DNA of 64,000 bases. Source: Leisingera caerulea DSM 24564 (lineage in GTDB: Bacteria > Pseudomonadota > Alphaproteobacteria > Rhodobacterales > Rhodobacteraceae). The stretch is from assembly GCF_000473325.1 (NCBI RefSeq), contig NZ_KI421513.1:1807217-1871216 (forward strand), written 5' to 3'. The notes under the pieces were generated by a model, which worked only from the letters and a program-made list of their open reading frames with translations, had not been told where the DNA came from and made no database searches. Shown here one piece after another: positions 1 through 64,000 of the stretch. The position numbers were made by a program, and so were the translations under genes. Position 1 is the stretch's first letter. Each line of letters opens with the position of its first letter.

Positions 1-551
1 CGCTGCAGCTGGCGGCCGACTTCCGCAAGGAAGACGACACCACCCCGATCGTGCTGATGGGGTATTACAACCCGATCTACAACCGCGGCGTGGACAAATT
101 CCTGGAAGACGCCAAGGCCGCGGGCATCGACGGGCTGATCGTGGTGGACCTGCCGCCGGAAGAGGACGAAGAGCTGTGCATCCCGGCGCAGAAGGCGGGG
201 CTGAACTTTATCCGCCTGGCGACCCCGACCACCGATGATGCACGCCTGCCCAAGGTGCTGCAGAACACCTCCGGCTTTGTCTATTACGTCTCGATAACCG
301 GCATCACCGGCGCGGCAGAGGCTGAGGCCGGCGACGTCGGCCCGGAGGTCGCCCGCATCAAGGCGGCGACCGACCTGCCGATCATCGTGGGCTTTGGCAT
401 CAACACGCCCGAGAAAGCGCAAAACATTGCCTCGATCTCTGATGGCGCGGTGGTGGGCAGTGCCATCGTCAGCCAGATCGCGTCGGGCAAGTCGCCGGAG
501 GAGGTGCTGGCGTTTGTGAAGTCCCTCGCGGACGGCGCGCATAAGGGCTGA
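1..551 (+). CDS. trpA: Tryptophan synthase alpha subunit, 5'-truncated by the window edge
   Basis: TrpA cleaves indole-3-glycerol phosphate to indole and glyceraldehyde 3-phosphate in the cytoplasmic TrpAB complex. The reading frame is open from base 3, and the visible part is the C-terminal two thirds. It holds the family block MGYYNPI, the [11 protein letters not shown] strand with the active-site-region tyrosine, and the phosphate-binding PIIVGFGIN loop, ending with a typical C-terminal helix. The catalytic Glu and Asp near the N-terminus lie outside the window. A GTG near base 51 is internal and not a real start. A hairpin terminator follows about 80 bases downstream, so this is the last gene of its operon. 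The family call is secure. Confidence 0.95.
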
Positions 552-630
552 GTTTCAAAACACTTCGGGCGGCACCCTCTCGTGGGGAGGGCCGGGCGGT
601 CCGAGTGCAAGATGCGGCAATAGTTGAGGA

Positions 631-656
631 AACCGCGCCTTCGGGTGCGGTTTTTT
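631..656 (+). terminator. Rho-independent terminator after trpA
   Basis: A nine-base-pair stem (AACCGCGCC with GGTGCGGTT, one G-T pair) closes a TTCG tetraloop and is followed by six T residues. It lies between trpA and the next gene, and it shows that the longer upstream ATG of the next reading frame is not the start. Confidence 0.85.
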
Positions 657-746
657 GCATTTTTAGGGGTGCGGCAAAGGCAGCGTTGCTTTTGCCGGGC
701 CGGATTGGTAAAAAAACTTTACCAAACGAAAGCGGGAGACAGTCCG

Positions 747-1913
747 GTGCCGGTGATCACCAATATCAACGACCTCAAGCGCATCTATGAACGCCGCGTG
801 CCGCGGATGTTCTATGACTATGCCGAAAGCGGCAGCTGGACAGAACAGACTTTCCGCGAGAACACCTCGGACTTTGAGCAGATCCGCCTGCGTCAGCGGG
901 TGGCGGTGGATATGACCGGACGCACCACCGCGTCCCAAATGATCGGCCAGGATGTGGCGATGCCGGTGGCGCTGGCGCCGGTGGGGCTGACGGGGATGCA
1001 GCACGCCGACGGCGAGATCAAGGCGGCCAAGGCGGCTGAGGAATTCGGGGTGCCGTTCACGCTCTCCACCATGTCGATCAACTCGATCGAGGAAGTGGCG
1101 GAGGCGACCTCCAAACCCTTCTGGTTCCAGCTTTATACGATGAAGGATGAGGATTATATCCGCCGCCTGATCCAGCGCGCCAAGGATGCCAAATGCTCCG
1201 CCCTGGTGATCACGCTGGATTTGCAGATCCTGGGCCAGCGCCACAAGGATCTGAAGAACGGCCTGTCGGCGCCGCCGAAGCTGACGCCCAGAACCATTGC
1301 CAACCTGATGACCAAATGGGCCTGGGGTATCGAGATGCTGGGCGCCAAGCGGCGTAATTTCGGCAATATCGTGGGCCACGTGCAGGGGGTCTCCGACACC
1401 TCGCAGCTGGGGGTCTGGACGGCAGAGCAGTTCGACCCGGCGCTGGACTGGGGCAAGGTCGAAAAGCTGATGGAGATGTGGGGCGGCAAGGTGATCCTGA
1501 AGGGAATCCTGGACGCCGAAGATGCCAGGATGGCGGCCAAGCTGGGGGCTGATGCCATCGTGGTCTCCAACCACGGCGGGCGGCAGCTGGACGGGGCGCT
1601 GAGCTCAATCCGGATGCTGCCGGAGATCATGGATGCCGTCGGCAATGACGTCGAGGTGCATCTGGACAGCGGTATCCGTTCCGGCCAGGACGTGCTGAAG
1701 GCGCTGGCGCTGGGGGCCAAAGGCACCATGATCGGGCGTGCCTTTGTCTATGGCCTGGGGGCCATGGGGCAGCAGGGCGTGACCGCTGCGCTGGACGTGA
1801 TTCGCAAGGAGCTGGACACCACCATGGCGCTGTGCGGCGAACGCTCTGTCGATGGCCTGGGCCGCCATAATCTGTTGATCCCCGAGGATTTCGGCGGCCG
1901 CTGGCAGGAATAA
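747..1913 (+). CDS. lldD: FMN-dependent alpha-hydroxy-acid dehydrogenase (L-lactate dehydrogenase-like)
   Basis: This is a member of the FMN-dependent alpha-hydroxy-acid oxidase/dehydrogenase family, most like quinone-linked L-lactate dehydrogenase, which oxidises L-lactate to pyruvate at the membrane. The GTG at 747 is chosen because GGGAG lies eight bases upstream, the product begins MPVITNINDLKR as is usual for the family, and the upstream ATG at 624 lies in front of a terminator. The product is 388 residues, normal for the family. The active-site motif SNHGGRQLDG is present, with the catalytic His near residue 276 and the substrate-binding Arg near 279, followed by the FMN-phosphate-binding region DSGIRSGQDV. 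The exact substrate (lactate, mandelate or glycolate) cannot be told from sequence, and no permease or regulator sits beside it. Confidence 0.85.
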   Translation: MPVITNINDLKRIYERRVPRMFYDYAESGSWTEQTFRENTSDFEQIRLRQRVAVDMTGRTTASQMIGQDVAMPVALAPVGLTGMQHADGEIKAAKAAEEFGVPFTLSTMSINSIEEVAEATSKPFWFQLYTMKDEDYIRRLIQRAKDAKCSALVITLDLQILGQRHKDLKNGLSAPPKLTPRTIANLMTKWAWGIEMLGAKRRNFGNIVGHVQGVSDTSQLGVWTAEQFDPALDWGKVEKLMEMWGGKVILKGILDAEDARMAAKLGADAIVVSNHGGRQLDGALSSIRMLPEIMDAVGNDVEVHLDSGIRSGQDVLKALALGAKGTMIGRAFVYGLGAMGQQGVTAALDVIRKELDTTMALCGERSVDGLGRHNLLIPEDFGGRWQE

Positions 1914-2000
1914 CGTGGTTGGACACCCGGGCAGGGGGCGTTCCGCGGGCTTTGCCCCCTTCCCAAACAGCGGCATCCGGTTTATAGGCACGGCTTCACG

Positions 2001-2027
2001 CGGGGTGACAGCCTTGGAGGCACCCCG
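2001..2027 (+). promoter_or_regulatory. Hairpin in the rplY leader
   Basis: CGGGGTG and CACCCCG form a perfect seven-base-pair stem about 22 bases before the rplY start, and the loop contains CTTGGAGG, which resembles a ribosome-binding site. It could be a leader control element, but no known motif was matched. Confidence 0.3.
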
Positions 2028-2049
2028 ATAGTCATATTGGAGAATTAAG

Positions 2050-2685
2050 ATGGCAAAAGAGATTCCTGATCTCGTAGCCCAGGAACGTGCGGGGACAGGC
2101 AAGGGCGCCGCTCGCGCTGCGCGCCGCGCAGGCATGGTTCCGGGTGTGGTTTATGGCGGTGACGTGGATCCGGTCGCGATCCAGATCCCGTTCAACGAAC
2201 TGCTGAAAAAGCTGAAAGCCGGCCAGTTCAAGTCCACTCTGTGGAACCTGAAAGTGGACGGCCACGACGACGTGCGCGTGATCTGCCGCGACGTGCAGCG
2301 CGATGTGGTCAAGGACCTGCCGACCCACTTCGACCTGATGCGCCTGCGCCGCACCTCGAAGATCAACCTGTTCATCCCGGTTGAGTTCATCAACGAGGAC
2401 GAAGCGCCCGGCATCAAGAAGGGCGGCATGCTGAACGTGACGCGTCCCGAGGTTGAGCTGGTTGTGACCGCCGGCGACATCCCCGAGAAGCTGGTTGTCG
2501 ACATGGCTGGCCTGAACATCGGCGACGTTGTCACCATCTCGTCGATCGAGCTGCCGAAAGGCACCAAGCCGACCATCGACCGCGACTTCGTGATCGCCAA
2601 CATCGCATCCCCGGGCGGCCTGGCCGCTGCTGATGAGGACGGCGAAGAGGGCGAAGAAGTCGAAGCGACTGAAGTCGAACAATAA
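2050..2685 (+). CDS. rplY: 50S ribosomal protein L25/general stress protein Ctc
   Basis: This protein binds 5S rRNA in the large ribosomal subunit. At 211 residues it is the long (TL5/Ctc) form: an N-terminal L25 domain (about residues 1-95, opening [28 protein letters not shown]) plus the C-terminal beta domain, ending in an acidic tail rich in Glu and Asp. GGAG lies eight bases before the ATG. It is followed by a strong terminator, so it appears to be monocistronic. pth, its usual neighbour, lies about 1.5 kb further on, separated by a flavoprotein gene. Confidence 0.96.
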
Positions 2686-2714
2686 GAACCGCACCCAGTC
2701 GGGTATCGGTTTCG

Positions 2715-2740
2715 CGGGCTCCCATCCGGGGGCCCGTTTT
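2715..2740 (+). terminator. Rho-independent terminator after rplY
   Basis: CGGGCTCCC pairs with GGGGGCCCG over nine positions (one G-T), with loop ATCC, and runs directly into TTTT. Confidence 0.85.
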
Positions 2741-2824
2741 CTTTTGTGCGGCGCGCGGTCCGCAAGTGATTGACTTTCCCAGGCGCCGCTGCCCCATTTC
2801 GGTTTGAAGAAACGGGAGCAGGGC

Positions 2825-4066
2825 ATGGCCGATTACGATATTGCCATTGCAGGCGCAGGCGCAGTGGGCATGAGCTGCGCGCTGTGGGCGCAGATGCGCG
2901 GGCACCGGGTGCTGCTGGCGGATCCCAATCCGCCGGGGTCGGGTGCCAGCTATGGCAATGCCTGCACGCTTGCGACCTATGCCTGCCTGCCGGTGAACAG
3001 CCCCTCAGTGCTGACGGGCCTGCCCGGCCTGATGTTTTCCAAGGACAGCCCGCTGTCGCTGTCGTATGCCCATGCGCTGCGCAATCCGCGCTGGATGCTG
3101 GCCTTTCTGGCCAATTGCCGCAGCGGCCCCTCGCGCCGGATTGCAGGCCATCTGGCGGATCTGATGGCCCATGCCGATGCCGGGATCAACCCGCTGATCG
3201 AGGCCGCGGGGGCCCAGGATCTGGTGGTGGAGCGCGGCCAGCTGTCCGTCTGGTCCACGGCATCGGCGGCGGAGGCGGCCACGGCGGATCTGAAACAGCG
3301 CCGCGCGCTGGGGGTGCCCTGGCGCGAGGTCGGTCCGGACGAAGCGCTGGAGATGGAGCCGGGCCTGCGCCTGCCGGTGAAACGTGCGGTGCATTTCCAT
3401 GCCGCCCGGCATTTGCGCGACCCGCTTGAGTTCATCACCCGGATGCACCGGGCCTTTACGGAGCTGGGCGGCACAACACTGCAGGCGCCGGTGGAGGCGG
3501 TGCGGGCCTCCGCTAACGGGGTCGAAGTGCGGGCAGAGGGCCAAACCCTGACGGCGGGCCGGGCGGTGATTGCCGGCGGGGCCTTCTCGAAACGCATCAA
3601 GGGGGCGGGCACGGACAAGCTGCCGCTGGGCACTGAGCGCGGCTATCACCTGATGTATGAAGGCGAGGCGCACCGGGTGACGCGGCCTGTCGGCTGGGGC
3701 GAGGCGGGATTTTACGCGGTGCCCCACGCGCAGGGCCTGCGCCTGACCGGCACGGTGGAGATTGCATCGCTGGAGGCGCCTGCGAACCGGCGCCGGCTGG
3801 CCTATATCGCCCGCAAGGGGGCAGAGATGCTGGGGCCGCTGCCTCCGCCCGGCAGCGAATGGCTGGGCTACCGCCCGACCTTGCCCGACTCGCTGCCTGT
3901 GATCGGGCCCAGCCCGCACACGGACCGGGTGCTGTATGCCTTTGGCCACCAGCACATCGGACTGACCCTGAGCGGCATCACCGGGCGGCTGATCGCGGAT
4001 CTGGCGGAAGGCCGCCAGCCCAATGTCGATCTGGCGCCGTTTGCGGCAGACCGGGCCTTTGCCTGA
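2825..4066 (+). CDS. FAD-dependent oxidoreductase, D-amino-acid dehydrogenase (DadA)-like
   Basis: The protein is a flavin-linked amine/amino-acid oxidoreductase of the DAO/DadA family. The N-terminal Rossmann motif GAGAVGMSCA, the acidic strand end (LLADPN) and the SYGNAC segment define FAD binding, and the C-terminal GYRPTLPDSLPVIG...GHQHIGLTLSG block is the second flavin-contact region of DadA-like enzymes. The ATG at 2825 is preferred over 2804 because GGGAG precedes it at normal spacing and the product (413 residues) then begins directly with the Rossmann fold. It sits alone between the rplY terminator and pth. The substrate is unknown; a D-amino acid or secondary amine is likely by family. 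Confidence 0.8.
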   Translation: MADYDIAIAGAGAVGMSCALWAQMRGHRVLLADPNPPGSGASYGNACTLATYACLPVNSPSVLTGLPGLMFSKDSPLSLSYAHALRNPRWMLAFLANCRSGPSRRIAGHLADLMAHADAGINPLIEAAGAQDLVVERGQLSVWSTASAAEAATADLKQRRALGVPWREVGPDEALEMEPGLRLPVKRAVHFHAARHLRDPLEFITRMHRAFTELGGTTLQAPVEAVRASANGVEVRAEGQTLTAGRAVIAGGAFSKRIKGAGTDKLPLGTERGYHLMYEGEAHRVTRPVGWGEAGFYAVPHAQGLRLTGTVEIASLEAPANRRRLAYIARKGAEMLGPLPPPGSEWLGYRPTLPDSLPVIGPSPHTDRVLYAFGHQHIGLTLSGITGRLIADLAEGRQPNVDLAPFAADRAFA

Positions 4067-4142
4067 GGGCGCGGGCCTCTGGATTCCGCGGCCCAAATAG
4101 GGCATCACTCGGTTTCCCTGAAACGCAGATTGAGCACCGCCC

Positions 4143-4826
4143 ATGAAACTTTTTGTCGGCCTTGGCAATCCTGGCCCGAAATATGAGCGCAACCGCCATA
4201 ACATCGGATTCATGGCGCTGGATCAGATTGCTGCGGACCATGGGTTCAGTCCCTGGAAGTCCAAGTTTCAGGCGCTGATCAGCGAAGGGGTCCTGGGCGG
4301 CGAAAAGGTGCTGCTCTTGAAGCCGCAGACCTTCATGAACCTGTCTGGCCAGTCGGTGGGGGAGGCGATGCGGTTCTACAAGCTGACGCCCGCCGATGTG
4401 GTTGTGCTGCATGACGAGCTGGACCTGGCGCCGGGCAAGGCGCGCATGAAGCAGGGCGGCGGCCATGCGGGCCACAACGGCCTGCGCTCCATCCATTCGC
4501 ACATCGGCGCGGATTACGCGCGGGTGCGGCTGGGGATCGGCCATCCGGGCCACAAGGACGCGGTCGCGGGCTATGTGCTGCGCGACTTCCCCAAGGCGGA
4601 CGAGGGCTGGCTGGATGACCTGATGCGCGGCATTTCCGACGGCGCGGCAGAGCTGGCGAAGGGCGATGGCGGCAAGTTCATGAATGCGGTTGCCCTGCGC
4701 GTGGCGCCGCCGCGCAGCTCCGCCACCAAGCCCAAGGCAGAGGCAAAGGCGGAGAAGGCAGCCAGCGAAGAGGTGGCGCCGGACACCCGCTCGCCGCTGG
4801 AAAAACTGATGGACAAGTTCAAGTAA
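4143..4826 (+). CDS. pth: Peptidyl-tRNA hydrolase
   Basis: This enzyme releases peptides from prematurely dissociated peptidyl-tRNA and is essential in the cytoplasm. The N-terminus carries GLGNPGPKYERNRHNIGF with the catalytic His near residue 19 and the Asn of GNPG. HDELDLAPG, with the partner Asp, and GGHAGHNGLRS follow. The family core ends near residue 190, and the last 35 or so residues are an Ala/Lys/Glu-rich tail seen in alphaproteobacterial members. The next gene begins 16 bases downstream, so the two are probably co-transcribed. Confidence 0.96.
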   Translation: MKLFVGLGNPGPKYERNRHNIGFMALDQIAADHGFSPWKSKFQALISEGVLGGEKVLLLKPQTFMNLSGQSVGEAMRFYKLTPADVVVLHDELDLAPGKARMKQGGGHAGHNGLRSIHSHIGADYARVRLGIGHPGHKDAVAGYVLRDFPKADEGWLDDLMRGISDGAAELAKGDGGKFMNAVALRVAPPRSSATKPKAEAKAEKAASEEVAPDTRSPLEKLMDKFK

Positions 4827-4842
4827 GCCGGGAGACAGGCAG

Positions 4843-5763
4843 ATGGTGAAACTGATTATCGACACCGACCCGGGCATCGACGATGCCATGGCGATCTTCT
4901 ATGCCGCCGCGGCGCCGGACATTGACCTCTTGGGCCTGACCACGATCTTCGGCAATGTGACCACCGCGACAGCCACCCGCAACGCGCTGCGCCTCCTGGA
5001 AGCGGCCGGGCTGGATGTGCCGGTGGCCTCTGGCGCCACCGCGCCCCTGGTGCTGCCGCCATTCAAACCGTCCTCCCATGTACACGGGGACGAGGGCTTT
5101 GGCGACATCCCGGCGGCAGAGCCCAAGGGCAAACCGCTGGAGGAGGACGCCGCGGATTTCCTGTGCCGCATGGCGCGCGAGCACAAGGGGGAGCTGGTGG
5201 TCTGCCCGATCGGCCCGCTGACCAACATCGCCCTGGCCATGCAGCGCGACCCGGAATTCATTGAAAACGTCAAATCCATCGTGGTGATGGGAGGCTCGCT
5301 GGAGGAGGGCGGCAATATCACGCCCCATGCCGAGGCCAATATCTATCACGATCCGCACGCCGCGGATGTGGTCTGCCAAGGCGGGGAAAAAGTGGTGTTT
5401 GTCGGCCTGGACGTCACCCACCGCATCCTGTGCACGGCAGAGGACTTCGAGGCGATTGCGGCCAAGTCGCCTGAGCTGGGCGGCATGCTGCAGGAGATGT
5501 CGTATTTCTATCTCAAGTTCTACTTGGAGGTCGCGGGCAAGAACGGCTGCTCGCTGCATGACCCGGCGGCGGTGATCGCCTGCACCCATCCTGAGCTGTT
5601 CGGGATGCGCGATGTGCCGCTTGAAGTCTCCTGCGGGGGCGAGACCTCCGGCGCTACGCTGGCCGCGCCGGACAGCGGGCGCGACCCGGTGAAAGTCTGC
5701 ATGACGGTAGAAGCTGACAGGGTGAAATCGCTGTTCCTGAAGCGGTTGACGCTGCTGCCGTAA
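4843..5763 (+). CDS. Inosine-uridine-preferring nucleoside hydrolase
   Basis: The protein hydrolyses the N-glycosidic bond of ribonucleosides for purine or pyrimidine salvage. The calcium-binding signature DTDPGIDDA lies at residues 7-15, followed by LTTIFGNVT, and the second Asp-containing block SLHDPAAV lies near residue 245, as in IunH/Rih enzymes. It is 306 residues, normal for the family. GGGAG precedes the ATG, and the gene follows pth by 16 bases. Substrate preference cannot be assigned from sequence. Confidence 0.88.
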   Translation: MVKLIIDTDPGIDDAMAIFYAAAAPDIDLLGLTTIFGNVTTATATRNALRLLEAAGLDVPVASGATAPLVLPPFKPSSHVHGDEGFGDIPAAEPKGKPLEEDAADFLCRMAREHKGELVVCPIGPLTNIALAMQRDPEFIENVKSIVVMGGSLEEGGNITPHAEANIYHDPHAADVVCQGGEKVVFVGLDVTHRILCTAEDFEAIAAKSPELGGMLQEMSYFYLKFYLEVAGKNGCSLHDPAAVIACTHPELFGMRDVPLEVSCGGETSGATLAAPDSGRDPVKVCMTVEADRVKSLFLKRLTLLP

Positions 5764-5930
5764 AGCGATGACCGCAATCCCGGCTCTGCGCTTGGGGGCG
5801 TTTTTCTGCAGGTAAGCCGGTTCGGCCGTGCTCCCCGGCTGGCGGGCTGGTGCCGCGGGGATTGGAAATTGCTGCTCCCTCCACCGGGGCGGCCGGCGGC
5901 CATGCGGTGGAAGCGGCCCCGGATGCGGCC

Positions 5931-6254
5931 CTAGGCGCCGTTGCCGCGCGGTTTGCCGGGGAAGGCGGCTTCGGTTGACAGAAGCCTGCTGAGCGTTTCC
6001 AGAGAGCCGTCAGTGGCCAGCGAAGCGACAAGGTCCGCAACCCGCGCTTGTGTCTTGCCGATGGCATCGGCGGCGGCGTCAAGCTCATCCAGGTGCTGGC
6101 CGGCAAAGCTGCTGTCCTGGCGGCGCGAACGCTCCAGCCCTTCGGAGGCAGCATCAAAGGCTTCACGTGCTTGGGCGTAGTCCTGGGCTGCGGCGATCAC
6201 GGCCCGGATGCGTTCCGTCTGCGTTTCAGGGAGGGGCGCACTGCTGGCGTTCAT
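5931..6254 (-). CDS. Hypothetical helical protein
   Basis: A 107-residue protein of unknown function. It is rich in Ala, Glu, Gln and Arg, has no signal peptide or membrane segment, and looks almost entirely alpha-helical with possible coiled coil at residues 15-75. GGAG precedes the ATG at good spacing. Codon use is high-GC like the neighbouring real genes. It is transcribed away from the XRE regulator gene, with about 290 bases of AT-richer DNA between them that hold two palindromes, so the two may share regulation. I do not recognise the family. Confidence 0.6.
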   Translation of the reverse strand: MNASSAPLPETQTERIRAVIAAAQDYAQAREAFDAASEGLERSRRQDSSFAGQHLDELDAAADAIGKTQARVADLVASLATDGSLETLSRLLSTEAAFPGKPRGNGA

Positions 6255-6413
6255 TTGAGCAAATCTCCAAGCGTCATCAGATAAGGCAGGGCGGCGTTAC
6301 CAAGCTGCTGCCGGCGGGGCCGACGGGCCTGTTCAGGAAACCTGCGCGGCGCAGCCTGCTCCGTTGAGTGTTTGAGGTTCTGCGTGTCATCGCGGTCTCC
6401 GGCATATCGGCGC

Positions 6414-6433
6414 GATAGAAATATAGTTCTATC
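6414..6433. promoter_or_regulatory. Inverted repeat upstream of the XRE gene
   Basis: GATAGAA and TTCTATC form perfect seven-base arms around ATATAG. The core ATAGTTCT recurs in the palindrome next to the XRE start (6529-6536), which suggests two binding sites for the same protein, possibly XRE itself. Confidence 0.4.
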
Positions 6434-6506
6434 AACAAGCAGGTGTAAATCGGATTCTGAGGGCTGTATTCCAAATTGCTGCACCTCATCCTTTCGTATA
6501 TCGACT

Positions 6507-6512
6507 TATAAT
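6507..6512 (+). promoter_or_regulatory. Possible -10 element for the XRE gene
   Basis: A perfect TATAAT lies 29 bases before the ATG at 6541. No convincing -35 hexamer is seen, which would fit an activated promoter. The palindrome at 6524-6535 would fall in the first bases of the transcript. Confidence 0.35.
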
Positions 6513-6523
6513 TCTATTTGCAG

Positions 6524-6535
6524 GAACTATAGTTC
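6524..6535. promoter_or_regulatory. Palindromic operator at the XRE start
   Basis: GAACTATAGTTC is a perfect 12-base palindrome that ends five bases before the ATG. Its position suits autorepression by the XRE protein. Confidence 0.45.
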
Positions 6536-6540
6536 TGTGT

Positions 6541-6897
6541 ATGCTTCTGGGCATGAGTGAAAACGGTGGAAAAACACATCTGGGTGCAGATGGCGGCATT
6601 GAGCTTTGGAGGCAGCGGCTGCGTCAGGCGCTGGACATCCGGGGGCTTGACTATGACGAGGTTTCTGAAGCTGCGGGCAACAATCCGGAGTACGTCAGCA
6701 AAGTTCTGAACGGCCGCTTTAATCCTACAGTGGCCCGGATCATCCGGATCTGTGAAGTTGCCAATATCGATATGGCTTATCTGTTTTCGGATGAGCCGAA
6801 TGCGGATGACCGCAGCGTGTTGGACAAGGCTGCAGACCTGACCGAAGATGACGCAAAACTAGTTAACCGTCTCATCAGCAGCGCCCGCGCGCGCTGA
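6541..6897 (+). CDS. XRE/Cro-type helix-turn-helix transcriptional regulator
   Basis: A 118-residue DNA-binding protein. The helix-turn-helix covers roughly residues 27-80 (YDEVSEAAGNNPEYVSKVLNG is the recognition region), followed by an acidic C-terminal segment with no enzymatic or ligand-binding domain. An alternative ATG at 6553 would shorten it by four residues; neither has a strong ribosome-binding site. Palindromes overlap its promoter, suggesting autoregulation. It lies directly before the luxR-luxI pair in the same direction, so it may set the threshold of quorum sensing, but this is inference from position only. Confidence 0.75.
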   Translation: MLLGMSENGGKTHLGADGGIELWRQRLRQALDIRGLDYDEVSEAAGNNPEYVSKVLNGRFNPTVARIIRICEVANIDMAYLFSDEPNADDRSVLDKAADLTEDDAKLVNRLISSARAR

Positions 6898-7020
6898 TTC
6901 TATCCTTTCTACAATACGCTCAAACAGGTGGGTTCCTTGGCGGGGCCTTTCCTGGTTGGCCTTGGCAACCGTGCGCAACAGCACTTCGAGGGTCGCCGCG
7001 GTGATCTTCTCTCTTTGCAT
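6859..7020 (-). CDS. Possible small protein, 53 residues, antisense to the XRE 3' end
   Basis: An ATG on the minus strand at 7018-7020 opens a 53-codon frame that begins MQREKITAATLEVLLRTVAK and ends 39 bases inside the XRE gene on the opposite strand. The first 35 codons have high GC at third positions like genuine genes here, and the product would form an amphipathic helix. There is no good ribosome-binding site. It may be a real small gene, a remnant, or chance. Confidence 0.3.
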   Translation of the reverse strand: MQREKITAATLEVLLRTVAKANQERPRQGTHLFERIVERIESARAGAADETVN

Positions 7021-7041
7021 AGTCCAGCCCAGGTTTAAAAT

Positions 7042-7057
7042 TTATCATTTGTGATAA
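7042..7057. promoter_or_regulatory. Dyad in front of luxR (possible lux-box-like site)
   Basis: TTATCA and TGATAA form perfect six-base arms around TTTG, just upstream of the luxR-type gene. Position and symmetry suit binding of a LuxR-type or XRE dimer, but it does not match the classical lux box exactly. Confidence 0.35.
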
Positions 7058-7094
7058 TCGCTTTTTGCGGTATCGTAATATTTGGTTGCATACT

Positions 7095-7730
7095 ATGCGT
7101 GTGGATTACAATATGAGAAGTGATATTCGCGGCATTCTTTTAAGGTCATTGGATGAAATTTCCGAGAGCGGGTATTCCATCGGTGTGGGCTTCGACGGGG
7201 TCGAACCGGTCTTTGTCCACAGCACCTACGCGCAGCGCTGGGTGGACCGGTATGTCGACCAGGCCTACCTGCTGGCCGACCCGACCATTCAGTTCGGATT
7301 GAGCAGCACGGGCTGGGTCACCTGGAAGGAGCTGGAGCGGCTGTTTCCGTCTTCAAGGACGTTTTTCGAAGATGCCGCGAATTACGGGCTGGTGCACGGC
7401 AACACCCTGGCGATCAGCGCTGACGGGCGGGTGTCCGTGCTCAGCTGTTCCGGCCCGGAATGGAACAACGAGGAGCTGCGGATCGCCCGGGCAGCCCTCT
7501 ATGCTTTGCACGCACTGGAATATGAGCCGTCGAATTCAATCACCCTCACGGCTCCCGTTAAAGATGTTCTGAGGATGATGTGCAACGGCTGCAAAGATCA
7601 GGAAATCGCGGAGAATTTGGGCGTCAAACTGGAAACGGTCAGAGCACGGCGGCGGACGGCGATGCAAGCGCTGGAGGCTAAAACAAGCGCTCAGCTCATA
7701 TCACAAGTAATAAAATTCGGACTGATCTGA
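7095..7730 (+). CDS. LuxR-family quorum-sensing transcriptional regulator
   Basis: The product has an N-terminal autoinducer-binding domain (about residues 10-140, with the conserved pattern RWVDRYVDQAYLLADPTI then GWVTW) and a C-terminal LuxR-type helix-turn-helix (CKDQEIAENLGVKLETVRARR). It should bind the acyl-homoserine lactone made by the LuxI homologue encoded 61 bases downstream. The usual LTxRE at the start of the HTH is replaced by LTAPVKD, so the conserved Glu is missing. Start choice is uncertain: TTG 7065, ATG 7095 and ATG 7113 are all possible and none has a strong ribosome-binding site. The 5' part is lower in GC than neighbouring genes, which suggests acquisition. Confidence 0.85.
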   Translation: MRVDYNMRSDIRGILLRSLDEISESGYSIGVGFDGVEPVFVHSTYAQRWVDRYVDQAYLLADPTIQFGLSSTGWVTWKELERLFPSSRTFFEDAANYGLVHGNTLAISADGRVSVLSCSGPEWNNEELRIARAALYALHALEYEPSNSITLTAPVKDVLRMMCNGCKDQEIAENLGVKLETVRARRRTAMQALEAKTSAQLISQVIKFGLI

Positions 7731-7791
7731 CAGTTCAGGATTCCAAACGGCTGGGAGCCTTCGATCATGGCGCTGCAAAAAGGAGAGCGTC

Positions 7792-8457
7792 ATGCATCTA
7801 CATATTTTTTCTTACGAGCAGCGGTCCGGTTTCAAGGCGGCGTATCAGGGCTTTCTTGCCCTGCGCAAGCAGAAGCTGGTGGATGAACTGGGCTGGGGCC
7901 TGGACCACGACGGAACCTTCGAGCAGGACCAGTACGACCGCCCGGGAGCCGTCTATTCAATTGTCACGCAGGGCAGCCGGATCATTGCCGGGGCGCGTGC
8001 CGCGTCCTGCGGCGGCAGCGACGGCTATTGGAGCTATATGCTGAAGGATGCCAGGGACGGCAAAATCCAGGGCATACCGGGCGGCCTGCTGAGCGAGTAC
8101 CCGGAGACCGGGCGGACATGGGAATGCACCCGGTTCGTCATGGACGAAACCCGGGCCGACGCCGCGCAGCCGTCCATCGAAACCAAGCTGGTGGTTGCCG
8201 GCCTGTGCCAGGCGGCCGCCAGCCTTGGTGCGTCTGAGATGATGTCGCTGTCGCCGCGCAGCCTGGGGCTGCTGCTGCGGCGGTTCGGCTACGCTGTCCG
8301 CAGGGAGGCGGCCCGCTATGTCTGCGATGACGACGGGCGGGAGTACCGGCCGTTTCTGATGGCCTGCGACCCTGCGGTGAACCAGGACCTGGCAGCCTTC
8401 TACGTTTCGCCTGTTTCCAGCTTCGGTCCGGAGCCTGCGCTGCAAGGGGCTGCGTAA
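7792..8457 (+). CDS. Acyl-homoserine-lactone synthase (LuxI family)
   Basis: The enzyme makes N-acyl-homoserine lactone signals from S-adenosylmethionine and an acyl carrier. Nearly all invariant residues of the family can be placed: Arg25, Trp35, Asp46, Asp49, Arg69 (GARAA), Glu111 and Arg114 (WECTRF). It is 221 residues, normal for LuxI. AAGGAGAG precedes the ATG at optimal spacing, so translation should be efficient. It is the last gene of the XRE-luxR-luxI group and converges on the tct operon. Acyl chain length cannot be predicted. Confidence 0.93.
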   Translation: MHLHIFSYEQRSGFKAAYQGFLALRKQKLVDELGWGLDHDGTFEQDQYDRPGAVYSIVTQGSRIIAGARAASCGGSDGYWSYMLKDARDGKIQGIPGGLLSEYPETGRTWECTRFVMDETRADAAQPSIETKLVVAGLCQAAASLGASEMMSLSPRSLGLLLRRFGYAVRREAARYVCDDDGREYRPFLMACDPAVNQDLAAFYVSPVSSFGPEPALQGAA

Positions 8458-8535
8458 CGGGGCCGTCCGGAACAGGCGGCCTTGAACACAATCGGCACTG
8501 CCGGGCAAATCCCTTGTCCGGCAGCGCCGCCTTGT

Positions 8536-8570
8536 CCTGCCTGCCCGCCCGCGCTGCCGGGGCAGGCAGG
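8536..8570. terminator. Long hairpin between convergent luxI and tctA
   Basis: CCTGCCTGCCC pairs perfectly with GGGCAGGCAGG across a short GC loop, between two genes that end toward each other. There is no T tract, so termination is inferred from position. Confidence 0.4.
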
Positions 8571-8587
8571 GGCAATCCCGGCAGGGA

Positions 8588-10105
8588 TCAGTCCGCGTCG
8601 GCGGCGCCTCCGGCCCGCAGCCGGGCGCGCCGGGCGCGGTAGCTGGGCAGAACCACCAGGATCAGGGCCAGGCCCAGCAGGCCAAGGGTCATCGGCCGCT
8701 CCAGGATGAAACCCAGCCCGTCATAGAGCTGCATCGAGCGGGCAAAGTTGTCCTCCAGCATCCGCCCCAGGATGAAGCCGATCAGCAGCGGTGCCAGCGG
8801 ATAGTCCGCAAACCGCAGCACCGTTGCGCAGATGCCGAGGCCGACCAGGATCAGCAGTTCAGTGGCGTTGTTCTGGCCGATGTAGGCCCCCATCAGGGTG
8901 AAGAACAGGATGAAGGGGATCAGGTAGTTGCGCGGCACCGCCAGGACCTTGGCGATATAGGGGATCAGCGGCAGGTTCAGGATCAGCAGGATCAGGTTGC
9001 CCAAGTACATCGAGATGATTACCGCCCAGAAGATCTGCGGCTCATCCACCATCAGCCGCGGCCCGGGCGAGACGTTGAGCGCGATCAGCGCCCCCAGCAG
9101 GATCGCAGTGGTGCCGGAGCCGGGAATGCCCAGCGTCAGCAGTGGCACAAACGAGCCAGTGCAGGCGGCATTGTTGGCGCTTTCCGGTGCGGCGAGCCCT
9201 TTGACAGAGCCCTTGCCGAACTGTTCCTGCTCCTCCTTGGGGGCGATGTTGCGCTCTACCGCATAGCCGAGGAAGGAGGCGATGGTGGCACCCGCGCCCG
9301 GCAGCACGCCGATCAGGAAGCCCTGGATCGACTGGCGCCCGATCACCGGTGCGATCGCCTTGGCCTCGTCCCGGGTGATGCGCAGGTCCTTGATCTCGCT
9401 GCTGCCGCTGCCGGAGTTTGAGCGGGAGGGGTCCAGCACCAGATACATTGCCTCGGGCAGGGCGAACATCGCCATTGCCAAGGTGATGAAGCCGAAGCCC
9501 GACTGCAGGTCCATGATGCCCATGGTGAAGCGCGGCATGTTGAACAGCGCGCCTTCGCCCACTGTGGCCATGATCAGCCCCAGGAGCGTCATCAGAAGCG
9601 CCTTGCCGACCTGGCCGGAGCCGGCAAAGGCGGCAATCGCCGACAGGCCCACCACCATCAGAGCGAAGTATTCGGCCGAATGGAACAGCAGCGCCACGGT
9701 TGCCAGCGCCGGGGCGAAGATCATCAGCAGGATTGCCCCGATGGTGCCGCCCGAGAAGGACGCGATGGCCGCCACCGTCAGCGCCTTGCCGGCCTTGCCC
9801 TGGCGGGCCAGGGGGTAACCGTCGAAACTGGTCGCCACGGTGGAGGCGACGCCGGGCGCGTTGATCAGGATCGAGGAGGTGGAGCCGCCGAAGATCGCGC
9901 CGTAATAAACTCCGGCCAGCAGGATCAGCGCGGCCGAGGGGTCGCCGATGGAGATCGCCACCGGGATCATGATGGCGATGATCGACATCGGCCCCAGCCC
10001 CGGCAGCATGCCAATAAAGGTGCCGATCAGGCAGCCGCCGATGACCATCAGAAGATTGGTGAGCGAAAAGGCCGTTCCCAGCCCGACCATGATGCCTTCG
10101 AGCAT
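8588..10105 (-). CDS. tctA: Tripartite tricarboxylate transporter, large permease TctA
   Basis: This is the large membrane subunit of a TTT-family secondary carrier that takes up citrate, other carboxylates or aromatic acids with a periplasmic binding protein. At 505 residues with about 11-12 hydrophobic segments it is full length. It has the TctA hallmarks GTFIGMLPGLGPM near residue 28, GVYYGAIFGGSTSSILINAPG near residue 65, and the repeated LPGAGATIASFLGY half. GGAGG precedes the ATG inside the end of tctB, so the two are translationally linked. It is the last gene of tctCBA. Confidence 0.93.
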   Translation of the reverse strand: MLEGIMVGLGTAFSLTNLLMVIGGCLIGTFIGMLPGLGPMSIIAIMIPVAISIGDPSAALILLAGVYYGAIFGGSTSSILINAPGVASTVATSFDGYPLARQGKAGKALTVAAIASFSGGTIGAILLMIFAPALATVALLFHSAEYFALMVVGLSAIAAFAGSGQVGKALLMTLLGLIMATVGEGALFNMPRFTMGIMDLQSGFGFITLAMAMFALPEAMYLVLDPSRSNSGSGSSEIKDLRITRDEAKAIAPVIGRQSIQGFLIGVLPGAGATIASFLGYAVERNIAPKEEQEQFGKGSVKGLAAPESANNAACTGSFVPLLTLGIPGSGTTAILLGALIALNVSPGPRLMVDEPQIFWAVIISMYLGNLILLILNLPLIPYIAKVLAVPRNYLIPFILFFTLMGAYIGQNNATELLILVGLGICATVLRFADYPLAPLLIGFILGRMLEDNFARSMQLYDGLGFILERPMTLGLLGLALILVVLPSYRARRARLRAGGAADAD

Positions 10106-10106
10106 G

Positions 10107-10601
10107 TCAGCCTCCGTTTGTCAGAATTGCGGGCCAGGGGCTCAGGAAGATGCCGAGCACTTCCTGCACCAGGTACCAGACGACGCCCGCCGCCCCGGCC
10201 GCCACCGGCAGCAGGATGTGCAGCTTGCGCTCGCCCAGCACCCAGGCGCCGGCCACCAGAAAGACTACGGTGGCTGGCAGGAAGCCCGCGGGCCGCAGCA
10301 GCAGCGCGTAGGCCGCCATCAGCCCCAAGAGCGCCAGCGCCTGGCCCAGCTTGTACTCCGTCAGGCGGCGGTAGTTGATGTCCATCGGTTTCGGGTCGTC
10401 AGCGCCCTTTTCAAAGCCCAGCAGCACGTACATGGCCGCCAGGATGGCCATCACCGACAGCACCTTGGGAAAGGTGCTGGGCCAGACCGGGTTGCGTTTC
10501 ATGAAGGGCGGCAGGGCGGCATCCATGGTGAAGAAGGCCGCATAGCCGTAGGCAAGGCAGATCATCAGAATGACCAGGGCAATCCAGCGGTCGAGTGCCA
10601 T
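10107..10601 (-). CDS. tctB: Tripartite tricarboxylate transporter, small permease TctB
   Basis: The small, poorly conserved membrane subunit of the TTT transporter: 164 residues, four predicted membrane helices (about residues 7-25, 45-60, 90-110 and 120-155). GGAGGAG precedes the ATG. It lies between tctC and tctA, and its stop is one base from the tctA start. The assignment rests on size, topology and position. Confidence 0.88.
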   Translation of the reverse strand: MALDRWIALVILMICLAYGYAAFFTMDAALPPFMKRNPVWPSTFPKVLSVMAILAAMYVLLGFEKGADDPKPMDINYRRLTEYKLGQALALLGLMAAYALLLRPAGFLPATVVFLVAGAWVLGERKLHILLPVAAGAAGVVWYLVQEVLGIFLSPWPAILTNGG

Positions 10602-10640
10602 GTTCTCCTCCGGTATTGTGAAAGTATTATGGGACAGGAA

Positions 10641-10829
10641 GGGGGCGCTGCCCCCGCCGCGCGCTGCGCGGCTCCCCCAGGATATTTGCGGCCAGAAGAA
10701 GGGCTAAAGTCCGCGCTCTGAACACGTATTGCTGCGCCGCCGGGCGCGGTAGGCAATCAGTTGACGGCTGTTTTGGGGCGGGTTTCTTCTGGCCGCAAAT
10801 ATCCTGGGGGTGCGGGGGCAAAGCCCCCG
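10641..10829. repeat. REP/BIME-like pair of intergenic repeats in inverted orientation
   Basis: Two copies of the same 27-base sequence lie in opposite orientation at 10674-10700 and 10784-10810 (core GGATATTTGCGGCCAGAA), identical at every position and 83 bases apart. Each copy is flanked on its outer side by a GC-rich hairpin (GGGGGCGCTGCCCCC on the left, GCGGGGGCAAAGCCCCCGC on the right). The arrangement resembles a bacterial BIME made from two REP units. It sits inside the tct operon between tctC and tctB, where a folded transcript could separate binding-protein from permease expression. Confidence 0.65.
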
Positions 10830-10843
10830 CGGTTGCCCAGGAA

Positions 10844-11827
10844 TCAGAGAAAGCCGAGCTTTTTCATCAGATCGCCGATGGCCTGTTCCTGGTTCTCCAA
10901 GAAGGCGCGGAAATCATCGCCGCTGTTATGGATGTTGACCCAGCCGTTGCGGGCGCGGACCTCTTCCCATTCCGGGGTATCGTACATCTTGGCCAGTGCC
11001 TCCTGATAGGCGGACAGCTTGTCCTCGGGCAGGCCGGGGGCGGCGAAGAAGCCGCGCCAGTTGACGAAAGTGGTGTCGAGCCCCTGTTCCTTCATCGTCG
11101 GCGCGTCCGGGTAGCTGTCCACACGCTCCTCCGAGGTTACCCCGATGATCTTGACTTCGCCCGCATTGGCCAGGTCGATGGCTTCGGAGAAGCCGGTGCT
11201 GAGCGCAGCGATCTCACCGGACAGCAGCGCCGCCATGGCCTTGCCGCCGGCGTCATAGGGGATGTATTTCACCGCTGTCGGGTCCTCGCCTGCGGCCTCC
11301 ATCACCATCGCCGCAACCAGGTGGTCCATGCCGCCCGGAACCGAGCCGCCGCCAACCGCGGTGCCGCGGGGGTCGGCCTTGTAGGCGGCCAGCAGATCCT
11401 CCATCGAATTGACCGGGCTGTCCTTGCCCACCACGATGGCCGCATAGTCGCCGATGGTGCCCGCCACCAGCGTCAGATCGCGGAAGTTCTGCGGAAACAC
11501 ACCAGTCAGCGAACGGATCACGATCGGGGTGGAGTTCACCATCAGCGTGCCGTGGTTGCTGGCGGCGTTTTCGATCAGGTAGCCGATCGCCTTGCCGCCG
11601 CCGCCGCCGGACATGTTTTCATAAGACGCCTTGCCCACCAGCCCGGCTTCGGTCAGCGCTTCGCCGGTGCCGCGGGCGGTGCCGTCCCAGCCGCCGCCTG
11701 CGCCGCCGGGGATCAGGAAGTGGATGCCGTCGACCACCTGCTCTTCGGCCCAGGACGGGGTGGCAAACGCCAGTGCTGCCGCTGTTGCCGCCAGCGCTGC
11801 GCGGCGGGTCAGGGTCCATTTGTTCAT
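10844..11827 (-). CDS. tctC: Tripartite tricarboxylate transporter, periplasmic binding protein TctC
   Basis: A periplasmic solute receptor of the TTT system. The N-terminus (MNKWTLTRRAALAATAAALA...WAEE) is a signal peptide with an RR pair, so Sec or Tat export is possible. The mature protein has the family blocks IPGGAGGGWDGTARG near residue 39, GVGGGSVPGG-like ligand loop near residue 160 and YIPYDAGGKAMAALLSGE near residue 195. It is 327 residues, the usual length. GGGAGGAC precedes the ATG. It is the first gene of tctCBA and is transcribed divergently from the two-component system. Confidence 0.93.
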   Translation of the reverse strand: MNKWTLTRRAALAATAAALAFATPSWAEEQVVDGIHFLIPGGAGGGWDGTARGTGEALTEAGLVGKASYENMSGGGGGKAIGYLIENAASNHGTLMVNSTPIVIRSLTGVFPQNFRDLTLVAGTIGDYAAIVVGKDSPVNSMEDLLAAYKADPRGTAVGGGSVPGGMDHLVAAMVMEAAGEDPTAVKYIPYDAGGKAMAALLSGEIAALSTGFSEAIDLANAGEVKIIGVTSEERVDSYPDAPTMKEQGLDTTFVNWRGFFAAPGLPEDKLSAYQEALAKMYDTPEWEEVRARNGWVNIHNSGDDFRAFLENQEQAIGDLMKKLGFL

Positions 11828-11890
11828 GTTGTCCTCCCATTTGACAAATCGCGGTCAAGCCGCTCATGACTGAAAGGGAGCACAGCAAGC

Positions 11891-11906
11891 TGACACAAAC
11901 CTGTCA
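11891..11906. promoter_or_regulatory. Dyad between tctC and the divergent response regulator gene
   Basis: TGACA and TGTCA form perfect five-base arms around CAAACC in the 117-base divergent promoter region. It is a candidate response-regulator site, from position and symmetry only. Confidence 0.3.
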
Positions 11907-11944
11907 CGGGACCGCGGGGGACCGTTTCGAAAGGAGCCGCGCCG

Positions 11945-12610
11945 ATGCGCTTCCTGCTGGTTGAGGACAACGAAAGCCTGGCAAAGGCCATTCTGGACCG
12001 TCTGCGGCTGGATGGGCATGTTGTGGATCATGCGCCGGATGTGAGCACCGCCTCGGCGTTTTCCGGCACGACGGATTACGATTTGATATTACTGGATATT
12101 ATGCTGCCGGACGGGGACGGGCGCAGCTTCCTCAAGAGCCATCGGGAGAACCGGAAGGAGACCCCGGTGATTGTTCTGACGGCCCGCTCCGAGGTGTCTG
12201 ACCGGGTCGGGATGCTGGACCTTGGCGCCGACGATTACATCACCAAGCCGTTCGATTTTTCCGAGCTTGAGGCGCGCTGCCGGGCGGTGCTGCGGCGGCG
12301 CGGCGGCGGCAGTTCCAACCTGAGGCGATTCGGAAACCTGCAGTTTGACCCGATGGCGGGAACGCTGTCCGCCGGCGGCAGGACCATCACGCTGCGCAAC
12401 CGGGAACTGCGGCTGCTGGAGGTGTTTCTGAATGCGCCGGACCGGATTTTTTCCAAACCGAACCTGGTCGACCGGCTGTTTTCCTATGATGAGGAGGTTT
12501 CGGAAAACGCGATCGAGGTCTATGTGGCCCGGCTGCGCAAGCATCTGGCCGGGTCCGGGGTGCAGATCACCACGGTGCGCGGCCTGGGCTACCGGCTGAG
12601 CCTGGAATGA
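11945..12610 (+). CDS. tctD: OmpR/PhoB-family response regulator, TctD-like
   Basis: A 221-residue response regulator. The receiver domain (residues 1-115) keeps the acidic pair E7/D8, the phosphoacceptor D51 (LLDIMLPDGDG), Thr79 and Lys101 (ITKPFD). The C-terminal winged helix (about 125-221) ends in the canonical VRGLGYRL. It is divergent from tctCBA and overlaps the kinase gene by ATGA, so it very probably activates tctCBA in response to the carboxylate substrate, as TctDE and BctDE do elsewhere. Confidence 0.88.
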   Translation: MRFLLVEDNESLAKAILDRLRLDGHVVDHAPDVSTASAFSGTTDYDLILLDIMLPDGDGRSFLKSHRENRKETPVIVLTARSEVSDRVGMLDLGADDYITKPFDFSELEARCRAVLRRRGGGSSNLRRFGNLQFDPMAGTLSAGGRTITLRNRELRLLEVFLNAPDRIFSKPNLVDRLFSYDEEVSENAIEVYVARLRKHLAGSGVQITTVRGLGYRLSLE

Positions 12611-13992
12611 GCGCGGCGGTCAATGTCAGCGGCTCGCTGCGCCGCCGCCTGCTGTTGCAGCTTTTGGGCAGTGCTGCGCTGCTGGCGGCGGTCCTGTTTT
12701 TCGCGGTGCTGGGGTTTGTCCGCAATGTTGCCGTGGAAAGCCACGACAGGATCCTGCTGGCCTCGGCAACCTCGATACTGGACTCCGTTTCGGTGCAATC
12801 TGGGGAGCTCACGGCCGACATCCCCTATGCCGCCCTGTCGATGCTGGGCAATGTCAGCGACGACCGGGTGTTCTACCGGATCGCAAGCCCCGCAGGGGTG
12901 CTGACCGGGTACGCTGATCTGCCTGCAGGCGGCCAGCCGGCCCAGCCGCGGCAGCCGTTGTTCGAGACCGCTGAATACAAGGACGAGACGATCCGGGCGG
13001 TGACGGTATCGCGCCGCCTGTCGGCGCAGGGCGCGCCGGTGGCGGTGCAGGTGACGGTTGCGCAGACCCGCGCCGGCCAGGCGGCCTTGCTGGCGCAGCT
13101 GTTCCGCTCCGCGCTTTTTCTGGGGGTGGGGTTCTTTGTGCTGGCCTCGGGCCTGGCGGTCTGGACCGCGCAGTCCAGCATCACCCCGCTGCGGTCGCTG
13201 ACCGAAGCGATCTCGCGGCGCGGCCCCAAGGATCTGCGCCCCGTGACCCGTCCGGTGCCGGCCGAAATGTCGCCGCTGGTGTCCTCGCTCAACAGCTTCA
13301 TCCGACGCCTGCAGGCCTCGCTGACCCGGTCCGAGGACTTTATCGCCGAAGCCGCGCACCGGGTGCGCACGCCGCTGGCGACGGTGCGCACCCAGGCGGA
13401 GGTCACCCTGATGCGGGTGGAGAAAGAAGACAACCGGGCCAGCCTGCGCGAAATGATCCGCGCCATTGACGAAAGCTCCCGCGCGGCCGGGCAGCTCTTG
13501 GATCATGCCATGGTGTCGTTCCGCACCGACAGCCTGGAGCAGGAAGAGGTCAACCTGACCGCGCTGGCGCGCGACCTGGCCGAGCGGCTGCAGCCGGTGG
13601 CGGAGCTTAAGGATATCGCCCTGCATTTCCAAAGCGATGGTGATGCCACCATCAAGGGCGACGCGATCCTGCTGCAAAACGCGGTCCGCAATGTTCTGGA
13701 CAATGCCATCAAATACTCGGGACGGGAACGGGATGTATGGATCCGCACGGTCAGCGCTGGCAAGGAGGCCTGTATCGAAGTGGAGGATGAGGCGGGCGGC
13801 TTTGGCGGTGAAGACACCGAAGCCCTGACCCGCCGCTTCGTCCGGGGCGCCAATGCCGGGGAGACCATCGGTTCGGGGCTGGGGCTGACCATCGCCCGCG
13901 AGGTGGCGGAGGCCCACGGCGGCCGCCTGATTATCGAAAACAGCCAGACAGGAGCAGGCGCGTGCGTTACACTTTGTTTTCCGCTTTCCTGA
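12607..13992 (+). CDS. tctE: Sensor histidine kinase, TctE-like
   Basis: A 461-residue membrane kinase. Helix one (about residues 14-38) and helix two (about 172-192) bracket a periplasmic sensor region of the two-component-kinase N-terminal type, followed by a linker, a dimerisation domain with phosphoacceptor His251 (AEAAHRVRTPLA) and an ATPase domain with NVLDNAIKYS, the EDEAGGF region and GSGLGLTIA. Its start overlaps the response regulator stop, and its last 31 bases overlap the downstream binding-protein gene, so three genes are translationally coupled. Confidence 0.88.
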   Translation: MSAAVNVSGSLRRRLLLQLLGSAALLAAVLFFAVLGFVRNVAVESHDRILLASATSILDSVSVQSGELTADIPYAALSMLGNVSDDRVFYRIASPAGVLTGYADLPAGGQPAQPRQPLFETAEYKDETIRAVTVSRRLSAQGAPVAVQVTVAQTRAGQAALLAQLFRSALFLGVGFFVLASGLAVWTAQSSITPLRSLTEAISRRGPKDLRPVTRPVPAEMSPLVSSLNSFIRRLQASLTRSEDFIAEAAHRVRTPLATVRTQAEVTLMRVEKEDNRASLREMIRAIDESSRAAGQLLDHAMVSFRTDSLEQEEVNLTALARDLAERLQPVAELKDIALHFQSDGDATIKGDAILLQNAVRNVLDNAIKYSGRERDVWIRTVSAGKEACIEVEDEAGGFGGEDTEALTRRFVRGANAGETIGSGLGLTIAREVAEAHGGRLIIENSQTGAGACVTLCFPLS

Positions 13993-14996
13993 CTAGTCTG
14001 ATCTTTGCCGCGGCAGCGGCCACCGGGTTCGAGGTGGAGGAACGGCACTGGATCGGCCCTGAGGACGGCACCGTCCTGCGGGTGATTTCCACCACGGACA
14101 CGGCCATTCTGGCGCCTTTGATCGGCAGCTTTCTGGAAGACCGTCCGGGGGTGGCGATCGAGTACACTGTCGCCAACAGCAGCGAGGTGATGAAGGCGGT
14201 TCTGGAGGGGGAGGAGCCCTTTGACGTTGCTTTGTCCTCGGCCATGGATCTGCAGACCAAGCTGGCCAATGACGGTTTCACCCGGCCGCATCAGTCCGCA
14301 TCGACCGCGCTGATCCCGGATTGGGGCGAGTGGCGCGGCCATGTGTTTGCCTTTTCCCTGGAGCCCGCGTCCATCGTCGTGTCGGCGGCAGCCTTTTCCG
14401 GCGGGGAGGTCCTGCGCACACGGCAGGACCTGATTTCGCTGCTGCGGGCGCAGCCGGAACGGTTCCGCGGCAAGGTGGGCACGTATGATGTGTCCCTCAG
14501 CGGGCTGGGGTATCTGTTTGCGACCCAGGATGCGCGCACATCGGAAACCTACTGGCGGCTTATGGAAGTCATCGGCGGTTTGGATCCGAAGCTGTTCTGC
14601 TGTTCTTCCAGCATGATCGAAAGTGTCGCGTCGGGGGAGATCCTGGTGGCCTATAACGTCCTGGGCAGCTATGCGCGGGCCCGGCGGGATCTGGCGGACA
14701 AGATCATTGTGATCGACCCGGAGGATTACACCCATCTGATGATGCGCTCTGCCGTGCTGCTGAGGGGCGGACGGCAGCCAGGGCTGGCACGGAGCTTTGC
14801 CGACCATCTGGCAACCGCGGCCTGGTTGCAGCCGCCGGCGGAAAACTACCCCTTCAGGCAGCCGCCGGTCGCCTTTGTGGACAGCGCCAGCCCGAAACGG
14901 CCGATTCAGCTGGGCCCGGGCCTGCTAGTCTATCTGGACGCCGAAAAACGCCGCCGCTTCATGGCGGAATGGTTCAGTGCGGTGCGGAAGCAATGA
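13962..14996 (+). CDS. Extracellular solute-binding protein coupled to the TctDE-like kinase
   Basis: A 344-residue secreted protein of the type II periplasmic binding fold (ABC-type iron/polyamine-like). The start is GTG inside the kinase gene. Residues 1-20 form a signal peptide (LFSAFLTSLIFAAAAATG). The mature part begins with a strand LRVISTTDTAILAPLIGSFL typical of the fold and carries VALSSAMDLQ and VAYNVLGSYA blocks. No ABC permease or ATPase is nearby. Translational coupling to the kinase suggests it is an accessory periplasmic sensor that presents a ligand to TctE, rather than a transport component. It may alternatively serve a transporter elsewhere. Confidence 0.78.
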   Translation: MRYTLFSAFLTSLIFAAAAATGFEVEERHWIGPEDGTVLRVISTTDTAILAPLIGSFLEDRPGVAIEYTVANSSEVMKAVLEGEEPFDVALSSAMDLQTKLANDGFTRPHQSASTALIPDWGEWRGHVFAFSLEPASIVVSAAAFSGGEVLRTRQDLISLLRAQPERFRGKVGTYDVSLSGLGYLFATQDARTSETYWRLMEVIGGLDPKLFCCSSSMIESVASGEILVAYNVLGSYARARRDLADKIIVIDPEDYTHLMMRSAVLLRGGRQPGLARSFADHLATAAWLQPPAENYPFRQPPVAFVDSASPKRPIQLGPGLLVYLDAEKRRRFMAEWFSAVRKQ

Positions 14997-15056
14997 CGCT
15001 GCTGCAGTGCCCGAGGCCAATACGGCCGTCCGGCACGGCTGTCCTGGCGTCTGGTT

Positions 15057-16604
15057 TCAAAGCTGGTCCAGCACCTTGCGGGCGCTGTCCAGGTATTCCT
15101 CCTGCCGCGGCTCCGGCATCCTGTCCCAGGTGCTGTAGGCCCGCTTGAGGCGCGGGTTGTTGCGCAGCTTGTCCCGGTTGCGCACCAGGAAATCCCAGTA
15201 AAGCGGGTTGAACGGGCAGGCGTCTTCGCCGGTTTTCTTTGTCACGCTGTAGCGGCAGCCTGCGCAGTGGTCGGACATCTTGTTGATGTAATTGCCGCTG
15301 GCGGCATAGGGTTTCGACCCCAGCAGGCCGCCATCGGCATACTGGCTCATGCCGATCACGTTGGGCGCCTCCACCCATTCATAGGCGTCGGCGTAGACCG
15401 CCAGATACCATTCGTGCACCTGATGCGGGTCGATGCCCGCCAGCATGGCGAAGTTTCCCGTCACCATCAGCCGCTGGATGTGATGCGCATAAGCCTCGTC
15501 GCGGGTTTGGCGGACCGCGGCCGCCACGCAGGCCATGTCCGTGTCAGCGGTCCAGTAGAAGCCGGGCAGGGGGCGGGTGGCCTCCAAGAAGTTCTGTTCG
15601 GTATAGCCCGGCATGTTGCGCCAGTAGATCCCGCGCACGTATTCGCGCCAGCCGATGATCTGGCGGATGAACCCCTCAGCCGCGTTGAGCGGGGCATCCC
15701 CCTCGTAATACGCCCGCTCCACCCGGCGGCAGACCTCCAGCGGCTCCAACAGGCCGGCATTGATATAGTGCGACAGGACGGAGTGATAGAGGAACCGTTC
15801 CCCCTCCAGCATTGCATCCTGGTAGTCGCCGAAATTCGGCAGCGCCTCCGCGGCGAAGCGCTCCAGCGCCGCCAGCGCCTCCTCGCGGGTCACCGCAAAC
15901 CAGAACGGGCGCAGGGTGCCGAAGTGGTCGCCGAACTGCGCCTCCACCAGATCCAGAACCTCCTCTGTGATCTCATCCGGGCTGGTTTGCGGCGGCTCCG
16001 GCAGCGTCAGGCCGTCCTCTGCCGGCTTGCGGTTCTCGTGATCGAAGTTCCATTTGCCGCCTTCCGGCTCATCGCCGTCCATCAGCAGCCCGGTTTCGCG
16101 GCGCATCTCGCGGTAGAAATACTCCATCCGCAGCTGCTTGCGCCCCTCGGCCCATTCGCCAAACCGCTCGTGGGAGCAGAGAAACCGGCTGTCTTGCAGC
16201 ATGTCCAGGGGAACATCCGACGCCTCCGCCCAGTCCTGAAGAGCCGATTTCAGCCGGTATTCGCCGGGCTCGGTCACAACCACGCGGGCCACCGGATGCG
16301 CCGCGCGCAGACGGTCGATTTCACCGGTCAGGCTGCCGGAGTTATCCGGGTCGTCCAGGCGCACGTAATGCACCTGCCAGCCGTCCTCCTTTAGCTCTTT
16401 GGCAAAGTGGCGCATTGCCGAAAACAGAAACGCGATCTTCTTCTTGTGGTGCTGGACGTAACCGGCTTCCTCCGCAACTTCCGCCATCAGGACGATGTCG
16501 CGGTCAGGGTCTGCGCGCTTGAGCGCGGCGATGTTGCGGCTGAGCTGATCGCCCAGAATGAGGATGAGGCTGCGCTCACCGGTCTGATCGTCAGAGGAGG
16601 TCAT
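15057..16604 (-). CDS. Iron-sulfur bacterial cryptochrome/photolyase (FeS-BCP, 6-4 photolyase type)
   Basis: A light-driven flavoprotein of the PhrB/CryB class. It repairs (6-4) photoproducts or acts as a photoreceptor. The N-terminal alpha/beta domain begins LILILGDQLS, and the C-terminal FAD-binding part has GWREYVRGIYW and the HHIQRLMVTGNFAMLAG block. Four cysteines at 359, 447, 450 and 463 have exactly the spacing (88, 3 and 13) of the [4Fe-4S] ligands of Agrobacterium PhrB. It is 515 residues, normal for the class. It starts 19 bases after the DUF3833 gene in the same direction, so it appears to be the last gene of the leftward lipid operon and under RpoE control. Confidence 0.92.
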   Translation of the reverse strand: MTSSDDQTGERSLILILGDQLSRNIAALKRADPDRDIVLMAEVAEEAGYVQHHKKKIAFLFSAMRHFAKELKEDGWQVHYVRLDDPDNSGSLTGEIDRLRAAHPVARVVVTEPGEYRLKSALQDWAEASDVPLDMLQDSRFLCSHERFGEWAEGRKQLRMEYFYREMRRETGLLMDGDEPEGGKWNFDHENRKPAEDGLTLPEPPQTSPDEITEEVLDLVEAQFGDHFGTLRPFWFAVTREEALAALERFAAEALPNFGDYQDAMLEGERFLYHSVLSHYINAGLLEPLEVCRRVERAYYEGDAPLNAAEGFIRQIIGWREYVRGIYWRNMPGYTEQNFLEATRPLPGFYWTADTDMACVAAAVRQTRDEAYAHHIQRLMVTGNFAMLAGIDPHQVHEWYLAVYADAYEWVEAPNVIGMSQYADGGLLGSKPYAASGNYINKMSDHCAGCRYSVTKKTGEDACPFNPLYWDFLVRNRDKLRNNPRLKRAYSTWDRMPEPRQEEYLDSARKVLDQL

Positions 16605-16623
16605 CGGGTATCACCGTCAGGGG

Positions 16624-17172
16624 TCAGTTGGCAGGCCGCATGGTGGCGACCAGTTCCGCAACCTTGAGGCCGAATTTGCGCATTTCGGACTTGTTCATGA
16701 TCACCCCGTCAGCTGTGAGATACAGCCAGTCGGTGGCTTTAAGGGTGTGACCGCCTGCGCTTTCGGGCAGGATGATCTCGTAGCTCAGCTGCACGGTGGA
16801 GCCGGACACGATGCCCTTGGCCTCTCCGGCCAGGTCATCGGCTGTGGCGGTGAAGGTGTTGTCGGGCCCGAGGGTCAGGAACCATTTCCGGCTTTGGGTG
16901 ACGCCGTTGGAATAGGTGAACTCTTCGCTCAGTGTGCCGGTATCGCCGTCCCATTCGCCCACCATTTTGGCGGTGAAGCTGTTGGCCATCTTGCCAGTTG
17001 GGCCGAAAATCACCCCCTCCGACAGGATCTCGCCGGACAGGTGCTGGGTCAGGATGAACTGCGGGCCGGTGTCCGCATAATCCTGCGGCGACTGGAAGCG
17101 GAAGCTTAACAAATAGGTTTTTGCGATCATCACAAGCACGATGATGGCAAGGGCAAGGGTCAGGAGTTTCAT
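16624..17172 (-). CDS. DUF3833 family lipocalin-like protein
   Basis: A 182-residue protein with one N-terminal hydrophobic segment (MKLLTLALAIIVLVMIAKTY) that is either a signal peptide or a membrane anchor, followed by a beta-rich body (GPTGKMANSFTAKMVGEW, then FTYSNG and RKWFLT) matching the DUF3833 pattern. Its ATG overlaps the MFS stop (ATGA). A homologue occurs in the RpoE-dependent lipid gene set of Rhodobacter sphaeroides. Its biochemical role is not known; a lipid-binding function is inferred from the fold and the neighbours. Confidence 0.78.
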   Translation of the reverse strand: MKLLTLALAIIVLVMIAKTYLLSFRFQSPQDYADTGPQFILTQHLSGEILSEGVIFGPTGKMANSFTAKMVGEWDGDTGTLSEEFTYSNGVTQSRKWFLTLGPDNTFTATADDLAGEAKGIVSGSTVQLSYEIILPESAGGHTLKATDWLYLTADGVIMNKSEMRKFGLKVAELVATMRPAN

Positions 17173-18398
17173 GCGGTTGCTCTCTCTGATGGCAGGGTCA
17201 GGGCAAAGGCGAAGGCGGCGGTTTTCAGAACGCAGGGCAGCACGGCATAGGCCAGGGCCAGCGCGCTGAGCGCCCGGGCGCTGTTGTCCGCCCCGGGCTG
17301 GAAGCCCTGCTGCTCCAGCAGCGGCAGCGCCAGGGCGGCGGCAAGGGCCAGCGCCAGCTTGCCGGCAAAGGACCAGATGCCAAAGGCGGCGGAGGCGTTG
17401 AGGCCCGCGCGGGTCAGCGCGATGCTGAACATGGCGGGCAGCAGCACCATGTCGGCGCCCAGGGTGGCGCCCGACACCGCGCAGATCACCGCAAACCCCA
17501 GCAGGCTGCCCGGTCCCAGAAAGGCTGCGCCGGCAAAGCTGGCAATGGCCAGCGGCATGGCGATAAGCAGCGTCTGTTTCGCCCCGATCCGCTGGCTGAG
17601 GCGCGCCCACAGCGGCACGCTGAGGCCGGCGCAGAGGAAAAACAGCACCAGCAGCGGCCCTGCATAGGCGGGAAGGTTCAGCCGGTCCTCGACAAAGAAC
17701 AGGAACAGGGTTGAGGTCAGCGCCACCGGCAGGCTGTTGAGCACAGCCAGCGCCAGCAGGCGTACCGCGCCGGCCTGGGTCAGGGCCATCGCCGATAGCG
17801 GCTGGCCGGTGACAGCCGGGCGCTTCCACATGGGGCGGGTGGCCGCAGCGGTGAACAGGGCAAAGCCGCCGAGGGTCAGGCCAAAGGCGGCATAGCCCTG
17901 GCCCGCGGCTCCGAGCGCCACCAGAACCGCCGGCGCGATGGCGGCAAAGATCACGCCGCTGAGCATGCCCGCCTCGCGGAAGGCGGCCAGCGTCATCAGC
18001 TCGCGCGGGGTGGATTGCTTGGCCAGCGTGGCGCTGCGGCCATAGAGCAGGATCATGCCCAGGCTGTAGGCCGAAAACAGCAGCAGCAGGACCAAGACCA
18101 GCTTAGGCACCACCAGCGGGCCTGCCGTCAGGCCGAACAGCAGCGGAAATCCGACCGCCAGACCGCCCGCCGCCGCCAGCGCGAACCAAAGCTGCGCCCT
18201 GGGCCAGCGGTCGATAGCCCAGCCGATCAGCGGGTCCTGAACCAGATCGAACAGCCGGATCACCAGCAGGATGCCGCCAAGCGCCCCCAGGCCGATCCCC
18301 AAATTCACCGAGGCAAACTGCGGCAGGTGGATATAAAGCGGGATCCCCGCCGAGGCGAGCATCATCGCATAGAGGCTGACGCGCGGATACAACATCAT
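17169..18398 (-). CDS. MFS transporter of the GPH (sugar:cation symporter-like) family
   Basis: A 409-residue membrane protein with about 12 hydrophobic segments. The IRLFDLVQDPLIGWAIDRW motif near residue 47 is the characteristic GPH/MFS_2 signature. It overlaps both neighbours by four bases. Family members move sugars, but within this stress-lipid operon a role in moving a lipid precursor or lysophospholipid is plausible (MFS_2 also contains lysolipid carriers); this is inference. Confidence 0.82.
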   Translation of the reverse strand: MMLYPRVSLYAMMLASAGIPLYIHLPQFASVNLGIGLGALGGILLVIRLFDLVQDPLIGWAIDRWPRAQLWFALAAAGGLAVGFPLLFGLTAGPLVVPKLVLVLLLLFSAYSLGMILLYGRSATLAKQSTPRELMTLAAFREAGMLSGVIFAAIAPAVLVALGAAGQGYAAFGLTLGGFALFTAAATRPMWKRPAVTGQPLSAMALTQAGAVRLLALAVLNSLPVALTSTLFLFFVEDRLNLPAYAGPLLVLFFLCAGLSVPLWARLSQRIGAKQTLLIAMPLAIASFAGAAFLGPGSLLGFAVICAVSGATLGADMVLLPAMFSIALTRAGLNASAAFGIWSFAGKLALALAAALALPLLEQQGFQPGADNSARALSALALAYAVLPCVLKTAAFAFALTLPSERATA

Positions 18399-18889
18399 CA
18401 GCCCAGCAGCGCGCGGGTGAACCGGGCGGAGCGGGTGTTTGTGCCGACAAAGATCGACATGAAGCCGCGCTTGATACCGGGCTGGCTCAGTGTGCAGGCG
18501 GTGCGACCATTGCGCAGGAACTTCACCCGGTCAGGCCCCTGGCTGACGGCCAGATACCGGTCGCCGGGGGAGACGGCCTGGAAACAGGCCTCAAACCGGG
18601 TGCGGGCCGGGGCGGGCTGCCCCAGCCGCCGCATTTCGCGCAGGGTGGCCTCGACCAGATCCTTCTGGCTCAGCCGGCGCTGATAGGTCAGCTCAATGCC
18701 GAAATCCTGCGACCAGTCCAAGGGTGCGGCGCCCCTGGTGAACAACCGGGCCTGATAGACCGGAAAACCAAGGAACCGGAATGTCGCAGCGCCGCGCTGT
18801 TCGGCCCCCGGCAGCAGCGACTGCACCGGGGAGGCAGCGCCTGCCGCCGGAACCGCCAGCAGGCAAAGGGCCAGCAGCAGCCTACGCAT
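18398..18889 (-). CDS. Secreted chalcone-isomerase-like protein
   Basis: A 163-residue exported protein: signal peptide MRRLLLALCLLAVPAAGAAS, then the pattern GAATFRFLGFPVYQARLFT followed by FGIELTYQRRLSQKDLVEATLREMRRLG, which matches the chalcone isomerase-like (Chalcone_3) domain. The fold binds fatty acids in related proteins. The ATG at 18889 is chosen for the clean signal peptide; it overlaps the Cfa gene end by eight bases. It lies in a membrane-lipid modification operon, so fatty-acid binding in the periplasm is a reasonable guess. The catalytic residues of plant chalcone isomerase cannot be assigned. Confidence 0.75.
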   Translation of the reverse strand: MRRLLLALCLLAVPAAGAASPVQSLLPGAEQRGAATFRFLGFPVYQARLFTRGAAPLDWSQDFGIELTYQRRLSQKDLVEATLREMRRLGQPAPARTRFEACFQAVSPGDRYLAVSQGPDRVKFLRNGRTACTLSQPGIKRGFMSIFVGTNTRSARFTRALLG

Positions 18890-20039
18890 GGGCCAGCTCC
18901 ACCTGCACAACATTGGTGTGGCCGATGGCAAAGGAGGCGGCACAGATCTCCAGATAGTACTGCCAGTTGCGGAAGAACGCCTCGCCATAGCCCAGTTCAG
19001 CGATCCGGCGCTTCTGCGCCGCCAGGCGCTGGGCCCAGATCCGGCAGGTGCGGGCATAATCCTGGCCGAAGGCAAAACTGTCCGCGACCTGCAGCCCGGC
19101 GGATTTTGCCTGCTGCGCGATCACTTGGTCTGACAGCAGCATACCGCCGGGAAAGACATACTGGCGGATGTAGTCGGAGGAGGTCCGGTAGGTCGGAAAG
19201 AAGTCATCCCGCACGGTGATCGCCTGCAGCAACACCCGGCCGCCCTCGGCCAGGCTGTTTTTGAGCTTGGCGAAATAGCTGGGCCAATACCGCTCGCCCA
19301 CGGCCTCGATCATCTCGATGGAGACGATGCTGCTGAATTTGCCCTCGATATCGCGGTAGTCGCGCAGCTGGATGTCGGCGCGCCCGTCCAGGCGGCTTTC
19401 GGCATAGCTGTGCTGGTTGCGGGATATGGTAACACCGGTCACATCGCGGCCCTCGGCGCTGGCCTGTTCGGCAAAGCCGCCCCAGCCGCAGCCGATCTCC
19501 AGCACCTGTTCGCCATCCCCCAGCCGCGACAGGATGCGGGCGTTCTTTCGGGTCTGCGCCTGCGCCAGGTCATCGCCCTCTGTCCCGAACAGGCCGGAGG
19601 AATAGGTCATGCCGTCGTCCAGCCACAGCTGGTAGAACTCATTGCCGACATCGTAATGGGCGCGGATGTTCTTGCGCGCGCCGCGTTTGGAATTGGCCCG
19701 CAGCAGGGTGTCGACGATACGGAACTTGGCGCGGTTCAGCGGGCTGGCCTGATCGTAGCTGCCCAGGTGGTCCCGGTTGCGCATCGCCAGCTGCATCAGG
19801 GCATCGACCGACGGGGTGTCCCACAGGCCCTGCACATAGGCCTCGCCCAGTCCGACCTGGCCGTGCGCCGCCATTGCGGAAACCGCGGCCCAGTCGTTGA
19901 TCTGCATTTCGGCCTCGGGGCCGCTGTCGCCGAATTCATAGCGTGCGCCATCCGGTGTGCGCAGCGTCAGCCGGCCCTCACGCAGTCGCGCGCAGGTGTC
20001 CAGGAATTCCGACTGAAGGGCTTTGTCCGTGAATGCCAT
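18882..20039 (-). CDS. Cfa-family SAM-dependent fatty-acyl-phospholipid methyltransferase (cyclopropane synthase or UfaM-like)
   Basis: A 385-residue SAM-dependent enzyme that modifies the double bond of membrane phospholipid acyl chains. It has an N-terminal lipid-interacting region (to about residue 115), the Cfa signature NIRAHYDVGNEFYQLWLDD, SAM motif VLEIGCGWGGFAE, and the C-terminal blocks QYVFPGGMLLS and FFRNWQYYLEICAASF. In R. sphaeroides a RpoE-controlled homologue starts furan fatty acid synthesis by methylating vaccenate chains. The FAD partner encoded upstream (62-base overlap) and the RpoE-type promoter favour that role over ordinary cyclopropanation, but sequence alone cannot separate them. 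Confidence 0.88.
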   Translation of the reverse strand: MAFTDKALQSEFLDTCARLREGRLTLRTPDGARYEFGDSGPEAEMQINDWAAVSAMAAHGQVGLGEAYVQGLWDTPSVDALMQLAMRNRDHLGSYDQASPLNRAKFRIVDTLLRANSKRGARKNIRAHYDVGNEFYQLWLDDGMTYSSGLFGTEGDDLAQAQTRKNARILSRLGDGEQVLEIGCGWGGFAEQASAEGRDVTGVTISRNQHSYAESRLDGRADIQLRDYRDIEGKFSSIVSIEMIEAVGERYWPSYFAKLKNSLAEGGRVLLQAITVRDDFFPTYRTSSDYIRQYVFPGGMLLSDQVIAQQAKSAGLQVADSFAFGQDYARTCRIWAQRLAAQKRRIAELGYGEAFFRNWQYYLEICAASFAIGHTNVVQVELAHA

Positions 20040-21327
20040 GATCTGTTCCTTTGACCGGGGAGGGGGTGAGAGAATTCATCATGCGGACAATCCGCATGGC
20101 GCTGGCGATACCGTCTTCGTGAAAGCCGTGGCGGTTGTAGGCACCGGCAAACCAGGTCCGGTTCTGCCCTTGCATCGCCCGGATCTGCTGCTGCGCACGC
20201 AGCGCCGCCTTGTCGAAGACCGGGTGCGAGAATTCCACCGTGTCGTAAATCTTGTCTGCTGCAATGGGTCGGGTTGGGTTCAGGGTTACAAACAGCGGAT
20301 CGCATTCGGGGATGCTTTGCAGGCGGTTCATCCAGTAGGTGACGCCGACGCCGCCGTCCTGGCTGCGGTAGGCCCAGCTGGACCAGCAGCTGCGCCGCTT
20401 GGGCATCTGGCCTTCGTCGCAATGCAGAACCGCCGTGTTCGGCTGATAGCGGATTGACCCCAGCGCTGCCGCCTCTTCCGGTGTGGCATCAGCCCCCAGA
20501 ATGGCCAGCGCCTGATCGGAATGGCAGGCAAGGATGATCTCGTCGAACAGGTGCGGGTCTGCGCCCTCTGCCTGCACCGAAACACCGCCCGCCTGCCGGG
20601 TGACGTTCCGGATCGGGCTGCCGGTGCGGATCTCGCAGCCCCGCGCAACCAGCGCCGTCTCAAGCCGGCGGACATATTCGATGCTGCCGCCCTTGACGGT
20701 CCACCACTGGTGCTTGCCGGTGCCCGCCAGCAGCGCGTGGTTGCGGAAGAAGCGAACCAGCGATTTCGCCGGAAAGGCGTCGACATCGGTGACCGGGGTC
20801 GACCAGATCGCACCGCACATCGGCATCAGGTAATGGTTGCGGAACCAGCTGCCCAGGCCCAGCTCCTCCACCAGCTCGCCGATGGTTTTGTCGTCATCGG
20901 TGGCGGCGGCCTCGGCCCGTTTGCCGAAGCGCACAATGTCCGCGACCATCTTGTGAAACTGCGGCCGCACCAGGTTGCGCTTTTGCGCGGCCAGCATCCG
21001 CAGGCTGTTCAGCCCGTATTCCAGGCGGCCGTCGTCGATGCTGGCGCAAAAGCTCATCTCGCTTCTGATCACCGGCACATCCAGCTCGCGGAACAGCCGG
21101 GTAAGGTAAGGGTAGGTGGCATAGTTGAACACGATAAAACCGGTATCGACCGGCTGATCGCCGTTCTTTCCCGCCAGAACGGTGCGCGCGTGGCCGCCCA
21201 GCCGGGGGGCGGCCTCAAACAAGGTAACGTCATGTCTTTCAGACAGGTAATATGCCGCGGCCAGCCCGGAAATACCGCCTCCTACGATGGCAATCTTGCG
21301 CCGTGGCCCCTGAGTTTGATCCAGCAT
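19978..21327 (-). CDS. FAD-dependent amine-oxidase-type oxidoreductase, probable fatty-acyl desaturase (UfaD-like)
   Basis: A 449-residue flavoprotein. The Rossmann motif VGGGISGLAAAYYLSERHDVTLFEA is followed by the second dinucleotide motif RLGGHARTV, as in phytoene desaturase and amine oxidases. Family members always lie beside Cfa-type methyltransferases and DUF1365 genes. The R. sphaeroides homologue is linked to furan fatty acid synthesis, desaturating the methylated acyl chain. It is the first gene of the leftward operon, about 25 bases after a predicted RpoE promoter, and its 3' end overlaps the methyltransferase start by 62 bases. Confidence 0.83.
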   Translation of the reverse strand: MLDQTQGPRRKIAIVGGGISGLAAAYYLSERHDVTLFEAAPRLGGHARTVLAGKNGDQPVDTGFIVFNYATYPYLTRLFRELDVPVIRSEMSFCASIDDGRLEYGLNSLRMLAAQKRNLVRPQFHKMVADIVRFGKRAEAAATDDDKTIGELVEELGLGSWFRNHYLMPMCGAIWSTPVTDVDAFPAKSLVRFFRNHALLAGTGKHQWWTVKGGSIEYVRRLETALVARGCEIRTGSPIRNVTRQAGGVSVQAEGADPHLFDEIILACHSDQALAILGADATPEEAAALGSIRYQPNTAVLHCDEGQMPKRRSCWSSWAYRSQDGGVGVTYWMNRLQSIPECDPLFVTLNPTRPIAADKIYDTVEFSHPVFDKAALRAQQQIRAMQGQNRTWFAGAYNRHGFHEDGIASAMRIVRMMNSLTPSPVKGTDHGIHGQSPSVGIPGHLRATA

Positions 21328-21358
21328 GCGTCGGTTTTCCCTTGCTGTTGTTTAGACC

Positions 21359-21387
21359 GGATACGCCGCAGGCAAGAAAGCGGATCA
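21359..21387 (-). promoter_or_regulatory. Predicted RpoE (ECF11) promoter of the leftward lipid operon
   Basis: On the minus strand TGATCC (21387-21382), 17 bases, then GTATCC (21364-21359). TGATCC is the established -35 type of RpoE-ChrR promoters. The element is mirrored by an almost identical one on the plus strand 30 bases away. Confidence 0.75.
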
Positions 21388-21417
21388 CCGCATTCGCGAT
21401 AAAACTGTGTTTGCGGG

Positions 21418-21446
21418 TGATCCGGGGCGGCGGCGCCTGCGTATCC
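21418..21446 (+). promoter_or_regulatory. Predicted RpoE (ECF11) promoter of the DUF1365-SDR operon
   Basis: TGATCC (21418-21423), 17 bases, then GTATCC (21441-21446). The expected transcription start falls at about the ATG of the DUF1365 gene (21452), so the message may be leaderless. Confidence 0.75.
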
Positions 21447-21451
21447 GGTGC

Positions 21452-22222
21452 ATGATTGAGCATGTTTCAGCACAGACTTTTCATGCCCGCCGCGGGCGGC
21501 TGAAGAACGCCTTCCGCTATGGCGTGGACTACATCTTGACCGATATGACCCTCGGCGCGCCGCCGCTGCTGTCGCGCAACCGCTTCAACCTGTTTTCGGT
21601 CCACGACCGCCGCCACGGCGGCCCGCGCGGCTGCGGCCGTGGCACCCTGTGGTTCCGGGAGGAGCTGGAGCGGCGCGGTTTCCCTTTGGAGGGCGCTCAG
21701 CTGCTGCTGCTGACCCAGCCGAGCTTCCTGTGGTTTCATTTCAACCCGGTGAGCTTCTGGATTGCGGTCAGGGACGGCAGCCCGCGGGCCTTTATCGCGG
21801 AGGTCAACAACACCTTCGGCCACCGCCACTGCTATTTCGCGGCGCACCCGGACTTCGGCCCGATCCGGCACAGCGATGTGATCGAGGCGGAAAAGCTGAT
21901 GCATGTCTCGCCGTTTCAGCAGGTGGCCGGGCGCTACCGGTTCAATTTCGGGATGACGGACCAGGCGTTCAACATCCGGATTTCCTACACCAATGGGACT
22001 GAGGGCGTGCTGGCCACGCTGGAGGGCGTGCGCCGCCCGGTGACATCCGGCGGGTTGCTGCGGGCTGCGCTGCGCAGGCCGTTCGGGGCGGCCCGTGTCG
22101 TTGCGCTGATCTATTGGCAGGCGCTCAAGCTCTGGATCAAGCGCGCGCCGTTTTTGCGTAAGCCGCCACCGCCGGAGCCGCTGATTTCCGACAGTTCGAC
22201 GTTTTCAGGAGGCGGAGCATGA
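21452..22222 (+). CDS. DUF1365 family protein of the lipid-modification cluster
   Basis: A 256-residue cytoplasmic protein with the DUF1365 pattern: N-terminal VSAQTFHARRGRLKNAFRYGVDY, FNPVSFWI and EVNNTFGHRHCYF, then HVSPF and a C-terminal conserved basic stretch. DUF1365 genes nearly always accompany the Cfa methyltransferase and FAD oxidoreductase found divergently here, so it is probably an accessory enzyme of the same acyl-chain modification. The ATG at 21452 has no ribosome-binding site and coincides with the predicted transcript start. It overlaps the SDR gene by ATGA. Its reaction is unknown. Confidence 0.85.
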   Translation: MIEHVSAQTFHARRGRLKNAFRYGVDYILTDMTLGAPPLLSRNRFNLFSVHDRRHGGPRGCGRGTLWFREELERRGFPLEGAQLLLLTQPSFLWFHFNPVSFWIAVRDGSPRAFIAEVNNTFGHRHCYFAAHPDFGPIRHSDVIEAEKLMHVSPFQQVAGRYRFNFGMTDQAFNIRISYTNGTEGVLATLEGVRRPVTSGGLLRAALRRPFGAARVVALIYWQALKLWIKRAPFLRKPPPPEPLISDSSTFSGGGA

Positions 22223-22944
22223 CAGATTTTGCAGGCAAGACCATCTGGATGGTCGGGGCCAGCCACGGGCTGGGGCGCGAGGTGGCGCGGAAGCTGGACC
22301 GGGCGGGCGCCCGGCTGGTTTTGTCGGCACGCTCCGAAGACGCGCTGGAGGAGCTGGCAAGCGAGCTGAAACAGGCGCAGGCGGTGCCGCTGGATGTGAC
22401 CGATGCGGAATCTGTCGCAGAGGCTTTCCGTCGGGCCGGGCCAGTTGACGCGCTCCTTTATAACGCCGGCGCCTATGAGCCGATGCGGACCCAGGACTGG
22501 GATGCGGAGGCCGTGCTGGCGATGAGCGACGTGAACTTCACCGGAGCGCTGCGGGTTCTGGGGCATGTTGTCCCCGGGTTTGTCGAGGCGGGCCGGGGCG
22601 ATATCACGCTGGTCGGATCTTTGGCCGGCTACCGGGGGCTGCCCGCCTCCATTGGCTATGGCGCCAGCAAGGCCGCGCTGATCAGCCTGGCGGAAACCAT
22701 GCGGCATGATCTGAAGGACAGCGGTGTTACTGTCCGCGTGGTCAACCCGGGCTTTATCAAAACCCGGCTGACCGACAAGAACAGCTTTAAGATGCCGCAG
22801 CTGATGGAGCCTGAGGAGGCCGCCGGGCATGTGGTTTCTGCCATGCAGTCGCGCCGGTTCCGGACGGATTTCCCCCGTCCTTTCTCCTATGCGATCAAGG
22901 CGTTTGACATGCTGCCCGACTGGCTGGCCTATCGCGGGAAATAA
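22219..22944 (+). CDS. Short-chain dehydrogenase/reductase
   Basis: A classical SDR of 241 residues. It has the cofactor motif GASHGLGREVA at residues 11-21, NAG near residue 81, the catalytic Ser (VGSLAGY), and the active-site YGASK with Tyr and Lys. It is translationally coupled to the DUF1365 gene and shares its predicted RpoE promoter. A homologous SDR is part of the RpoE regulon of R. sphaeroides. The substrate is unknown. Confidence 0.85.
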   Translation: MTDFAGKTIWMVGASHGLGREVARKLDRAGARLVLSARSEDALEELASELKQAQAVPLDVTDAESVAEAFRRAGPVDALLYNAGAYEPMRTQDWDAEAVLAMSDVNFTGALRVLGHVVPGFVEAGRGDITLVGSLAGYRGLPASIGYGASKAALISLAETMRHDLKDSGVTVRVVNPGFIKTRLTDKNSFKMPQLMEPEEAAGHVVSAMQSRRFRTDFPRPFSYAIKAFDMLPDWLAYRGK

Positions 22945-22947
22945 ACG

Positions 22948-22975
22948 AAGCTGCCGCAAGGCGGCCCCGCTTTTT
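22948..22975. terminator. Hairpin terminator between the SDR gene and chrR
   Basis: AAGC plus GCCGC pair with GCGGC plus GCTT around AAG, with a small internal bulge, then TTTTT on the plus strand. It lies between converging genes. Confidence 0.55.
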
Positions 22976-22986
22976 ATCGGCCCGCG

Positions 22987-23622
22987 TCAAATCCGGAACA
23001 GCGGCTGCAGCAGGCGCGGCATCAGCGCCTTGAACCGCAGCGGCGCGTCGGTGGCGGCCAGGCAGATGCAGGGATCGCCCGCATCTGCGACCGGCGTGTG
23101 CTCCAGATCTTCATCGCCGATTTCGACATCACCGACACTAAACCGCCCGGTCTCGTCGCTGAAACTGCCCTGCAGCACCAGGGTCAGCTCCAGCCCGTTG
23201 TGGCTGTGATCGGGCACAGCTTGACCGGCCGGGATGAACAGCAGCCGGGCAGAGCCGTGCTTGTCCTCGAACAGGATGTCCTGTTTCACCCCCATGCCCA
23301 GCGTCTTCCAGCGCGGCGGCCGCCCTTTCAGCGACTGCATCACTGCGCCCGGGTAAATGCCCTTGGCGTCATAAACCGGGTCCGGCACGGCAGGCGCATC
23401 CAATTCCGCCAGAACCTTGGACTTCAGCGCGGGCTCCAGCGCCACGCACTCCGCTTCCTCAAGAAGCGCACCGCCCGCGGCCTGATGCGCGCCAAGCGCG
23501 GCCTGGCAATCGCGGCAATAGGACAGGTGGCTGGCCACAACCATCGAAAAGGCATGCGGCAGGCTGCCCGAGGCATAGGCCGCGATCATCGGGTCGGGGA
23601 TGTGATGTGTGATTGCAGGCAT
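22987..23622 (-). CDS. chrR: Zinc anti-sigma factor ChrR
   Basis: ChrR binds RpoE and releases it in response to singlet oxygen. The 211-residue protein has the N-terminal zinc-binding anti-sigma domain with His6, His32, Cys36 and Cys39 (SHLSYCRDC), and a C-terminal cupin-like domain with His139, His141, Glu145 and His175 (PDHSHNGLE, LEHTPV) matching the second zinc site of R. sphaeroides ChrR within one or two positions. The gene directly abuts rpoE with AAGGA before the ATG, so both are one operon. Confidence 0.93.
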   Translation of the reverse strand: MPAITHHIPDPMIAAYASGSLPHAFSMVVASHLSYCRDCQAALGAHQAAGGALLEEAECVALEPALKSKVLAELDAPAVPDPVYDAKGIYPGAVMQSLKGRPPRWKTLGMGVKQDILFEDKHGSARLLFIPAGQAVPDHSHNGLELTLVLQGSFSDETGRFSVGDVEIGDEDLEHTPVADAGDPCICLAATDAPLRFKALMPRLLQPLFRI

Positions 23623-24210
23623 TCAACGCAATCCTTTTAGTTCCTTGCGCAGCCGCCCCAGGCCAAGGCGGATGCGCGACTTTACTGTTCCCAGAGGCAA
23701 GCCGGTCTGGGTGCTGATCTCCTGATGGGTCAAATCCCCGATATAGGCCTTTTCGATCATCTCCTTCTGATCGGGGTGCAGCTGCTGGATCGCCTGCTTC
23801 AGGTGCAAGGACTCCTGCTCCAGGGCCAGGATCTGGCTGGCGTCGGGCTCGGTTCCGGGATCCTCGCCCAGCTCATCCGGGACGGGCCGGTTTTCCTTGC
23901 GCACGATATCTATGTGGCGGTTGCGGGCGATCTGATAGATCCAGGCTGACGCCTGCGCCTTGTGCGGATCAAACATCGCCGCCTTGCGCCAGATCGTCAG
24001 CATGACGTCCTGAACGATCTCCTCGGCCAGTGCAGGCCGCGCGCCGCAACGGATGATGAACCCCTTCAGGCGCGGGGCCAGGTGATCAAACATGTCGCCG
24101 AATGCCGCGCGGTCCCGGTGGTCGCGCACAGCCAGAAGCCAGACAGTCAGCTGCGAATAGGTTTTGTCTTTTGACACTACTGCTTTGCCCTCAGGGGATG
24201 CCCGAAGCAT
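23623..24210 (-). CDS. rpoE: ECF sigma factor RpoE (ECF11, singlet-oxygen response)
   Basis: A group IV sigma factor of about 195 residues. Region 2 (FGDMFDHLAPRLKGFIIR...EEIVQDVMLTIWRKA...AWIYQIARNRHIDIVRK) and region 4 (LHPDQKEMIEKAYIGDLTHQEISTQTGLPLGTVKSRIRLGLGRLR) are complete. The ATG at 24210 is chosen because GGGAA precedes it and because the upstream ATG at 24252 would coincide with the predicted transcript start. A TGATCC/GTAACC element upstream implies autoregulation. It should drive the two divergent lipid operons and the SDR gene at 24398 as well as its own operon. Confidence 0.92.
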   Translation of the reverse strand: MLRASPEGKAVVSKDKTYSQLTVWLLAVRDHRDRAAFGDMFDHLAPRLKGFIIRCGARPALAEEIVQDVMLTIWRKAAMFDPHKAQASAWIYQIARNRHIDIVRKENRPVPDELGEDPGTEPDASQILALEQESLHLKQAIQQLHPDQKEMIEKAYIGDLTHQEISTQTGLPLGTVKSRIRLGLGRLRKELKGLR

Positions 24211-24257
24211 AGCGGTATTCCCGGGCGACCTATCCAAGTTTAGTGTCAGCATAATCA

Positions 24258-24286
24258 GGTTACGCAGCGGTGGGAAAGTTGGATCA
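24258..24286 (-). promoter_or_regulatory. Predicted autoregulated RpoE promoter of rpoE-chrR
   Basis: On the minus strand TGATCC (24286-24281), 17 bases, GTAACC (24263-24258). It has the same spacing and near-identical hexamers as the two lipid-operon promoters. Confidence 0.75.
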
Positions 24287-24336
24287 TAGGCTGCCGCAAT
24301 TTTTTGCGCGGGGCAGATGCGGCAGCGCAGGCAAGC

Positions 24337-24365
24337 TGATCCGTTCGACGTGCGGGCGCGTAACA
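24337..24365 (+). promoter_or_regulatory. Predicted RpoE promoter of the second SDR gene
   Basis: TGATCC (24337-24342), 17 bases, GTAACA (24360-24365), 32 bases before the SDR ATG. It is divergent from the rpoE promoter. Confidence 0.7.
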
Positions 24366-24397
24366 GCTGCAAACAGCGTTCAGGAAAGTGACTGCTT

Positions 24398-25114
24398 ATG
24401 CACAATATTGTTGTCAGCGGCGGGTCCGGGGCGATCGGGTCGGCCTTTGTTGACGAACTGGTCCGAAAATACCCGCACGCCCGCATCCACAGCCTGTCCC
24501 GCAGCCCGGACACCCGCGTTCCGGAGGGCGTGCAGTGGCTGCAGGTGGATTATCTGGATGAGGACAGCCTGCACGCCGCGGCGGAACAGGTCGCCAAGGA
24601 GGGCGCGGTTGATCTGATGATCGTGGCGGGAGGAATTCTGCATCAGGGGGATATGATGCCGGAGAAGTCCCTGAGAGACCTCAGCGCCGAGAAGCTGCTG
24701 GCGCTCTTTTCCGCAAATACGGTTGCCCCGGCCCTGACTGCAAAGCACTTCCTGCCTTTGCTGCCGCGTGACCGGCGGGGCGTGTTCGCGGCCCTGTCCG
24801 CACGGGTTGGCAGCATCTCCGACAACCATTTGGGCGGCTGGTACTCCTACCGGGCGTCCAAAGCTGCCCTGAACATGTTCATCCGCACTGCCGCGATAGA
24901 AATCCGCCGCCGCAACCCGCAGGCCATTGCCGCCGGGCTGCATCCCGGAACGGTGGAAAGCGGCCTGTCCCAGCCGTTCCTGCGGAACGTCGCCCCGGAC
25001 AAGCGCTTCCCGCCGCAGTATGCGGTGTCCCGGATGATGGACGTGATCGCCACCCTGACACCCGCCGACAGCGGCCAGTGTTATGCCTGGGACGGCAGCC
25101 TGATCGACCCCTGA
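24398..25114 (+). CDS. Short-chain dehydrogenase/reductase, probable RpoE regulon member
   Basis: A 238-residue SDR with cofactor motif GGSGAIGSAFVDELV at residues 8-22, a catalytic Ser region (FAALSARVGSI), and active-site YSYRASKAALN. AGGAAAG precedes the ATG. It is divergent from rpoE and carries its own RpoE-type promoter, so a role in the singlet-oxygen response is likely. It resembles the csgA/carbonyl reductase-like SDRs; the substrate is unknown. Confidence 0.85.
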   Translation: MHNIVVSGGSGAIGSAFVDELVRKYPHARIHSLSRSPDTRVPEGVQWLQVDYLDEDSLHAAAEQVAKEGAVDLMIVAGGILHQGDMMPEKSLRDLSAEKLLALFSANTVAPALTAKHFLPLLPRDRRGVFAALSARVGSISDNHLGGWYSYRASKAALNMFIRTAAIEIRRRNPQAIAAGLHPGTVESGLSQPFLRNVAPDKRFPPQYAVSRMMDVIATLTPADSGQCYAWDGSLIDP

Positions 25115-25500
25115 TCCGCCGCAAGCGCCACAGCCGCGCCGCGGTCCGGAAAGGCCTGTTCCATGGCCTGGAACGGGGCGTGCGCTGTCAGCCCGGCCGT
25201 CAATTCGTGAAAGCTGCGCCCAAATTTCTGGCACGTAAACGCCCTCCGCCTGGCCATATGCGGCATGCGCTGGCGCAAATGCGCACTCTGGGTAAAAAAC
25301 ATTTCCGGAAAATAAAAAATGTCTTTGTGATGCGCCTTCTTCCCCGCATCATTCCGGTGAGACCAGATGAGTCCGCACGCCGGCTCTTATCTGGTGCGCT
25401 TGACACCGGCATGCCCCGTCTGACGCGGCTGCGCACGCCGGAAGAAAAACCGAGGCAACATACTCGGCAAAAATGGCAATGAACCGGGAGGATAATTCAA
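25115..25500. other. 386-base intergenic region before the Amt-like gene
   Basis: No convincing gene was found here. Frames on both strands are open for up to about 130 codons but are Arg/Pro-rich, lack ribosome-binding sites and overlap each other. A TTGACA lies at 25400-25405 without a matching -10. A strong ribosome-binding site (GGGAGGA, 25485-25491) belongs to the next gene. The length suggests a regulated promoter, but no sigma-54 -24/-12 element was seen. Confidence 0.5.
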
Positions 25501-26874
25501 ATGTCATTGGACGTGAGCACAATATTTGCTCAGCAAGTCACACTGAACTCGCTGGTGCAGAACATTCTGTACGCATCGGGGATCGTCGGGGCAATCCTGG
25601 TGGTTGTCGGGCTTCTGCTGATCGACGCAGGCACCGCGCGCCGCAGGAACCTGTTCAACTCGACCATCGAAAAGACGCTCGGCTTCTTCCTGGGGTTTGC
25701 CACCTACTATGTCATCGGGTTCGGCCTGTGGGCCGGGCAGTATTACATCATGGAAGGTGCGACCATGATGGATTCCATCAATGACTGGTGGCTGGGCGGC
25801 GCCATGACCAACGCTATGGCGCATCACACCGATCCGGGGATCTTCCCCGGTCTGAACACCTTTCAGATCTTCATCTTTTTCCTTGCGGTGTTTGCCGGGA
25901 TCATCAACATCCTGCTGCACTTCGCGGTGTCGGAGCGGATGAAGGCCCCGGCCTATTTCATCACCTGCATCGTGGCCGCGGTTGTGTCCTCAGCGCTGAG
26001 CTGGGCGACCTGGGGCTCGGTCGGGCCGCTGACCAATGCCGGTTTCCACGACTTCTTTGGCGTTGGTTTCGTGTACCTGTTCCCTGCCGGCATGGCGCTG
26101 GTGTTCACGCCGAAACTGGGCGCACGCCCGGGCATGATGGAACCGCACCCGCGGATCTCGGCCTATCTGGCGCCCAGCATCGGTCTGTGCGCACCGGGCC
26201 TGCTGCTGATCTTTGCGGGCCTGCCGATGGTGATCCTGTCCTGCCTGTTCTTCTTTGACCCCGAGGCGCTGGCAGTCAGCGTCACCATGGCCGACACCAG
26301 CGTCGGCATCGCGATCAACAACTACGCCATGGTCTGGGCCGGCGGCGCGGTCACCGGCCTGCTGATTGCCTATTCAACGGGCAAATACGCCTATACCCTG
26401 CTTGGCCCGCTGGCTGGCTATGTCGCAGGGGCATCGGGCTTTGATGTCTACCTGCCCTGGCAGGCCTTCATCATCGGCCTCGCAGCGCCCTTCGTGGCCT
26501 ACGCCGTCTATGAGTTCACGCTTAAGCGCGGCATCGACGAGCATAAGCTGTTCCCGCTGTTCCTGGGCTCCGGCGTCTTTGGCATGGTCATGCTGGGGCT
26601 GTTCAAGGCCGGCACCCCGCGCGGCGGCTACTTCGGGATCGAGGAAGGCGCCTATGCGTTCCAGCACGGGGAAATCTCGCTGATGATGCAGCTGGCGGGC
26701 ACCGCCGTCTGCATCGGCACCGGGGTGGTCACGGCGCTGGTCCTGTCTTTCATCCTGGAGCGGACCGTGGGGCTGCGGGTGCATGAGGATGACCAGATCG
26801 AGGGCCTGGACGGCAAGATTTGGGATCTGGAGCCCGACGTGCTCACCCATGCGGACAGCGCCCAGAACGCCTGA
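25501..26874 (+). CDS. Ammonium-transporter (Amt/Mep/Rh) fold protein lacking the pore histidines
   Basis: A 457-residue membrane protein with about 11 hydrophobic helices. The C-terminus (ERTVGLRVHEDDQIEGLDGKIWD) is the typical Amt C-terminal region that contacts the pore and GlnK, and the GK..LLGPLAGYVAGASGF..PWQAFIIGLAAPFVAY segment aligns with AmtB. The twin-His motifs are altered: the DFAGGxVVH region reads DFFGVGFVYLFPA (Tyr for the first His), and the VFGVHG region reads LFPLFLGSG (Leu or Phe for the second His). It is thus a divergent paralogue that may carry another substrate or act as a sensor. There is no glnK beside it. GGGAGGA precedes the ATG. Confidence 0.75.
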   Translation: MSLDVSTIFAQQVTLNSLVQNILYASGIVGAILVVVGLLLIDAGTARRRNLFNSTIEKTLGFFLGFATYYVIGFGLWAGQYYIMEGATMMDSINDWWLGGAMTNAMAHHTDPGIFPGLNTFQIFIFFLAVFAGIINILLHFAVSERMKAPAYFITCIVAAVVSSALSWATWGSVGPLTNAGFHDFFGVGFVYLFPAGMALVFTPKLGARPGMMEPHPRISAYLAPSIGLCAPGLLLIFAGLPMVILSCLFFFDPEALAVSVTMADTSVGIAINNYAMVWAGGAVTGLLIAYSTGKYAYTLLGPLAGYVAGASGFDVYLPWQAFIIGLAAPFVAYAVYEFTLKRGIDEHKLFPLFLGSGVFGMVMLGLFKAGTPRGGYFGIEEGAYAFQHGEISLMMQLAGTAVCIGTGVVTALVLSFILERTVGLRVHEDDQIEGLDGKIWDLEPDVLTHADSAQNA

Positions 26875-26890
26875 TCCCGCCTGCAACCGC

Positions 26891-26920
26891 AAAGGCTCCG
26901 GCATCTGCCGGGGCCTTTTT
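26891..26920 (+). terminator. Rho-independent terminator after the Amt-like gene
   Basis: AAGGCTCCGGC pairs with GCCGGGGCCTT around ATCT and is followed by a T run. It lies between converging genes. Confidence 0.8.
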
Positions 26921-26947
26921 CACGGCCGGATCAGGTCGCGCCGGGCA

Positions 26948-27652
26948 TCACAGGTGCGTCGTCAGCTTGTACCCCGGCGCAAAGTACAGTTTGGCCAGCG
27001 TGACCGGGCTGCCGCGCAGCCAGGTGATCCGTTCCGCGGTGAACACCGGGTCGCCGGCGGGCGCATCCAGAAACTCCGCCACTGCCTGATCCGCCTTGGT
27101 CGCCATGAAACTCAGTTCCAGATTGGTGAACGGCACTTTCTGCACCAGCCAATCATTCGGCCCCGACTGCGAGAAATCCGCCTCCAGGATCTCCGGCACG
27201 CTGTCCGGGATCACCCAGCGGACTTCGTACTGAAAGGGCGCATTGTCCGCATAATGCATGCATCTGATATGCAGCACTTCCTGGCCTTGGGGCAGGTCGA
27301 GCCTGGCGGACAGCCAGTCCGGCGCCGCCTTCACGCTGCGCTCGACCAGGGAATACCGGTAGCCCGCGCCGGTCCCGGCAATCTCATCCCGGACCAGGGG
27401 GATTGAGAACTGCGCCTTGCGCACCGGAGAGTTCAGCACCCGTGTGCCCGCCTTGCGCTTGCGCTCCAAAAAGCCTTCCTCGGCCAGCTCCCGCAGCGCC
27501 CGGTTCACGGTGGTGCGGGTGCTGGAAAATTCCTCCGCCAGGTCGGTCTCGCTCGGCAGCAGGCTGTCGGGCGCCCAGATCCGGTTCTGGATGCGGTCAA
27601 GAACGACCTGCTTGATATCCCGGTAGCTCATGTTCCGGCGCGGTGCTGCCAT
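26948..27652 (-). CDS. GntR-family transcriptional regulator, HutC subfamily
   Basis: A 234-residue regulator with an N-terminal winged helix (YRDIKQVVLDRIQNRIWAPDSLLPSETDLAEEFSSTRTTVNRALREL) and a C-terminal UTRA ligand-binding domain from about residue 85. The ATG at 27652 is favoured over a TTG four codons upstream, since GAGAGG precedes it. HutC usually represses histidine degradation, but no hut gene is in this window, so the ligand and target are unknown. It may control the divergent DNA or act elsewhere. Confidence 0.82.
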   Translation of the reverse strand: MAAPRRNMSYRDIKQVVLDRIQNRIWAPDSLLPSETDLAEEFSSTRTTVNRALRELAEEGFLERKRKAGTRVLNSPVRKAQFSIPLVRDEIAGTGAGYRYSLVERSVKAAPDWLSARLDLPQGQEVLHIRCMHYADNAPFQYEVRWVIPDSVPEILEADFSQSGPNDWLVQKVPFTNLELSFMATKADQAVAEFLDAPAGDPVFTAERITWLRGSPVTLAKLYFAPGYKLTTHL

Positions 27653-27781
27653 GGTGCCTCTCAAGGGTCATAAGGAAATTTAACGCCTATAAGAATACAC
27701 ATAATCCGCGGGCAGGAAAGCGGCATCCGGTCCCGGCGGCTTTGATACCGGGGGCCGGGCGGCGTGCTAGGCGTCAGCCGC

Positions 27782-28651
27782 TCAGAACCACTGCCCGGGT
27801 TCCATCAGCCCCAGATCCAGCAGCTGGCGCGAGTGCCACTCGAAAGGCGCGGAATTGTGCCAGCGGAAGGTTTGGATGTCGAAGGTGGAGCCCGGGTTGC
27901 GCTTCAGCGCCTTGGCGGTGCGGAAGGAGCAGACGGCGGCGGTCAGGTTATGATGCCAGGGGCAGGCATAGGTGTTGTATTCCTGATCGTTGAACGTGTG
28001 ATCCGGCTGCAGCTTCAACCCCGGCTTGGCGCGGAACAGCGAGATCCGGTCGATCTTGCGGCTGGCCGGGGGGATATGCTCCTCGAACCGCCAGCGCACG
28101 CCGCCGAAAAAGTCCAGCTGCCGCTCGCGCGGGGCGCCGGTTGCCGGGTCCTTGCGCGCCTGGGCATAATAGCCGGACTTGTCCAGATAGGTATCGTCCA
28201 GCGACACCGCGCCGGGGCAGGCGTCCAGATCGCCCGCATACAGGTCAATCACATAGCTGAGCATCGCATCGCGCCGCTCCTCTGTGTGAAAGGCCAGCAT
28301 CTCGCCGATGCTGCGGGTCTCGCAGAACGGGTAGAACAGGTATTCCGCATTGTAGCAGTAATAGAGCCAGCAGCCCGGCTGCGCCGCCGCAATGGCTGCG
28401 TTGACGGCGGCGGTCACCGCGCCCTCCGGCCCGCAGTCGAACGGCACCCGGTGCACCTTGGCGCGCACATCCTGCGGCAGGTCGAAGGCATCGGGCATCA
28501 GCGCCGCAACCGCTGTGAAGCCGCATTGCAGGTGATGGCGCAGGGTGGTGGCAATCTCTACCTCATCCTCGATGAAGACCAGCGCAACCGGGCCTTTAGC
28601 CAGCAGCACCTTGCCCTGCTTCAGGAAATCCTCCAGCGAAGAATGCATCAT
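27782..28651 (-). CDS. Glycosyltransferase family 2-like hypothetical protein
   Basis: A 289-residue cytoplasmic protein. The N-terminal alpha/beta half ([34 protein letters not shown], then [41 protein letters not shown]) looks like the nucleotide-sugar-binding domain of a family 2 glycosyltransferase that has lost a clear DxD. The C-terminal half with [17 protein letters not shown] and [17 protein letters not shown] is conserved in Rhodobacterales proteins of unknown role. It is divergent from miaB. Function is uncertain. Confidence 0.6.
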
Positions 28652-28777
28652 GCCCGTCTGCCCCTGCCTTTCTGGCCTTTGCGGCCAAAATCGGGTAATT
28701 CCCGCGTCATTGCAAGCGGCGGCATTTGCCTGTATGGCAGGCCGCTGACCCCGGATCAGGCTAAAAGGCTGAGACTC

Positions 28778-30100
28778 ATGAGCGCCCCGAAAAAGCTGTT
28801 TATCAAGACCTATGGCTGTCAGATGAATGTCTACGACAGCGAACGCATGGCCGAAGCGCTGGGCGGCGAGGGCTATGTCGAGACCAAGTCGGCCGATGAT
28901 GCCGACATGATCCTTCTGAACACCTGCCATATCCGGGAAAAGGCGGCGGAGAAGGTCTATTCCGAACTGGGCCGCTTCAAGGGGCTGAAAGCTGAGAAGC
29001 CGGATCTCAAGATCGGCGTCGCGGGCTGCGTCGCCCAGGCCGAGGGCGAGGAGATCATGCGCCGCCAGCCGCTGGTCGATCTGGTGGTCGGCCCGCAAAG
29101 CTATCACCGCCTGCCGGAGATGGAAGCCAAGGCGCGCGAGGGGGAGAAGGTGCTGGACACCGATTTCCCCGAGGAAGACAAGTTCGAGAAACTGAAAAAC
29201 CGCCCCAAGGCCAAACGCGGCCCGACCGCGTTCCTGACCGTGCAGGAAGGCTGCGACAAGTTCTGCGCTTTCTGCGTGGTGCCCTATACCCGCGGTGCCG
29301 AGGTTTCGCGCCCGGCGGACCGCATCCTGCGCGAGGCACAGGACCTGGTGGAACGCGGCGTGCGCGAGATCACCCTGTTGGGGCAGAATGTGAATGCCTA
29401 CCACGGCGCTGGTCCCAACGGCGACCTGACCCTGGCGCAGCTCATTTGGGAGCTGGACAAGATCGACGGGCTGGAGCGCATCCGCTTTACCACTTCGCAC
29501 CCCAACGACATGCAGGACGACCTGATCGAGGCGCATGGCACCTGTGCCAAGCTGATGCCCTATCTGCACCTGCCGGTGCAGGCGGGCTCCGACAAGATCC
29601 TCAAGCGGATGAACCGCGCACACACCGCCGAAAGCTATATCCGCCTGATCGAGCGCATCCGTGCGGCGCGGCCCGACATCCTGATTTCCGGCGATTTCAT
29701 AGTCGGCTTCCCGGAAGAGACCGAGGAGGACTTCCAAGCCACCATGGATCTGGTGGAAGAGGTCAAATACGGCACCGCCTATTCCTTCAAATACTCCACC
29801 CGCCCCGGCACCCCGGCAGCAGAGCGCGCGCAGGTCGACCCCGCCGCGGCGGACGACCGGCTGCAGCGGCTGCAGGCTCTGCTGACCAAACAGCAGCGCG
29901 AGGTGCAGGACAGCATGGTCGGCCGCGAGGTTGGCGTGCTGTTTGAGAAAACCGGCCGCCTGCCGGGCCAGATGGTGGGCAAGTCCGACTACCTCCACGC
30001 CGTCCACGTCGCCGATTGCAGCCGCGAGGTTGGAGAGCTGGCGCGGGTGCGGATTGTCTCCTCGGGCGCAAACTCCCTGGCGGGCGAGCTGATCGGCTAA
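28778..30100 (+). CDS. miaB: tRNA-2-methylthio-N6-dimethylallyladenosine synthase MiaB
   Basis: A radical-SAM methylthiotransferase that modifies A37 of tRNAs reading UNN codons. The UPF0004 domain has the cluster cysteines Cys14, Cys50 and Cys84; the radical-SAM motif is Cys159, Cys163 and Cys166 (CDKFCAFC), and a C-terminal TRAM domain begins near residue 375. The 440-residue product starts [17 protein letters not shown], typical for the family. The ATG at 28778 is chosen because the open frame upstream overlaps the divergent gene. Confidence 0.96.
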
Positions 30101-30130
30101 GGCCGCTAGCACAACAGCGAATCTTTTGTG

Positions 30131-30153
30131 GCGGGCCGGTTTTGAAGGCCCGC
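30131..30153. terminator. Hairpin downstream of miaB
   Basis: GCGGGCC and GGCCCGC form a perfect seven-base stem around GGTTTTGAA, 30 bases after miaB. There is no T tract directly after it, so it may work only with Rho or act as a 3' end stabiliser. Confidence 0.4.
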
Positions 30154-30377
30154 CGCGGCCCTCCTGGCGCGGGCCGGGCGAATCCCTATTGCACGTCCTC
30201 CGGCAACAATCCTCTCCGCGCGCGTTCAGTGTCCGTGGCGCACAATCAACGCGCGTCAAAAAAAGAGAAATTTAACAGGTACACCGTATCAATTTCAGAT
30301 AGTTCTGCTGCCATGCCTGAGCGGTGGGCACCAATGCGGCTAACACCCTGGGAAACTTAGGTGAAGGAAATCTGGTT

Positions 30378-30956
30378 GTGTCGAAAATCAATTTGAACAA
30401 GGTGATCGCGCTGGCTGCCGCTGCCACGGCCGCGCTCAGCATCGCCGCCGCGCCTGCCAGCGCGCAATCCCAGCAGCGGACAATAAAGGGCGAACGCTAC
30501 GTGCCCACCATCTGGGTCGACCCGGACGGCTGCGAGCATTGGGTGATGGACGATGGCGCCGAGGGCTTCATGACGCCGCATGTCACCCCGGACGGCAAAC
30601 CGGTCTGCCGCCGCGGCAGCATCTGCGGCGTGATGCCGACCGACCAGTTCTTCGCCACCAACAAGCATCACATCAATGCCGCAGGCCGCAAGCGCCTGGC
30701 CGAATTCTTCCGGCAGGCCAAGTCCAACGGTGCGCGGTCATTTGTGATCGCCGGCCATACCGACAGCCGCGCCTCGGACGAATACAACATCCGCCTGTCG
30801 CAGCGCCGCGCCAATGCGGTGGCACAGGTGGCGCGCTCTGCGGGCGCACGGGTCAACGACATCCGCGCCTACGGCGAGCGCGAGCCGCAGGTGCCCAACA
30901 CCAGCGCCGCCAACATGGCAAAGAACCGCCGTGTCGAAATCTATTGCCTGCGCTGA
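30378..30956 (+). CDS. OmpA-family periplasmic peptidoglycan-binding protein
   Basis: A 192-residue exported protein. The start is GTG at 30378, with AAGGAAA eight bases upstream; a signal peptide (VIALAAAATAALSIAAAPASAQ) follows. Residues 35-75 form a small module, WVDPDGCEHWVMDDG...TPDGKPVC, that recurs in the next gene. Residues 80-192 are an OmpA-like domain with FVIAGHTDSRASDEYNIRLSQRRANAV, which binds diaminopimelate in peptidoglycan. It probably tethers the envelope. The next gene starts 13 bases downstream. Confidence 0.85.
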   Translation: MSKINLNKVIALAAAATAALSIAAAPASAQSQQRTIKGERYVPTIWVDPDGCEHWVMDDGAEGFMTPHVTPDGKPVCRRGSICGVMPTDQFFATNKHHINAAGRKRLAEFFRQAKSNGARSFVIAGHTDSRASDEYNIRLSQRRANAVAQVARSAGARVNDIRAYGEREPQVPNTSAANMAKNRRVEIYCLR

Positions 30957-30969
30957 GGAGAGAGTGACG

Positions 30970-31275
30970 ATGACAGCAGTAAAAACGGCCATCCTCCTTG
31001 CCGCCGCCGCAGCAGTTTCAGCCTGTGCTACGGGCTCCGACAAAGGCACCGACGGGCATTTCGGCGATGGCAGCTCCGAGACCCTGTCCAACATGACCGC
31101 AGGCATCTGGGTTGATCCCAATGGCTGCGAGCATTGGATCATTGATGATGGCCTGGAAGGGTATGCCGACCTGCGCCGCACGCCCGATGGCAAGCCGGTC
31201 TGCAACAGCAACCTGCCGCGCAATGTGGCAACCGGGCCGTTCAAAAACGGCTCGACCCTATGGGATCCGATCTGA
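30970..31275 (+). CDS. Small lipoprotein sharing a Cys module with the preceding OmpA-family gene
   Basis: A 101-residue lipoprotein: signal peptide MTAVKTAILLAAAAAVSAC with the lipobox Cys at residue 19. Residues 45-78 (GIWVDPNGCEHWIIDDGLEGY...RTPDGKPVC) repeat the module of the upstream OmpA-family protein, including the two cysteines, suggesting a disulfide-closed mini-domain. GAGGAGAGAG precedes the ATG at 30970. The two genes form an operon, so the proteins probably work together at the outer membrane or peptidoglycan. The function is not known. Confidence 0.75.
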   Translation: MTAVKTAILLAAAAAVSACATGSDKGTDGHFGDGSSETLSNMTAGIWVDPNGCEHWIIDDGLEGYADLRRTPDGKPVCNSNLPRNVATGPFKNGSTLWDPI

Positions 31276-31418
31276 CCGCGGCAGACATGCGCCGCCTGCA
31301 GCCGTCCCTCCCGGGGCGGCTGTTTTGTTTCAATTGAGTGAATTTCCGCTGCTCATGCTTGCGCAAACGGAACAGGGGCGGCAAACTGGAGGGGCAACGC
31401 CAGATTGAGGAGATCAGC

Positions 31419-32429
31419 TTGGCCATCGGTGCCCTGAATGACGCGCAAAACCAGACCGCAACCCATGAAGTGCTTCTGGAATTCCCCGACAACCGCTTGC
31501 TGATCGACCTGTGCGGCGAATATGACCGCAACCTGGCTGACATCGAACAAAAACTGGGCGTGCAGATCGTCCGCCGCGGCAACCAGCTGTCGGTGATGGG
31601 CGAAGATTCGGCCCGCGAACAGGCGGCCGGCGTGCTGACCGCCCTTTACGACCGGCTGGAAACCGGCCGCAGCGTCGAAAGCGGCGACATCGACCGCGAA
31701 TTGCGCATGGGCCAGGAGGCTGACGAGGCCGAACCCGACGGCCAGCTGCAGATGTTCCGCGGCGGCCGGGTGGAGATCAAGACCCGCAAGAAACTGGTGG
31801 AGCCGCGCACCGAGGCGCAGAAGGCCTATGTGCATTCGCTGTTCGAAAACGAACTGGCCTTCGGCATCGGCCCGGCCGGCACCGGCAAGACCTATCTGGC
31901 GGTGGCGGTGGGTGTGTCCATGTTCATCACCGGCCATGTCGACCGCATCATCCTGTCCCGCCCGGCGGTGGAGGCGGGCGAGAAGCTCGGCTATCTGCCC
32001 GGCGACATGAAGGACAAGGTCGATCCCTACATGCAGCCACTCTACGACGCGCTGAACGACTTTCTGCCGGGCAAGCAACTCGCCAAGCTGATTGAGGAAA
32101 AGCGCATCGAGATTGCGCCGCTCGCCTTCATGCGCGGCCGCACGCTCTCCAACGCCTTTGTGGTGCTGGACGAGGCGCAGAACGCCACCACAATGCAGAT
32201 GAAGATGTTCCTCACCCGCCTGGGCGAGGGCTCGCGCATGGTGATCACCGGCGACCGCAGCCAGGTCGACCTGCCGCGGGGCGTGCAGTCCGGGCTGGCC
32301 GACGCGGAGCGGCTGCTGAAATCCATCCCCAAGATCAGCTTCAACTACTTCACGGCCCGCGACGTGGTGCGCCACCCCCTTGTGGCGGCCATCATTGAGG
32401 CCTATGACGCAGACGCTATGCCGGCCTGA
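31419..32429 (+). CDS. phoH: PhoH-like ATPase
   Basis: A 336-residue PhoH-family P-loop ATPase linked to RNA metabolism. Walker A is GPAGTGKTYLA near residue 155, Walker B is AFVVLDEAQNAT near 250, and the ITGDRSQVDLP motif follows. TTG at 31419 is chosen as start because GAGGAG lies seven bases upstream and the protein then begins MAIGALNDAQNQ, as in Rhodobacterales relatives; the GTG at 31338 gives an implausible Arg/Cys-rich extension. The order phoH-ybeY-corC-lnt is the classical conserved cluster. Confidence 0.92.
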   Translation: MAIGALNDAQNQTATHEVLLEFPDNRLLIDLCGEYDRNLADIEQKLGVQIVRRGNQLSVMGEDSAREQAAGVLTALYDRLETGRSVESGDIDRELRMGQEADEAEPDGQLQMFRGGRVEIKTRKKLVEPRTEAQKAYVHSLFENELAFGIGPAGTGKTYLAVAVGVSMFITGHVDRIILSRPAVEAGEKLGYLPGDMKDKVDPYMQPLYDALNDFLPGKQLAKLIEEKRIEIAPLAFMRGRTLSNAFVVLDEAQNATTMQMKMFLTRLGEGSRMVITGDRSQVDLPRGVQSGLADAERLLKSIPKISFNYFTARDVVRHPLVAAIIEAYDADAMPA

Positions 32430-32496
32430 TCCCGCTTTCCATTTGCCTGAAGTACCCCGGGGGCGCGGGGCCGGCCCCCGCTTCCGGATGTGATCC

Positions 32497-33009
32497 ATGA
32501 CGCTCGACATTACCATCGAAGACAGCCGCTGGCAGGACGCCGGGCTTGCGGCGCTGGCCGAAGAGGCCGTTGCAGCCGTGCTGGCCCATTTCGCGCTGGA
32601 TCCGGAGATGTGCGAAATCTCGCTGCTGGCCTGCGATGACGCCGAAATCGCCGGGCTGAATGCCGAGTTCCGCGAAAAACCCGCACCGACCAACGTGCTG
32701 AGCTGGCCCGCTGAGGAGCGGGCCGCAGAGGAGGACGGCGGCACGCCGCTGCCGCCGGAGCCTGATTTCACTGGTGAAATCCCGCTGGGCGATATCGCCA
32801 TTTCCTATGGCACCTGCGCCCGCGAGGCCGCAGAGGCAGGCAAGCCGCTGGCCGACCATACCCGCCATCTGATTGTTCACGGAATGTTGCATCTTTTGGG
32901 CTATGATCACATTCGTGACCGCGATGCCGCATTAATGGAAGGGATTGAGGTGCTGATACTTGGCAAAATGGGGATTGCGAACCCATATATGACTGAGGAC
33001 GCCCCTTAG
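32497..33009 (+). CDS. ybeY: Endoribonuclease YbeY
   Basis: A single-strand-specific metalloendoribonuclease acting in 16S rRNA maturation and ribosome quality control. The 170-residue protein has the zinc motif HGMLHLLGYDH near residue 128-138 and the conserved SWPAEE-type loop after NVLS. It lies 67 bases after phoH and 22 bases before the corC-like gene. Confidence 0.94.
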   Translation: MTLDITIEDSRWQDAGLAALAEEAVAAVLAHFALDPEMCEISLLACDDAEIAGLNAEFREKPAPTNVLSWPAEERAAEEDGGTPLPPEPDFTGEIPLGDIAISYGTCAREAAEAGKPLADHTRHLIVHGMLHLLGYDHIRDRDAALMEGIEVLILGKMGIANPYMTEDAP

Positions 33010-33031
33010 GCGGGGCTTTTGGATAGGACAG

Positions 33032-33931
33032 ATGGGCGACATAGAAGGCAGTTCTAACGCGGCGCAGGGCGCGCTGCAGAACGTGAACGGCACGGCAGCA
33101 GAAGCGCCGGCCACTGAGAAAACCAGTTTCTGGGCACGGCTTTTCAGCGTGTTCAGCCCGGAGCCGCAGGCCGAAGACGAACCTGGCAGCGACCAGCCGG
33201 CCGCTGGTTCCGGGGCGCATGGCATGATCAACCTGCGCAGGCTGCGGGTGGAAGACGTCGCCATCCCCTCTGCCGAGATCGCTGCCGTGCCGGTCACCAT
33301 CGGCAAGGACGATCTGGTCGGCATCTTCCGGCAAAGCGGTTTTACCCGGATCCCGGTGTACGAGGGCACGCTGGACACGCCCCTGGGCTTTGTCCACCTC
33401 AAGGATTTTTCGCTCACCCACGGCTTCAATGGCGGCAGCTCGGACTTCGACCTGCCGCGGATGCTGCGGCCGCTGCTGTTTGTGCCGCCGTCGATGCCGA
33501 TCGGGGTGCTGCTGACCAAGATGCAGGCCGAACGCCGCCACATGGCGCTGGTGATCGACGAATACGGCGGCGTCGACGGGCTGGTGACCATCGAGGATCT
33601 GATCGAACAGGTGGTTGGCGAGATCGAAGATGAGCACGACGCCGATGAACTGCAGACCTGGTATCAGGAGAAGCCCGGCAGCTACATCGCCCTGGCCCGA
33701 ACGCCCCTGCCGGAATTCGAGAGCGAGATCGGTCAGTCGCTGACCAGCCATGACGCGGTCGATGAAGAGGAAATCGACACCCTGGGCGGTCTGGTCTTCA
33801 TGCTGTCGGGGCGGGTGCCTGCCCGCGGCGAGGTGATCGAACATCCCGAGGGCGCCGAGTTCGAGGTGATCGACGCCGACCCGCGCCGGATCAAACGGCT
33901 GCGCGTGCGGCTGCCGGACGCCGCCGCATGA
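33032..33931 (+). CDS. corC: CBS-domain transport-associated protein (CorC/hemolysin-like)
   Basis: A 299-residue soluble protein: acidic N-terminal region (to about residue 65), tandem CBS domains (residues 70-200; RVEDVAIPSAEIAAV, FTRIPVYEGTLD, HMALVIDEYGGVDGLVTIEDLIEQVVGEIEDEHD) and a CorC_HlyC domain at 215-299. Members are linked to magnesium and cobalt handling. It overlaps lnt by ATGA in the conserved cluster. Confidence 0.9.
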   Translation: MGDIEGSSNAAQGALQNVNGTAAEAPATEKTSFWARLFSVFSPEPQAEDEPGSDQPAAGSGAHGMINLRRLRVEDVAIPSAEIAAVPVTIGKDDLVGIFRQSGFTRIPVYEGTLDTPLGFVHLKDFSLTHGFNGGSSDFDLPRMLRPLLFVPPSMPIGVLLTKMQAERRHMALVIDEYGGVDGLVTIEDLIEQVVGEIEDEHDADELQTWYQEKPGSYIALARTPLPEFESEIGQSLTSHDAVDEEEIDTLGGLVFMLSGRVPARGEVIEHPEGAEFEVIDADPRRIKRLRVRLPDAAA

Positions 33932-35427
33932 TCTCACTCGGGCTGCGCCGGGCTGCCCGCCAGCTCCGGCTGGCGCCGGCGGCGCTGGCTGTTGGCGGCG
34001 GCGCGCTGCTGTCGCTGTCGCTCGCACCCTGGCAACTCCTGTTCGGGCTGCCGGTGGCGCTGGCTGCTGCGGGCTGGCTGATTCTGCAAGCTGCCCCGGC
34101 CCGCACGGCGGCGCTGGCGGGCTGGCTGTTCGGGCTGGGGTATTTTGCCTTTGGCCTGTCGTGGATCATCGAACCCTTCCAAATCGACCCGGAGCGCCAC
34201 GCTTGGATGGCGCCTTTTGCGCTGGTGTTCCTGGCCGCGGGCCTTGCCCTGTTCTGGGGTGCGGCCTTTGGCCTGACCGCCCGGTTCAGCCGCGGTGCCT
34301 GGCGGGTGCCGGTGCTGGTAGCCGTGTGGACGCTGGCGGAGTTCGCCCGGGCCTATCTGCTGACCGGGTTCCCCTGGGCAGCCTTCGGCCAGTTCTGGAT
34401 TGATACGCCAGCCGCAAACCTGCTGCCCTGGATCGGGCCGCAGGGGCTGGGGCTGCTGACGCTGGCGGCGTTCCTGCCGCTGGCTCTGATCCGGCAAAAC
34501 CCGCTTGCCGCTGCCGCGCCGCTTGCCCTGTGCGCTGCCGCGGTTTTTGCCGTTCCGGCCCCGCCGCAGGCCGCGGACACGGGCAAGACGGTGCGAATCG
34601 TGCAGCCCAACGCGCCGCAGAATCTGAAATGGCACCCGGATCACCGCTGGGAATTTGTCCGCCGCTCCGTTGCGTTTTCGGCAGGGGAGCCGCGCCCAGA
34701 TCTGATCGTCTGGCCGGAAACCGCGGTGCCGCAGCTGTTGAACTACGCTGAGGACACTTTGCGGGTCATCTCCGAAAGCGCGGGCGGCGTGCCGGTTCTG
34801 CTGGGCATCCAGCGGGAGGAGGCAGGCGCCTATTACAATTCCGCGGTGCTGCTGGACGCCGACGGCATGGCCACGGCCACCTATGACAAGGCGCATCTGG
34901 TCCCGTTCGGGGAATATGTGCCGTTCGGCGACCTCATGGCTCGCTTTGGCATCTACGGCTTTGCCTCCCAGGCGGGCGCGGGCTATGCCGCCGGGCCGGG
35001 CGCGGACGTGATGGATCTGCCGGTTGGCAGCGCCCTGCCGCTGATCTGCTATGAGGCTGTTTTTCCTCAGGATGTGAACGCTGCCCGAACCCGGCCGCAG
35101 ATGCTGGTGCAGATCACCAATGACGCCTGGTTCGGCACCCGGTCCGGCCCGTACCAGCATCTGGTGCAGGCCCGGATGCGGGCGCTGGAGCAGGGGCTGC
35201 CGATGATCCGCGCCGCCAACACCGGCGTCTCCGCCATGATCGCGCCGGACGGGTCGATGCTGGACAGCCTGCCGCTGGGCGATGCCGGATATATCGACGC
35301 AAGCCTGCCGGCAGCGCTGCCGCCGACGCTTTACAGCCGTACCGGCGACTGGCCGGTCCTGCTGCTGTGTCTTTTGAGCGCAGTTGCCGCAATCTTCCGC
35401 CACAGGCCCCTTGCGCTGCGGTCATAG
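33928..35427 (+). CDS. lnt: Apolipoprotein N-acyltransferase
   Basis: A 499-residue inner-membrane enzyme that adds the third acyl chain to lipoproteins. About six membrane helices occupy the first 210 residues. The nitrilase-fold catalytic domain has the triad Glu264 (VWPETAVP), Lys321 (YDKAHLVPFGEYVPF) and Cys374 (PLICYEAVF), and a last helix closes the C-terminus (WPVLLLCLLSAVAAIF). The length and residues match active Lnt. Confidence 0.94.
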   Translation: MISLGLRRAARQLRLAPAALAVGGGALLSLSLAPWQLLFGLPVALAAAGWLILQAAPARTAALAGWLFGLGYFAFGLSWIIEPFQIDPERHAWMAPFALVFLAAGLALFWGAAFGLTARFSRGAWRVPVLVAVWTLAEFARAYLLTGFPWAAFGQFWIDTPAANLLPWIGPQGLGLLTLAAFLPLALIRQNPLAAAAPLALCAAAVFAVPAPPQAADTGKTVRIVQPNAPQNLKWHPDHRWEFVRRSVAFSAGEPRPDLIVWPETAVPQLLNYAEDTLRVISESAGGVPVLLGIQREEAGAYYNSAVLLDADGMATATYDKAHLVPFGEYVPFGDLMARFGIYGFASQAGAGYAAGPGADVMDLPVGSALPLICYEAVFPQDVNAARTRPQMLVQITNDAWFGTRSGPYQHLVQARMRALEQGLPMIRAANTGVSAMIAPDGSMLDSLPLGDAGYIDASLPAALPPTLYSRTGDWPVLLLCLLSAVAAIFRHRPLALRS

Positions 35428-35490
35428 CTGATTAACTCTATCCGAATATAGATTGACCCGCGCGGTCTTGCCGCGTAATGCGGCCCGATA

Positions 35491-35539
35491 CCTGCCACAA
35501 CGGCTTCCTGGCGTGGCGGGCTGAACCTCAATGGAGCAC
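35491..35539 (+). promoter_or_regulatory. SAM/SAH riboswitch upstream of metK
   Basis: CCTGCCAC (35491-35498) pairs with GTGGCGGG (35513-35520) over eight base pairs with one G-T. The loop contains AACGGCTTCCTG, and the 3' segment GGAGC (35533-35537) can form the pseudoknot with GCTTC of that loop. Loop and 3' element match the SAM/SAH riboswitch core of Rhodobacterales. GGAGC is also the ribosome-binding site of metK, so ligand binding would hide it and block translation when S-adenosylmethionine is plentiful. Confidence 0.92.
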
Positions 35540-35545
35540 TCTTTC

Positions 35546-36727
<1,182 letters not shown>

Positions 36728-36748
36728 GGCCAAGAGGCAGCAACAGGG

Positions 36749-36776
36749 GAGCGGGCCGAAGGGTCCGCTCTTTTTT
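36749..36776 (+). terminator. Rho-independent terminator after metK
   Basis: GAGCGGGCC pairs with GGTCCGCTC (one G-T) around GAAG, followed by six T residues. Confidence 0.87.
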
Positions 36777-36958
36777 CATGTCCGGGGGGCTCCCGCCCGG
36801 ACCGGCGCATTCCGGGAATGCACCTCTCCCGTTGGGCCCGGCGCCGCGCGGCGGCGCGGCGCACCCTGGAGGACGAACCGCGGTCCTGTTGAGGCTGGAG
36901 CCGGACGCCGGGCTGCGCCATAGTGGCCGGGTGGAATTCATCAGCTGCCGGGGCCGCG

Positions 36959-37624
36959 ATGCTGCGATTGACGACTGCTTTTCTTTGCCTGGTGCTGCCG
37001 GCGGCTGCGGCTGCAAAGGAGGCGCTGCCGCAGAAGTTCAGCCTGCGGGGGCAAACGCTTGTCTATGACACCGAAACGGATGTGGAAGGCGAGCCGGCTG
37101 AGATCACCGACGAGGACATTGATAAGCTTCAGGGTATTCTGGCGCAGACCCCGGAAATTACCGAATTGCAGCTCAACAGCATCGGCGGCAGCGTCTATGC
37201 CGGCGAGGAGCTTGCCGCGCTGGTGCTGGAATACGGGCTCGACACCGTGATCGACGGCGAATGCATCAGCGCCTGCGTGGATGTCTTCCTGGCGGGCAAA
37301 CGGCGGCGGATGACGCTTGGCTCCCGCATCGGGTTCCATCAGCGCAACTGGCCGGCGCCTGCTGTGCATAAATTTTACCGCAGCGAGCGGCGGGTGCAGC
37401 GCTGGTCGACGCCGTTTGAGTTCGGCTCGTGGATCTATGAGGATACCCAGCGCGAAATCTATGATCACCTCAGCTATATGGTGGCGCGCGGTGTCGACCC
37501 GGGCTTTGCCATCGAAACGCTGCGCACCGATCCGGACGGAGAGTGGTATCCCAGCCGGTTGCGCCTGATCGCTGCCGGGGTTTTGCGGGAGGTTCTGCCC
37601 GGGCAGCCGCGCCAGCCGCGCTGA
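36959..37624 (+). CDS. Secreted ClpP-like (crotonase-fold) serine protease homologue
   Basis: A 221-residue exported protein: signal peptide LRLTTAFLCLVLPAAAAAK, then a ClpP/SppA-type fold (LQLNSIGGSVYAGEELAALVLEYGLDTVIDGECISACVDVFLAGKRRRM, then IGFHQRNW). By alignment with ClpP-like periplasmic proteins, the Ser of ECISACV is the likely nucleophile, backed by the oxyanion NSIGGSV loop, and the His of GFHQ is the probable base. The ATG at 36959 gives the best signal peptide. The protein stands alone between metK and trmB; its substrate is unknown. Confidence 0.75.
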   Translation: MLRLTTAFLCLVLPAAAAAKEALPQKFSLRGQTLVYDTETDVEGEPAEITDEDIDKLQGILAQTPEITELQLNSIGGSVYAGEELAALVLEYGLDTVIDGECISACVDVFLAGKRRRMTLGSRIGFHQRNWPAPAVHKFYRSERRVQRWSTPFEFGSWIYEDTQREIYDHLSYMVARGVDPGFAIETLRTDPDGEWYPSRLRLIAAGVLREVLPGQPRQPR

Positions 37625-37705
37625 CGCCGGCTTGACCCTGAGGCCCGGTTGCGGCAGAGGAGCGGCCAGCCTTTCAAATACTGCCTCGAACAGGAGCCCA
37701 GACGC

Positions 37706-38491
37706 ATGTCCGGCGACCAGAAGCCCCGCGACGACCAGTCCAAGGATGCCCAGCCCGCCGCCGCCAATGCGGCAGAGAAACACGCCAGCGGCGCGCCCTG
37801 GCGCAATTTCTATGGCCGCTTCAAGGGCAAGACGCTGAAGGACAGCCAGAAGCGCTATCTGGACGAGGATCTGGCCAAGCTCAGCCCCGGCGCCGTCGGC
37901 TGGGAGGAAAACCCGGAGCGCACGCCGCTGGACCTGGACGCGCTGTTCGGCGGCAAGGATGTCTGGTTGGAGGTCGGCTTTGGCGGCGGCGAGCATCTGG
38001 TGCATCAGGCCGTCAGCAATCCGGATGTCGGCATCATCGGTGCCGAACCCTTTATCAACGGCGTGGCGATGCTGCTGGGCAAGATCCGCAACGCAGGCGC
38101 GGACAATATCGCCATCCACCCGGGCGATGCCCGCGATCTGATGGATGTGCTGCCCGCGGGGTCCATTTCGCGCGCTTTCCTGCTGTACCCGGACCCCTGG
38201 CCGAAGAAGCGCCACCACCGCCGCCGCTTTGTGACGCAGGAGCATCTGGAGCCGCTGGCCCGCTGCCTGAAGCCAGGCGCGATCTTCCGGGTGGCGACCG
38301 ATATTCCGGATTACGTGCGCCAAACCCTGGAGGAGGTGCCGAAGGCGGGATTCGAATGGCTGGCCGAAGGTCCGACCGACTGGCGCCAGCCCTGGGACGA
38401 CTGGATTTCCACCCGCTATGAGCAGAAAGCCCTGCGCGAGGGCCGCACCCCGCATTACCTGACCTTCCGCCGCCTGGAGCAGGGCCAATAG
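37706..38491 (+). CDS. trmB: tRNA (guanine-N7-)-methyltransferase
   Basis: TrmB makes m7G46 in tRNA using S-adenosylmethionine. The protein has 261 residues, with a charged N-terminal extension (to about residue 35), the SAM motif LEVGFGGGEHL near residue 90, and the family signature YPDPWPKKRHHRRRF near 160. CAGGAG precedes the ATG at 37706. It follows metK, the source of its cofactor, but lies behind the metK terminator. Confidence 0.94.
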   Translation: MSGDQKPRDDQSKDAQPAAANAAEKHASGAPWRNFYGRFKGKTLKDSQKRYLDEDLAKLSPGAVGWEENPERTPLDLDALFGGKDVWLEVGFGGGEHLVHQAVSNPDVGIIGAEPFINGVAMLLGKIRNAGADNIAIHPGDARDLMDVLPAGSISRAFLLYPDPWPKKRHHRRRFVTQEHLEPLARCLKPGAIFRVATDIPDYVRQTLEEVPKAGFEWLAEGPTDWRQPWDDWISTRYEQKALREGRTPHYLTFRRLEQGQ

Positions 38492-38568
38492 CGCTGGACC
38501 GGCCAGATCCAATCCGGTACCGATAGCGCAAACGAACAGACGAACGACCGACAGACGAAGGAAGCCCC

Positions 38569-39915
38569 ATGTCCGGACACGGCACGCCCATCCCGATGAC
38601 CTCGCACCGCTCTGGCCCGCTGACCGGCGTGGCAGAGGTGCCCGGCGACAAGTCGATTTCGCACCGGTCGCTGATCCTGGGCGCGCTGTCGGTGGGGGAG
38701 ACCAAGATCTCCGGCCTGCTGGAAGGCGAAGACGTGCTGGACACCGCCAAGGCGATGCAGGCCTTTGGCGCCGAGGTGGTGAACCACGGCGGCGGCAACT
38801 GGTCGGTGTTCGGCGTTGGCGTCGGGGGCTTTGCCGAGCCGGACAATGTGATCGACTGCGGCAACTCCGGCACCGGGGTGCGGCTGATCATGGGGGTGAT
38901 GGCGACCTCTCCGATTACTGCGACCTTCACCGGCGATGCCTCGCTGAACAAGCGCCCGATGGCGCGTGTGACCGACCCGCTGGCATTGTTCGGGACCCAG
39001 TCCGTGGGCCGCTCCGGCGGGCGGCTGCCGATGACCATCGTTGGCGCGGCGGACCCGGTGCCGGTCCGCTATGAGGTGCCCGTGCCGTCGGCGCAGGTGA
39101 AGTCGGCGGTGCTGTTTGCTGGCCTCAACGCGCCCGGCAAGACCGTGGTGATCGAGAAGGAAGCCACCCGCGACCATACTGAGCGGATGCTGGCAGGCTT
39201 CGGCGCCGAGATCACCACCGAGCAGACCGAGGAGGGCCGCGTCATCACCCTGACCGGCCGCCCGGAGCTGAAGCCGCAAGTGATCGCGGTGCCGCGCGAC
39301 CCGTCCTCCGCCGCCTTTCCGGTCTGTGCCGCGCTGATCACACCCGGCTCCGACGTGCTGGTGCCGAACATCGGCCTCAACCCGACCCGCGCGGGCCTCT
39401 ACTACACCCTGCAGGACATGGGGGCCGACCTGACGTTTGAGAACATGCGCGAGGAGGGCGGCGAGCCGGTGGCCGATCTGCGCGCCAAGTACTCGCCCGG
39501 CATGAAGGGTATCGAAGTACCGCCGGAGCGCGCGGCCTCGATGATCGACGAATACCCGGTGCTGTCGGTTGTGGCCGCCTTTGCCGAAGGCAAGACCATG
39601 ATGGGTGGCGTCAAGGAGCTGCGCGTTAAGGAAAGCGACCGGATCGACGCGATGGCCAAGGGCCTGCGCGCCAATGGCGTCACCGTCGAGGAAGGCGAGG
39701 ACTGGTGGGAGGTCACCGGCCTTGGCATCGAAGGCGTGCCGGGTGGCGGCACCTGCGAAAGCTTCCTGGACCACCGCATCGCTATGTCCTTCATGGTAAT
39801 GGGCATGGGCGCGCAGAACGCGGTCTCCGTGGACGACGGCAGCCCGATCGCCACCTCCTTTCCGATCTTTGAGACCCTGATGGGCAATCTGGGGGCCAAA
39901 CTGGAGCGCACATGA
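38569..39915 (+). CDS. aroA: 3-phosphoshikimate 1-carboxyvinyltransferase (EPSP synthase), class II-like
   Basis: AroA makes 5-enolpyruvylshikimate 3-phosphate in the shikimate pathway. The 448-residue sequence begins with [22 protein letters not shown] and [21 protein letters not shown], which resemble class II enzymes such as that of Agrobacterium CP4, and ends with [15 protein letters not shown] and [13 protein letters not shown]. At the position of the CP4 Ala100 it has Gly (GNSGTG), as in ordinary enzymes. Its stop overlaps the cmk start by ATGA, as in many Rhodobacterales. Confidence 0.95.
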
Positions 39916-40535
39916 GCAACAGCTTCACCATAGCGGTCGACGGACCGGCCGCCGCAGGCAAGGGCACCATCTCCAAGGCGGTGGCGGCCCATTACGGGTT
40001 CGGCCATCTGGACACCGGGCTGCTGTACCGGGCCGTCGGGGCGAAGATGATGGAGGGCGTGGCCCCGGTCACGGCAGCGCAGACCCTGACGCCGGAAGAT
40101 CTGGCGCGCGAGGATCTGCGCGGGCCGGAAGTGGCACAGGCTGCCTCCAAGGTGGCAGTGATTTCCGAAGTGCGCGCGGCGCTGGTCGACTTCCAGCGCG
40201 CCTTTGCCCGCCGGGCGGGCGGCGCGGTGCTGGACGGGCGCGATATCGGCACGGTGATCTGCCCCTATGCGCAGGTGAAGCTGTTTGTCACCGCCAGCGC
40301 CGAGGTGCGCGCGCGGCGGCGTTTCCTGGAGCTGACGGCAGCAGGCAAGGTGATTACGCTTGCCGAAGTGCTGGCGGACGTGAAGGCCCGCGACGACCGC
40401 GACATGAACCGCGCCGAGGCGCCGCTGAAACCGGCCGATGATGCGGTGCTGATCGACACCAGCGAGCTGAGCATCGAAGAGGCGCTGGCCAAGGCTTTGG
40501 CGGTGATCGAAAGCCGCATGGAAACCGCCGGCTGA
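39912..40535 (+). CDS. cmk: Cytidylate kinase
   Basis: Cmk phosphorylates CMP and dCMP. The 207-residue protein has the P-loop [10 protein letters not shown] at residues 10-19, the substrate motif [20 protein letters not shown] near residue 110, and a lid region RARRRFLEL. It overlaps aroA by four bases. rpsA, which often follows, is absent here; a YHS-like gene on the other strand follows instead. Confidence 0.95.
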
Positions 40536-40630
40536 CGCGCAATCGCCCGCAACTGATGCACAGCTGCGGGCGCAGGGGCAGGCACGGCGGAACGGTGCCG
40601 CCTGCCCGGCGGGACACGGGCAGCGCGGGA

Positions 40631-41110
40631 TCAGAGTTCGCTGACAGCCACGTGCTTGATCTGGCCCCACTGGCTGTCCGCGGTCTTGGCGGTGCCGGCC
40701 ACGTCCTCCAGGAAGGCGGCGCGGGTGGCGGCGTTCAGGAACAGGAACAGCTTGCCGTCATGCACCAGGTACTGGTCCGGGTCGCCGTCGAACTTCTTGC
40801 CGACTGACACGCCGTAAGAGCAGAAGCCGCCATGCTGCGGCAGGTATTTCGCCGGGTTGGCCTCGAACGCGGTCTTGTTCTCTTCCGAGGCAAAATAATA
40901 CGACGCGCCGTCCACGGTGGCGGAGTAGGTGGCCATGCCCTCCACCGGGTTGCGGCTGTCCAGCAGCGCCACCAGGTCGACGCCATGCGCGCCCAGCGGC
41001 GCGCCGCCGGCGGAGATGCCGTTGGAGACGTTGACCTCGTCCGCGGCATAGGCGGGCGCGGCCAGCGCGGCTGAGATGGAGATCAGGGCGGTTGTCAGAA
41101 GCGTTTTCAT
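40631..41110 (-). CDS. Exported YHS-domain-like protein
   Basis: A 159-residue secreted protein with signal peptide MKTLLTTALISISAALAAPAYAADE. The mature part carries AVLDxx-type features of YHS proteins: VDLVALLDSRNPVEGMATYSATVDGASYYFASEENKTAFEANPAKYLPQHGGFCSYGVS, the classic YHS pattern in which a protein scavenges or senses a metal such as copper. GAGGA precedes the ATG at 41110. Its role is unproven; related proteins are predicted periplasmic metal-binding domains. Confidence 0.75.
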   Translation of the reverse strand: MKTLLTTALISISAALAAPAYAADEVNVSNGISAGGAPLGAHGVDLVALLDSRNPVEGMATYSATVDGASYYFASEENKTAFEANPAKYLPQHGGFCSYGVSVGKKFDGDPDQYLVHDGKLFLFLNAATRAAFLEDVAGTAKTADSQWGQIKHVAVSEL

Positions 41111-41347
41111 GTTGGTCCTCATCGGGTTCAAGAGCGGGTTCAAGATGTCCGGGGCGGTCTGTGCGGCCCGGTGATCTGAAGCTAAGTCCGCAGCGCTGGA
41201 CGTTTAATCTCCATCCGTTCCGGTGATCTTGCAGATCGTCCCGAATTTTCGGGCTGATCACTTGATGCGCCCTCACCCAACTGTGCATGGAGCCGCGGGC
41301 GGCAGCACATTAGCCTGAAAGACAGCGTCAATAGGGGAGGTGCCGTC

Positions 41348-41881
41348 ATGGCCTGGCTGCGGACATTTGTGATTGCTTGCGTGTTGGCTGTGCCCGCGCT
41401 GGCGCAGGACACGGCACCAGAGCCGGAGCCGCCGATGACCTATGAACGGCTCGGGCGCATCCTGTTTGCCCTGGACGGCGGGGCGCAGCCGGTGGGGCCG
41501 GGCTTTCAGCTGACAATCGCCGGGGTGCCGGTGCTGGTGGTCACCGACCCGGCCGCGGACCGGATGCGGGCGATGGTGCCGCTGCGCCCTGCAGAGGAGC
41601 TGACGGCGGAGGAACTGATGCGGATGATGCAGGCCAATTTCGACTCCGCGCTGGATGCGCGCTATGCGGTGGCGCGGGGCCAGCTGTGGGCGGTGTTCAT
41701 CCACCCGCTGTCGCCGCTGCAAAAGGATCAGCTGATCTCGGGCCTGGGGCAGACGGTGAACATCGCCCGCACCTACGGGACGCTCTACACCGGCGGGGCC
41801 CTGCAGTTCCGCGGCGGCGACAGCCCGGGGATTCAGCGGCAGCTGATCGAGGAGCTGCTGGAAAAAGGCGAGGAAATCTAG
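41348..41881 (+). CDS. Hypothetical exported protein
   Basis: A 177-residue protein with a signal peptide (WLRTFVIACVLAVPALAQ), then a compact alpha/beta domain (YERLGRILFALDGGAQPVGPGFQLTIAGVPVLVVTDPAADRMRAMVPL, then MMQANFDSALDARYAVARGQLWAVFIHPLSPL) with the size and pattern of a secretion-chaperone or YbjN-like fold, although no confident family match can be made. GGGGAGG precedes the ATG. It is divergent from the YHS-like gene across 237 bases. Confidence 0.65.
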   Translation: MAWLRTFVIACVLAVPALAQDTAPEPEPPMTYERLGRILFALDGGAQPVGPGFQLTIAGVPVLVVTDPAADRMRAMVPLRPAEELTAEELMRMMQANFDSALDARYAVARGQLWAVFIHPLSPLQKDQLISGLGQTVNIARTYGTLYTGGALQFRGGDSPGIQRQLIEELLEKGEEI

Positions 41882-42046
41882 CCGGCTGACCTTAACCCGG
41901 CGGATCCTCGGGGGCGCGCACGATAGTACGAAATTCAGCCTGGTTTTCCGGCCCGATGATGAATTTCGTCACCTCTGAGCCGGAATAATATGCGCCAAGT
42001 CGGATATGGCGGCCTAAAGTCGCCTCAAACAGCTTGGAGAGCGCAT

Positions 42047-43192
42047 ATGACCAGCTTTCAGGACCGCCTGACCGCGCTGCGCCGGGACTTCCACCGGCAC
42101 CCGGAGCTCGGCTTCCAGGAAAACCGCACCAAGGCCAGGGTGGCGGCGCACCTGCGCGGCCTGGGGCTGGAGGTGCATGAGGGTGCGGGTGTGGTCGGGC
42201 TACTGCGGGCCGGCACGGGCAACCGGGCCATCGGGCTGCGGGCCGATATGGATGCGCTGCCGATCAGCGAAACCTCTGCCCATGATTACGTCTCTGAAAC
42301 GCCGGGCGTGATGCACGCCTGCGGCCATGACGGGCACATGGCCATGCTCTTGGGGGCCGCCGAACGGCTGGCAAAGGAGCAGGGGTTTGACGGCACCGTC
42401 GTGTTCCTCTTCCAGCCCAACGAGGAACACGGCCTGGGCGCGCAGGCAATGATTTCCGAGGGCGTGCTGGAGCGGTTCCCGATCGAGGAGGTCTATGCCA
42501 TCCACAACTTGCCGGGCGCGCCGGTGGGGCAGGTCTCGACCCGGCCGGGGCAGATCTGCAGCAGCGAGAGCCTGTTTGAAATCGCGATCACGGGGCAGGG
42601 CGGCCATGCCTCGATGCCGCAGGCGGGGGTGGATGCCATCACTGTCGGCGCTGAAATGGTGCTGGCGCTGCAAACCATCGTCGCGCGCAAGCTGGCGCCG
42701 GGGGCGGGCGCGGTGGTGTCGGTGACCGAGTTCCTGACCGACGGCCAGCGCAACGTGCTGCCGGGCCATGCGGTGCTGAAGGGCGATGTGCGGGCGCGGG
42801 TGCCTCAGGATCGTGCGGCGGTGGAACGCTTCATGCGTCAGATCGCAGCCGGTGTCGCTGCCGCTCACGCAGTGCAGGTTGAGGTGAGCTTCAACACCGA
42901 GTTTATCGAAACCATCAACGCTGCAGGCCCCGCTGAGGCTGCCTGCCGCGCAGGCGAGGCCGCGGGCTGCGAGGTGATCCGTAACCGGCCGCCAATGAGC
43001 TTCTCCGAGGATTTCGCCCATTTCGCCAACGCCGTGCCCGGCTGCTTCCTGCTCTTGGGCAATGGCGGAGAGGGGCCGCACGGCCAGCCGCTGCATGCGG
43101 CGGATTATGATTTCAACGACGCTCTGCTGCCGATCGGCGCAGAGGTCTGGGTGCAGCTGGTGCGTGACCGGCTGCCAGCGGGAAAGGACTGA
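42047..43192 (+). CDS. M20-family amidohydrolase (hippurate/N-acyl-amino-acid hydrolase-like)
   Basis: A zinc amidohydrolase of 381 residues that removes acyl groups from amino acids or similar amines. It has the family HRHPELGFQE start, LRADMDALPI, HACGHDGHMAMLLGAA metal motif near residue 100, FQPNEEHG with the catalytic Glu pair, and GHAS near residue 190. GGAG lies before the ATG at 42047. It begins a tight operon with a diaminopropionate lyase (next gene two bases on), so its substrate may be an N-acylated diamino acid; this is inference. Confidence 0.85.
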   Translation: MTSFQDRLTALRRDFHRHPELGFQENRTKARVAAHLRGLGLEVHEGAGVVGLLRAGTGNRAIGLRADMDALPISETSAHDYVSETPGVMHACGHDGHMAMLLGAAERLAKEQGFDGTVVFLFQPNEEHGLGAQAMISEGVLERFPIEEVYAIHNLPGAPVGQVSTRPGQICSSESLFEIAITGQGGHASMPQAGVDAITVGAEMVLALQTIVARKLAPGAGAVVSVTEFLTDGQRNVLPGHAVLKGDVRARVPQDRAAVERFMRQIAAGVAAAHAVQVEVSFNTEFIETINAAGPAEAACRAGEAAGCEVIRNRPPMSFSEDFAHFANAVPGCFLLLGNGGEGPHGQPLHAADYDFNDALLPIGAEVWVQLVRDRLPAGKD

Positions 43193-43194
43193 CG

Positions 43195-44385
43195 ATGCTT
43201 GAACAATTTGATGCTGCTCTGCGCCACACGGCAGGGAACCCGAAATCCGGCGAAGCGGCATTTGCCGTTTTGTCCGAACAGGACTTTGGTGATGCCCAAG
43301 CGGAGATCACCGCCTGGGAGGGGTATGAGGCAACACCGCTGGTCTCCCTGGCCGGGCTTGCCGCGCAGATCGGCGTGGGCCGGATCGACTACAAGCACGA
43401 GGGCCCGCGGTTCGGCCTCGGCAGTTTTAAGGCGCTGGGCGGATCTTATGCGGCGCTGCGGGTGCTGCAGCGGGAGCTGAGCCGCCAGCTGGGCCAGGAT
43501 GTCAGCCTGGAGGAGATCCGCAAGGGCGCCCACAAGCATGCCTGCGCCGGGATCACGCTGGTTTCCGCCACCGATGGCAACCATGGCCGCTCGCTGGCCT
43601 GGGGCTGCCAGCGGTTCGGCGCGCCCTGCCGGATCTACATCCATGCCGAGGTCAGCGAGGGCCGCGCGGTGGCAATGCGCGAGCTGGGCGCCGAGGTGAT
43701 CCGGATCGACGGCGACTATGACGCCTCGGTGCTGCTGGCCAAGGAAGAGGCGGAGGAAAACGGCTGGTTTGTGGTCTCCGACACTTCATGGGAAGGCTAT
43801 ACCGAGCCGCCGCGCGATGTGATGGCCGGCTACAGCGTGATGACGCGCGAGGCTTGCGAGGCGATGGAGCAGGCGCCGACCCATGTGTTCCTGCAGGGCG
43901 GCGTCGGCGGACTGGCAGCCTCGGTCGCGGCGGCTTTGCGGCAGTTTTATGGGGCCAAGGCGCCGCGGGTGGTGATTGTTGAGCCGGAACTGGCGGCCTG
44001 CCTGTTTGACAGCGCCAAGGCGGGCAAGGCGACCAATTTCGCCATCAAGGAAGAAACCATCATGGCGGGCCTTTCTTGCGGTGAGCCGTCTGAAATGGCC
44101 TGGGAGATTTTGGCCGAAGAAGCCACCGACTTTGTGACCATCCCGGACAGCATCGTGGCCCCGGCGGTGCGGCTGCTAGCCAATGGCGAAACCGGCGATC
44201 CCGTGGTGGAGGCCGGCGAAAGCGCGGTGGCAGGCCTGTCCGCGCTGATCGCGGCTTGCCAGTCGGCAGATATGAAGAAAACTCTGGGCTTGGATGAAAG
44301 CTCGCGCGTGCTGCTGATCGGCTCTGAGGGCGTCACAGACCCTGCGATCTATGCCGCGATCATGGAAGGGAAGGACCATGTCTGA
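43195..44385 (+). CDS. dpaL: Diaminopropionate ammonia-lyase
   Basis: A PLP enzyme of 396 residues that converts 2,3-diaminopropionate to pyruvate and ammonia. The PLP lysine is Lys79 in LGSFKALGGSY, and the phosphate-binding loop is QGGVGGLAA near residue 237. TDGNHGRSLAWG and SWEGYTEPPRDVMAGYSVM are diagnostic for this family as distinct from threonine dehydratases. Its usual E. coli relatives (YgeX) also lie beside an M20 hydrolase (YgeY). It starts two bases after the amidohydrolase stop and is co-transcribed with it and with the M24 gene downstream. Confidence 0.88.
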   Translation: MLEQFDAALRHTAGNPKSGEAAFAVLSEQDFGDAQAEITAWEGYEATPLVSLAGLAAQIGVGRIDYKHEGPRFGLGSFKALGGSYAALRVLQRELSRQLGQDVSLEEIRKGAHKHACAGITLVSATDGNHGRSLAWGCQRFGAPCRIYIHAEVSEGRAVAMRELGAEVIRIDGDYDASVLLAKEEAEENGWFVVSDTSWEGYTEPPRDVMAGYSVMTREACEAMEQAPTHVFLQGGVGGLAASVAAALRQFYGAKAPRVVIVEPELAACLFDSAKAGKATNFAIKEETIMAGLSCGEPSEMAWEILAEEATDFVTIPDSIVAPAVRLLANGETGDPVVEAGESAVAGLSALIAACQSADMKKTLGLDESSRVLLIGSEGVTDPAIYAAIMEGKDHV

Positions 44386-45544
44386 CGCGTCCGCACGCGG
44401 CTTCCCGGAGGCGGAATTTGCGGCCCGGACCGAAAAGGCGCAGGCGCTGATGGCGGCGCAGGGTCTGGAGGGGCTCTTGCTGCTGACGGAGCCGGAGGTG
44501 CGCTATTTCAGCGGCTTTCACACCCTGTTCTGGCAAAGCCCGACCCGGCCCTGGTTCTTGTTTGTGCCGCCTGCGGGCAAGCCGGTTGCCATCATCCCGG
44601 AGATCGGCGCCGACCTGATGCGCCGCACCTGGGTCGAGGACATCCGCACCTGGAGCGCACCCGCGCCGGAGGATGACGGTATCAGCCTGCTGACGGAGCT
44701 GCTGTCGCCGATGGCCTCCCGTGGCGGTTCCATCGGTCTGATGAAAGGCCATGAGACGTCGCTCAGAATGCCGCTGGGCGATTATGAGCGGCTGATGACG
44801 GGGCTGCCGGGGCTGAGGTTGGCGGATGCCACGCCGCTGGTGCGCAGTCTGCGAATGGTGAAATCCGCCGCCGAGATCGAAAAGCTGCGCCACATCTGCG
44901 CTATCGGCTCCCGCACCTTTGCACGGGTGCCGGAGATTGCGCATGAAGGCCAGCCGTTTGAGGACCTGTTCCGCGCCTTCCGGCGCGAGGCGCTGGCGCA
45001 GGGGGCGGACGATGTGCCCTATCTGGTGGGCGGCGCCGATCAGGGCGGCTACAGCGATGTGATCTCGCCGCCGACCGGCCGGCCCTTGCAGGCAGGCGAT
45101 ATTGTGATGCTGGACACCGGCGCCACATGGGACGGGTATTTTTGCGACTTCGACCGCAATTTTGCCATTGGCCGCGCCGACGACCTGTCGCGCCGCGCCT
45201 ATGATGTGCTGTGGCGGGCAACCGAGGCCGGGATTGCTGCGGCCAAACCCGGAGCCACCTGCCGCGAGCTGTTCCAGGCGATGCAGTCGGTGATTGCCGA
45301 AATGGACGATCAGGGCGGCGACGTGGGCCGGCTGGGCCACGGGCTGGGGATGCAGCTGACCGAATGGCCCTCTCATGCTGCCTTTGACGGCACCGTGATC
45401 GAGGAAAACATGGTGCTGACGCTGGAACCCTCGCTGAGCTACGGCGATGGCCGGATCATGGTGCATGAGGAAAACATCGTCGTGCGGGCGGAGGGCGCTG
45501 AGCTGCTGACAACCCGGGCCGCCCCCGAACTGCCGGTGATCTGA
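44351..45544 (+). CDS. M24-family metallohydrolase (Xaa-Pro peptidase/ectoine hydrolase-like)
   Basis: A 397-residue protein of the creatinase/aminopeptidase P fold. The ORF opens at 44351, overlapping the lyase by 35 bases; the internal ATG at 44378 (MSDASARGF), after GGGAAGGACC, is the more likely start. All five metal ligands can be placed: the two Asp of LDTGATWDGYFCDFDRN, His of GHGLGMQLTEWPSH, Glu of LEPSLSYG and Glu of VHEENIVV. In Halomonas and other bacteria a relative (DoeA/EutD) opens the ectoine ring. Combined with a deacylase and a diamino-acid lyase, it may open or cleave a related small compound. Confidence 0.8.
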   Translation: MPRSWKGRTMSDASARGFPEAEFAARTEKAQALMAAQGLEGLLLLTEPEVRYFSGFHTLFWQSPTRPWFLFVPPAGKPVAIIPEIGADLMRRTWVEDIRTWSAPAPEDDGISLLTELLSPMASRGGSIGLMKGHETSLRMPLGDYERLMTGLPGLRLADATPLVRSLRMVKSAAEIEKLRHICAIGSRTFARVPEIAHEGQPFEDLFRAFRREALAQGADDVPYLVGGADQGGYSDVISPPTGRPLQAGDIVMLDTGATWDGYFCDFDRNFAIGRADDLSRRAYDVLWRATEAGIAAAKPGATCRELFQAMQSVIAEMDDQGGDVGRLGHGLGMQLTEWPSHAAFDGTVIEENMVLTLEPSLSYGDGRIMVHEENIVVRAEGAELLTTRAAPELPVI

Positions 45545-45559
45545 AGGAGGGTATGGGCC

Positions 45560-46318
45560 ATGAAACTCCCCTATGAGACGGACGCAGGCATCGGCACCCG
45601 CGCCACCTTGGGCGTGATCGTGCTGGAAACCGATCAGACGCTGGAGCCGGAGTTTGGCCGGATGATGGCGCAGGATGGGGTGGCTCTGTATCACAGCCGC
45701 ATCCCGATGGTGCCCGAAGTCCGCCCGGAGACGCTGGCGCAGATGCAGGCGGATCTGCCGACCTCTGCACGGCTGTTTCCGTCCTCGCCGGACTTTGACG
45801 TGATCGGCTACGGCTGCACCTCGGCGGCAACGGTGATCGGCTCGGCCAAGGTGGCGGAGGCGGTGCAGACCGTGCTGCCCAGGGCCAAGGTGACCGACCC
45901 GCTGGCGGCGATCATCGCCGCAGGCCGGGCGCTGGGGGCTGCGCGGCTGGGGTTTGTCACGCCTTACCTGCCCGAGGTCTCGGCGCAGATGCGGCAGAAG
46001 CTGGAGGAGGCAGGGTTCGAAATCGCCGGTTTCGGCTCGTTCGAAGAGATGGACGACCGGGTGGTGGCGCGGATCACCGAGGCGGCGATTGCGGCAGCAG
46101 CCCAGCAGGTCGCCGCGGCCGGGGATTGCGATGCAATCGTGATCTCCTGCACCAACCTGCGCTGCCTGCGTGTGATCCCGGAAATCGAGGAGGCGACCGG
46201 GGTGCCGGTGCTGTCCAGCAATCAGGCGCTGGCCTGGCATATGCTGCGGCTGGCCGGGATCACCGACCCCCAGCCGCAATTCGGCAGGCTGTTTGCCCGG
46301 GGCTTGGAGGCCGGATAG
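45560..46318 (+). CDS. Maleate-isomerase/Asp-Glu-racemase-family protein (EutA-like)
   Basis: A 252-residue enzyme of the Asp/Glu racemase superfamily, closest to maleate cis-trans isomerase and arylmalonate decarboxylase. Both active-site cysteines are present: GYGCTSAATVIG near residue 82 and ISCTNLRC near residue 195. It begins 15 bases after the M24 gene, with GGAGGG before the ATG, so it belongs to the same operon. EutA-like members accompany ectoine-degradation genes, but the reaction here is not known. Confidence 0.8.
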   Translation: MKLPYETDAGIGTRATLGVIVLETDQTLEPEFGRMMAQDGVALYHSRIPMVPEVRPETLAQMQADLPTSARLFPSSPDFDVIGYGCTSAATVIGSAKVAEAVQTVLPRAKVTDPLAAIIAAGRALGAARLGFVTPYLPEVSAQMRQKLEEAGFEIAGFGSFEEMDDRVVARITEAAIAAAAQQVAAAGDCDAIVISCTNLRCLRVIPEIEEATGVPVLSSNQALAWHMLRLAGITDPQPQFGRLFARGLEAG

Positions 46319-46335
46319 ATACAAGTTTACGGAAT

Positions 46336-46359
46336 TTGCCAGCTGACAATCTGTGGCAA
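46336..46359. promoter_or_regulatory. Inverted repeat between the catabolic operon and the hydrolase gene
   Basis: TTGCCA and TGGCAA are perfect six-base arms around a 12-base spacer in the 138-base gap. Possible operator of the downstream gene. Confidence 0.3.
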
Positions 46360-46456
46360 GCTGTCCCGCCGGGCAGCGCAGTCCGCGCTTGAAATCCGCG
46401 CGCGGATCGCCACAGTCAGCGGAGCTGAAACGAACTGAGCCTGCAAGGATTCCCGG

Positions 46457-48013
46457 ATGCCTGCCACCCGTCCCGAGAACCACCCCGCAACCCGCAACGT
46501 CCTGTTCATCATCATCGACCAGCTGCGTGCGGATTGCGTGTTCGGCGCCATGGCAGACCATGTGGACCTGCCCAACATCCGCGCCTTCATGAAGGAGGCG
46601 GTGTCGTTCAAGCGGCATTTCTCGGTGACAAACCCCTGCGGGCCGTCGCGGGCCTCGATCCTGACCGGGCAGTACGCGATGAACCACCGCTCGGTGCGCA
46701 ACGGCACGCCCTTGCGCCACGACACGCCGAACATCGCCACCGAGATGCGCAAGGCGGGCTACCTGCCGATGCTGTTCGGCTATACCGACACCTCGCAGGA
46801 CCCGCGTGCCTTTGATGCCAATGATCCGGCGCTCAGGACCTATGAGTTCCCGATGAACGGGTTCCATGAGATGACCGAGATGCGGCTGGAGATGTCTTAT
46901 CCGTGGCAGTCGCATCTGATGAACCGCGGCTATGAGTTCGAAAACTACTGGGACGTCTACAAGCCGGTTTCGCCCGATGGCGGCGCGCCGCGGCTGAACG
47001 ATCCGGCGCTTTACGCGGCAGAGGACAGCGATACCGCGTTCCTCACCAACTCCTTCCTGGGCAAGATGAGGGCTTATCATAAGGAAAGCTGGTTTGCCCA
47101 TCTGACCTACATCCGCCCGCATCCGCCTTTGGTGGCGCCGGCGCCGTATAACACCATGTACGATCCGGCCTCGCTGCCGCTGCCGCAGCGGCTGGACACG
47201 CCGGAGCAGGAAGGCGCGCAGCATCCGTTCTTTGACCCGGCGCTGCGCAGCAGCACCGCCGCGGGTTTTGTCGAGGGGTTTCCGGATCTGGAGCCGACGG
47301 ATGACACCATCCGCACCTTGCGCGCGGTTTACTTGGGGCTGGCCACCGAGGTGGATCATCATGTCGGGCGGGTGATCAGGTTCCTCAAGGATACCGGCCA
47401 GTATGACAGTACCATGGTGGTCATCACCGCCGACCACGGCGAGATGCTGGGCGACCGGCACGCCTGGGGCAAGATGACGGTCTATGACGCCGCCTATCAC
47501 ACGCCGCTGATCATCCGGATGCCGGGAAATGAGGACAATGCCGGGGCCTGCCTCACTCAGATCACCGAGTCCATCGACGTGGCGCCGACCATTCTCGACT
47601 GGGTGGGGCAGGAGATCCCGAATTCCATGGACGGCCGCTCGCTGTTGCCGCTGTTGCGCGGGGACGTGCCGCAGGACTGGCGGCAGTATTCGTTCTCGGA
47701 GCTGGATTTCTCCGAACCGTTGAAGCCGACGCTGTGGCAGGAGGCGCTGGGCACTTCGCCGAGCGACAGCAGCCTGGGGATCCTGCGGGACGGGCGCTAT
47801 ACCCTGGTGGAATTCGCCGCCGATCTGCCGCCGATGCTGTTTGATGCAGACGGGCAGGGGGAGCTGGAAAACGTGGCCGGGCGGCCGGAGTATGCCGCGG
47901 AGCTGAACCGGCTGACACGGCTGATGCTGCGGCACCGGATGAAGAACATGGACCACACGCTGTCGCTGATGTCGATCACAGCCGGCGGGGCGAGGGGCGT
48001 TTCCCGGTTCTAG
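46457..48013 (+). CDS. Sulfatase/phosphonate monoester hydrolase of the alkaline phosphatase superfamily
   Basis: A 518-residue hydrolase. NVLFIIIDQLRADC gives the first metal-binding Asp, NPCGPSRASILTGQY carries the Cys61 that is matured to formylglycine plus the invariant Pro and Arg, and TADHGEMLGDRHAWGK supplies further metal ligands. NHRSVRNGTPL and GYTDTSQDPRAF resemble rhizobial phosphonate monoester hydrolases more than choline sulfatases, so phosphate or phosphonate diesters and sulfate esters are all possible substrates. It has no signal peptide, so it is cytoplasmic. No formylglycine-generating enzyme is in the window. AAGGA precedes the ATG. Confidence 0.83.
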   Translation: MPATRPENHPATRNVLFIIIDQLRADCVFGAMADHVDLPNIRAFMKEAVSFKRHFSVTNPCGPSRASILTGQYAMNHRSVRNGTPLRHDTPNIATEMRKAGYLPMLFGYTDTSQDPRAFDANDPALRTYEFPMNGFHEMTEMRLEMSYPWQSHLMNRGYEFENYWDVYKPVSPDGGAPRLNDPALYAAEDSDTAFLTNSFLGKMRAYHKESWFAHLTYIRPHPPLVAPAPYNTMYDPASLPLPQRLDTPEQEGAQHPFFDPALRSSTAAGFVEGFPDLEPTDDTIRTLRAVYLGLATEVDHHVGRVIRFLKDTGQYDSTMVVITADHGEMLGDRHAWGKMTVYDAAYHTPLIIRMPGNEDNAGACLTQITESIDVAPTILDWVGQEIPNSMDGRSLLPLLRGDVPQDWRQYSFSELDFSEPLKPTLWQEALGTSPSDSSLGILRDGRYTLVEFAADLPPMLFDADGQGELENVAGRPEYAAELNRLTRLMLRHRMKNMDHTLSLMSITAGGARGVSRF

Positions 48014-48061
48014 GCGCAGCCTCGCCCGGCGCAGGCGCGGCAGGCACTGGTGGAGTAGGTC

Positions 48062-48092
48062 AAGGCCCGGTCCTGACTGGAAGCCGGGCCTT
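48062..48092. terminator. Bidirectional hairpin between the hydrolase and protease genes
   Basis: AAGGCCCGG pairs perfectly with CCGGGCCTT around a 13-base loop. It lies between two genes that end toward each other. Confidence 0.6.
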
Positions 48093-48107
48093 GCGCGGTT
48101 CAAAGGG

Positions 48108-50999
48108 TCAGATGAACCAGTCTTCGGTCAGCTGATCGCTTGAGTTGATCCCTTTCAGCCAGGCGATCTGCAGCGGATCGCTGCCGCCTTCGCCGTCGGC
48201 GTCATATTGCAGCCAGACGTCCTTGGTGCTGCTCAGGCTCAGGCTGCCGCTGGACAGGGCATCTTCCAGGTTTGTGTCCAGCTCCAGCAGCAGGCCGCCG
48301 ATGTCCAGCGCATCGCCGTCGCTGAGCTTGAAGTCGCGCAGGGTGTCGCCCGCGTCTTCGGTAGAGGCAAAGACAAACACGTCCGCATCGCCGCCGCCTT
48401 TCAGGATATCGGCCCCGGCGCCGCCTTCCAGACGGTCGCTGCCGGCGCTGCCGTCAAGCAGGTCGTCGCCGCTGCCGCCGCGGATATCGTCATCGCCGGC
48501 TCCACCCTTGACTTTATCTGCGTCCGCACCAGCCTGGATCGTGTCATTGCCGTCGCCGCCATTGATCTTGTCAGCGCCCGCGCCGGTCTCGATGGTGTCG
48601 TCGCCGTTGCCGCCCTTGACGTTGTCGCTGCCGCTGCCGCTGGTGATCACATCATTGCCGTCGCCACCGTCCAGCTTGTTGTCGCCGTCGCCGGCCGAAA
48701 GGGTGTCATCCCCGAGACCGCCCTTGATCTTGTCACTGCCGCTGCCGCTGGTGATCACGTCGTTGCCGTCGTCGCCGGAAACCTTGTTGTCACCGTCTCC
48801 GGCCGCAATCGTGTCGTTGCCTTCGCCGCCCTTGACCCGGTCCTTGCCGCTGCCGCCGCTGATCGAGTCGTGGCCGCTGCCGCCATCGGTCTTGTTGTCC
48901 CCGTCGCCGGCGGCAATTGTGTCGTTTCCTTCGCTGCCTTTGAACTGGTCCTTTTCGCTGCCGCCGGTGATCGAGTCATCGCCCAGGCCGCCATCCGCCC
49001 GGTTGCGGCCCTCGCCGGCAGAGAGAGTGTCATTGCCTTCGCCGCCTTGCAGCCGGTCCTTGCCGCTGCCGGTGGCAATGGCATCATCGCCAAGACCTCC
49101 GTCCATCCGGTTATTGCCGTCGCCGCCGTCCAGGCTGTCGTTGCCGTCGCCGCCGTAGATTTTATCGTTTCCGGCGCCTGCCAGAACGGTGTCGTCGCCT
49201 TCCTCACCGTACAGCTGGTTCTTGCCGTCACCGCCGTCCAGGCTGTCACCTCCCAGGCCGCCGAGCAAAATGTCGTTGCCGGTGCCGCCGGTCAGGGTGT
49301 CGTCGCCGTCCAGGCCGAACAGCTGGTCGTTGCCGTCATTGCCTTCGATCCGGTTGGCAGCGCTGTTGCCGTAGCCCCTGTCGGAGGCGCTGCCCAGGAT
49401 CATGTTCTCGATCTCAGAGCCCTCACTGACCGTCAGCGACTTGGAACCGATGGTCCCGGAGACACCGCTTTGCAGGTTGATGGATGCCTTCAGCGTCACG
49501 GCGCTCAGATCCAGGGTGTCGGTGCCGCCGTTGGTGTCGGTGACGGTGCCCAGCAGGCTGGTCCAGTACGGTACAAAACTGTCGGTGTAGGTGTAGGTGT
49601 TGTCGATAACCTCCGGCGTGGGATCCGGATCCGGCGTCGGTTCCGGGTCCGGGGTGGGCTCCGGGTCGGGGTCCGGGGTTGCGGAGGTGTTGATAATCTC
49701 TGCCGGATCGGCGCTTGCATCCACACCGGTCAGGAACACCAGAAGCGTGCTGCTGCCGTTATAGGAAATCTTCAGCCAGGAGCCGCCGCTGCCGGCCTGA
49801 AGCGAGACGACACCGTCGCCTGCGGCATCGGTGCCGGTATAGCCGATCTCCTGCAGCAGGGCGGAAACATCGACCCGGTCTCCGGCGGCAAGGTCGAAGT
49901 CGGCAATCGAGTCGCCGGACTCGCCCAGCTCGCGGTAGACAAAACGGTCGGCGCCAGCACCGCCCGTCAGGTAATCCGCGCCCGTTCCGCCGATCAGCGT
50001 GTCGTTGCCCTCGCCTGCCGAGATCTGGTCGTTGCCGCCGCCGCTTTCCAGAACGTTGGCCGCTGCGTTGCCGGTGATCGTGTCAATGCCGGCGCCGGTG
50101 ATGGCGTTTTCGATGACGGTGCCGCTGGCGATGGAGAAGTTGCCGGTCTTGCCGTTGAGGCTGGAGAAGGTGCCCGCGTTCAGGTTCAAGGTCTGATTAT
50201 AGCCGCGCGAGCCCAGGTCGATGACGTCGGTGCCGCCGCTGTCGACAATCGCCACCGCCCAGCCGCCGTTCAGATCCATGCCGAAACGCCCGGTGGTCTG
50301 GCCGTCGCCATAGGTGGTGTCGCCGGTTTCGACGTTTACAGGTGTGCCATACAGATGGTGAACCGCAGCGATGTCGGCCAGCTGGGCCGTTGCCAGATAG
50401 GCAAAGGAGGCATCGACGGCGGTGTTTTCGGACTGGCTGAAGTAGGACATGATCGACATTTGCCAGCTGTCATTGGCGAAATGCGCGTCGGAGCCATAGC
50501 TGGCGCTGCCGTTGTAATTGCCGGTGTGGCCCAGGCCCAGGGCGTGGCCGATCTCATGAATATAGGTCTGCAAGTAGTAGTTGCCGTACGCGGACCAGCC
50601 GTCGTCCACGTTGATGTGCGAGCTGAGAATGGTGCCGTTGCTGACGGAGGAGCTGGCGTAGGCGCCGGAGTTGTTGTCGTCAAAGGTGATCTGGGCGCTG
50701 CCGGTGGTCTCGGCAAACTCGATCCCGGTCAGTGCGGTCCAGCTTTCCAGCGCCTTGCGGGCCGTCTCCTTGCCGGTTGTGTTCAGCCCGCTGAGGTTGA
50801 CCGTCAGCTGCCCGCCGCTTTGCACATCAAAGGAGCGCTGGGTGCGGCCGGTATCCTCCCAGAAACCCTGGTAGAGATACTGGGCGATCTGGTCGACCGT
50901 ATAGGTCGGCTTGCCGCTGGCATCACCGCCGGTGCCGGTGCCGCTGCTGTCGGTGACTTCGGGAATTCTGTGATTGGCTTGACCGCAATATTCACACAT
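48108..50999 (-). CDS. RTX serralysin-like zinc metalloprotease (type I secreted)
   Basis: A 963-residue metzincin. The catalytic domain (about residues 30-225) has the zinc motif HEIGHALGLGH (His148, Glu149, His152, His158) and the Met-turn SIMSYF. A first calcium-binding repeat block lies at 300-355, followed by a Pro/Asp/Glu linker near 445-465, then about 300 residues of RTX nonapeptide-like repeats (GGxGxDxIx) and a C-terminal T1SS-type end (WLKGINSSDQLTEDWFI). No Sec signal peptide is present, which fits type I export. The N-terminus MCEYCGQ carries a CxxC pair not typical of serralysins. No type I exporter is in the window. Confidence 0.9.
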   Translation of the reverse strand: MCEYCGQANHRIPEVTDSSGTGTGGDASGKPTYTVDQIAQYLYQGFWEDTGRTQRSFDVQSGGQLTVNLSGLNTTGKETARKALESWTALTGIEFAETTGSAQITFDDNNSGAYASSSVSNGTILSSHINVDDGWSAYGNYYLQTYIHEIGHALGLGHTGNYNGSASYGSDAHFANDSWQMSIMSYFSQSENTAVDASFAYLATAQLADIAAVHHLYGTPVNVETGDTTYGDGQTTGRFGMDLNGGWAVAIVDSGGTDVIDLGSRGYNQTLNLNAGTFSSLNGKTGNFSIASGTVIENAITGAGIDTITGNAAANVLESGGGNDQISAGEGNDTLIGGTGADYLTGGAGADRFVYRELGESGDSIADFDLAAGDRVDVSALLQEIGYTGTDAAGDGVVSLQAGSGGSWLKISYNGSSTLLVFLTGVDASADPAEIINTSATPDPDPEPTPDPEPTPDPDPTPEVIDNTYTYTDSFVPYWTSLLGTVTDTNGGTDTLDLSAVTLKASINLQSGVSGTIGSKSLTVSEGSEIENMILGSASDRGYGNSAANRIEGNDGNDQLFGLDGDDTLTGGTGNDILLGGLGGDSLDGGDGKNQLYGEEGDDTVLAGAGNDKIYGGDGNDSLDGGDGNNRMDGGLGDDAIATGSGKDRLQGGEGNDTLSAGEGRNRADGGLGDDSITGGSEKDQFKGSEGNDTIAAGDGDNKTDGGSGHDSISGGSGKDRVKGGEGNDTIAAGDGDNKVSGDDGNDVITSGSGSDKIKGGLGDDTLSAGDGDNKLDGGDGNDVITSGSGSDNVKGGNGDDTIETGAGADKINGGDGNDTIQAGADADKVKGGAGDDDIRGGSGDDLLDGSAGSDRLEGGAGADILKGGGDADVFVFASTEDAGDTLRDFKLSDGDALDIGGLLLELDTNLEDALSSGSLSLSSTKDVWLQYDADGEGGSDPLQIAWLKGINSSDQLTEDWFI
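48410..49370 (-). repeat. RTX repeat region inside the metalloprotease gene
   Basis: Tandem repeats of about 27 bases (nine residues, GGxGxDxhx, where h is hydrophobic) encode a calcium-binding parallel beta-roll. Units vary in the sixth to ninth positions, with alternating GGEGNDTI, GGDGDNKx and GGSGxDxI forms, suggesting repeated internal duplication. The repeats also produce long false reading frames on the opposite strand. Confidence 0.8.
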
Positions 51000-51026
51000 T
51001 ACCTAGCTCCAGATTAAATCTTTGAT

Positions 51027-51431
51027 TTACAGGGGGAATTTTGTTTGCCCGACCAGATGGCCGGCAAAGTCCGCAATGCTGTCCGCAGTCAGTTGACCAT
51101 CCATGACCGACTGTTCGATGGCTGGACCCTGGCCGGTCCGGCCGTCGCGGTGCTGCCACTCCAGATAACCTGAGATCCAGTCCGCGGCCCGGGATTGCGC
51201 GACATAGCGCAGGGTCAGATCGGCCGGGCCGGCCTGACCGTCCGCAGCGGACATTTCCGCACCGGGAAATCTTTGGCTCAACGCGCCGGCCAATGCGTCG
51301 CACAGGGGCTGCTGCAGGGCTTTGCCGCATTGCAGCTGAATGGTCTGCGCCGGGCCGCCAAGCGCGGCGGAGCCGGTGACCAGCAGCCAGATCACGGCAG
51401 AGCAGCCGGATAAGTTTCCAGGTGAAATCAT
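51027..51431 (-). CDS. Small secreted protein upstream of the RTX protease
   Basis: A 134-residue exported protein with an N-terminal hydrophobic signal (GCSAVIWLLVTGSAALGG). The mature part contains two Cys (LQCGKALQQPLCDAL) and LTLRYVAQSRAADWISGYLEWQHRDG. It lies 27 bases before the protease gene in the same direction, so the two are probably one operon. Serralysin operons elsewhere include a small periplasmic inhibitor; the similarity in position and size suggests such a role, but the sequence does not match the Inh family clearly. I do not recognise the family. Confidence 0.6.
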   Translation of the reverse strand: MISPGNLSGCSAVIWLLVTGSAALGGPAQTIQLQCGKALQQPLCDALAGALSQRFPGAEMSAADGQAGPADLTLRYVAQSRAADWISGYLEWQHRDGRTGQGPAIEQSVMDGQLTADSIADFAGHLVGQTKFPL

Positions 51432-51629
51432 AAGGGATGTGCTCGCTCAGACGGTTGAAGGATCAGGTTCAGTCCCGCGCCGTTCTGGCTGCAACTTCAG
51501 GTCTAGCGGTGGATTCGGGCGAAATAACGGTCGCGAACCGGGCAACATTTAGACGGCGTTAACCGGTGTTAACCCTTTGCTAATCCGGGCTGTACGGAAG
51601 CGTCTTTCCGCTTGGATCAGGATTTGCTG

Positions 51630-51675
51630 TTGCAAGTCATTCTCAATTTCATTGACAGTTGAGAATGATTTGCAA
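51630..51675. promoter_or_regulatory. Fur-family (Mur-like) inverted repeat and promoter of the manganese transport operon
   Basis: TTGCAAGTCATTCTCAA (51630-51646) and its inverted partner (51659-51675, one mismatch) flank a TTGACA -35 element (51652-51657). The right arm covers the spacer to a weak -10 near 51675-51680, so a bound dimer would block transcription. The half-site resembles Fur-family boxes, and manganese-responsive Mur is the expected ligand in alphaproteobacteria. Confidence 0.7.
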
Positions 51676-51714
51676 TAACGATGCAACAAAGACATCTTCA
51701 AAACGGAGAATCGG

Positions 51715-52617
51715 ATGTTCCCCAACCTGCTCAAGACAGTTTCCGCCGCCGCTGTTGCGGCCGTTGCTGCCAGTGCTGCCATGGCTGAAGACAAAATGAA
51801 GGTGGTCACCACCTTCACCGTGCTGGCTGACATGGCTGCGAATGTGGCAGGCGATGCGGCCGAGGTCGTCTCAGTCACCAAGCCGGGGGCGGAGATCCAC
51901 GGCTATGAGCCGACACCGCGCGATATCGTGCGCGCGTCCGATGCCGACCTGATCCTGTGGAACGGCATGAACCTGGAGCTGTGGTTCGAACAGTTCCTGT
52001 CCAACATGCAGGATGTGCCCTCGGTGACCCTGACCGATGGCATCGACCCGATCCCGATCGCGGCCGGCTCCTACGAGGGCAAGCCCAATCCGCACGCCTG
52101 GATGGGCCTGGATAACGCGCTGATCTACATCGACAACATCGTCGAGGCCTTTGCCGAGCACGACCCGGAAAACGCCGCCGTCTATGTGAAGAACGCGGGC
52201 GAGTACAAAGACAAGCTGCGCGCCACCATCGAGCCGCTGCGCCGCGCCATTGCGGAGATCCCCGAGGACAAGCGCTGGCTGGTGACCTGCGAGGGTGCCT
52301 TCAGCTATCTGGCGCGGGATTTCGGCATGAAAGAACTGTACCTGTGGCCGATGAATGCCGATCAGGTCGGCACCCCGCAGCAGGTGCGCGGTGTGATCGA
52401 CGGCGTGCGCGCCAACGACATCCCGGTGGTGTTCTGCGAAAGCACCGTCAACACCGCCCCGGCGGAGCAGGTCGCCCGCGAAACCGGCGTCGCCTATGGC
52501 GGGGAACTGTACGTCGACTCCCTCAGCGAGGCGGACGGCCCGGTGCCGACCTATCTGGATCTGCTCAAGGTCACCTCTCAGACCGTGGCCCGCGGTTTGA
52601 CCGAAGTGACCAACTGA
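51715..52617 (+). CDS. sitA: Manganese/zinc ABC transporter, periplasmic binding protein (SitA/ZnuA family)
   Basis: A 300-residue metal-binding receptor. Residues 1-23 form a signal peptide (LLKTVSAAAVAAVAASAAMAE). Metal ligands can be placed as His (EIHGYEPTP), His (NPHAWMGLDN), Glu (VTCEGAFSYLARD) and Asp (LYVDSLSEADG); a Glu in the third site, instead of the His seen in zinc receptors, favours manganese. The Fur-type box upstream supports metal repression. GGAG precedes the ATG. It heads the sitABCD-like operon; a hairpin separates it from the ATPase gene. Confidence 0.9.
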   Translation: MFPNLLKTVSAAAVAAVAASAAMAEDKMKVVTTFTVLADMAANVAGDAAEVVSVTKPGAEIHGYEPTPRDIVRASDADLILWNGMNLELWFEQFLSNMQDVPSVTLTDGIDPIPIAAGSYEGKPNPHAWMGLDNALIYIDNIVEAFAEHDPENAAVYVKNAGEYKDKLRATIEPLRRAIAEIPEDKRWLVTCEGAFSYLARDFGMKELYLWPMNADQVGTPQQVRGVIDGVRANDIPVVFCESTVNTAPAEQVARETGVAYGGELYVDSLSEADGPVPTYLDLLKVTSQTVARGLTEVTN

Positions 52618-52641
52618 GAACGCTTTTCTTCATATCAAAGG

Positions 52642-52665
52642 GCCCCGCAGCGCAAGTTGCGGGGC
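52642..52665 (+). terminator. Intra-operon hairpin between sitA and sitB
   Basis: GCCCCGCA and TGCGGGGC form a perfect eight-base stem around GCGCAAGT, followed by GTTTC. A partial terminator or RNA stabiliser here would give more binding protein than permease, as in many ABC operons. Confidence 0.6.
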
Positions 52666-52716
52666 GTTTCATTTCACAAAGCACAATTTCTGTGTGTAAC
52701 TCTGCAGGACAGCCCA

Positions 52717-53634
52717 ATGCTTGATGCCAGCGAGACCCACATCATGGATACCAGCGCCGCGCCCGCGGACGGCGGGATTGCCGCCAAGAACGTCACGGTG
52801 ACCTACCGCAACGGCCATACCGCGCTGTGGAATGCCAGCTTTGGCATTCCCCGCGGCACCGTCACGGCGCTGGTCGGCGTGAACGGTGCGGGCAAGTCGA
52901 CCCTGTTCAAGGCGATCATGGGGTTCGTCCCGGCCGCGCAGGGTGAAATCCGCATTCTCGGCATGACCGTCAAGGAGGCGCTGCGCAAGAACCTGGTGGC
53001 CTATGTGCCGCAGTCGGAGGAGGTCGATTGGGCCTTCCCGGTGCTGGTCGAGGACGTGGTGATGATGGGCCGCTACGGCCACATGGGATTTCTGCGCCGT
53101 CCCAAGGCGGCCGACCACGAGGCGGTCGATCAGGCACTGAGCCGCGTGAACATGCAGGATTTCCGCCACCGCCAGATCGGCGAGCTGTCCGGCGGCCAGC
53201 GCAAGCGGGTGTTCCTGGCCCGCGCGCTGGCGCAGGACGGGCAAGTGATCCTGCTGGACGAGCCCTTCACCGGCGTCGACGTGAAGACCGAAGAACAGAT
53301 CATTGCCCTGTTGCGCGAGCTGCGCGACGAAGGCCGGGTGATGCTGGTCTCCACTCACAACCTGGGCAGCGTTCCGGAGTTCTGCGACCGCACCGTGCTG
53401 GTCAAGGGAACCGTGCTTGGGTACGGGCCGACAGAGACCACCTTTACCCGCGAAAACCTTGAACACGCCTTTGGCGGCGTTCTGCGCCACTTCACCCTGG
53501 GCGGCCAGGCGCTGCATGACGACGGCGACACCCGCGAGGTCACCATTCTGACCGACGATGAGCGCCCCTTTGTCCAATACGGCGAAAAGACCCAGACCAG
53601 CGAAAAGCGCGGCGAGGACGGGAGCAAGCCGTGA
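52717..53634 (+). CDS. sitB: Manganese ABC transporter, ATP-binding protein
   Basis: A 305-residue ATPase. Walker A is GVNGAGKST near residue 55, the Q-loop QSEE, the signature LSGGQRKRV and Walker B ILLDEPF, with the switch His in STHNLG. An N-terminal extension (about 20 residues) precedes the usual start; ATG 52717 with AGGA upstream is taken, and 52744 is an alternative. Its stop overlaps the sitC start. Confidence 0.92.
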
Positions 53635-54512
53635 TGGAATACCTGCTGGAGCCGTTCACCTACGGCTATATGACCAATGCGATGTGGGTTTCGGCGCTGG
53701 TGGGCGGCGTCTGCGCTTTCCTGTCGGCCTATCTGATGCTCAAAGGCTGGTCGCTGATCGGCGATGCGCTTTCGCACTCGGTGGTGCCGGGGGTTGCGGG
53801 GGCCTACATGCTGGGCCTGCCTTTTGCGCTGGGCGCCTTTATTGCCGGCGGTCTGGCGGCGGGGGCGATGCTGTTCCTGTCGGAGCGCTCAGGATTGAAG
53901 GTGGACGTGATCATCGGATTGATCTTCACCTCCTTCTTCGGGCTTGGGTTGTTCATCGTGTCGATCAGCCCGATGTCGGTGTCGGTCCAGACCATCACCA
54001 TGGGCAATATCCTGGCGATCACGCCGGAGGACACGCTGCAGCTGGCGATCATCGGCTTTGTGTCGCTGGCGGTGCTGCTGGCCAAGTGGAAGGACCTGAT
54101 GGTCACCTTCTTTGACGAAAACCACGCCCGCACCATCGGGCTGCGTCCCGGGCTGCTGAAGGCGGTGTTCTTTGTGCTGCTGTCGGCCTCGGTTGTGGCG
54201 GCGATGCAGACCGTCGGCGCGTTTCTGGTGATCGCCATGGTAGTGACGCCCGGCGCGACGGCGTATCTGCTGTGCGACCGCTTCCCGCGGCTGATCATGG
54301 TGTCGGTGCTGATCGGCGCGGCCACCAGCTTCTTTGGGGCCTATGCCAGCTATTTCCTGGACGGCGCCACCGGCGGCATCATCGTGACGCTGCAGACGCT
54401 GATCTTTCTGGTGGTGTTTGTCTTCGCCCCGAAGCACGGGCTGCTGGCGGCCAAGCGCAAGGCGCGCGAGGCGCTGAAGCGCGGCCCCGCCGCACAACAG
54501 GAGGCCGTGTGA
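53634..54512 (+). CDS. sitC: Manganese ABC transporter, permease
   Basis: A 292-residue permease with about eight or nine membrane helices of the ABC-3 family. It has the conserved GDALSHSVVPGVA block near residue 43 and GAFLVIAMVVTPGATAYLL near residue 195. The start overlaps the sitB stop (TGATG), and it overlaps sitD by one base. It pairs with sitD to form the heterodimeric channel. Confidence 0.92.
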   Translation: MEYLLEPFTYGYMTNAMWVSALVGGVCAFLSAYLMLKGWSLIGDALSHSVVPGVAGAYMLGLPFALGAFIAGGLAAGAMLFLSERSGLKVDVIIGLIFTSFFGLGLFIVSISPMSVSVQTITMGNILAITPEDTLQLAIIGFVSLAVLLAKWKDLMVTFFDENHARTIGLRPGLLKAVFFVLLSASVVAAMQTVGAFLVIAMVVTPGATAYLLCDRFPRLIMVSVLIGAATSFFGAYASYFLDGATGGIIVTLQTLIFLVVFVFAPKHGLLAAKRKAREALKRGPAAQQEAV

Positions 54513-55372
54513 TGGATCTCGATACGCTGCTGATGCCGTTCCAGTTCGCGTTCATGCAGAACGCTTTTCTGATCTCGCTGATTGTCTCGGTGCCGACGGC
54601 GCTCTTGTCCTGCTTTCTGGTGATGAAGGGCTGGGCCCTGATGGGCGATGCGGTCAGCCACGCGGTGCTGCCGGGGATCGTGCTGGCCTATGTGCTGGGC
54701 TTCCCGCTGATCATCGGCGCCTTTGCCGCCGGTATGCTGTGTGCGGTGGCAACGGGCTTCTTGGCCGGCAACAGCCGGGTCAAGCAGGATACCGTGATGG
54801 GGGTGGTCTTCTCCGGCATGTTCGGCCTGGGCATCGTGATGTATGTGGGGCTGGAGACCAACGCCCACCTCGATCACATCCTGTTCGGCAACATGCTGGG
54901 GGTGGAGCCGGATGAGCTGTGGACCGCTGGTATCATCTCGCTGGTGGTCGGCGGGGCGCTGGTGCTGAAGTGGAAGGATCTGCTGCTGCACAGCTTTGAC
55001 CCGGCGCAGGCGCAGGCCTGCGGCCTGCCGGTCACGGTGCTGCACTACGGCCTGCTGGCGGCGCTGTCGCTGACTATTGTGGCCACGCTTAAGGCGGCCG
55101 GGCTGATCCTGGCGATCGGCCTGCTGATCGCCCCCGGTGCCATCGCGTTCCTGGTTGTGCGCAAGTTCAGCACCATGCTGCGGGTCGCGGTTCTGGTCTG
55201 CATGTTCTCGATGCTGGCGGGCACCTATGCCAGCTTCTTCCTCGACAGCGCGCCGGCGCCGACCATCGTGCTGATCCTGACGGCGCTGTTTGTGCTGGCC
55301 TTTGTGCGGCGGCTGTATCTGACCCGCAAGACCTCGATGCAACGCGCCAAGGAGACCGCCGGAACCGCGTGA
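54512..55372 (+). CDS. sitD: Manganese ABC transporter, permease
   Basis: A 286-residue ABC-3 permease with about eight or nine helices, paralogous to sitC: GDAVSHAVLPGIVLAY, then AGLILAIGLLIAPGAIAFLV. AGGAG precedes the ATG at 54512. It is the last gene of the operon, and two bases separate it from the convergent LysR gene. Confidence 0.92.
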   Translation: MDLDTLLMPFQFAFMQNAFLISLIVSVPTALLSCFLVMKGWALMGDAVSHAVLPGIVLAYVLGFPLIIGAFAAGMLCAVATGFLAGNSRVKQDTVMGVVFSGMFGLGIVMYVGLETNAHLDHILFGNMLGVEPDELWTAGIISLVVGGALVLKWKDLLLHSFDPAQAQACGLPVTVLHYGLLAALSLTIVATLKAAGLILAIGLLIAPGAIAFLVVRKFSTMLRVAVLVCMFSMLAGTYASFFLDSAPAPTIVLILTALFVLAFVRRLYLTRKTSMQRAKETAGTA

Positions 55373-55373
55373 G

Positions 55374-56288
55374 TCATGCGGGTCCGGGCCGGGCCATGTC
55401 CAGCAGCCACTGCCGCACCAGTTCGGCGTTGGGAACCAGGTCCTGGGTCTTGGACCACACCAGATAGAACCCCGATCCAGTGGTCCAGGACCATTCCTTG
55501 CGCGCGGCCAGCAGGCCCTGTTTGATCAGCGGCTCGGTCACGTGCTGCCAGCCGAAGGCAAAGCCTTCGCCCGCGATCGCGGCCTGCAGCACCAGCGCAT
55601 AGTCGTTGAGGCGCAGGCCCGCGGCGGGCAGGCGGCCGGTGACCCCGAAATGCGCGAACCACTGCTGCCAGCTGGGCCGTTCGCGGATCGGTTCCTCCAG
55701 GTGGATCAGCCGTTCATGCAGCAGGTTCGGCACGGTTGCCAGATTGACCGCCGAGGCCATCACCCGCGGGCTGGCCACCGGAAAGATCACCTCCGGCGCA
55801 ATCAGGGCTGAATGGCAGTCCGGCCAATTGCCATCGCCGCGGCGCACTGCCAGCGAAATGCCTTCGGTATTGATGTCCGGCTCCCGGTCTGAGCTTTGCA
55901 GCCGCAGGTCGATATCGGGGTGCGCCTCATGCAGCTGGGCCAGCCGTGGCATCACCCAGTAGTATGCAAAGGCGGAGGAGCAGTTGAGCGTGACATGGTC
56001 ATTGCGCCCGAACTGCCGCACCGCCTTGGCGGAGGAGAGGATGTCCGCCAGCGCTTTGGAGACATCGGTGTAAAGCCGCATACCCGCCCCCGTCAGCTCC
56101 ACCTTGCGGTGGCCGCGGCGGAACAAAATAACGCCCAAAGACGCTTCCATCTGCTTGATCGCCGCACTGACGGCGGGCTGCTGCACGTTCAGCTCCTCTG
56201 ACGCGCGGGTGAACGAGCCGTGCCGTGCGGCGGCCTCGAAGACAATCAGATGGCGGGGGCTGGTGAGGAGCTTCCACAGATCTTGCAT
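55374..56288 (-). CDS. LysR-family transcriptional regulator (GcvA-like)
   Basis: A 304-residue regulator: N-terminal winged helix (LIVFEAAARHGSFTRASEELNVQQPAVSAAIKQMEASLGVILF) and a periplasmic-binding-protein-like effector domain. It is divergent from the MttB-family gene across 94 bases, so it is the probable regulator of that operon. The best-known relatives of the subfamily respond to glycine. Confidence 0.88.
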   Translation of the reverse strand: MQDLWKLLTSPRHLIVFEAAARHGSFTRASEELNVQQPAVSAAIKQMEASLGVILFRRGHRKVELTGAGMRLYTDVSKALADILSSAKAVRQFGRNDHVTLNCSSAFAYYWVMPRLAQLHEAHPDIDLRLQSSDREPDINTEGISLAVRRGDGNWPDCHSALIAPEVIFPVASPRVMASAVNLATVPNLLHERLIHLEEPIRERPSWQQWFAHFGVTGRLPAAGLRLNDYALVLQAAIAGEGFAFGWQHVTEPLIKQGLLAARKEWSWTTGSGFYLVWSKTQDLVPNAELVRQWLLDMARPGPA

Positions 56289-56382
56289 AACTGTGTGTTA
56301 TCCAAACCATCAGAATTTTCAACCGTCACAACGCAGCACGCTGCTTTTATCGTGGCGCAGATTTTGAAGACTGGAGACCCCC

Positions 56383-57903
56383 ATGGCCCGACGCGCCCGC
56401 GCATCCCGCGACAGAAACACCGCCCCGGCGGGTGCCCCTGCCTCGCCCTTTATCCAGCGCACGCTGCCGTTTTTCGACGTGCTGGACGAGGATAAACTGG
56501 CCCGGCTGGAGGCGCAGGTGGACTGGATTTTCGAAGATGTGGGCATCGCCTTCCGCGACGACCCGGAGGCGCTCAGGATCTGGAAAGAGGCCGGTGCGCG
56601 GATTGACGGCGATACGGTCCGGGCCGATGCGCAGTGGATCCGCGCTCTGTGCGCCAAGGCGCCGCGGGCGTTCACCCAGCTGGCCCGCAATCCAGCGCGG
56701 TCGGTCACCATTGGCGGCAACAACCAGGTGTTTGCCCCGATCTATGGCGCGCCGTTTGTGCGGGATCTGGAGGACGGGCGGCGCTATGGCGATATGGCGG
56801 CGTTCGAGAAGCTGGTGAAGCTTACCTATATGCATCCGAACCTGCATCACGGCGGGTTTGTGATCTGCGAGCCCTGCGACGTGCCGGTGAGCAAGCGCCA
56901 TTTCGACATGCTGTTTGCCCATATGACGCTGAGCGACAAACCGCATCTGGGCGCCATCACCGAGATGTCCCGCGCGCAGGACAGTGTCGACATGGCGGAG
57001 ATCGTCTTTGGCAGCGACGTCATGGACGAGAACTGCGTGATCATGGGCAATGTGAACACCAATTCGCCGCTGCTGGTGGACAAGGTGGTGACGGAAGCGG
57101 TGCGCACCTATTCCGCCCGCGGCCAGGGGATGATTGTTGTGCCCTTCATCCTGACCGGTGCAATGGGGCCGGTTTCCACCGCGGCGTCGGTTGCGCAGGC
57201 GATGGCGGAGGCGATGATGGTCTGCGCCTTCACCCAGCTGGTGCGCCCCGGCGCGCCGTTTGTGCTGGGCAACTTCCTGTCGTCGATGTCGCTGAAATCC
57301 GGCGCGCCGACATTCGGGATGCCGGAGCCGGTGGTTTCGAACTATGCCATCGGCCAGCTGGCGCGCCGGGCCGGGCTGCCCTTGCGCTGCGGCGGGTCGC
57401 TGACCGCGTCCAAGATCGAAGATGCGCAGGCGGCCTATGAAAGCGCCGACTCGATGCATTCCACCATGCTGGCCGGTGCCAACTATGTGCTTCATTCGGC
57501 GGGCTGGCTGGAGGGCGGCCTGTGCACCGGGTTCGAGAAGCTGATCATGGATGCGGACCGGCTGGGGTCGTATCAGAAGGTGCTAAGTCAGGGGCTGGAT
57601 ACCAGCGACGAGGCCTTTGCCCGCGACGCTTACGCCGAGGTGGAGCCGGGCGGGCACTTCCTGGGCTCGGGCCACACCATGCGCAACTATCAGACCGCGT
57701 TTTATGAGCCGAAGCTGAGCGACAGCGAAAACGTTGAGAGCTGGGAGGAAGGCGGCTCCAAGGACATGCGCCAGCGCGCCTATGAGCGCTGGAACCAGAT
57801 GCTGAACGAGTATGTGGCGCCGCCGATGGATGAGGCGGTGAAAGAGGAACTGGCCGCCTATGTTGCCCGCCGCAAGGAGGAGATCCCGGATGCGTGGTAC
57901 TGA
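56383..57903 (+). CDS. Trimethylamine methyltransferase (MttB) superfamily protein, non-pyrrolysine
   Basis: A 506-residue protein of the MttB superfamily, whose members move a methyl group from quaternary amines such as glycine betaine, carnitine or proline betaine. The frame has no in-frame TAG, so it is not a pyrrolysine enzyme. GGSLTASKIEDAQAAYESADSMHSTMLAGANYVLHSAGWLEGG near residues 345-390 is the typical barrel core. No corrinoid protein gene is present in the window; a GcvT-type flavoprotein follows 152 bases downstream instead, suggesting use of tetrahydrofolate. GGAG precedes the ATG. Confidence 0.85.
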   Translation: MARRARASRDRNTAPAGAPASPFIQRTLPFFDVLDEDKLARLEAQVDWIFEDVGIAFRDDPEALRIWKEAGARIDGDTVRADAQWIRALCAKAPRAFTQLARNPARSVTIGGNNQVFAPIYGAPFVRDLEDGRRYGDMAAFEKLVKLTYMHPNLHHGGFVICEPCDVPVSKRHFDMLFAHMTLSDKPHLGAITEMSRAQDSVDMAEIVFGSDVMDENCVIMGNVNTNSPLLVDKVVTEAVRTYSARGQGMIVVPFILTGAMGPVSTAASVAQAMAEAMMVCAFTQLVRPGAPFVLGNFLSSMSLKSGAPTFGMPEPVVSNYAIGQLARRAGLPLRCGGSLTASKIEDAQAAYESADSMHSTMLAGANYVLHSAGWLEGGLCTGFEKLIMDADRLGSYQKVLSQGLDTSDEAFARDAYAEVEPGGHFLGSGHTMRNYQTAFYEPKLSDSENVESWEEGGSKDMRQRAYERWNQMLNEYVAPPMDEAVKEELAAYVARRKEEIPDAWY

Positions 57904-57960
57904 GGTAAGAAACTCTTCACCCATTTCTCCAGCTTATGCAGGATGTGCCGGATTGCCCCG

Positions 57961-58008
57961 GCACCCCCTGTGCACCCCCCGTACACCCCCTGTGCACCCC
58001 CTGGGTGC
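57961..58008. repeat. Short tandem repeat (GCACCCCCTGT-like, four units)
   Basis: Four degenerate units of 10-12 bases, each close to GCACCCCCTGT, lie in the gap before the dehydrogenase gene. They are too short and too few for a CRISPR array. Their purpose is unknown; slippage may change their number. Confidence 0.6.
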
Positions 58009-58055
58009 CGTTTGCCGTAATTCCCGCGCTTTGCCCCAGACCTGAGGACAAACCC

Positions 58056-60530
58056 ATGTCAGACAATTTTGCCCAATCGACGCTCAACATCCACAAGGAG
58101 GAGAGCACCGGCGACAAGAAGCTGCCGAGCCACGCCAAGGCGGTGATCATCGGCGGCGGTGTGGTTGGCTGCTCGATCCTGTTCCACCTGGCCAAGTTCG
58201 GCTGGAAGGATGTGGTGCTGCTGGAACGTGACGAGCTGACCTCCGGCTCCTCCTGGCACGCGGCGGGGCAGATCCATACCATCAGCTCGGACCCGAACAT
58301 CTCGCGGCTGCAGTCCTACACGATCGACCTCTATAAGGAGATCGAGGAGACCTCGGGCCATTCGGTGGGCCTTCACATCACCGGCGGGTTTTATCTGGCG
58401 TCGAACAAGACCTGGTACGACTACCTGAAGCGGGAACGCTCCAAGGCGCGTTACATGGGTCTGAACCAGGAATTCATCAGCCCCAAGGAAGTGGCCGAGC
58501 GGCACCCGCTGATCGACCCGAAGCATTACCACGCGGCGCTGTGGGATGATCAGGACGGCGATCTGGACCCGTCGGGCGCGACCTATGCCTTTGCCAAATC
58601 CGCTAAGGTGCATGGCGCGCAGTATTTCACCCATACGCCGGTGACCGGCACCACTCAGCGCGCCGATGGCAGCTGGGACGTGACCACCCCGCGCGGGGTG
58701 ATCAATGCAGAGCATATCGTGAACTGCGGCGGTCTGTGGGCGCGGGAAGTCGGCCACATGCAGGGCATCAACCTGCCGGTGCAGCCGATGGAGCACCATT
58801 ACCTGATCACCGACAAAATCGACGCGGTGGCCAACCACCCGACCCGCTTGCCGGCCGGGATCGACTATGAGGCGAACATCTATTTCCGGCAGGAGCGGCA
58901 GGGGATGCTGCTGGGAACCTATGAGCCGAAGGGGACGCCTTGGAAAGTGGGCGGCACGCCGTGGGACTTCGGGCATGAGCTGCTGCAGCCGGATCTGGAC
59001 CGGATTGCCGACCGTCTGGAGATGTCGTTTGAACGCATCCCCGCCATCGGCGAGGCGGGCATCAAAGACATGATCAACGGGCCGTTCACATTCGGCCCCG
59101 ACGGCAACCCGATGATCGGGCCGGTGCCGGGCATGAAGAATTACTGGTGCGCCGTCGGTGTCATGGCGGGCTTCTGCCAGGGCGGCGGTGTGGGCCTGAC
59201 CATGGCGGAGTGGATGATCGACGGCGAGCCGTCCATCGACGTCTGGGCGATGGATGTGGCGCGGTTCGGCGAGTTTGCGACCCCCGACTGGGGCACGGTG
59301 AAGTCGACCGAGAACTACGAGCGCCGGTTTGTGATGACCTTCCCGAACGAGACGCTGCCGAAGGGGCGGATGCAGAAGACCACCGCCCTCTATGACCGCT
59401 TGGTCGCCAAGGGCGCGCGGATGGGTCAGGGCTTTGGCCTGGAGAACGCGCTGTGGTTTGCGGATGGCCCCGAGGATGCGCATGAGGAGCCGACATTCGA
59501 GCGCAACCGCAGCCACGATTATGTGGCGCGCGAGGTCAAGGCGGTGCGCGAGGCCGTGGGCGGCATCGAGGTTGCCAACTTTGCCAAACATGAGTTCAAG
59601 GGCGCGGGCGCGCGGGCCTATCTGGACCGGGTGCTGGCGGGCTACGTTCCGAAACCGGGCCGCCTGACGCTGACGCCGATGCTGACGCCGAAGGGCAAGC
59701 TTTACGGGGATCTGACCGTGGCCTGCCTGGGCGAGGAGCATTTCATGCTGTTCGGCTCCGGCGCGATGCAGGAGGCGCACCGCCGCTGGTTTGAGAAGGA
59801 TCTGCCGGAGGATGTGACCTATCAGAATGTCTCCGACGACTGGCACGGCATTGCGCTGTCGGGTCCGAAATCGCGGCAGTTGCTGCAGCGGATCACCCGC
59901 GAGGATGTGTCGGGTGAGGCGTTCAAGTTCCGCGATCTGCGCCAGACCTTTGTGGGCGGCGTGCCGGTGATCCTGAACCGGATCAGCTTCTCCGGCGAGC
60001 TGGGCTATGAGATCTACTGCAAACCGCAGTACCTGCTGCGCCTGGCGGAGGCGATCGAGGAAGCGGGTGCGGACCTGGGATACCGCTGGTACGGGGCGCG
60101 AGCGCTGATGTCGATGCGTCTGGAGAAGGCCTGGGGCGTCTGGACCCTGGACTTCCGCCCCGATTTCGACGCGGTGGAAAGCGGCATGGATGTCTTCATC
60201 AACTGGAAGAAGGATTTCGTGGGCAAGGAGGCTGCGCTGAAGGCCCGCGAGGCCGGTCCGAGCCGCAAGCTGGTCACCATGACCATCGACGTGGACGGCA
60301 TTGATGTGTCGAACGACGAGGCGATCCTGAAGGATGGCGAGGCGGTTGGCTACATCTCCTCGGGCGGCTATGCGCATCACGCAAAGACGTCGATGGCGAT
60401 GGGCTATGTCTCGGCAGAGCACGCGGCGGCGGGCACCAGGCTGCAGGTGGAGATCCTGGGCGAGATGTATGACGCCGAGGTGCTGGGCGCGCCGATCTAT
60501 GACGCCAACGGCGCCAACATGCGCGCCTGA
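58056..60530 (+). CDS. FAD-dependent dehydrogenase with GcvT domain (dimethylglycine/sarcosine dehydrogenase-like)
   Basis: An 824-residue fusion. The N-terminal FAD domain (about residues 30-420) has VIIGGGVVGCSILFHLAKFGWKDVVLLERDELTSGSSWHAAG, with the His of the covalent flavin region, and the C-terminal half (about 430-824) is a GcvT/aminomethyltransferase domain with the folate-binding GELGYEIY motif. These proteins oxidise N-methyl groups of dimethylglycine, sarcosine or related compounds and pass the formaldehyde unit to tetrahydrofolate. GAGGA precedes the ATG at 58056. It follows the MttB-like gene, so both may act on one methylated amine. Confidence 0.88.
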   Translation: MSDNFAQSTLNIHKEESTGDKKLPSHAKAVIIGGGVVGCSILFHLAKFGWKDVVLLERDELTSGSSWHAAGQIHTISSDPNISRLQSYTIDLYKEIEETSGHSVGLHITGGFYLASNKTWYDYLKRERSKARYMGLNQEFISPKEVAERHPLIDPKHYHAALWDDQDGDLDPSGATYAFAKSAKVHGAQYFTHTPVTGTTQRADGSWDVTTPRGVINAEHIVNCGGLWAREVGHMQGINLPVQPMEHHYLITDKIDAVANHPTRLPAGIDYEANIYFRQERQGMLLGTYEPKGTPWKVGGTPWDFGHELLQPDLDRIADRLEMSFERIPAIGEAGIKDMINGPFTFGPDGNPMIGPVPGMKNYWCAVGVMAGFCQGGGVGLTMAEWMIDGEPSIDVWAMDVARFGEFATPDWGTVKSTENYERRFVMTFPNETLPKGRMQKTTALYDRLVAKGARMGQGFGLENALWFADGPEDAHEEPTFERNRSHDYVAREVKAVREAVGGIEVANFAKHEFKGAGARAYLDRVLAGYVPKPGRLTLTPMLTPKGKLYGDLTVACLGEEHFMLFGSGAMQEAHRRWFEKDLPEDVTYQNVSDDWHGIALSGPKSRQLLQRITREDVSGEAFKFRDLRQTFVGGVPVILNRISFSGELGYEIYCKPQYLLRLAEAIEEAGADLGYRWYGARALMSMRLEKAWGVWTLDFRPDFDAVESGMDVFINWKKDFVGKEAALKAREAGPSRKLVTMTIDVDGIDVSNDEAILKDGEAVGYISSGGYAHHAKTSMAMGYVSAEHAAAGTRLQVEILGEMYDAEVLGAPIYDANGANMRA

Positions 60531-60552
60531 GCCGGGCAGGGGAGCGGCAGCC

Positions 60553-61536
60553 ATGACCAAACCCATGCGGACACTCCCCGAGGCGGTGCAGGCCGAACCG
60601 GCCTGCCGCTGCATCTTCCTGCTGCTGCCGACCTTCTCGCCGCTGGACCTGTCGAGCGCGGTGGCGGCGCTGGAGGCGGCGAACGCACATGACGGGACTG
60701 CGCGCTATGCGTGGCGCGTGGTCAGCGAGGACGGCCTGGCCGTCACCGCCCCCAACGGGTTGCGCGTGGCGGTGGACGGCGGCCTGCCGGAGCTGGCACG
60801 CGGCGACATGATCTTTGTCTGCGGCGGCCAGGGGCAGGAGCCGGGCATCTCGCTGAAGGTGCTGGGCTGGCTGAGGAAGGCGCAGCGCATGGGTGCGGCA
60901 CTGGGCGCGCTGGGCGGCGGCGTGCTGGCGCTGGCACGCTCCGGCCTGCTGGCAGGGCGCGAAGTTTCCGCCCATTGGGCGCTGCGGGCGATCCTGGCGG
61001 AGGCGCATCCGGATGTGGAGGTCAGGAACTCGCTGTTCACCATGGAAGCCAAGCTGATCACCTGCGCCGGCGGCACAGCCACGGTCGATATGATGCTGAA
61101 CCTGATCTCGGAGCATCACGGCGCCGCCGTGGCAACCGGGGCGGCGGATCTGATGGTCTGTTCCTCTGCCCGCAAGGGGAGTCAGGATCAGACGGTTTCC
61201 GAATACGGCCGGACGGGCGTGCGGCACGAGAAACTGGCCACTGCGCTCAGCCTGATGCGCAGCAACCTGGAGGAGCCGCTGACGCCGGGCGGCATTGCCG
61301 ATCTGGTCGGGCTGTCGGTGCGGCAGCTGGAGCGGCTGTTCTCCAAGTACCTGCAGACCACGCCGAAGGTCTATTACACAAAGCTGCGGCTGGACTATGC
61401 GCGCAGCCTGCTGTTGCAGACCAATATGCGGATCATCGATATTGCGCTGGCGTCGGGGTTCAACAGCCAGACCCATTTTGCCAAGGTTTACCGCCGCTAT
61501 ACCGGTAAGCCGCCGCATCAGGAGCGGCCGTTTTAG
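60553..61536 (+). CDS. GlxA-type AraC-family regulator (GATase1-like sensor domain)
   Basis: A 327-residue regulator with an N-terminal DJ-1/PfpI-like domain (residues 15-190) and two C-terminal AraC helix-turn-helix units (GIADLVGLSVRQLERLFSKYLQTTPKVYYTKLRLDYARSLL, then IDIALASGFNSQTHFAKVYRRYTGKPP). It closely resembles GbdR/CdhR activators of glycine betaine and carnitine catabolism. It starts 22 bases after the dehydrogenase gene in the same operon. The DJ-1 domain keeps the nucleophile-elbow region, but its residues cannot be assigned safely. Confidence 0.87.
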   Translation: MTKPMRTLPEAVQAEPACRCIFLLLPTFSPLDLSSAVAALEAANAHDGTARYAWRVVSEDGLAVTAPNGLRVAVDGGLPELARGDMIFVCGGQGQEPGISLKVLGWLRKAQRMGAALGALGGGVLALARSGLLAGREVSAHWALRAILAEAHPDVEVRNSLFTMEAKLITCAGGTATVDMMLNLISEHHGAAVATGAADLMVCSSARKGSQDQTVSEYGRTGVRHEKLATALSLMRSNLEEPLTPGGIADLVGLSVRQLERLFSKYLQTTPKVYYTKLRLDYARSLLLQTNMRIIDIALASGFNSQTHFAKVYRRYTGKPPHQERPF

Positions 61537-61597
61537 GCGGACCCTTGCGAGCGTGCCGGGCTGTGGGCCAGCCCGGCGGCGAGGACACGCAGGGGTG

Positions 61598-62071
61598 TCA
61601 GAGTCCGAGGTCGCTGAGGCCCGGGTGGTCTGCCGGGCGCGGGCCCTGCGGCCAGTGGAACAGGCGCTCGTCCTCAGTGATCTCCAGATCGTTGATCGAG
61701 GCGAAGCGGTGCGCCATGCGGCCGTCTTCGGCAAACTCCCAGTTCTCGTTGCCGTAGGAGCGGTACCACTGCCCGGATGCAACGTGCCACTCGTAGGCGT
61801 AGCGCACGGCGATGCGGTTGCCGTCAAAGGCCCAGAGCTCCTTGATCAGCCGGTATTCCAGTTCACGGTTCCATTTGCCGGCCAGAAATGCCTGCACGGC
61901 ATCGCGGCCCTGAGGGAAATCGGTGCGGTTACGCCATTTGGTGTCCAAAGTGTAGGCTTGGGCGACGGCCTCGGGATTGCGGCTGTTCCAGCCATCTTCG
62001 GCGGCGCGGACCTTGGCAATGGCAGTGTCGCGGGTGAAGGGCGGCAGCGGGGGGCGGGGAGCTTCTGTCAT
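61598..62071 (-). CDS. SnoaL-like (NTF2 superfamily, DUF1348) protein
   Basis: A 157-residue soluble protein with the DUF1348/SnoaL pattern: [36 protein letters not shown], then [38 protein letters not shown]2-like proteins bind small ligands or act as polyketide-cyclase-like enzymes. It is divergent from the TetR gene and shares operator-like repeats with it, so it is the likely target of that repressor. The function is unknown. Confidence 0.82.
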
Positions 62072-62079
62072 GTTTATTT

Positions 62080-62121
62080 ACCGATCTGTCAATGTTGTTT
62101 CGGTAAAGTGAACAGATCGGT
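62080..62121. promoter_or_regulatory. TetR operator-like inverted repeat
   Basis: ACCGATCTGT (62080-62089) and ACAGATCGGT (62112-62121) are perfect ten-base inverted repeats separated by 22 bases in the divergent SnoaL/TetR region. A third related half-site, CTGATCGGT, lies at 62243-62251, close to the TetR start. Confidence 0.65.
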
Positions 62122-62277
62122 CAATGGATTCAAGGCAGAGTCGCAATTCCTGCCGCACAGATGTGTGAACGGATTGGGTTCCGCGAAAATATCCATCAGT
62201 TTCAGATTGTTAGATTGACCTCGATAGTATCTGCAGTGTTAACTGATCGGTGCATAAACTGTCCCGCTGGAGGTGTC

Positions 62278-62841
62278 ATGCGGCCTAACAAACGTGACGA
62301 GCTGATCCGAAGAGCCTTGGATCTGTTTTACGGAAACGGGTTTCACGCCACCGGGATGGATCTGGTGGCGGCGGAGACCGGGGTGTCGAAAACCTCGATC
62401 TATAAGCACTTCCGCTCCAAGGAGGAGCTGATCCTGGCGGTGCTTCGGCTGAGGGACGAGGATTTCCGCAGTTGGCTGTACGGGCGGCTGGAGGCACGGG
62501 CCGATACACCGCGCGGCCAGCTGGAGGCGCTGTTCGATGTGCTGGAGGAATGGTTCGGGCAGCCCGGGTTTCAGGGCTGCATGTTCATCAAGGCCAGTGC
62601 CGAGTACCAGTCGCCGGAGGATCCGATCAATGTGCAGTCGGCAGAGCACAAGCGGCTGTTGCAGGAGCATTTCGCGCGCCTGGCGGCCGAGGCCGGCGCC
62701 CGGGAGCCGGACACCCTGGCGCGTCAGCTGATGGTGCTGAAAGAGGGCGCGATTGTGCTGGCCGCCCTGACCCACGGCAGCGCCCCGGCGCGCGATGCCC
62801 GCACAGCGGCCGCGGCGCTGATCGAGCAGGCAATCGCCTAG
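62278..62841 (+). CDS. TetR-family transcriptional repressor
   Basis: A 187-residue regulator with an N-terminal TetR helix-turn-helix (RALDLFYGNGFHATGMDLVAAETGVSKTSIYKHFRSKEEL) and an all-helical ligand-binding C-terminal domain. The ATG at 62278 is chosen because GGAGG lies right before it. The repeats upstream suggest autoregulation and control of the divergent SnoaL-like gene. The ligand is unknown. Confidence 0.87.
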   Translation: MRPNKRDELIRRALDLFYGNGFHATGMDLVAAETGVSKTSIYKHFRSKEELILAVLRLRDEDFRSWLYGRLEARADTPRGQLEALFDVLEEWFGQPGFQGCMFIKASAEYQSPEDPINVQSAEHKRLLQEHFARLAAEAGAREPDTLARQLMVLKEGAIVLAALTHGSAPARDARTAAAALIEQAIA

Positions 62842-62972
62842 CATTCAGGCGGTTTGCCGGCCCTTACGCAACACTTGCCCTGCCTGCGCGTCAGGGCGCG
62901 CTGGCCGGGATGGCGGCTGCCGCCGCGATCCTGTACTCTCGGGGGCAGAAACGCCAACGGAGTACGGGCCGA

Positions 62973-63926
62973 ATGACCCCATTTTCCATCGCGGGCATCC
63001 AAATGCATGTGGACGCGCTGCATTCGAATGTCGACGCAATGATTCACCGGATCGACGTGCTGATGGCGCGCTTTCCCTGGACACAGATGGCCGTGTTCAG
63101 CGAGCTGGCGCCCTATGGCCCGCTGACCAAATTCGCGCAGCCGCTGCACAACGAGGCGATTGAGCGCTTTTGCGCCGCTGCGGTGAAACACGGGATCTGG
63201 GTGGTGCCCGGCTCGATGTTCGAGGTGGCGGAGTCCGGCAAGATCCACAACACCTCCTCGGTCATCAATCCGCAGGGCGAGGTGGTCGCGGTCTACCGCA
63301 AGATGTTCCCGTTCCGCCCGTATGAGCAGGGCGTCGAAGCCGGCACGGAATTCTGCGTGTTCGACATTCCGGAGGTGGGCCGGTTCGGCTTGTCGATCTG
63401 CTATGACATCTGGTTCCCGGAAACCACCCGCCAGCTGACCAGCCAGGGGGTCGAGGTGCTGCTGCATCCGGTGCTGACCGGGACCGCGGACCGGGATGCC
63501 GAACTGTCCATTGCCCGCGCCACCGCAGCGCAGTTCCAGTGTTATGTCGTCGACGTGAACGGGCTGGGCGCCGGCGGGGTCGGGCAATCCTGTATCATCG
63601 ACCCGTCCGCCACGGTGCTGCACCAGTCGGGCCGGCACGAGGACATGTTCCCGCTGGAACTGGATCTGGATCAGGTGCGCCGCCAGCGCGAGGTCGGCCT
63701 GAAGGGGCTGGGCCAGGTGCTGAAAAGCTTCCGCGACCGGGAGGCGGATTTTCCCGTCTACGACCGTTCCAGCGGTGCGGATGCTTACCTGCATACGCTT
63801 GGGCCGCTGGAGATCCCGGTGCAGGGCTCGCAGGCGGGCCTGAACGCCCGCGCGCCGGGCGACGACGCAAACGGGTTTGCCGAATTGCATCCGATACACT
63901 ACGCTGAAAGAAAAGCAGGCGGTTGA
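62973..63926 (+). CDS. Carbon-nitrogen hydrolase (nitrilase superfamily)
   Basis: A 317-residue amidase-like enzyme with the triad Glu44 (FSELAPYGP), Lys110 (VYRKMFPF) and Cys143 (LSICYDIWFP). The start at 62973 has GGAG upstream at slightly long spacing. Related proteins hydrolyse aliphatic amides, N-carbamoyl amines or nitriles. It follows the TetR gene by 131 bases in the same direction but need not share regulation. Exact substrate unknown. Confidence 0.85.
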   Translation: MTPFSIAGIQMHVDALHSNVDAMIHRIDVLMARFPWTQMAVFSELAPYGPLTKFAQPLHNEAIERFCAAAVKHGIWVVPGSMFEVAESGKIHNTSSVINPQGEVVAVYRKMFPFRPYEQGVEAGTEFCVFDIPEVGRFGLSICYDIWFPETTRQLTSQGVEVLLHPVLTGTADRDAELSIARATAAQFQCYVVDVNGLGAGGVGQSCIIDPSATVLHQSGRHEDMFPLELDLDQVRRQREVGLKGLGQVLKSFRDREADFPVYDRSSGADAYLHTLGPLEIPVQGSQAGLNARAPGDDANGFAELHPIHYAERKAGG

Positions 63927-63992
63927 TCAGTCTCATTTCTTAGTAGCCAGAGCCCTTTGATCTCCCGTTGATAACCAGGATGGGAGGTGCAT

Positions 63993-64000
63993 ATGCAAGT
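63993..64000 (+). CDS. Start of a further gene, cut by the window end
   Basis: GGGAGG at 63982-63987 precedes an ATG at 63993 at good spacing. Only the first two codons and part of the third are present, so no product can be named. Confidence 0.35.

What the first reader, a model, noticed from the sequence alone, without database searches (positions are those of the whole stretch)
15057..22944. Furan-type fatty acid genes and an iron-sulfur photolyase in one stress operon
FAD oxidoreductase, Cfa-family methyltransferase, chalcone-isomerase-like protein, MFS, DUF3833 and photolyase overlap or abut in one direction and appear to share one RpoE promoter. Homologues in R. sphaeroides are RpoE-dependent and tied to furan fatty acid synthesis. 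Coupling membrane quencher synthesis to DNA photorepair in a single transcript is notable, and the MFS, DUF3833 and chalcone-isomerase-like roles are undefined.
Basis: partly seen in the sequence, partly recalled or inferred. Interest (0 to 1): 0.75.

Follow-up and report, generated by a model that had tools for sequence, protein, structure and literature searches.

The report
Furan-lipid stress operon with (6-4) photolyase
In a marine Leisingera bacterium, genes predicted to build light-quenching furan membrane lipids share a light-stress control switch, and probably one transcript, with a DNA-repair photolyase; the pairing is an old theme in bacteria, but this type of photolyase in this operon is a new detail.

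Summary
Six minus-strand genes (21327 to 15057) overlap or lie at most 19 nt apart behind one RpoE-type box, kept in 20 of 20 related loci. The operon Cfa is not the orthologue of R. sphaeroides UfaM (that one lies elsewhere beside a CPD photolyase) but has the UfaM-type active site. Photolyase-furan linkage is not new: 21 of 60 alphaproteobacterial loci have a CPD photolyase just 5' of ufaD, and a Shewanella operon is published. Distinctive here is a (6-4)-type Fe-S photolyase, apparently added once in a 12-genome Leisingera subclade. In the 28 best other Rhodobacteraceae loci it usually follows an SDR gene and lacks an RpoE box (1 of 28 above background); but Shewanella and R. capsulatus already tie this photolyase class to RpoE-type control. 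New variant of a known kind. L. daeponensis contains 16.6% 11-methyl-C18:1 (published); co-transcription and furan product are untested.

The parts
21362..21387 (-). RpoE-type box TGATCC-N17-GTA ahead of ufaD, starting 61 nt from the start codon
   Evidence: at 59-61 nt in 20 of 20 loci with differing spacers
19978..21327 (-). ufaD-type FAD enzyme (amine-oxidase/phytoene-desaturase-like family)
   Evidence: Pfam Amino_oxidase; 528 bits to the UfaD-position protein of Luteovulum (Cereibacter) azotoformans, beside rpoE-chrR
18882..20039 (-). Cfa1, UfaM-type SAM-dependent fatty-acyl methylase, second copy in the genome
   Evidence: Pfam CMAS; 46.7% to the L. azotoformans UfaM-position protein; Q at the E. 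coli His266 position; tree
18398..18889 (-). CHI-fold (Chalcone_3) protein with a probable signal peptide (by eye)
   Evidence: model m40d9b3ac9b46, Foldseek
17169..18398 (-). MFS_2 / GPH-family transporter
   Evidence: Pfam MFS_2; weak PDB match, melibiose permease only
16624..17172 (-). DUF3833: N-terminal helix (probable membrane anchor) plus 10-strand calycin-like barrel
   Evidence: Pfam; model m3e64fc42c081 pLDDT 93.7; Foldseek
15057..16604 (-). Fe-S (6-4)-type photolyase (PhrB/CryB family), last gene of the operon
   Evidence: Pfam DPRP; PDB PhrB 4dja E 2e-205 and CryB 3zxs E 1.5e-192; Cys 359, 447, 450, 463 in 12 of 12 Leisingera copies
21418..21443 (+). RpoE-type box for ufaO; its GTA ends 8 nt before the ATG, so the mRNA is predicted leaderless
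   Evidence: seen in 16 of 20 loci by a strict pattern and in 19 of 20 read by eye
21452..22222 (+). ufaO-type DUF1365 protein (start ATG 21452)
   Evidence: Pfam DUF1365; UfaO = RSP1090 and bears DUF1365 (PMC7380195)
22219..22944 (+). SDR oxidoreductase, homologue of the last gene of the R. sphaeroides-type operon
22987..23622 (-). chrR anti-sigma factor
   Evidence: NCBIfam anti_sig_ChrR 199 bits; PDB 2z2s ChrR
23623..24252 (-). rpoE, ECF sigma factor (start uncertain)
   Evidence: NCBIfam sigma70-ECF over its cut-off
24261..24286 (-). RpoE-type box ahead of rpoE-chrR
24337..24362 (+). RpoE-type box ahead of the SDR at 24398
24398..25114 (+). SDR; homologue (39-47% identity in the 14 comparisons printed) of the SDR paired with Fe-S photolyase in other Rhodobacteraceae

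Best explanation
This is the RpoE-ChrR (ECF11) singlet-oxygen module of a Leisingera species. Cfa1 (and/or the distant copy Cfa2) methylates cis-vaccenoyl chains in phospholipid, UfaD desaturates the product, and UfaO adds an O2-derived oxygen to close the furan. CHI-fold, MFS and DUF3833 proteins probably bind or move the furan lipid or its oxidation products (inferred). When singlet oxygen releases RpoE, it starts two divergent transcripts: ufaD-cfa1-chi-mfs-duf3833-photolyase, and ufaO-sdr. The (6-4)-type photolyase was appended once to the operon's 3' end in an ancestor of a Leisingera subclade, so it now rides directly on RpoE. Shown by sequence: gene set, boxes, UfaM-type active site, one change of presence on the tree. 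Inferred: co-transcription, furan product, lesion specificity, gain rather than loss.
For: UfaD/UfaO/UfaM-type set next to rpoE-chrR. Box conserved in 20 of 20 loci for ufaD and 19 of 20 by eye for ufaO. Active site: Q at E. coli Cfa position 266 in 65 of 65 UfaM-type enzymes (63 from ufaD loci or the genus operon, plus Cfa2 and the L. azotoformans protein) against H in 6 of 6 FufM-like; further sample of 29: Q in 6 of 6 ufa-linked, H in 21 of 23 unlinked (3 of the 6 linked proteins come from genomes and places already in the first set). Photolyase in 12 of 21 Leisingera genomes, each time in the operon, 14-19 nt behind duf3833 in the 12 printed junctions; one change, support 99/99; no box-like site in the 620 bp 5' of it in 12 of 12. 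RSP1087-1091 and RSP2143-2144 are listed as RpoE regulon members responding to singlet oxygen (PMC7074977 table).
Against: No transcript or lipid data exist for this strain. R. sphaeroides cryB is RpoHII-controlled, so an undetected RpoH-type promoter inside duf3833 is possible; RpoH motifs were not modelled. RSP1087-1089 are dispensable for furan synthesis in R. sphaeroides. 9 of 21 genus members lack the photolyase and 2 of 21 lack ufaD.
Confidence: 0.74

Rival explanations
1. The photolyase is only parked behind the operon and is driven mainly by its own RpoH-type promoter inside duf3833, as cryB is RpoHII-controlled in R. sphaeroides.
For: [quoted passage not shown] sphaeroides (PMC7074977); 27 of 28 family loci show no RpoE box above background ahead of it.
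Against: Short junctions kept in 12 of 12 carriers; no sigma-70-type site and no RpoE-type site near it; RpoH-type motifs were not modelled, so this rests on anatomy.
Confidence: 0.15
2. Cfa1 is not a vaccenate methylase but a FufM-like enzyme that methylates the furan ring again, or a methylase for another chain, while Cfa2 is the working UfaM.
For: Cfa2, not Cfa1, groups with the L. azotoformans UfaM-position protein (100/100; 70.4% identity) and shares its phrA neighbour.
Against: Cfa1 has the Q/A residues that the six FufM-like enzymes lack and is far from them in the tree (which warns of long branches); 'FufM-like' is my label from gene neighbourhood and was not tied to RPA0924 by sequence.
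Confidence: 0.22
3. The operon makes ordinary cyclopropane fatty acids, not furan ones.
For: Several automatic names call Cfa1 relatives cyclopropane synthases; Pfam CMAS; E. coli overexpressing a Halomonas UfaM was reported to hold cyclic chains besides the methylated one (PMC12089945).
Against: Active-site swap typical of ufa clusters; UfaD and UfaO present; L. daeponensis reports 11-methyl C18:1w7c as a major chain.
Confidence: 0.05

Closest known systems
R. sphaeroides RSP1087-1091 operon with rpoE-chrR (UfaD, UfaO, MFS, hypothetical, SDR) and RSP2143-2144 (phrA, ufaM)
   Same: Same UfaD, UfaO, MFS, DUF3833, SDR genes beside rpoE-chrR in the near relative L. azotoformans; RpoE boxes there; phrA-ufaM pair also present in Leisingera as phrA-Cfa2
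   Different: Leisingera has ufaO-sdr turned round behind its own box, an extra UfaM-type Cfa1, a CHI-fold gene and a (6-4)-type photolyase in the operon
Shewanella oneidensis SO_3386-SO_3374 (phrB ... cfa) and SO_4169-4170 (DPRP photolyase, SDR), RpoE2 regulon (PMC4336711)
   Same: Photolyase and Cfa in one RpoE-type operon; the DPRP photolyase with an SDR is also RpoE2-dependent there, so RpoE-type control of this photolyase class is not new
   Different: The photolyase in the cfa operon is PhrB; the DPRP type is in a separate transcription unit
R. capsulatus rpoE-chrR neighbourhood with cryB (PMC7074977)
   Same: Fe-S photolyase cryB beside rpoE-chrR and induced by singlet oxygen
   Different: No RSP1087-1091 homologues found in that genome by those authors
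Pseudoalteromonas THAF3 and Salinivibrio clusters
   Same: phrB-NTF2-SDR-UfaD-DUF1365-Cfa-DUF2878-...-DUF3833; CHI annotated in Pseudoalteromonas
   Different: Photolyase is at the 5' side and matches the CPD type; DUF2878, no MFS
Azoarcus KH32C UfaD-DUF1365-Cfa-CHI-MFS-DUF3833-SDR-NTF2
   Same: Same order once DUF1365 and SDR are set aside; its Cfa falls in the Cfa1 branch, with weak support
   Different: MerR regulator; no photolyase seen in the 19-kb locus
Agrobacterium PhrB and R. sphaeroides CryB (Fe-S photolyases; organisms recalled)
   Same: Nearly full-length homology, four cysteines kept
   Different: In an RpoE furan operon here; R. sphaeroides cryB is RpoHII-controlled

Membership tests
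Bacterial furan fatty acid pathway (UfaM/UfaD/UfaO) | All three enzymes encoded | tested here: met
   UfaD, DUF1365/UfaO and UfaM-type Cfa1 in the window, Cfa2 elsewhere
Bacterial furan fatty acid pathway (UfaM/UfaD/UfaO) | Furan fatty acid produced | not testable with these tools
   Only 11-methyl C18:1w7c is published for L. daeponensis
UfaM-type methylase (Cfa1) | Residue set seen in ufa-cluster enzymes (Q at EcCfa 266, A at 240) | tested here: met
   the set was derived here, the bicarbonate role of 139/266 is recalled
UfaM (RSP2144 orthologue) | Groups with the RSP2144-position protein and sits beside phrA | tested here: not met
   Cfa1 does not; Cfa2 does. RSP2144 itself was not fetched; the L. 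azotoformans counterpart stood in
Cyclopropane fatty acid synthase | C139/H266-type residues kept | tested here: not met
   S and Q instead
ECF11 RpoE-ChrR system | Adjacent ECF sigma and ChrR anti-sigma, box at own promoter | tested here: met
ECF11 RpoE-ChrR system | Singlet-oxygen induction | not testable with these tools
   no expression data
Fe-S bacterial cryptochrome/photolyase, (6-4) type | Homology to PhrB and four cluster cysteines | tested here: met
Fe-S bacterial cryptochrome/photolyase, (6-4) type | Repair of (6-4) photoproducts | not testable with these tools
   inferred from PhrB, named (6-4) photolyase in PDB; CryB is a close relative too
Chalcone_3 / CHI fold | CHI fold | tested here: met
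   Pfam score below cut-off for this protein
Chalcone_3 / CHI fold | Ligand (fatty acid, haem or none) | not tested
   fold relatives bind either (PMC9996372 passages)

The most novel reading that the evidence does not exclude
In a Leisingera subclade both classes of light-driven DNA repair are wired into furan-lipid synthesis under one sigma factor: phrA (CPD) with the UfaM orthologue Cfa2 at one locus, and the (6-4)-type Fe-S photolyase at the tail of the ufaD-cfa1 operon, after a switch from RpoH-type to RpoE control. Two UfaM-type methylases then make two different methylated/furan lipids, one per locus.
Probability: 0.3. Interest if true: 0.62.

Novelty: new variant of a known kind. Interest (0 to 1): 0.45.

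Why it matters
It shows that membrane quencher synthesis and DNA photorepair are tied together repeatedly, with different photolyase classes and positions, so the link is likely selected. The genus gives a natural pair (12 genomes with, 9 without the photolyase) in which to ask what riding on the furan operon buys (6-4)-type repair in a marine bacterium. The Q-for-His266 signature gives a cheap test to separate furan-type methylases from cyclopropane synthases, which automatic names confuse.

Tried and rejected

Photolyase coupling as unprecedented: rejected.

RpoE box ahead of phrA (L030:5696-5721) as a footprint: present in 18 of 21 genus genomes at -115 to -135, but it lies inside the upstream coding sequence, so its conservation may be codon conservation; suggestive only. 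L. azotoformans has a box at -54 of phrA.

MFS_2 as a lysolipid carrier of MFSD2A type (recalled idea): only melibiose permease found, weakly; left open.

Reading DUF3833 and CHI as haem proteins: fold relatives include nitrobindin, CpeS, Ycf58 and BFA1 and CHI, FAP and Aim18, so lipid and haem binding cannot be told apart.

Limits of counts: class survey found UfaD in 115 of 240 genomes; I fetched 60 of the 114 other than the window's own, the higher-scoring ones with some skipped, and did not examine 54. Cfa hits under 250 bits were dropped before the tree. The RpoE weight matrix was built from 39 of the 58 ufaD sites it was then scored on, so 54 of 58 is inflated; a strict pattern finds 39 of 58; the 1 of 28 for photolyase loci is not trained. 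Family search: photolyase in 147 of 248 genomes; only the 28 best non-genus loci, with flanks of at most 1.5 kb, were examined for context and 117 were not. CHI was not found in L159. The L. azotoformans search for CMAS covered a 3.1-Mb record, chromosome 1, not the whole genome. A first count of CPD photolyases 5' of ufaD gave 12 of 60 because over-long ORFs overlapped; the tblastn recount gave 21.
Full report
What is there. On the minus strand from 21327 to 15057 lie a UfaD-type FAD enzyme, Cfa1, a CHI-fold protein, an MFS_2 transporter, DUF3833 and a DPRP photolyase. The first four junctions overlap by 62, 8, 1 and 4 nt and the last gap is 19 nt (coordinates). On the plus strand, starting at 21452, DUF1365 and an SDR run the other way; chrR and rpoE follow on the minus strand.

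Pathway. In R. sphaeroides UfaM is RSP2144, UfaD is RSP1091 and UfaO is RSP1090, a DUF1365 protein; deleting RSP1087, 1088 or 1089 changed no fatty acid (PMC7380195; outline, passages, sections 4 and 9 read). The window thus holds UfaD, UfaO and a Cfa. In Luteovulum (Cereibacter) azotoformans, the closest hit to R. sphaeroides ChrR (89%), the operon is UfaD-UfaO-MFS-DUF3833-SDR beside rpoE-chrR, and the only strong CMAS protein of its 3.1-Mb record sits beside phrA. The Leisingera genome has the same phrA-Cfa pair elsewhere, with the same gene upstream and cysK nearby (gene names by eye). That second copy, Cfa2, is 70.4% identical to the L. azotoformans protein; Cfa1 is 46.7%. In a 72-protein tree Cfa2 pairs with it (100/100), while Cfa1 lies in a branch of 16 with Azoarcus, Burkholderia and most CHI-bearing clusters (support for the 16 is weak, 93/65; for 14 of them 99/98).

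Is Cfa1 furan-type? At the positions of E. coli Cfa His266 and His240, UfaM-type enzymes carry Gln in 65 of 65 and Ala in 64 of 65; six FufM-like enzymes (my label) keep His at both. In a further sample of 29 alphaproteobacterial CMAS loci, Q266 was found in 6 of 6 ufa-linked and in 2 of 23 unlinked proteins, H266 in 21 of 23 (context within 1.5 kb only; 3 of the 6 linked ones repeat the first set). One of the two unlinked Q proteins, L298, has the whole S/A/Q set; the other, L277, keeps C and H elsewhere. Cfa1 and Cfa2 are both Q/A. The bicarbonate role of residues 139 and 266 is recalled, not looked up. L. daeponensis contains 57.7% C18:1w7c and 16.6% 11-methyl C18:1w7c (PMC3910554, passage). 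That is a methylated vaccenate of the kind UfaM makes, so methylated acyl chains are made in this group; furan chains are unproven.

Control. TGATCC-N17-GTA occurs 21 times in the genome, 3 times when read backwards. Among those 21, the form with GCGTA is seen at ufaD, ufaO, rpoE, the SDR at 24398, and phrA-Cfa2. The ufaD box stands 59-61 nt before the start in 20 of 20 loci (the window, 18 genus regions, Pseudophaeobacter EL27) with changing spacers. The ufaO box ends 8 nt before the ATG in 19 of 20 loci, L165 being the exception (read by eye; 16 of 20 by the stricter pattern), which predicts a leaderless mRNA.

The photolyase. It matches PhrB (4dja, 686 bits) and CryB (3zxs, 644 bits) and keeps four cysteines in 12 of 12 genus copies. 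It occurs in 12 of 21 Leisingera genomes and each time at the end of this operon. Presence maps to one branch, 99/99, in 100% of 200 bootstrap trees; it reads as one gain if the two outlying rows without it (L110, L165) are the outgroup. In the family it is found in 147 of 248 genomes; of the 28 best non-genus loci, 23 place it behind an SDR gene, 5 alone, and none showed ufa genes within 1.5 kb. An RpoE matrix scores above the 95% background at 54 of 58 ufaD genes (39 of them in its training) and at 1 of 28 photolyase loci, about what chance gives. R. sphaeroides cryB is in the RpoHII regulon; in R. capsulatus cryB lies by rpoE-chrR and is singlet-oxygen-induced (PMC7074977, section 22); Shewanella SO_4169 (DPRP) is RpoE2-dependent (PMC4336711, passages). 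So RpoE-type control of this class exists elsewhere; in Leisingera the simplest reading is that a gene usually under other control in this family was captured by the RpoE furan operon.

How common is the coupling? In 60 alphaproteobacterial ufaD loci, 21 have a CPD-type photolyase directly 5' of ufaD on the same strand; 0 have the Fe-S type on the same strand and 4 have it nearby on the other strand. Phyllobacterium 628 has UfaD-UfaO-photolyase; Pseudoalteromonas and Salinivibrio have phrB-NTF2-SDR-UfaD-DUF1365-Cfa. Shewanella SO_3386-3374 joins phrB and cfa under RpoE2. A search of the held library for 'photolyase' with 'furan fatty acid' listed 3 papers; I read passages of two (PMC7074977, PMC6852236) and only the listing of the third; the passages seen do not describe the Leisingera arrangement. 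Dufour 2008, cited by these for the core regulon, is not held.

Helpers. The CHI-like protein folds as a chalcone isomerase/FAP/Aim18 domain (pLDDT 91). DUF3833 has an N-terminal helix and a ten-strand calycin-like barrel (pLDDT 93.7). Both folds hold lipid or haem in relatives (CHI fold: PMC9996372 passages; barrel relatives by name only); with the MFS_2 transporter they are best read as handlers of furan lipids or their oxidation products. That step is inference.

Noticed in passing
21418-21452: RpoE box with a fixed 8-nt distance to the ufaO ATG in 19 of 20 loci predicts a leaderless ufaO mRNA.
   Followed up: partly
19978-20039: ufaD and cfa1 reading frames overlap by 62 nt; UfaD aligns over its full length in 18 of the 19 genus genomes that have it and to residue 448 in the other, so the overlap looks kept.
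   Followed up: no
L030:5696-5721: The only other GCGTA-type RpoE box in the genome lies inside the 3' coding end of the gene upstream of phrA-Cfa2.
   Followed up: partly
24398-25114: An SDR with its own RpoE box is divergent from rpoE; it was seen in 4 of 18 genus regions and is 39-47% identical, in the comparisons printed, to the SDR paired with Fe-S photolyase elsewhere.
   Followed up: partly
L159: No CHI-fold gene detected between Cfa1 and MFS in this genome although the rest of the operon core is kept.
   Followed up: no
10844-14996: By eye from the ORF list: a tripartite-tricarboxylate-type binding protein, a response regulator and sensor kinase, and a further periplasmic-type protein whose gene is convergent with the photolyase gene.
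   Followed up: no
L040, L048, L057 and other Ruegeria loci: In most Ruegeria loci ufaO alone stays beside rpoE-chrR; ufaD was not found in the fetched stretch, R. spongiae L091 being an exception.
   Followed up: no
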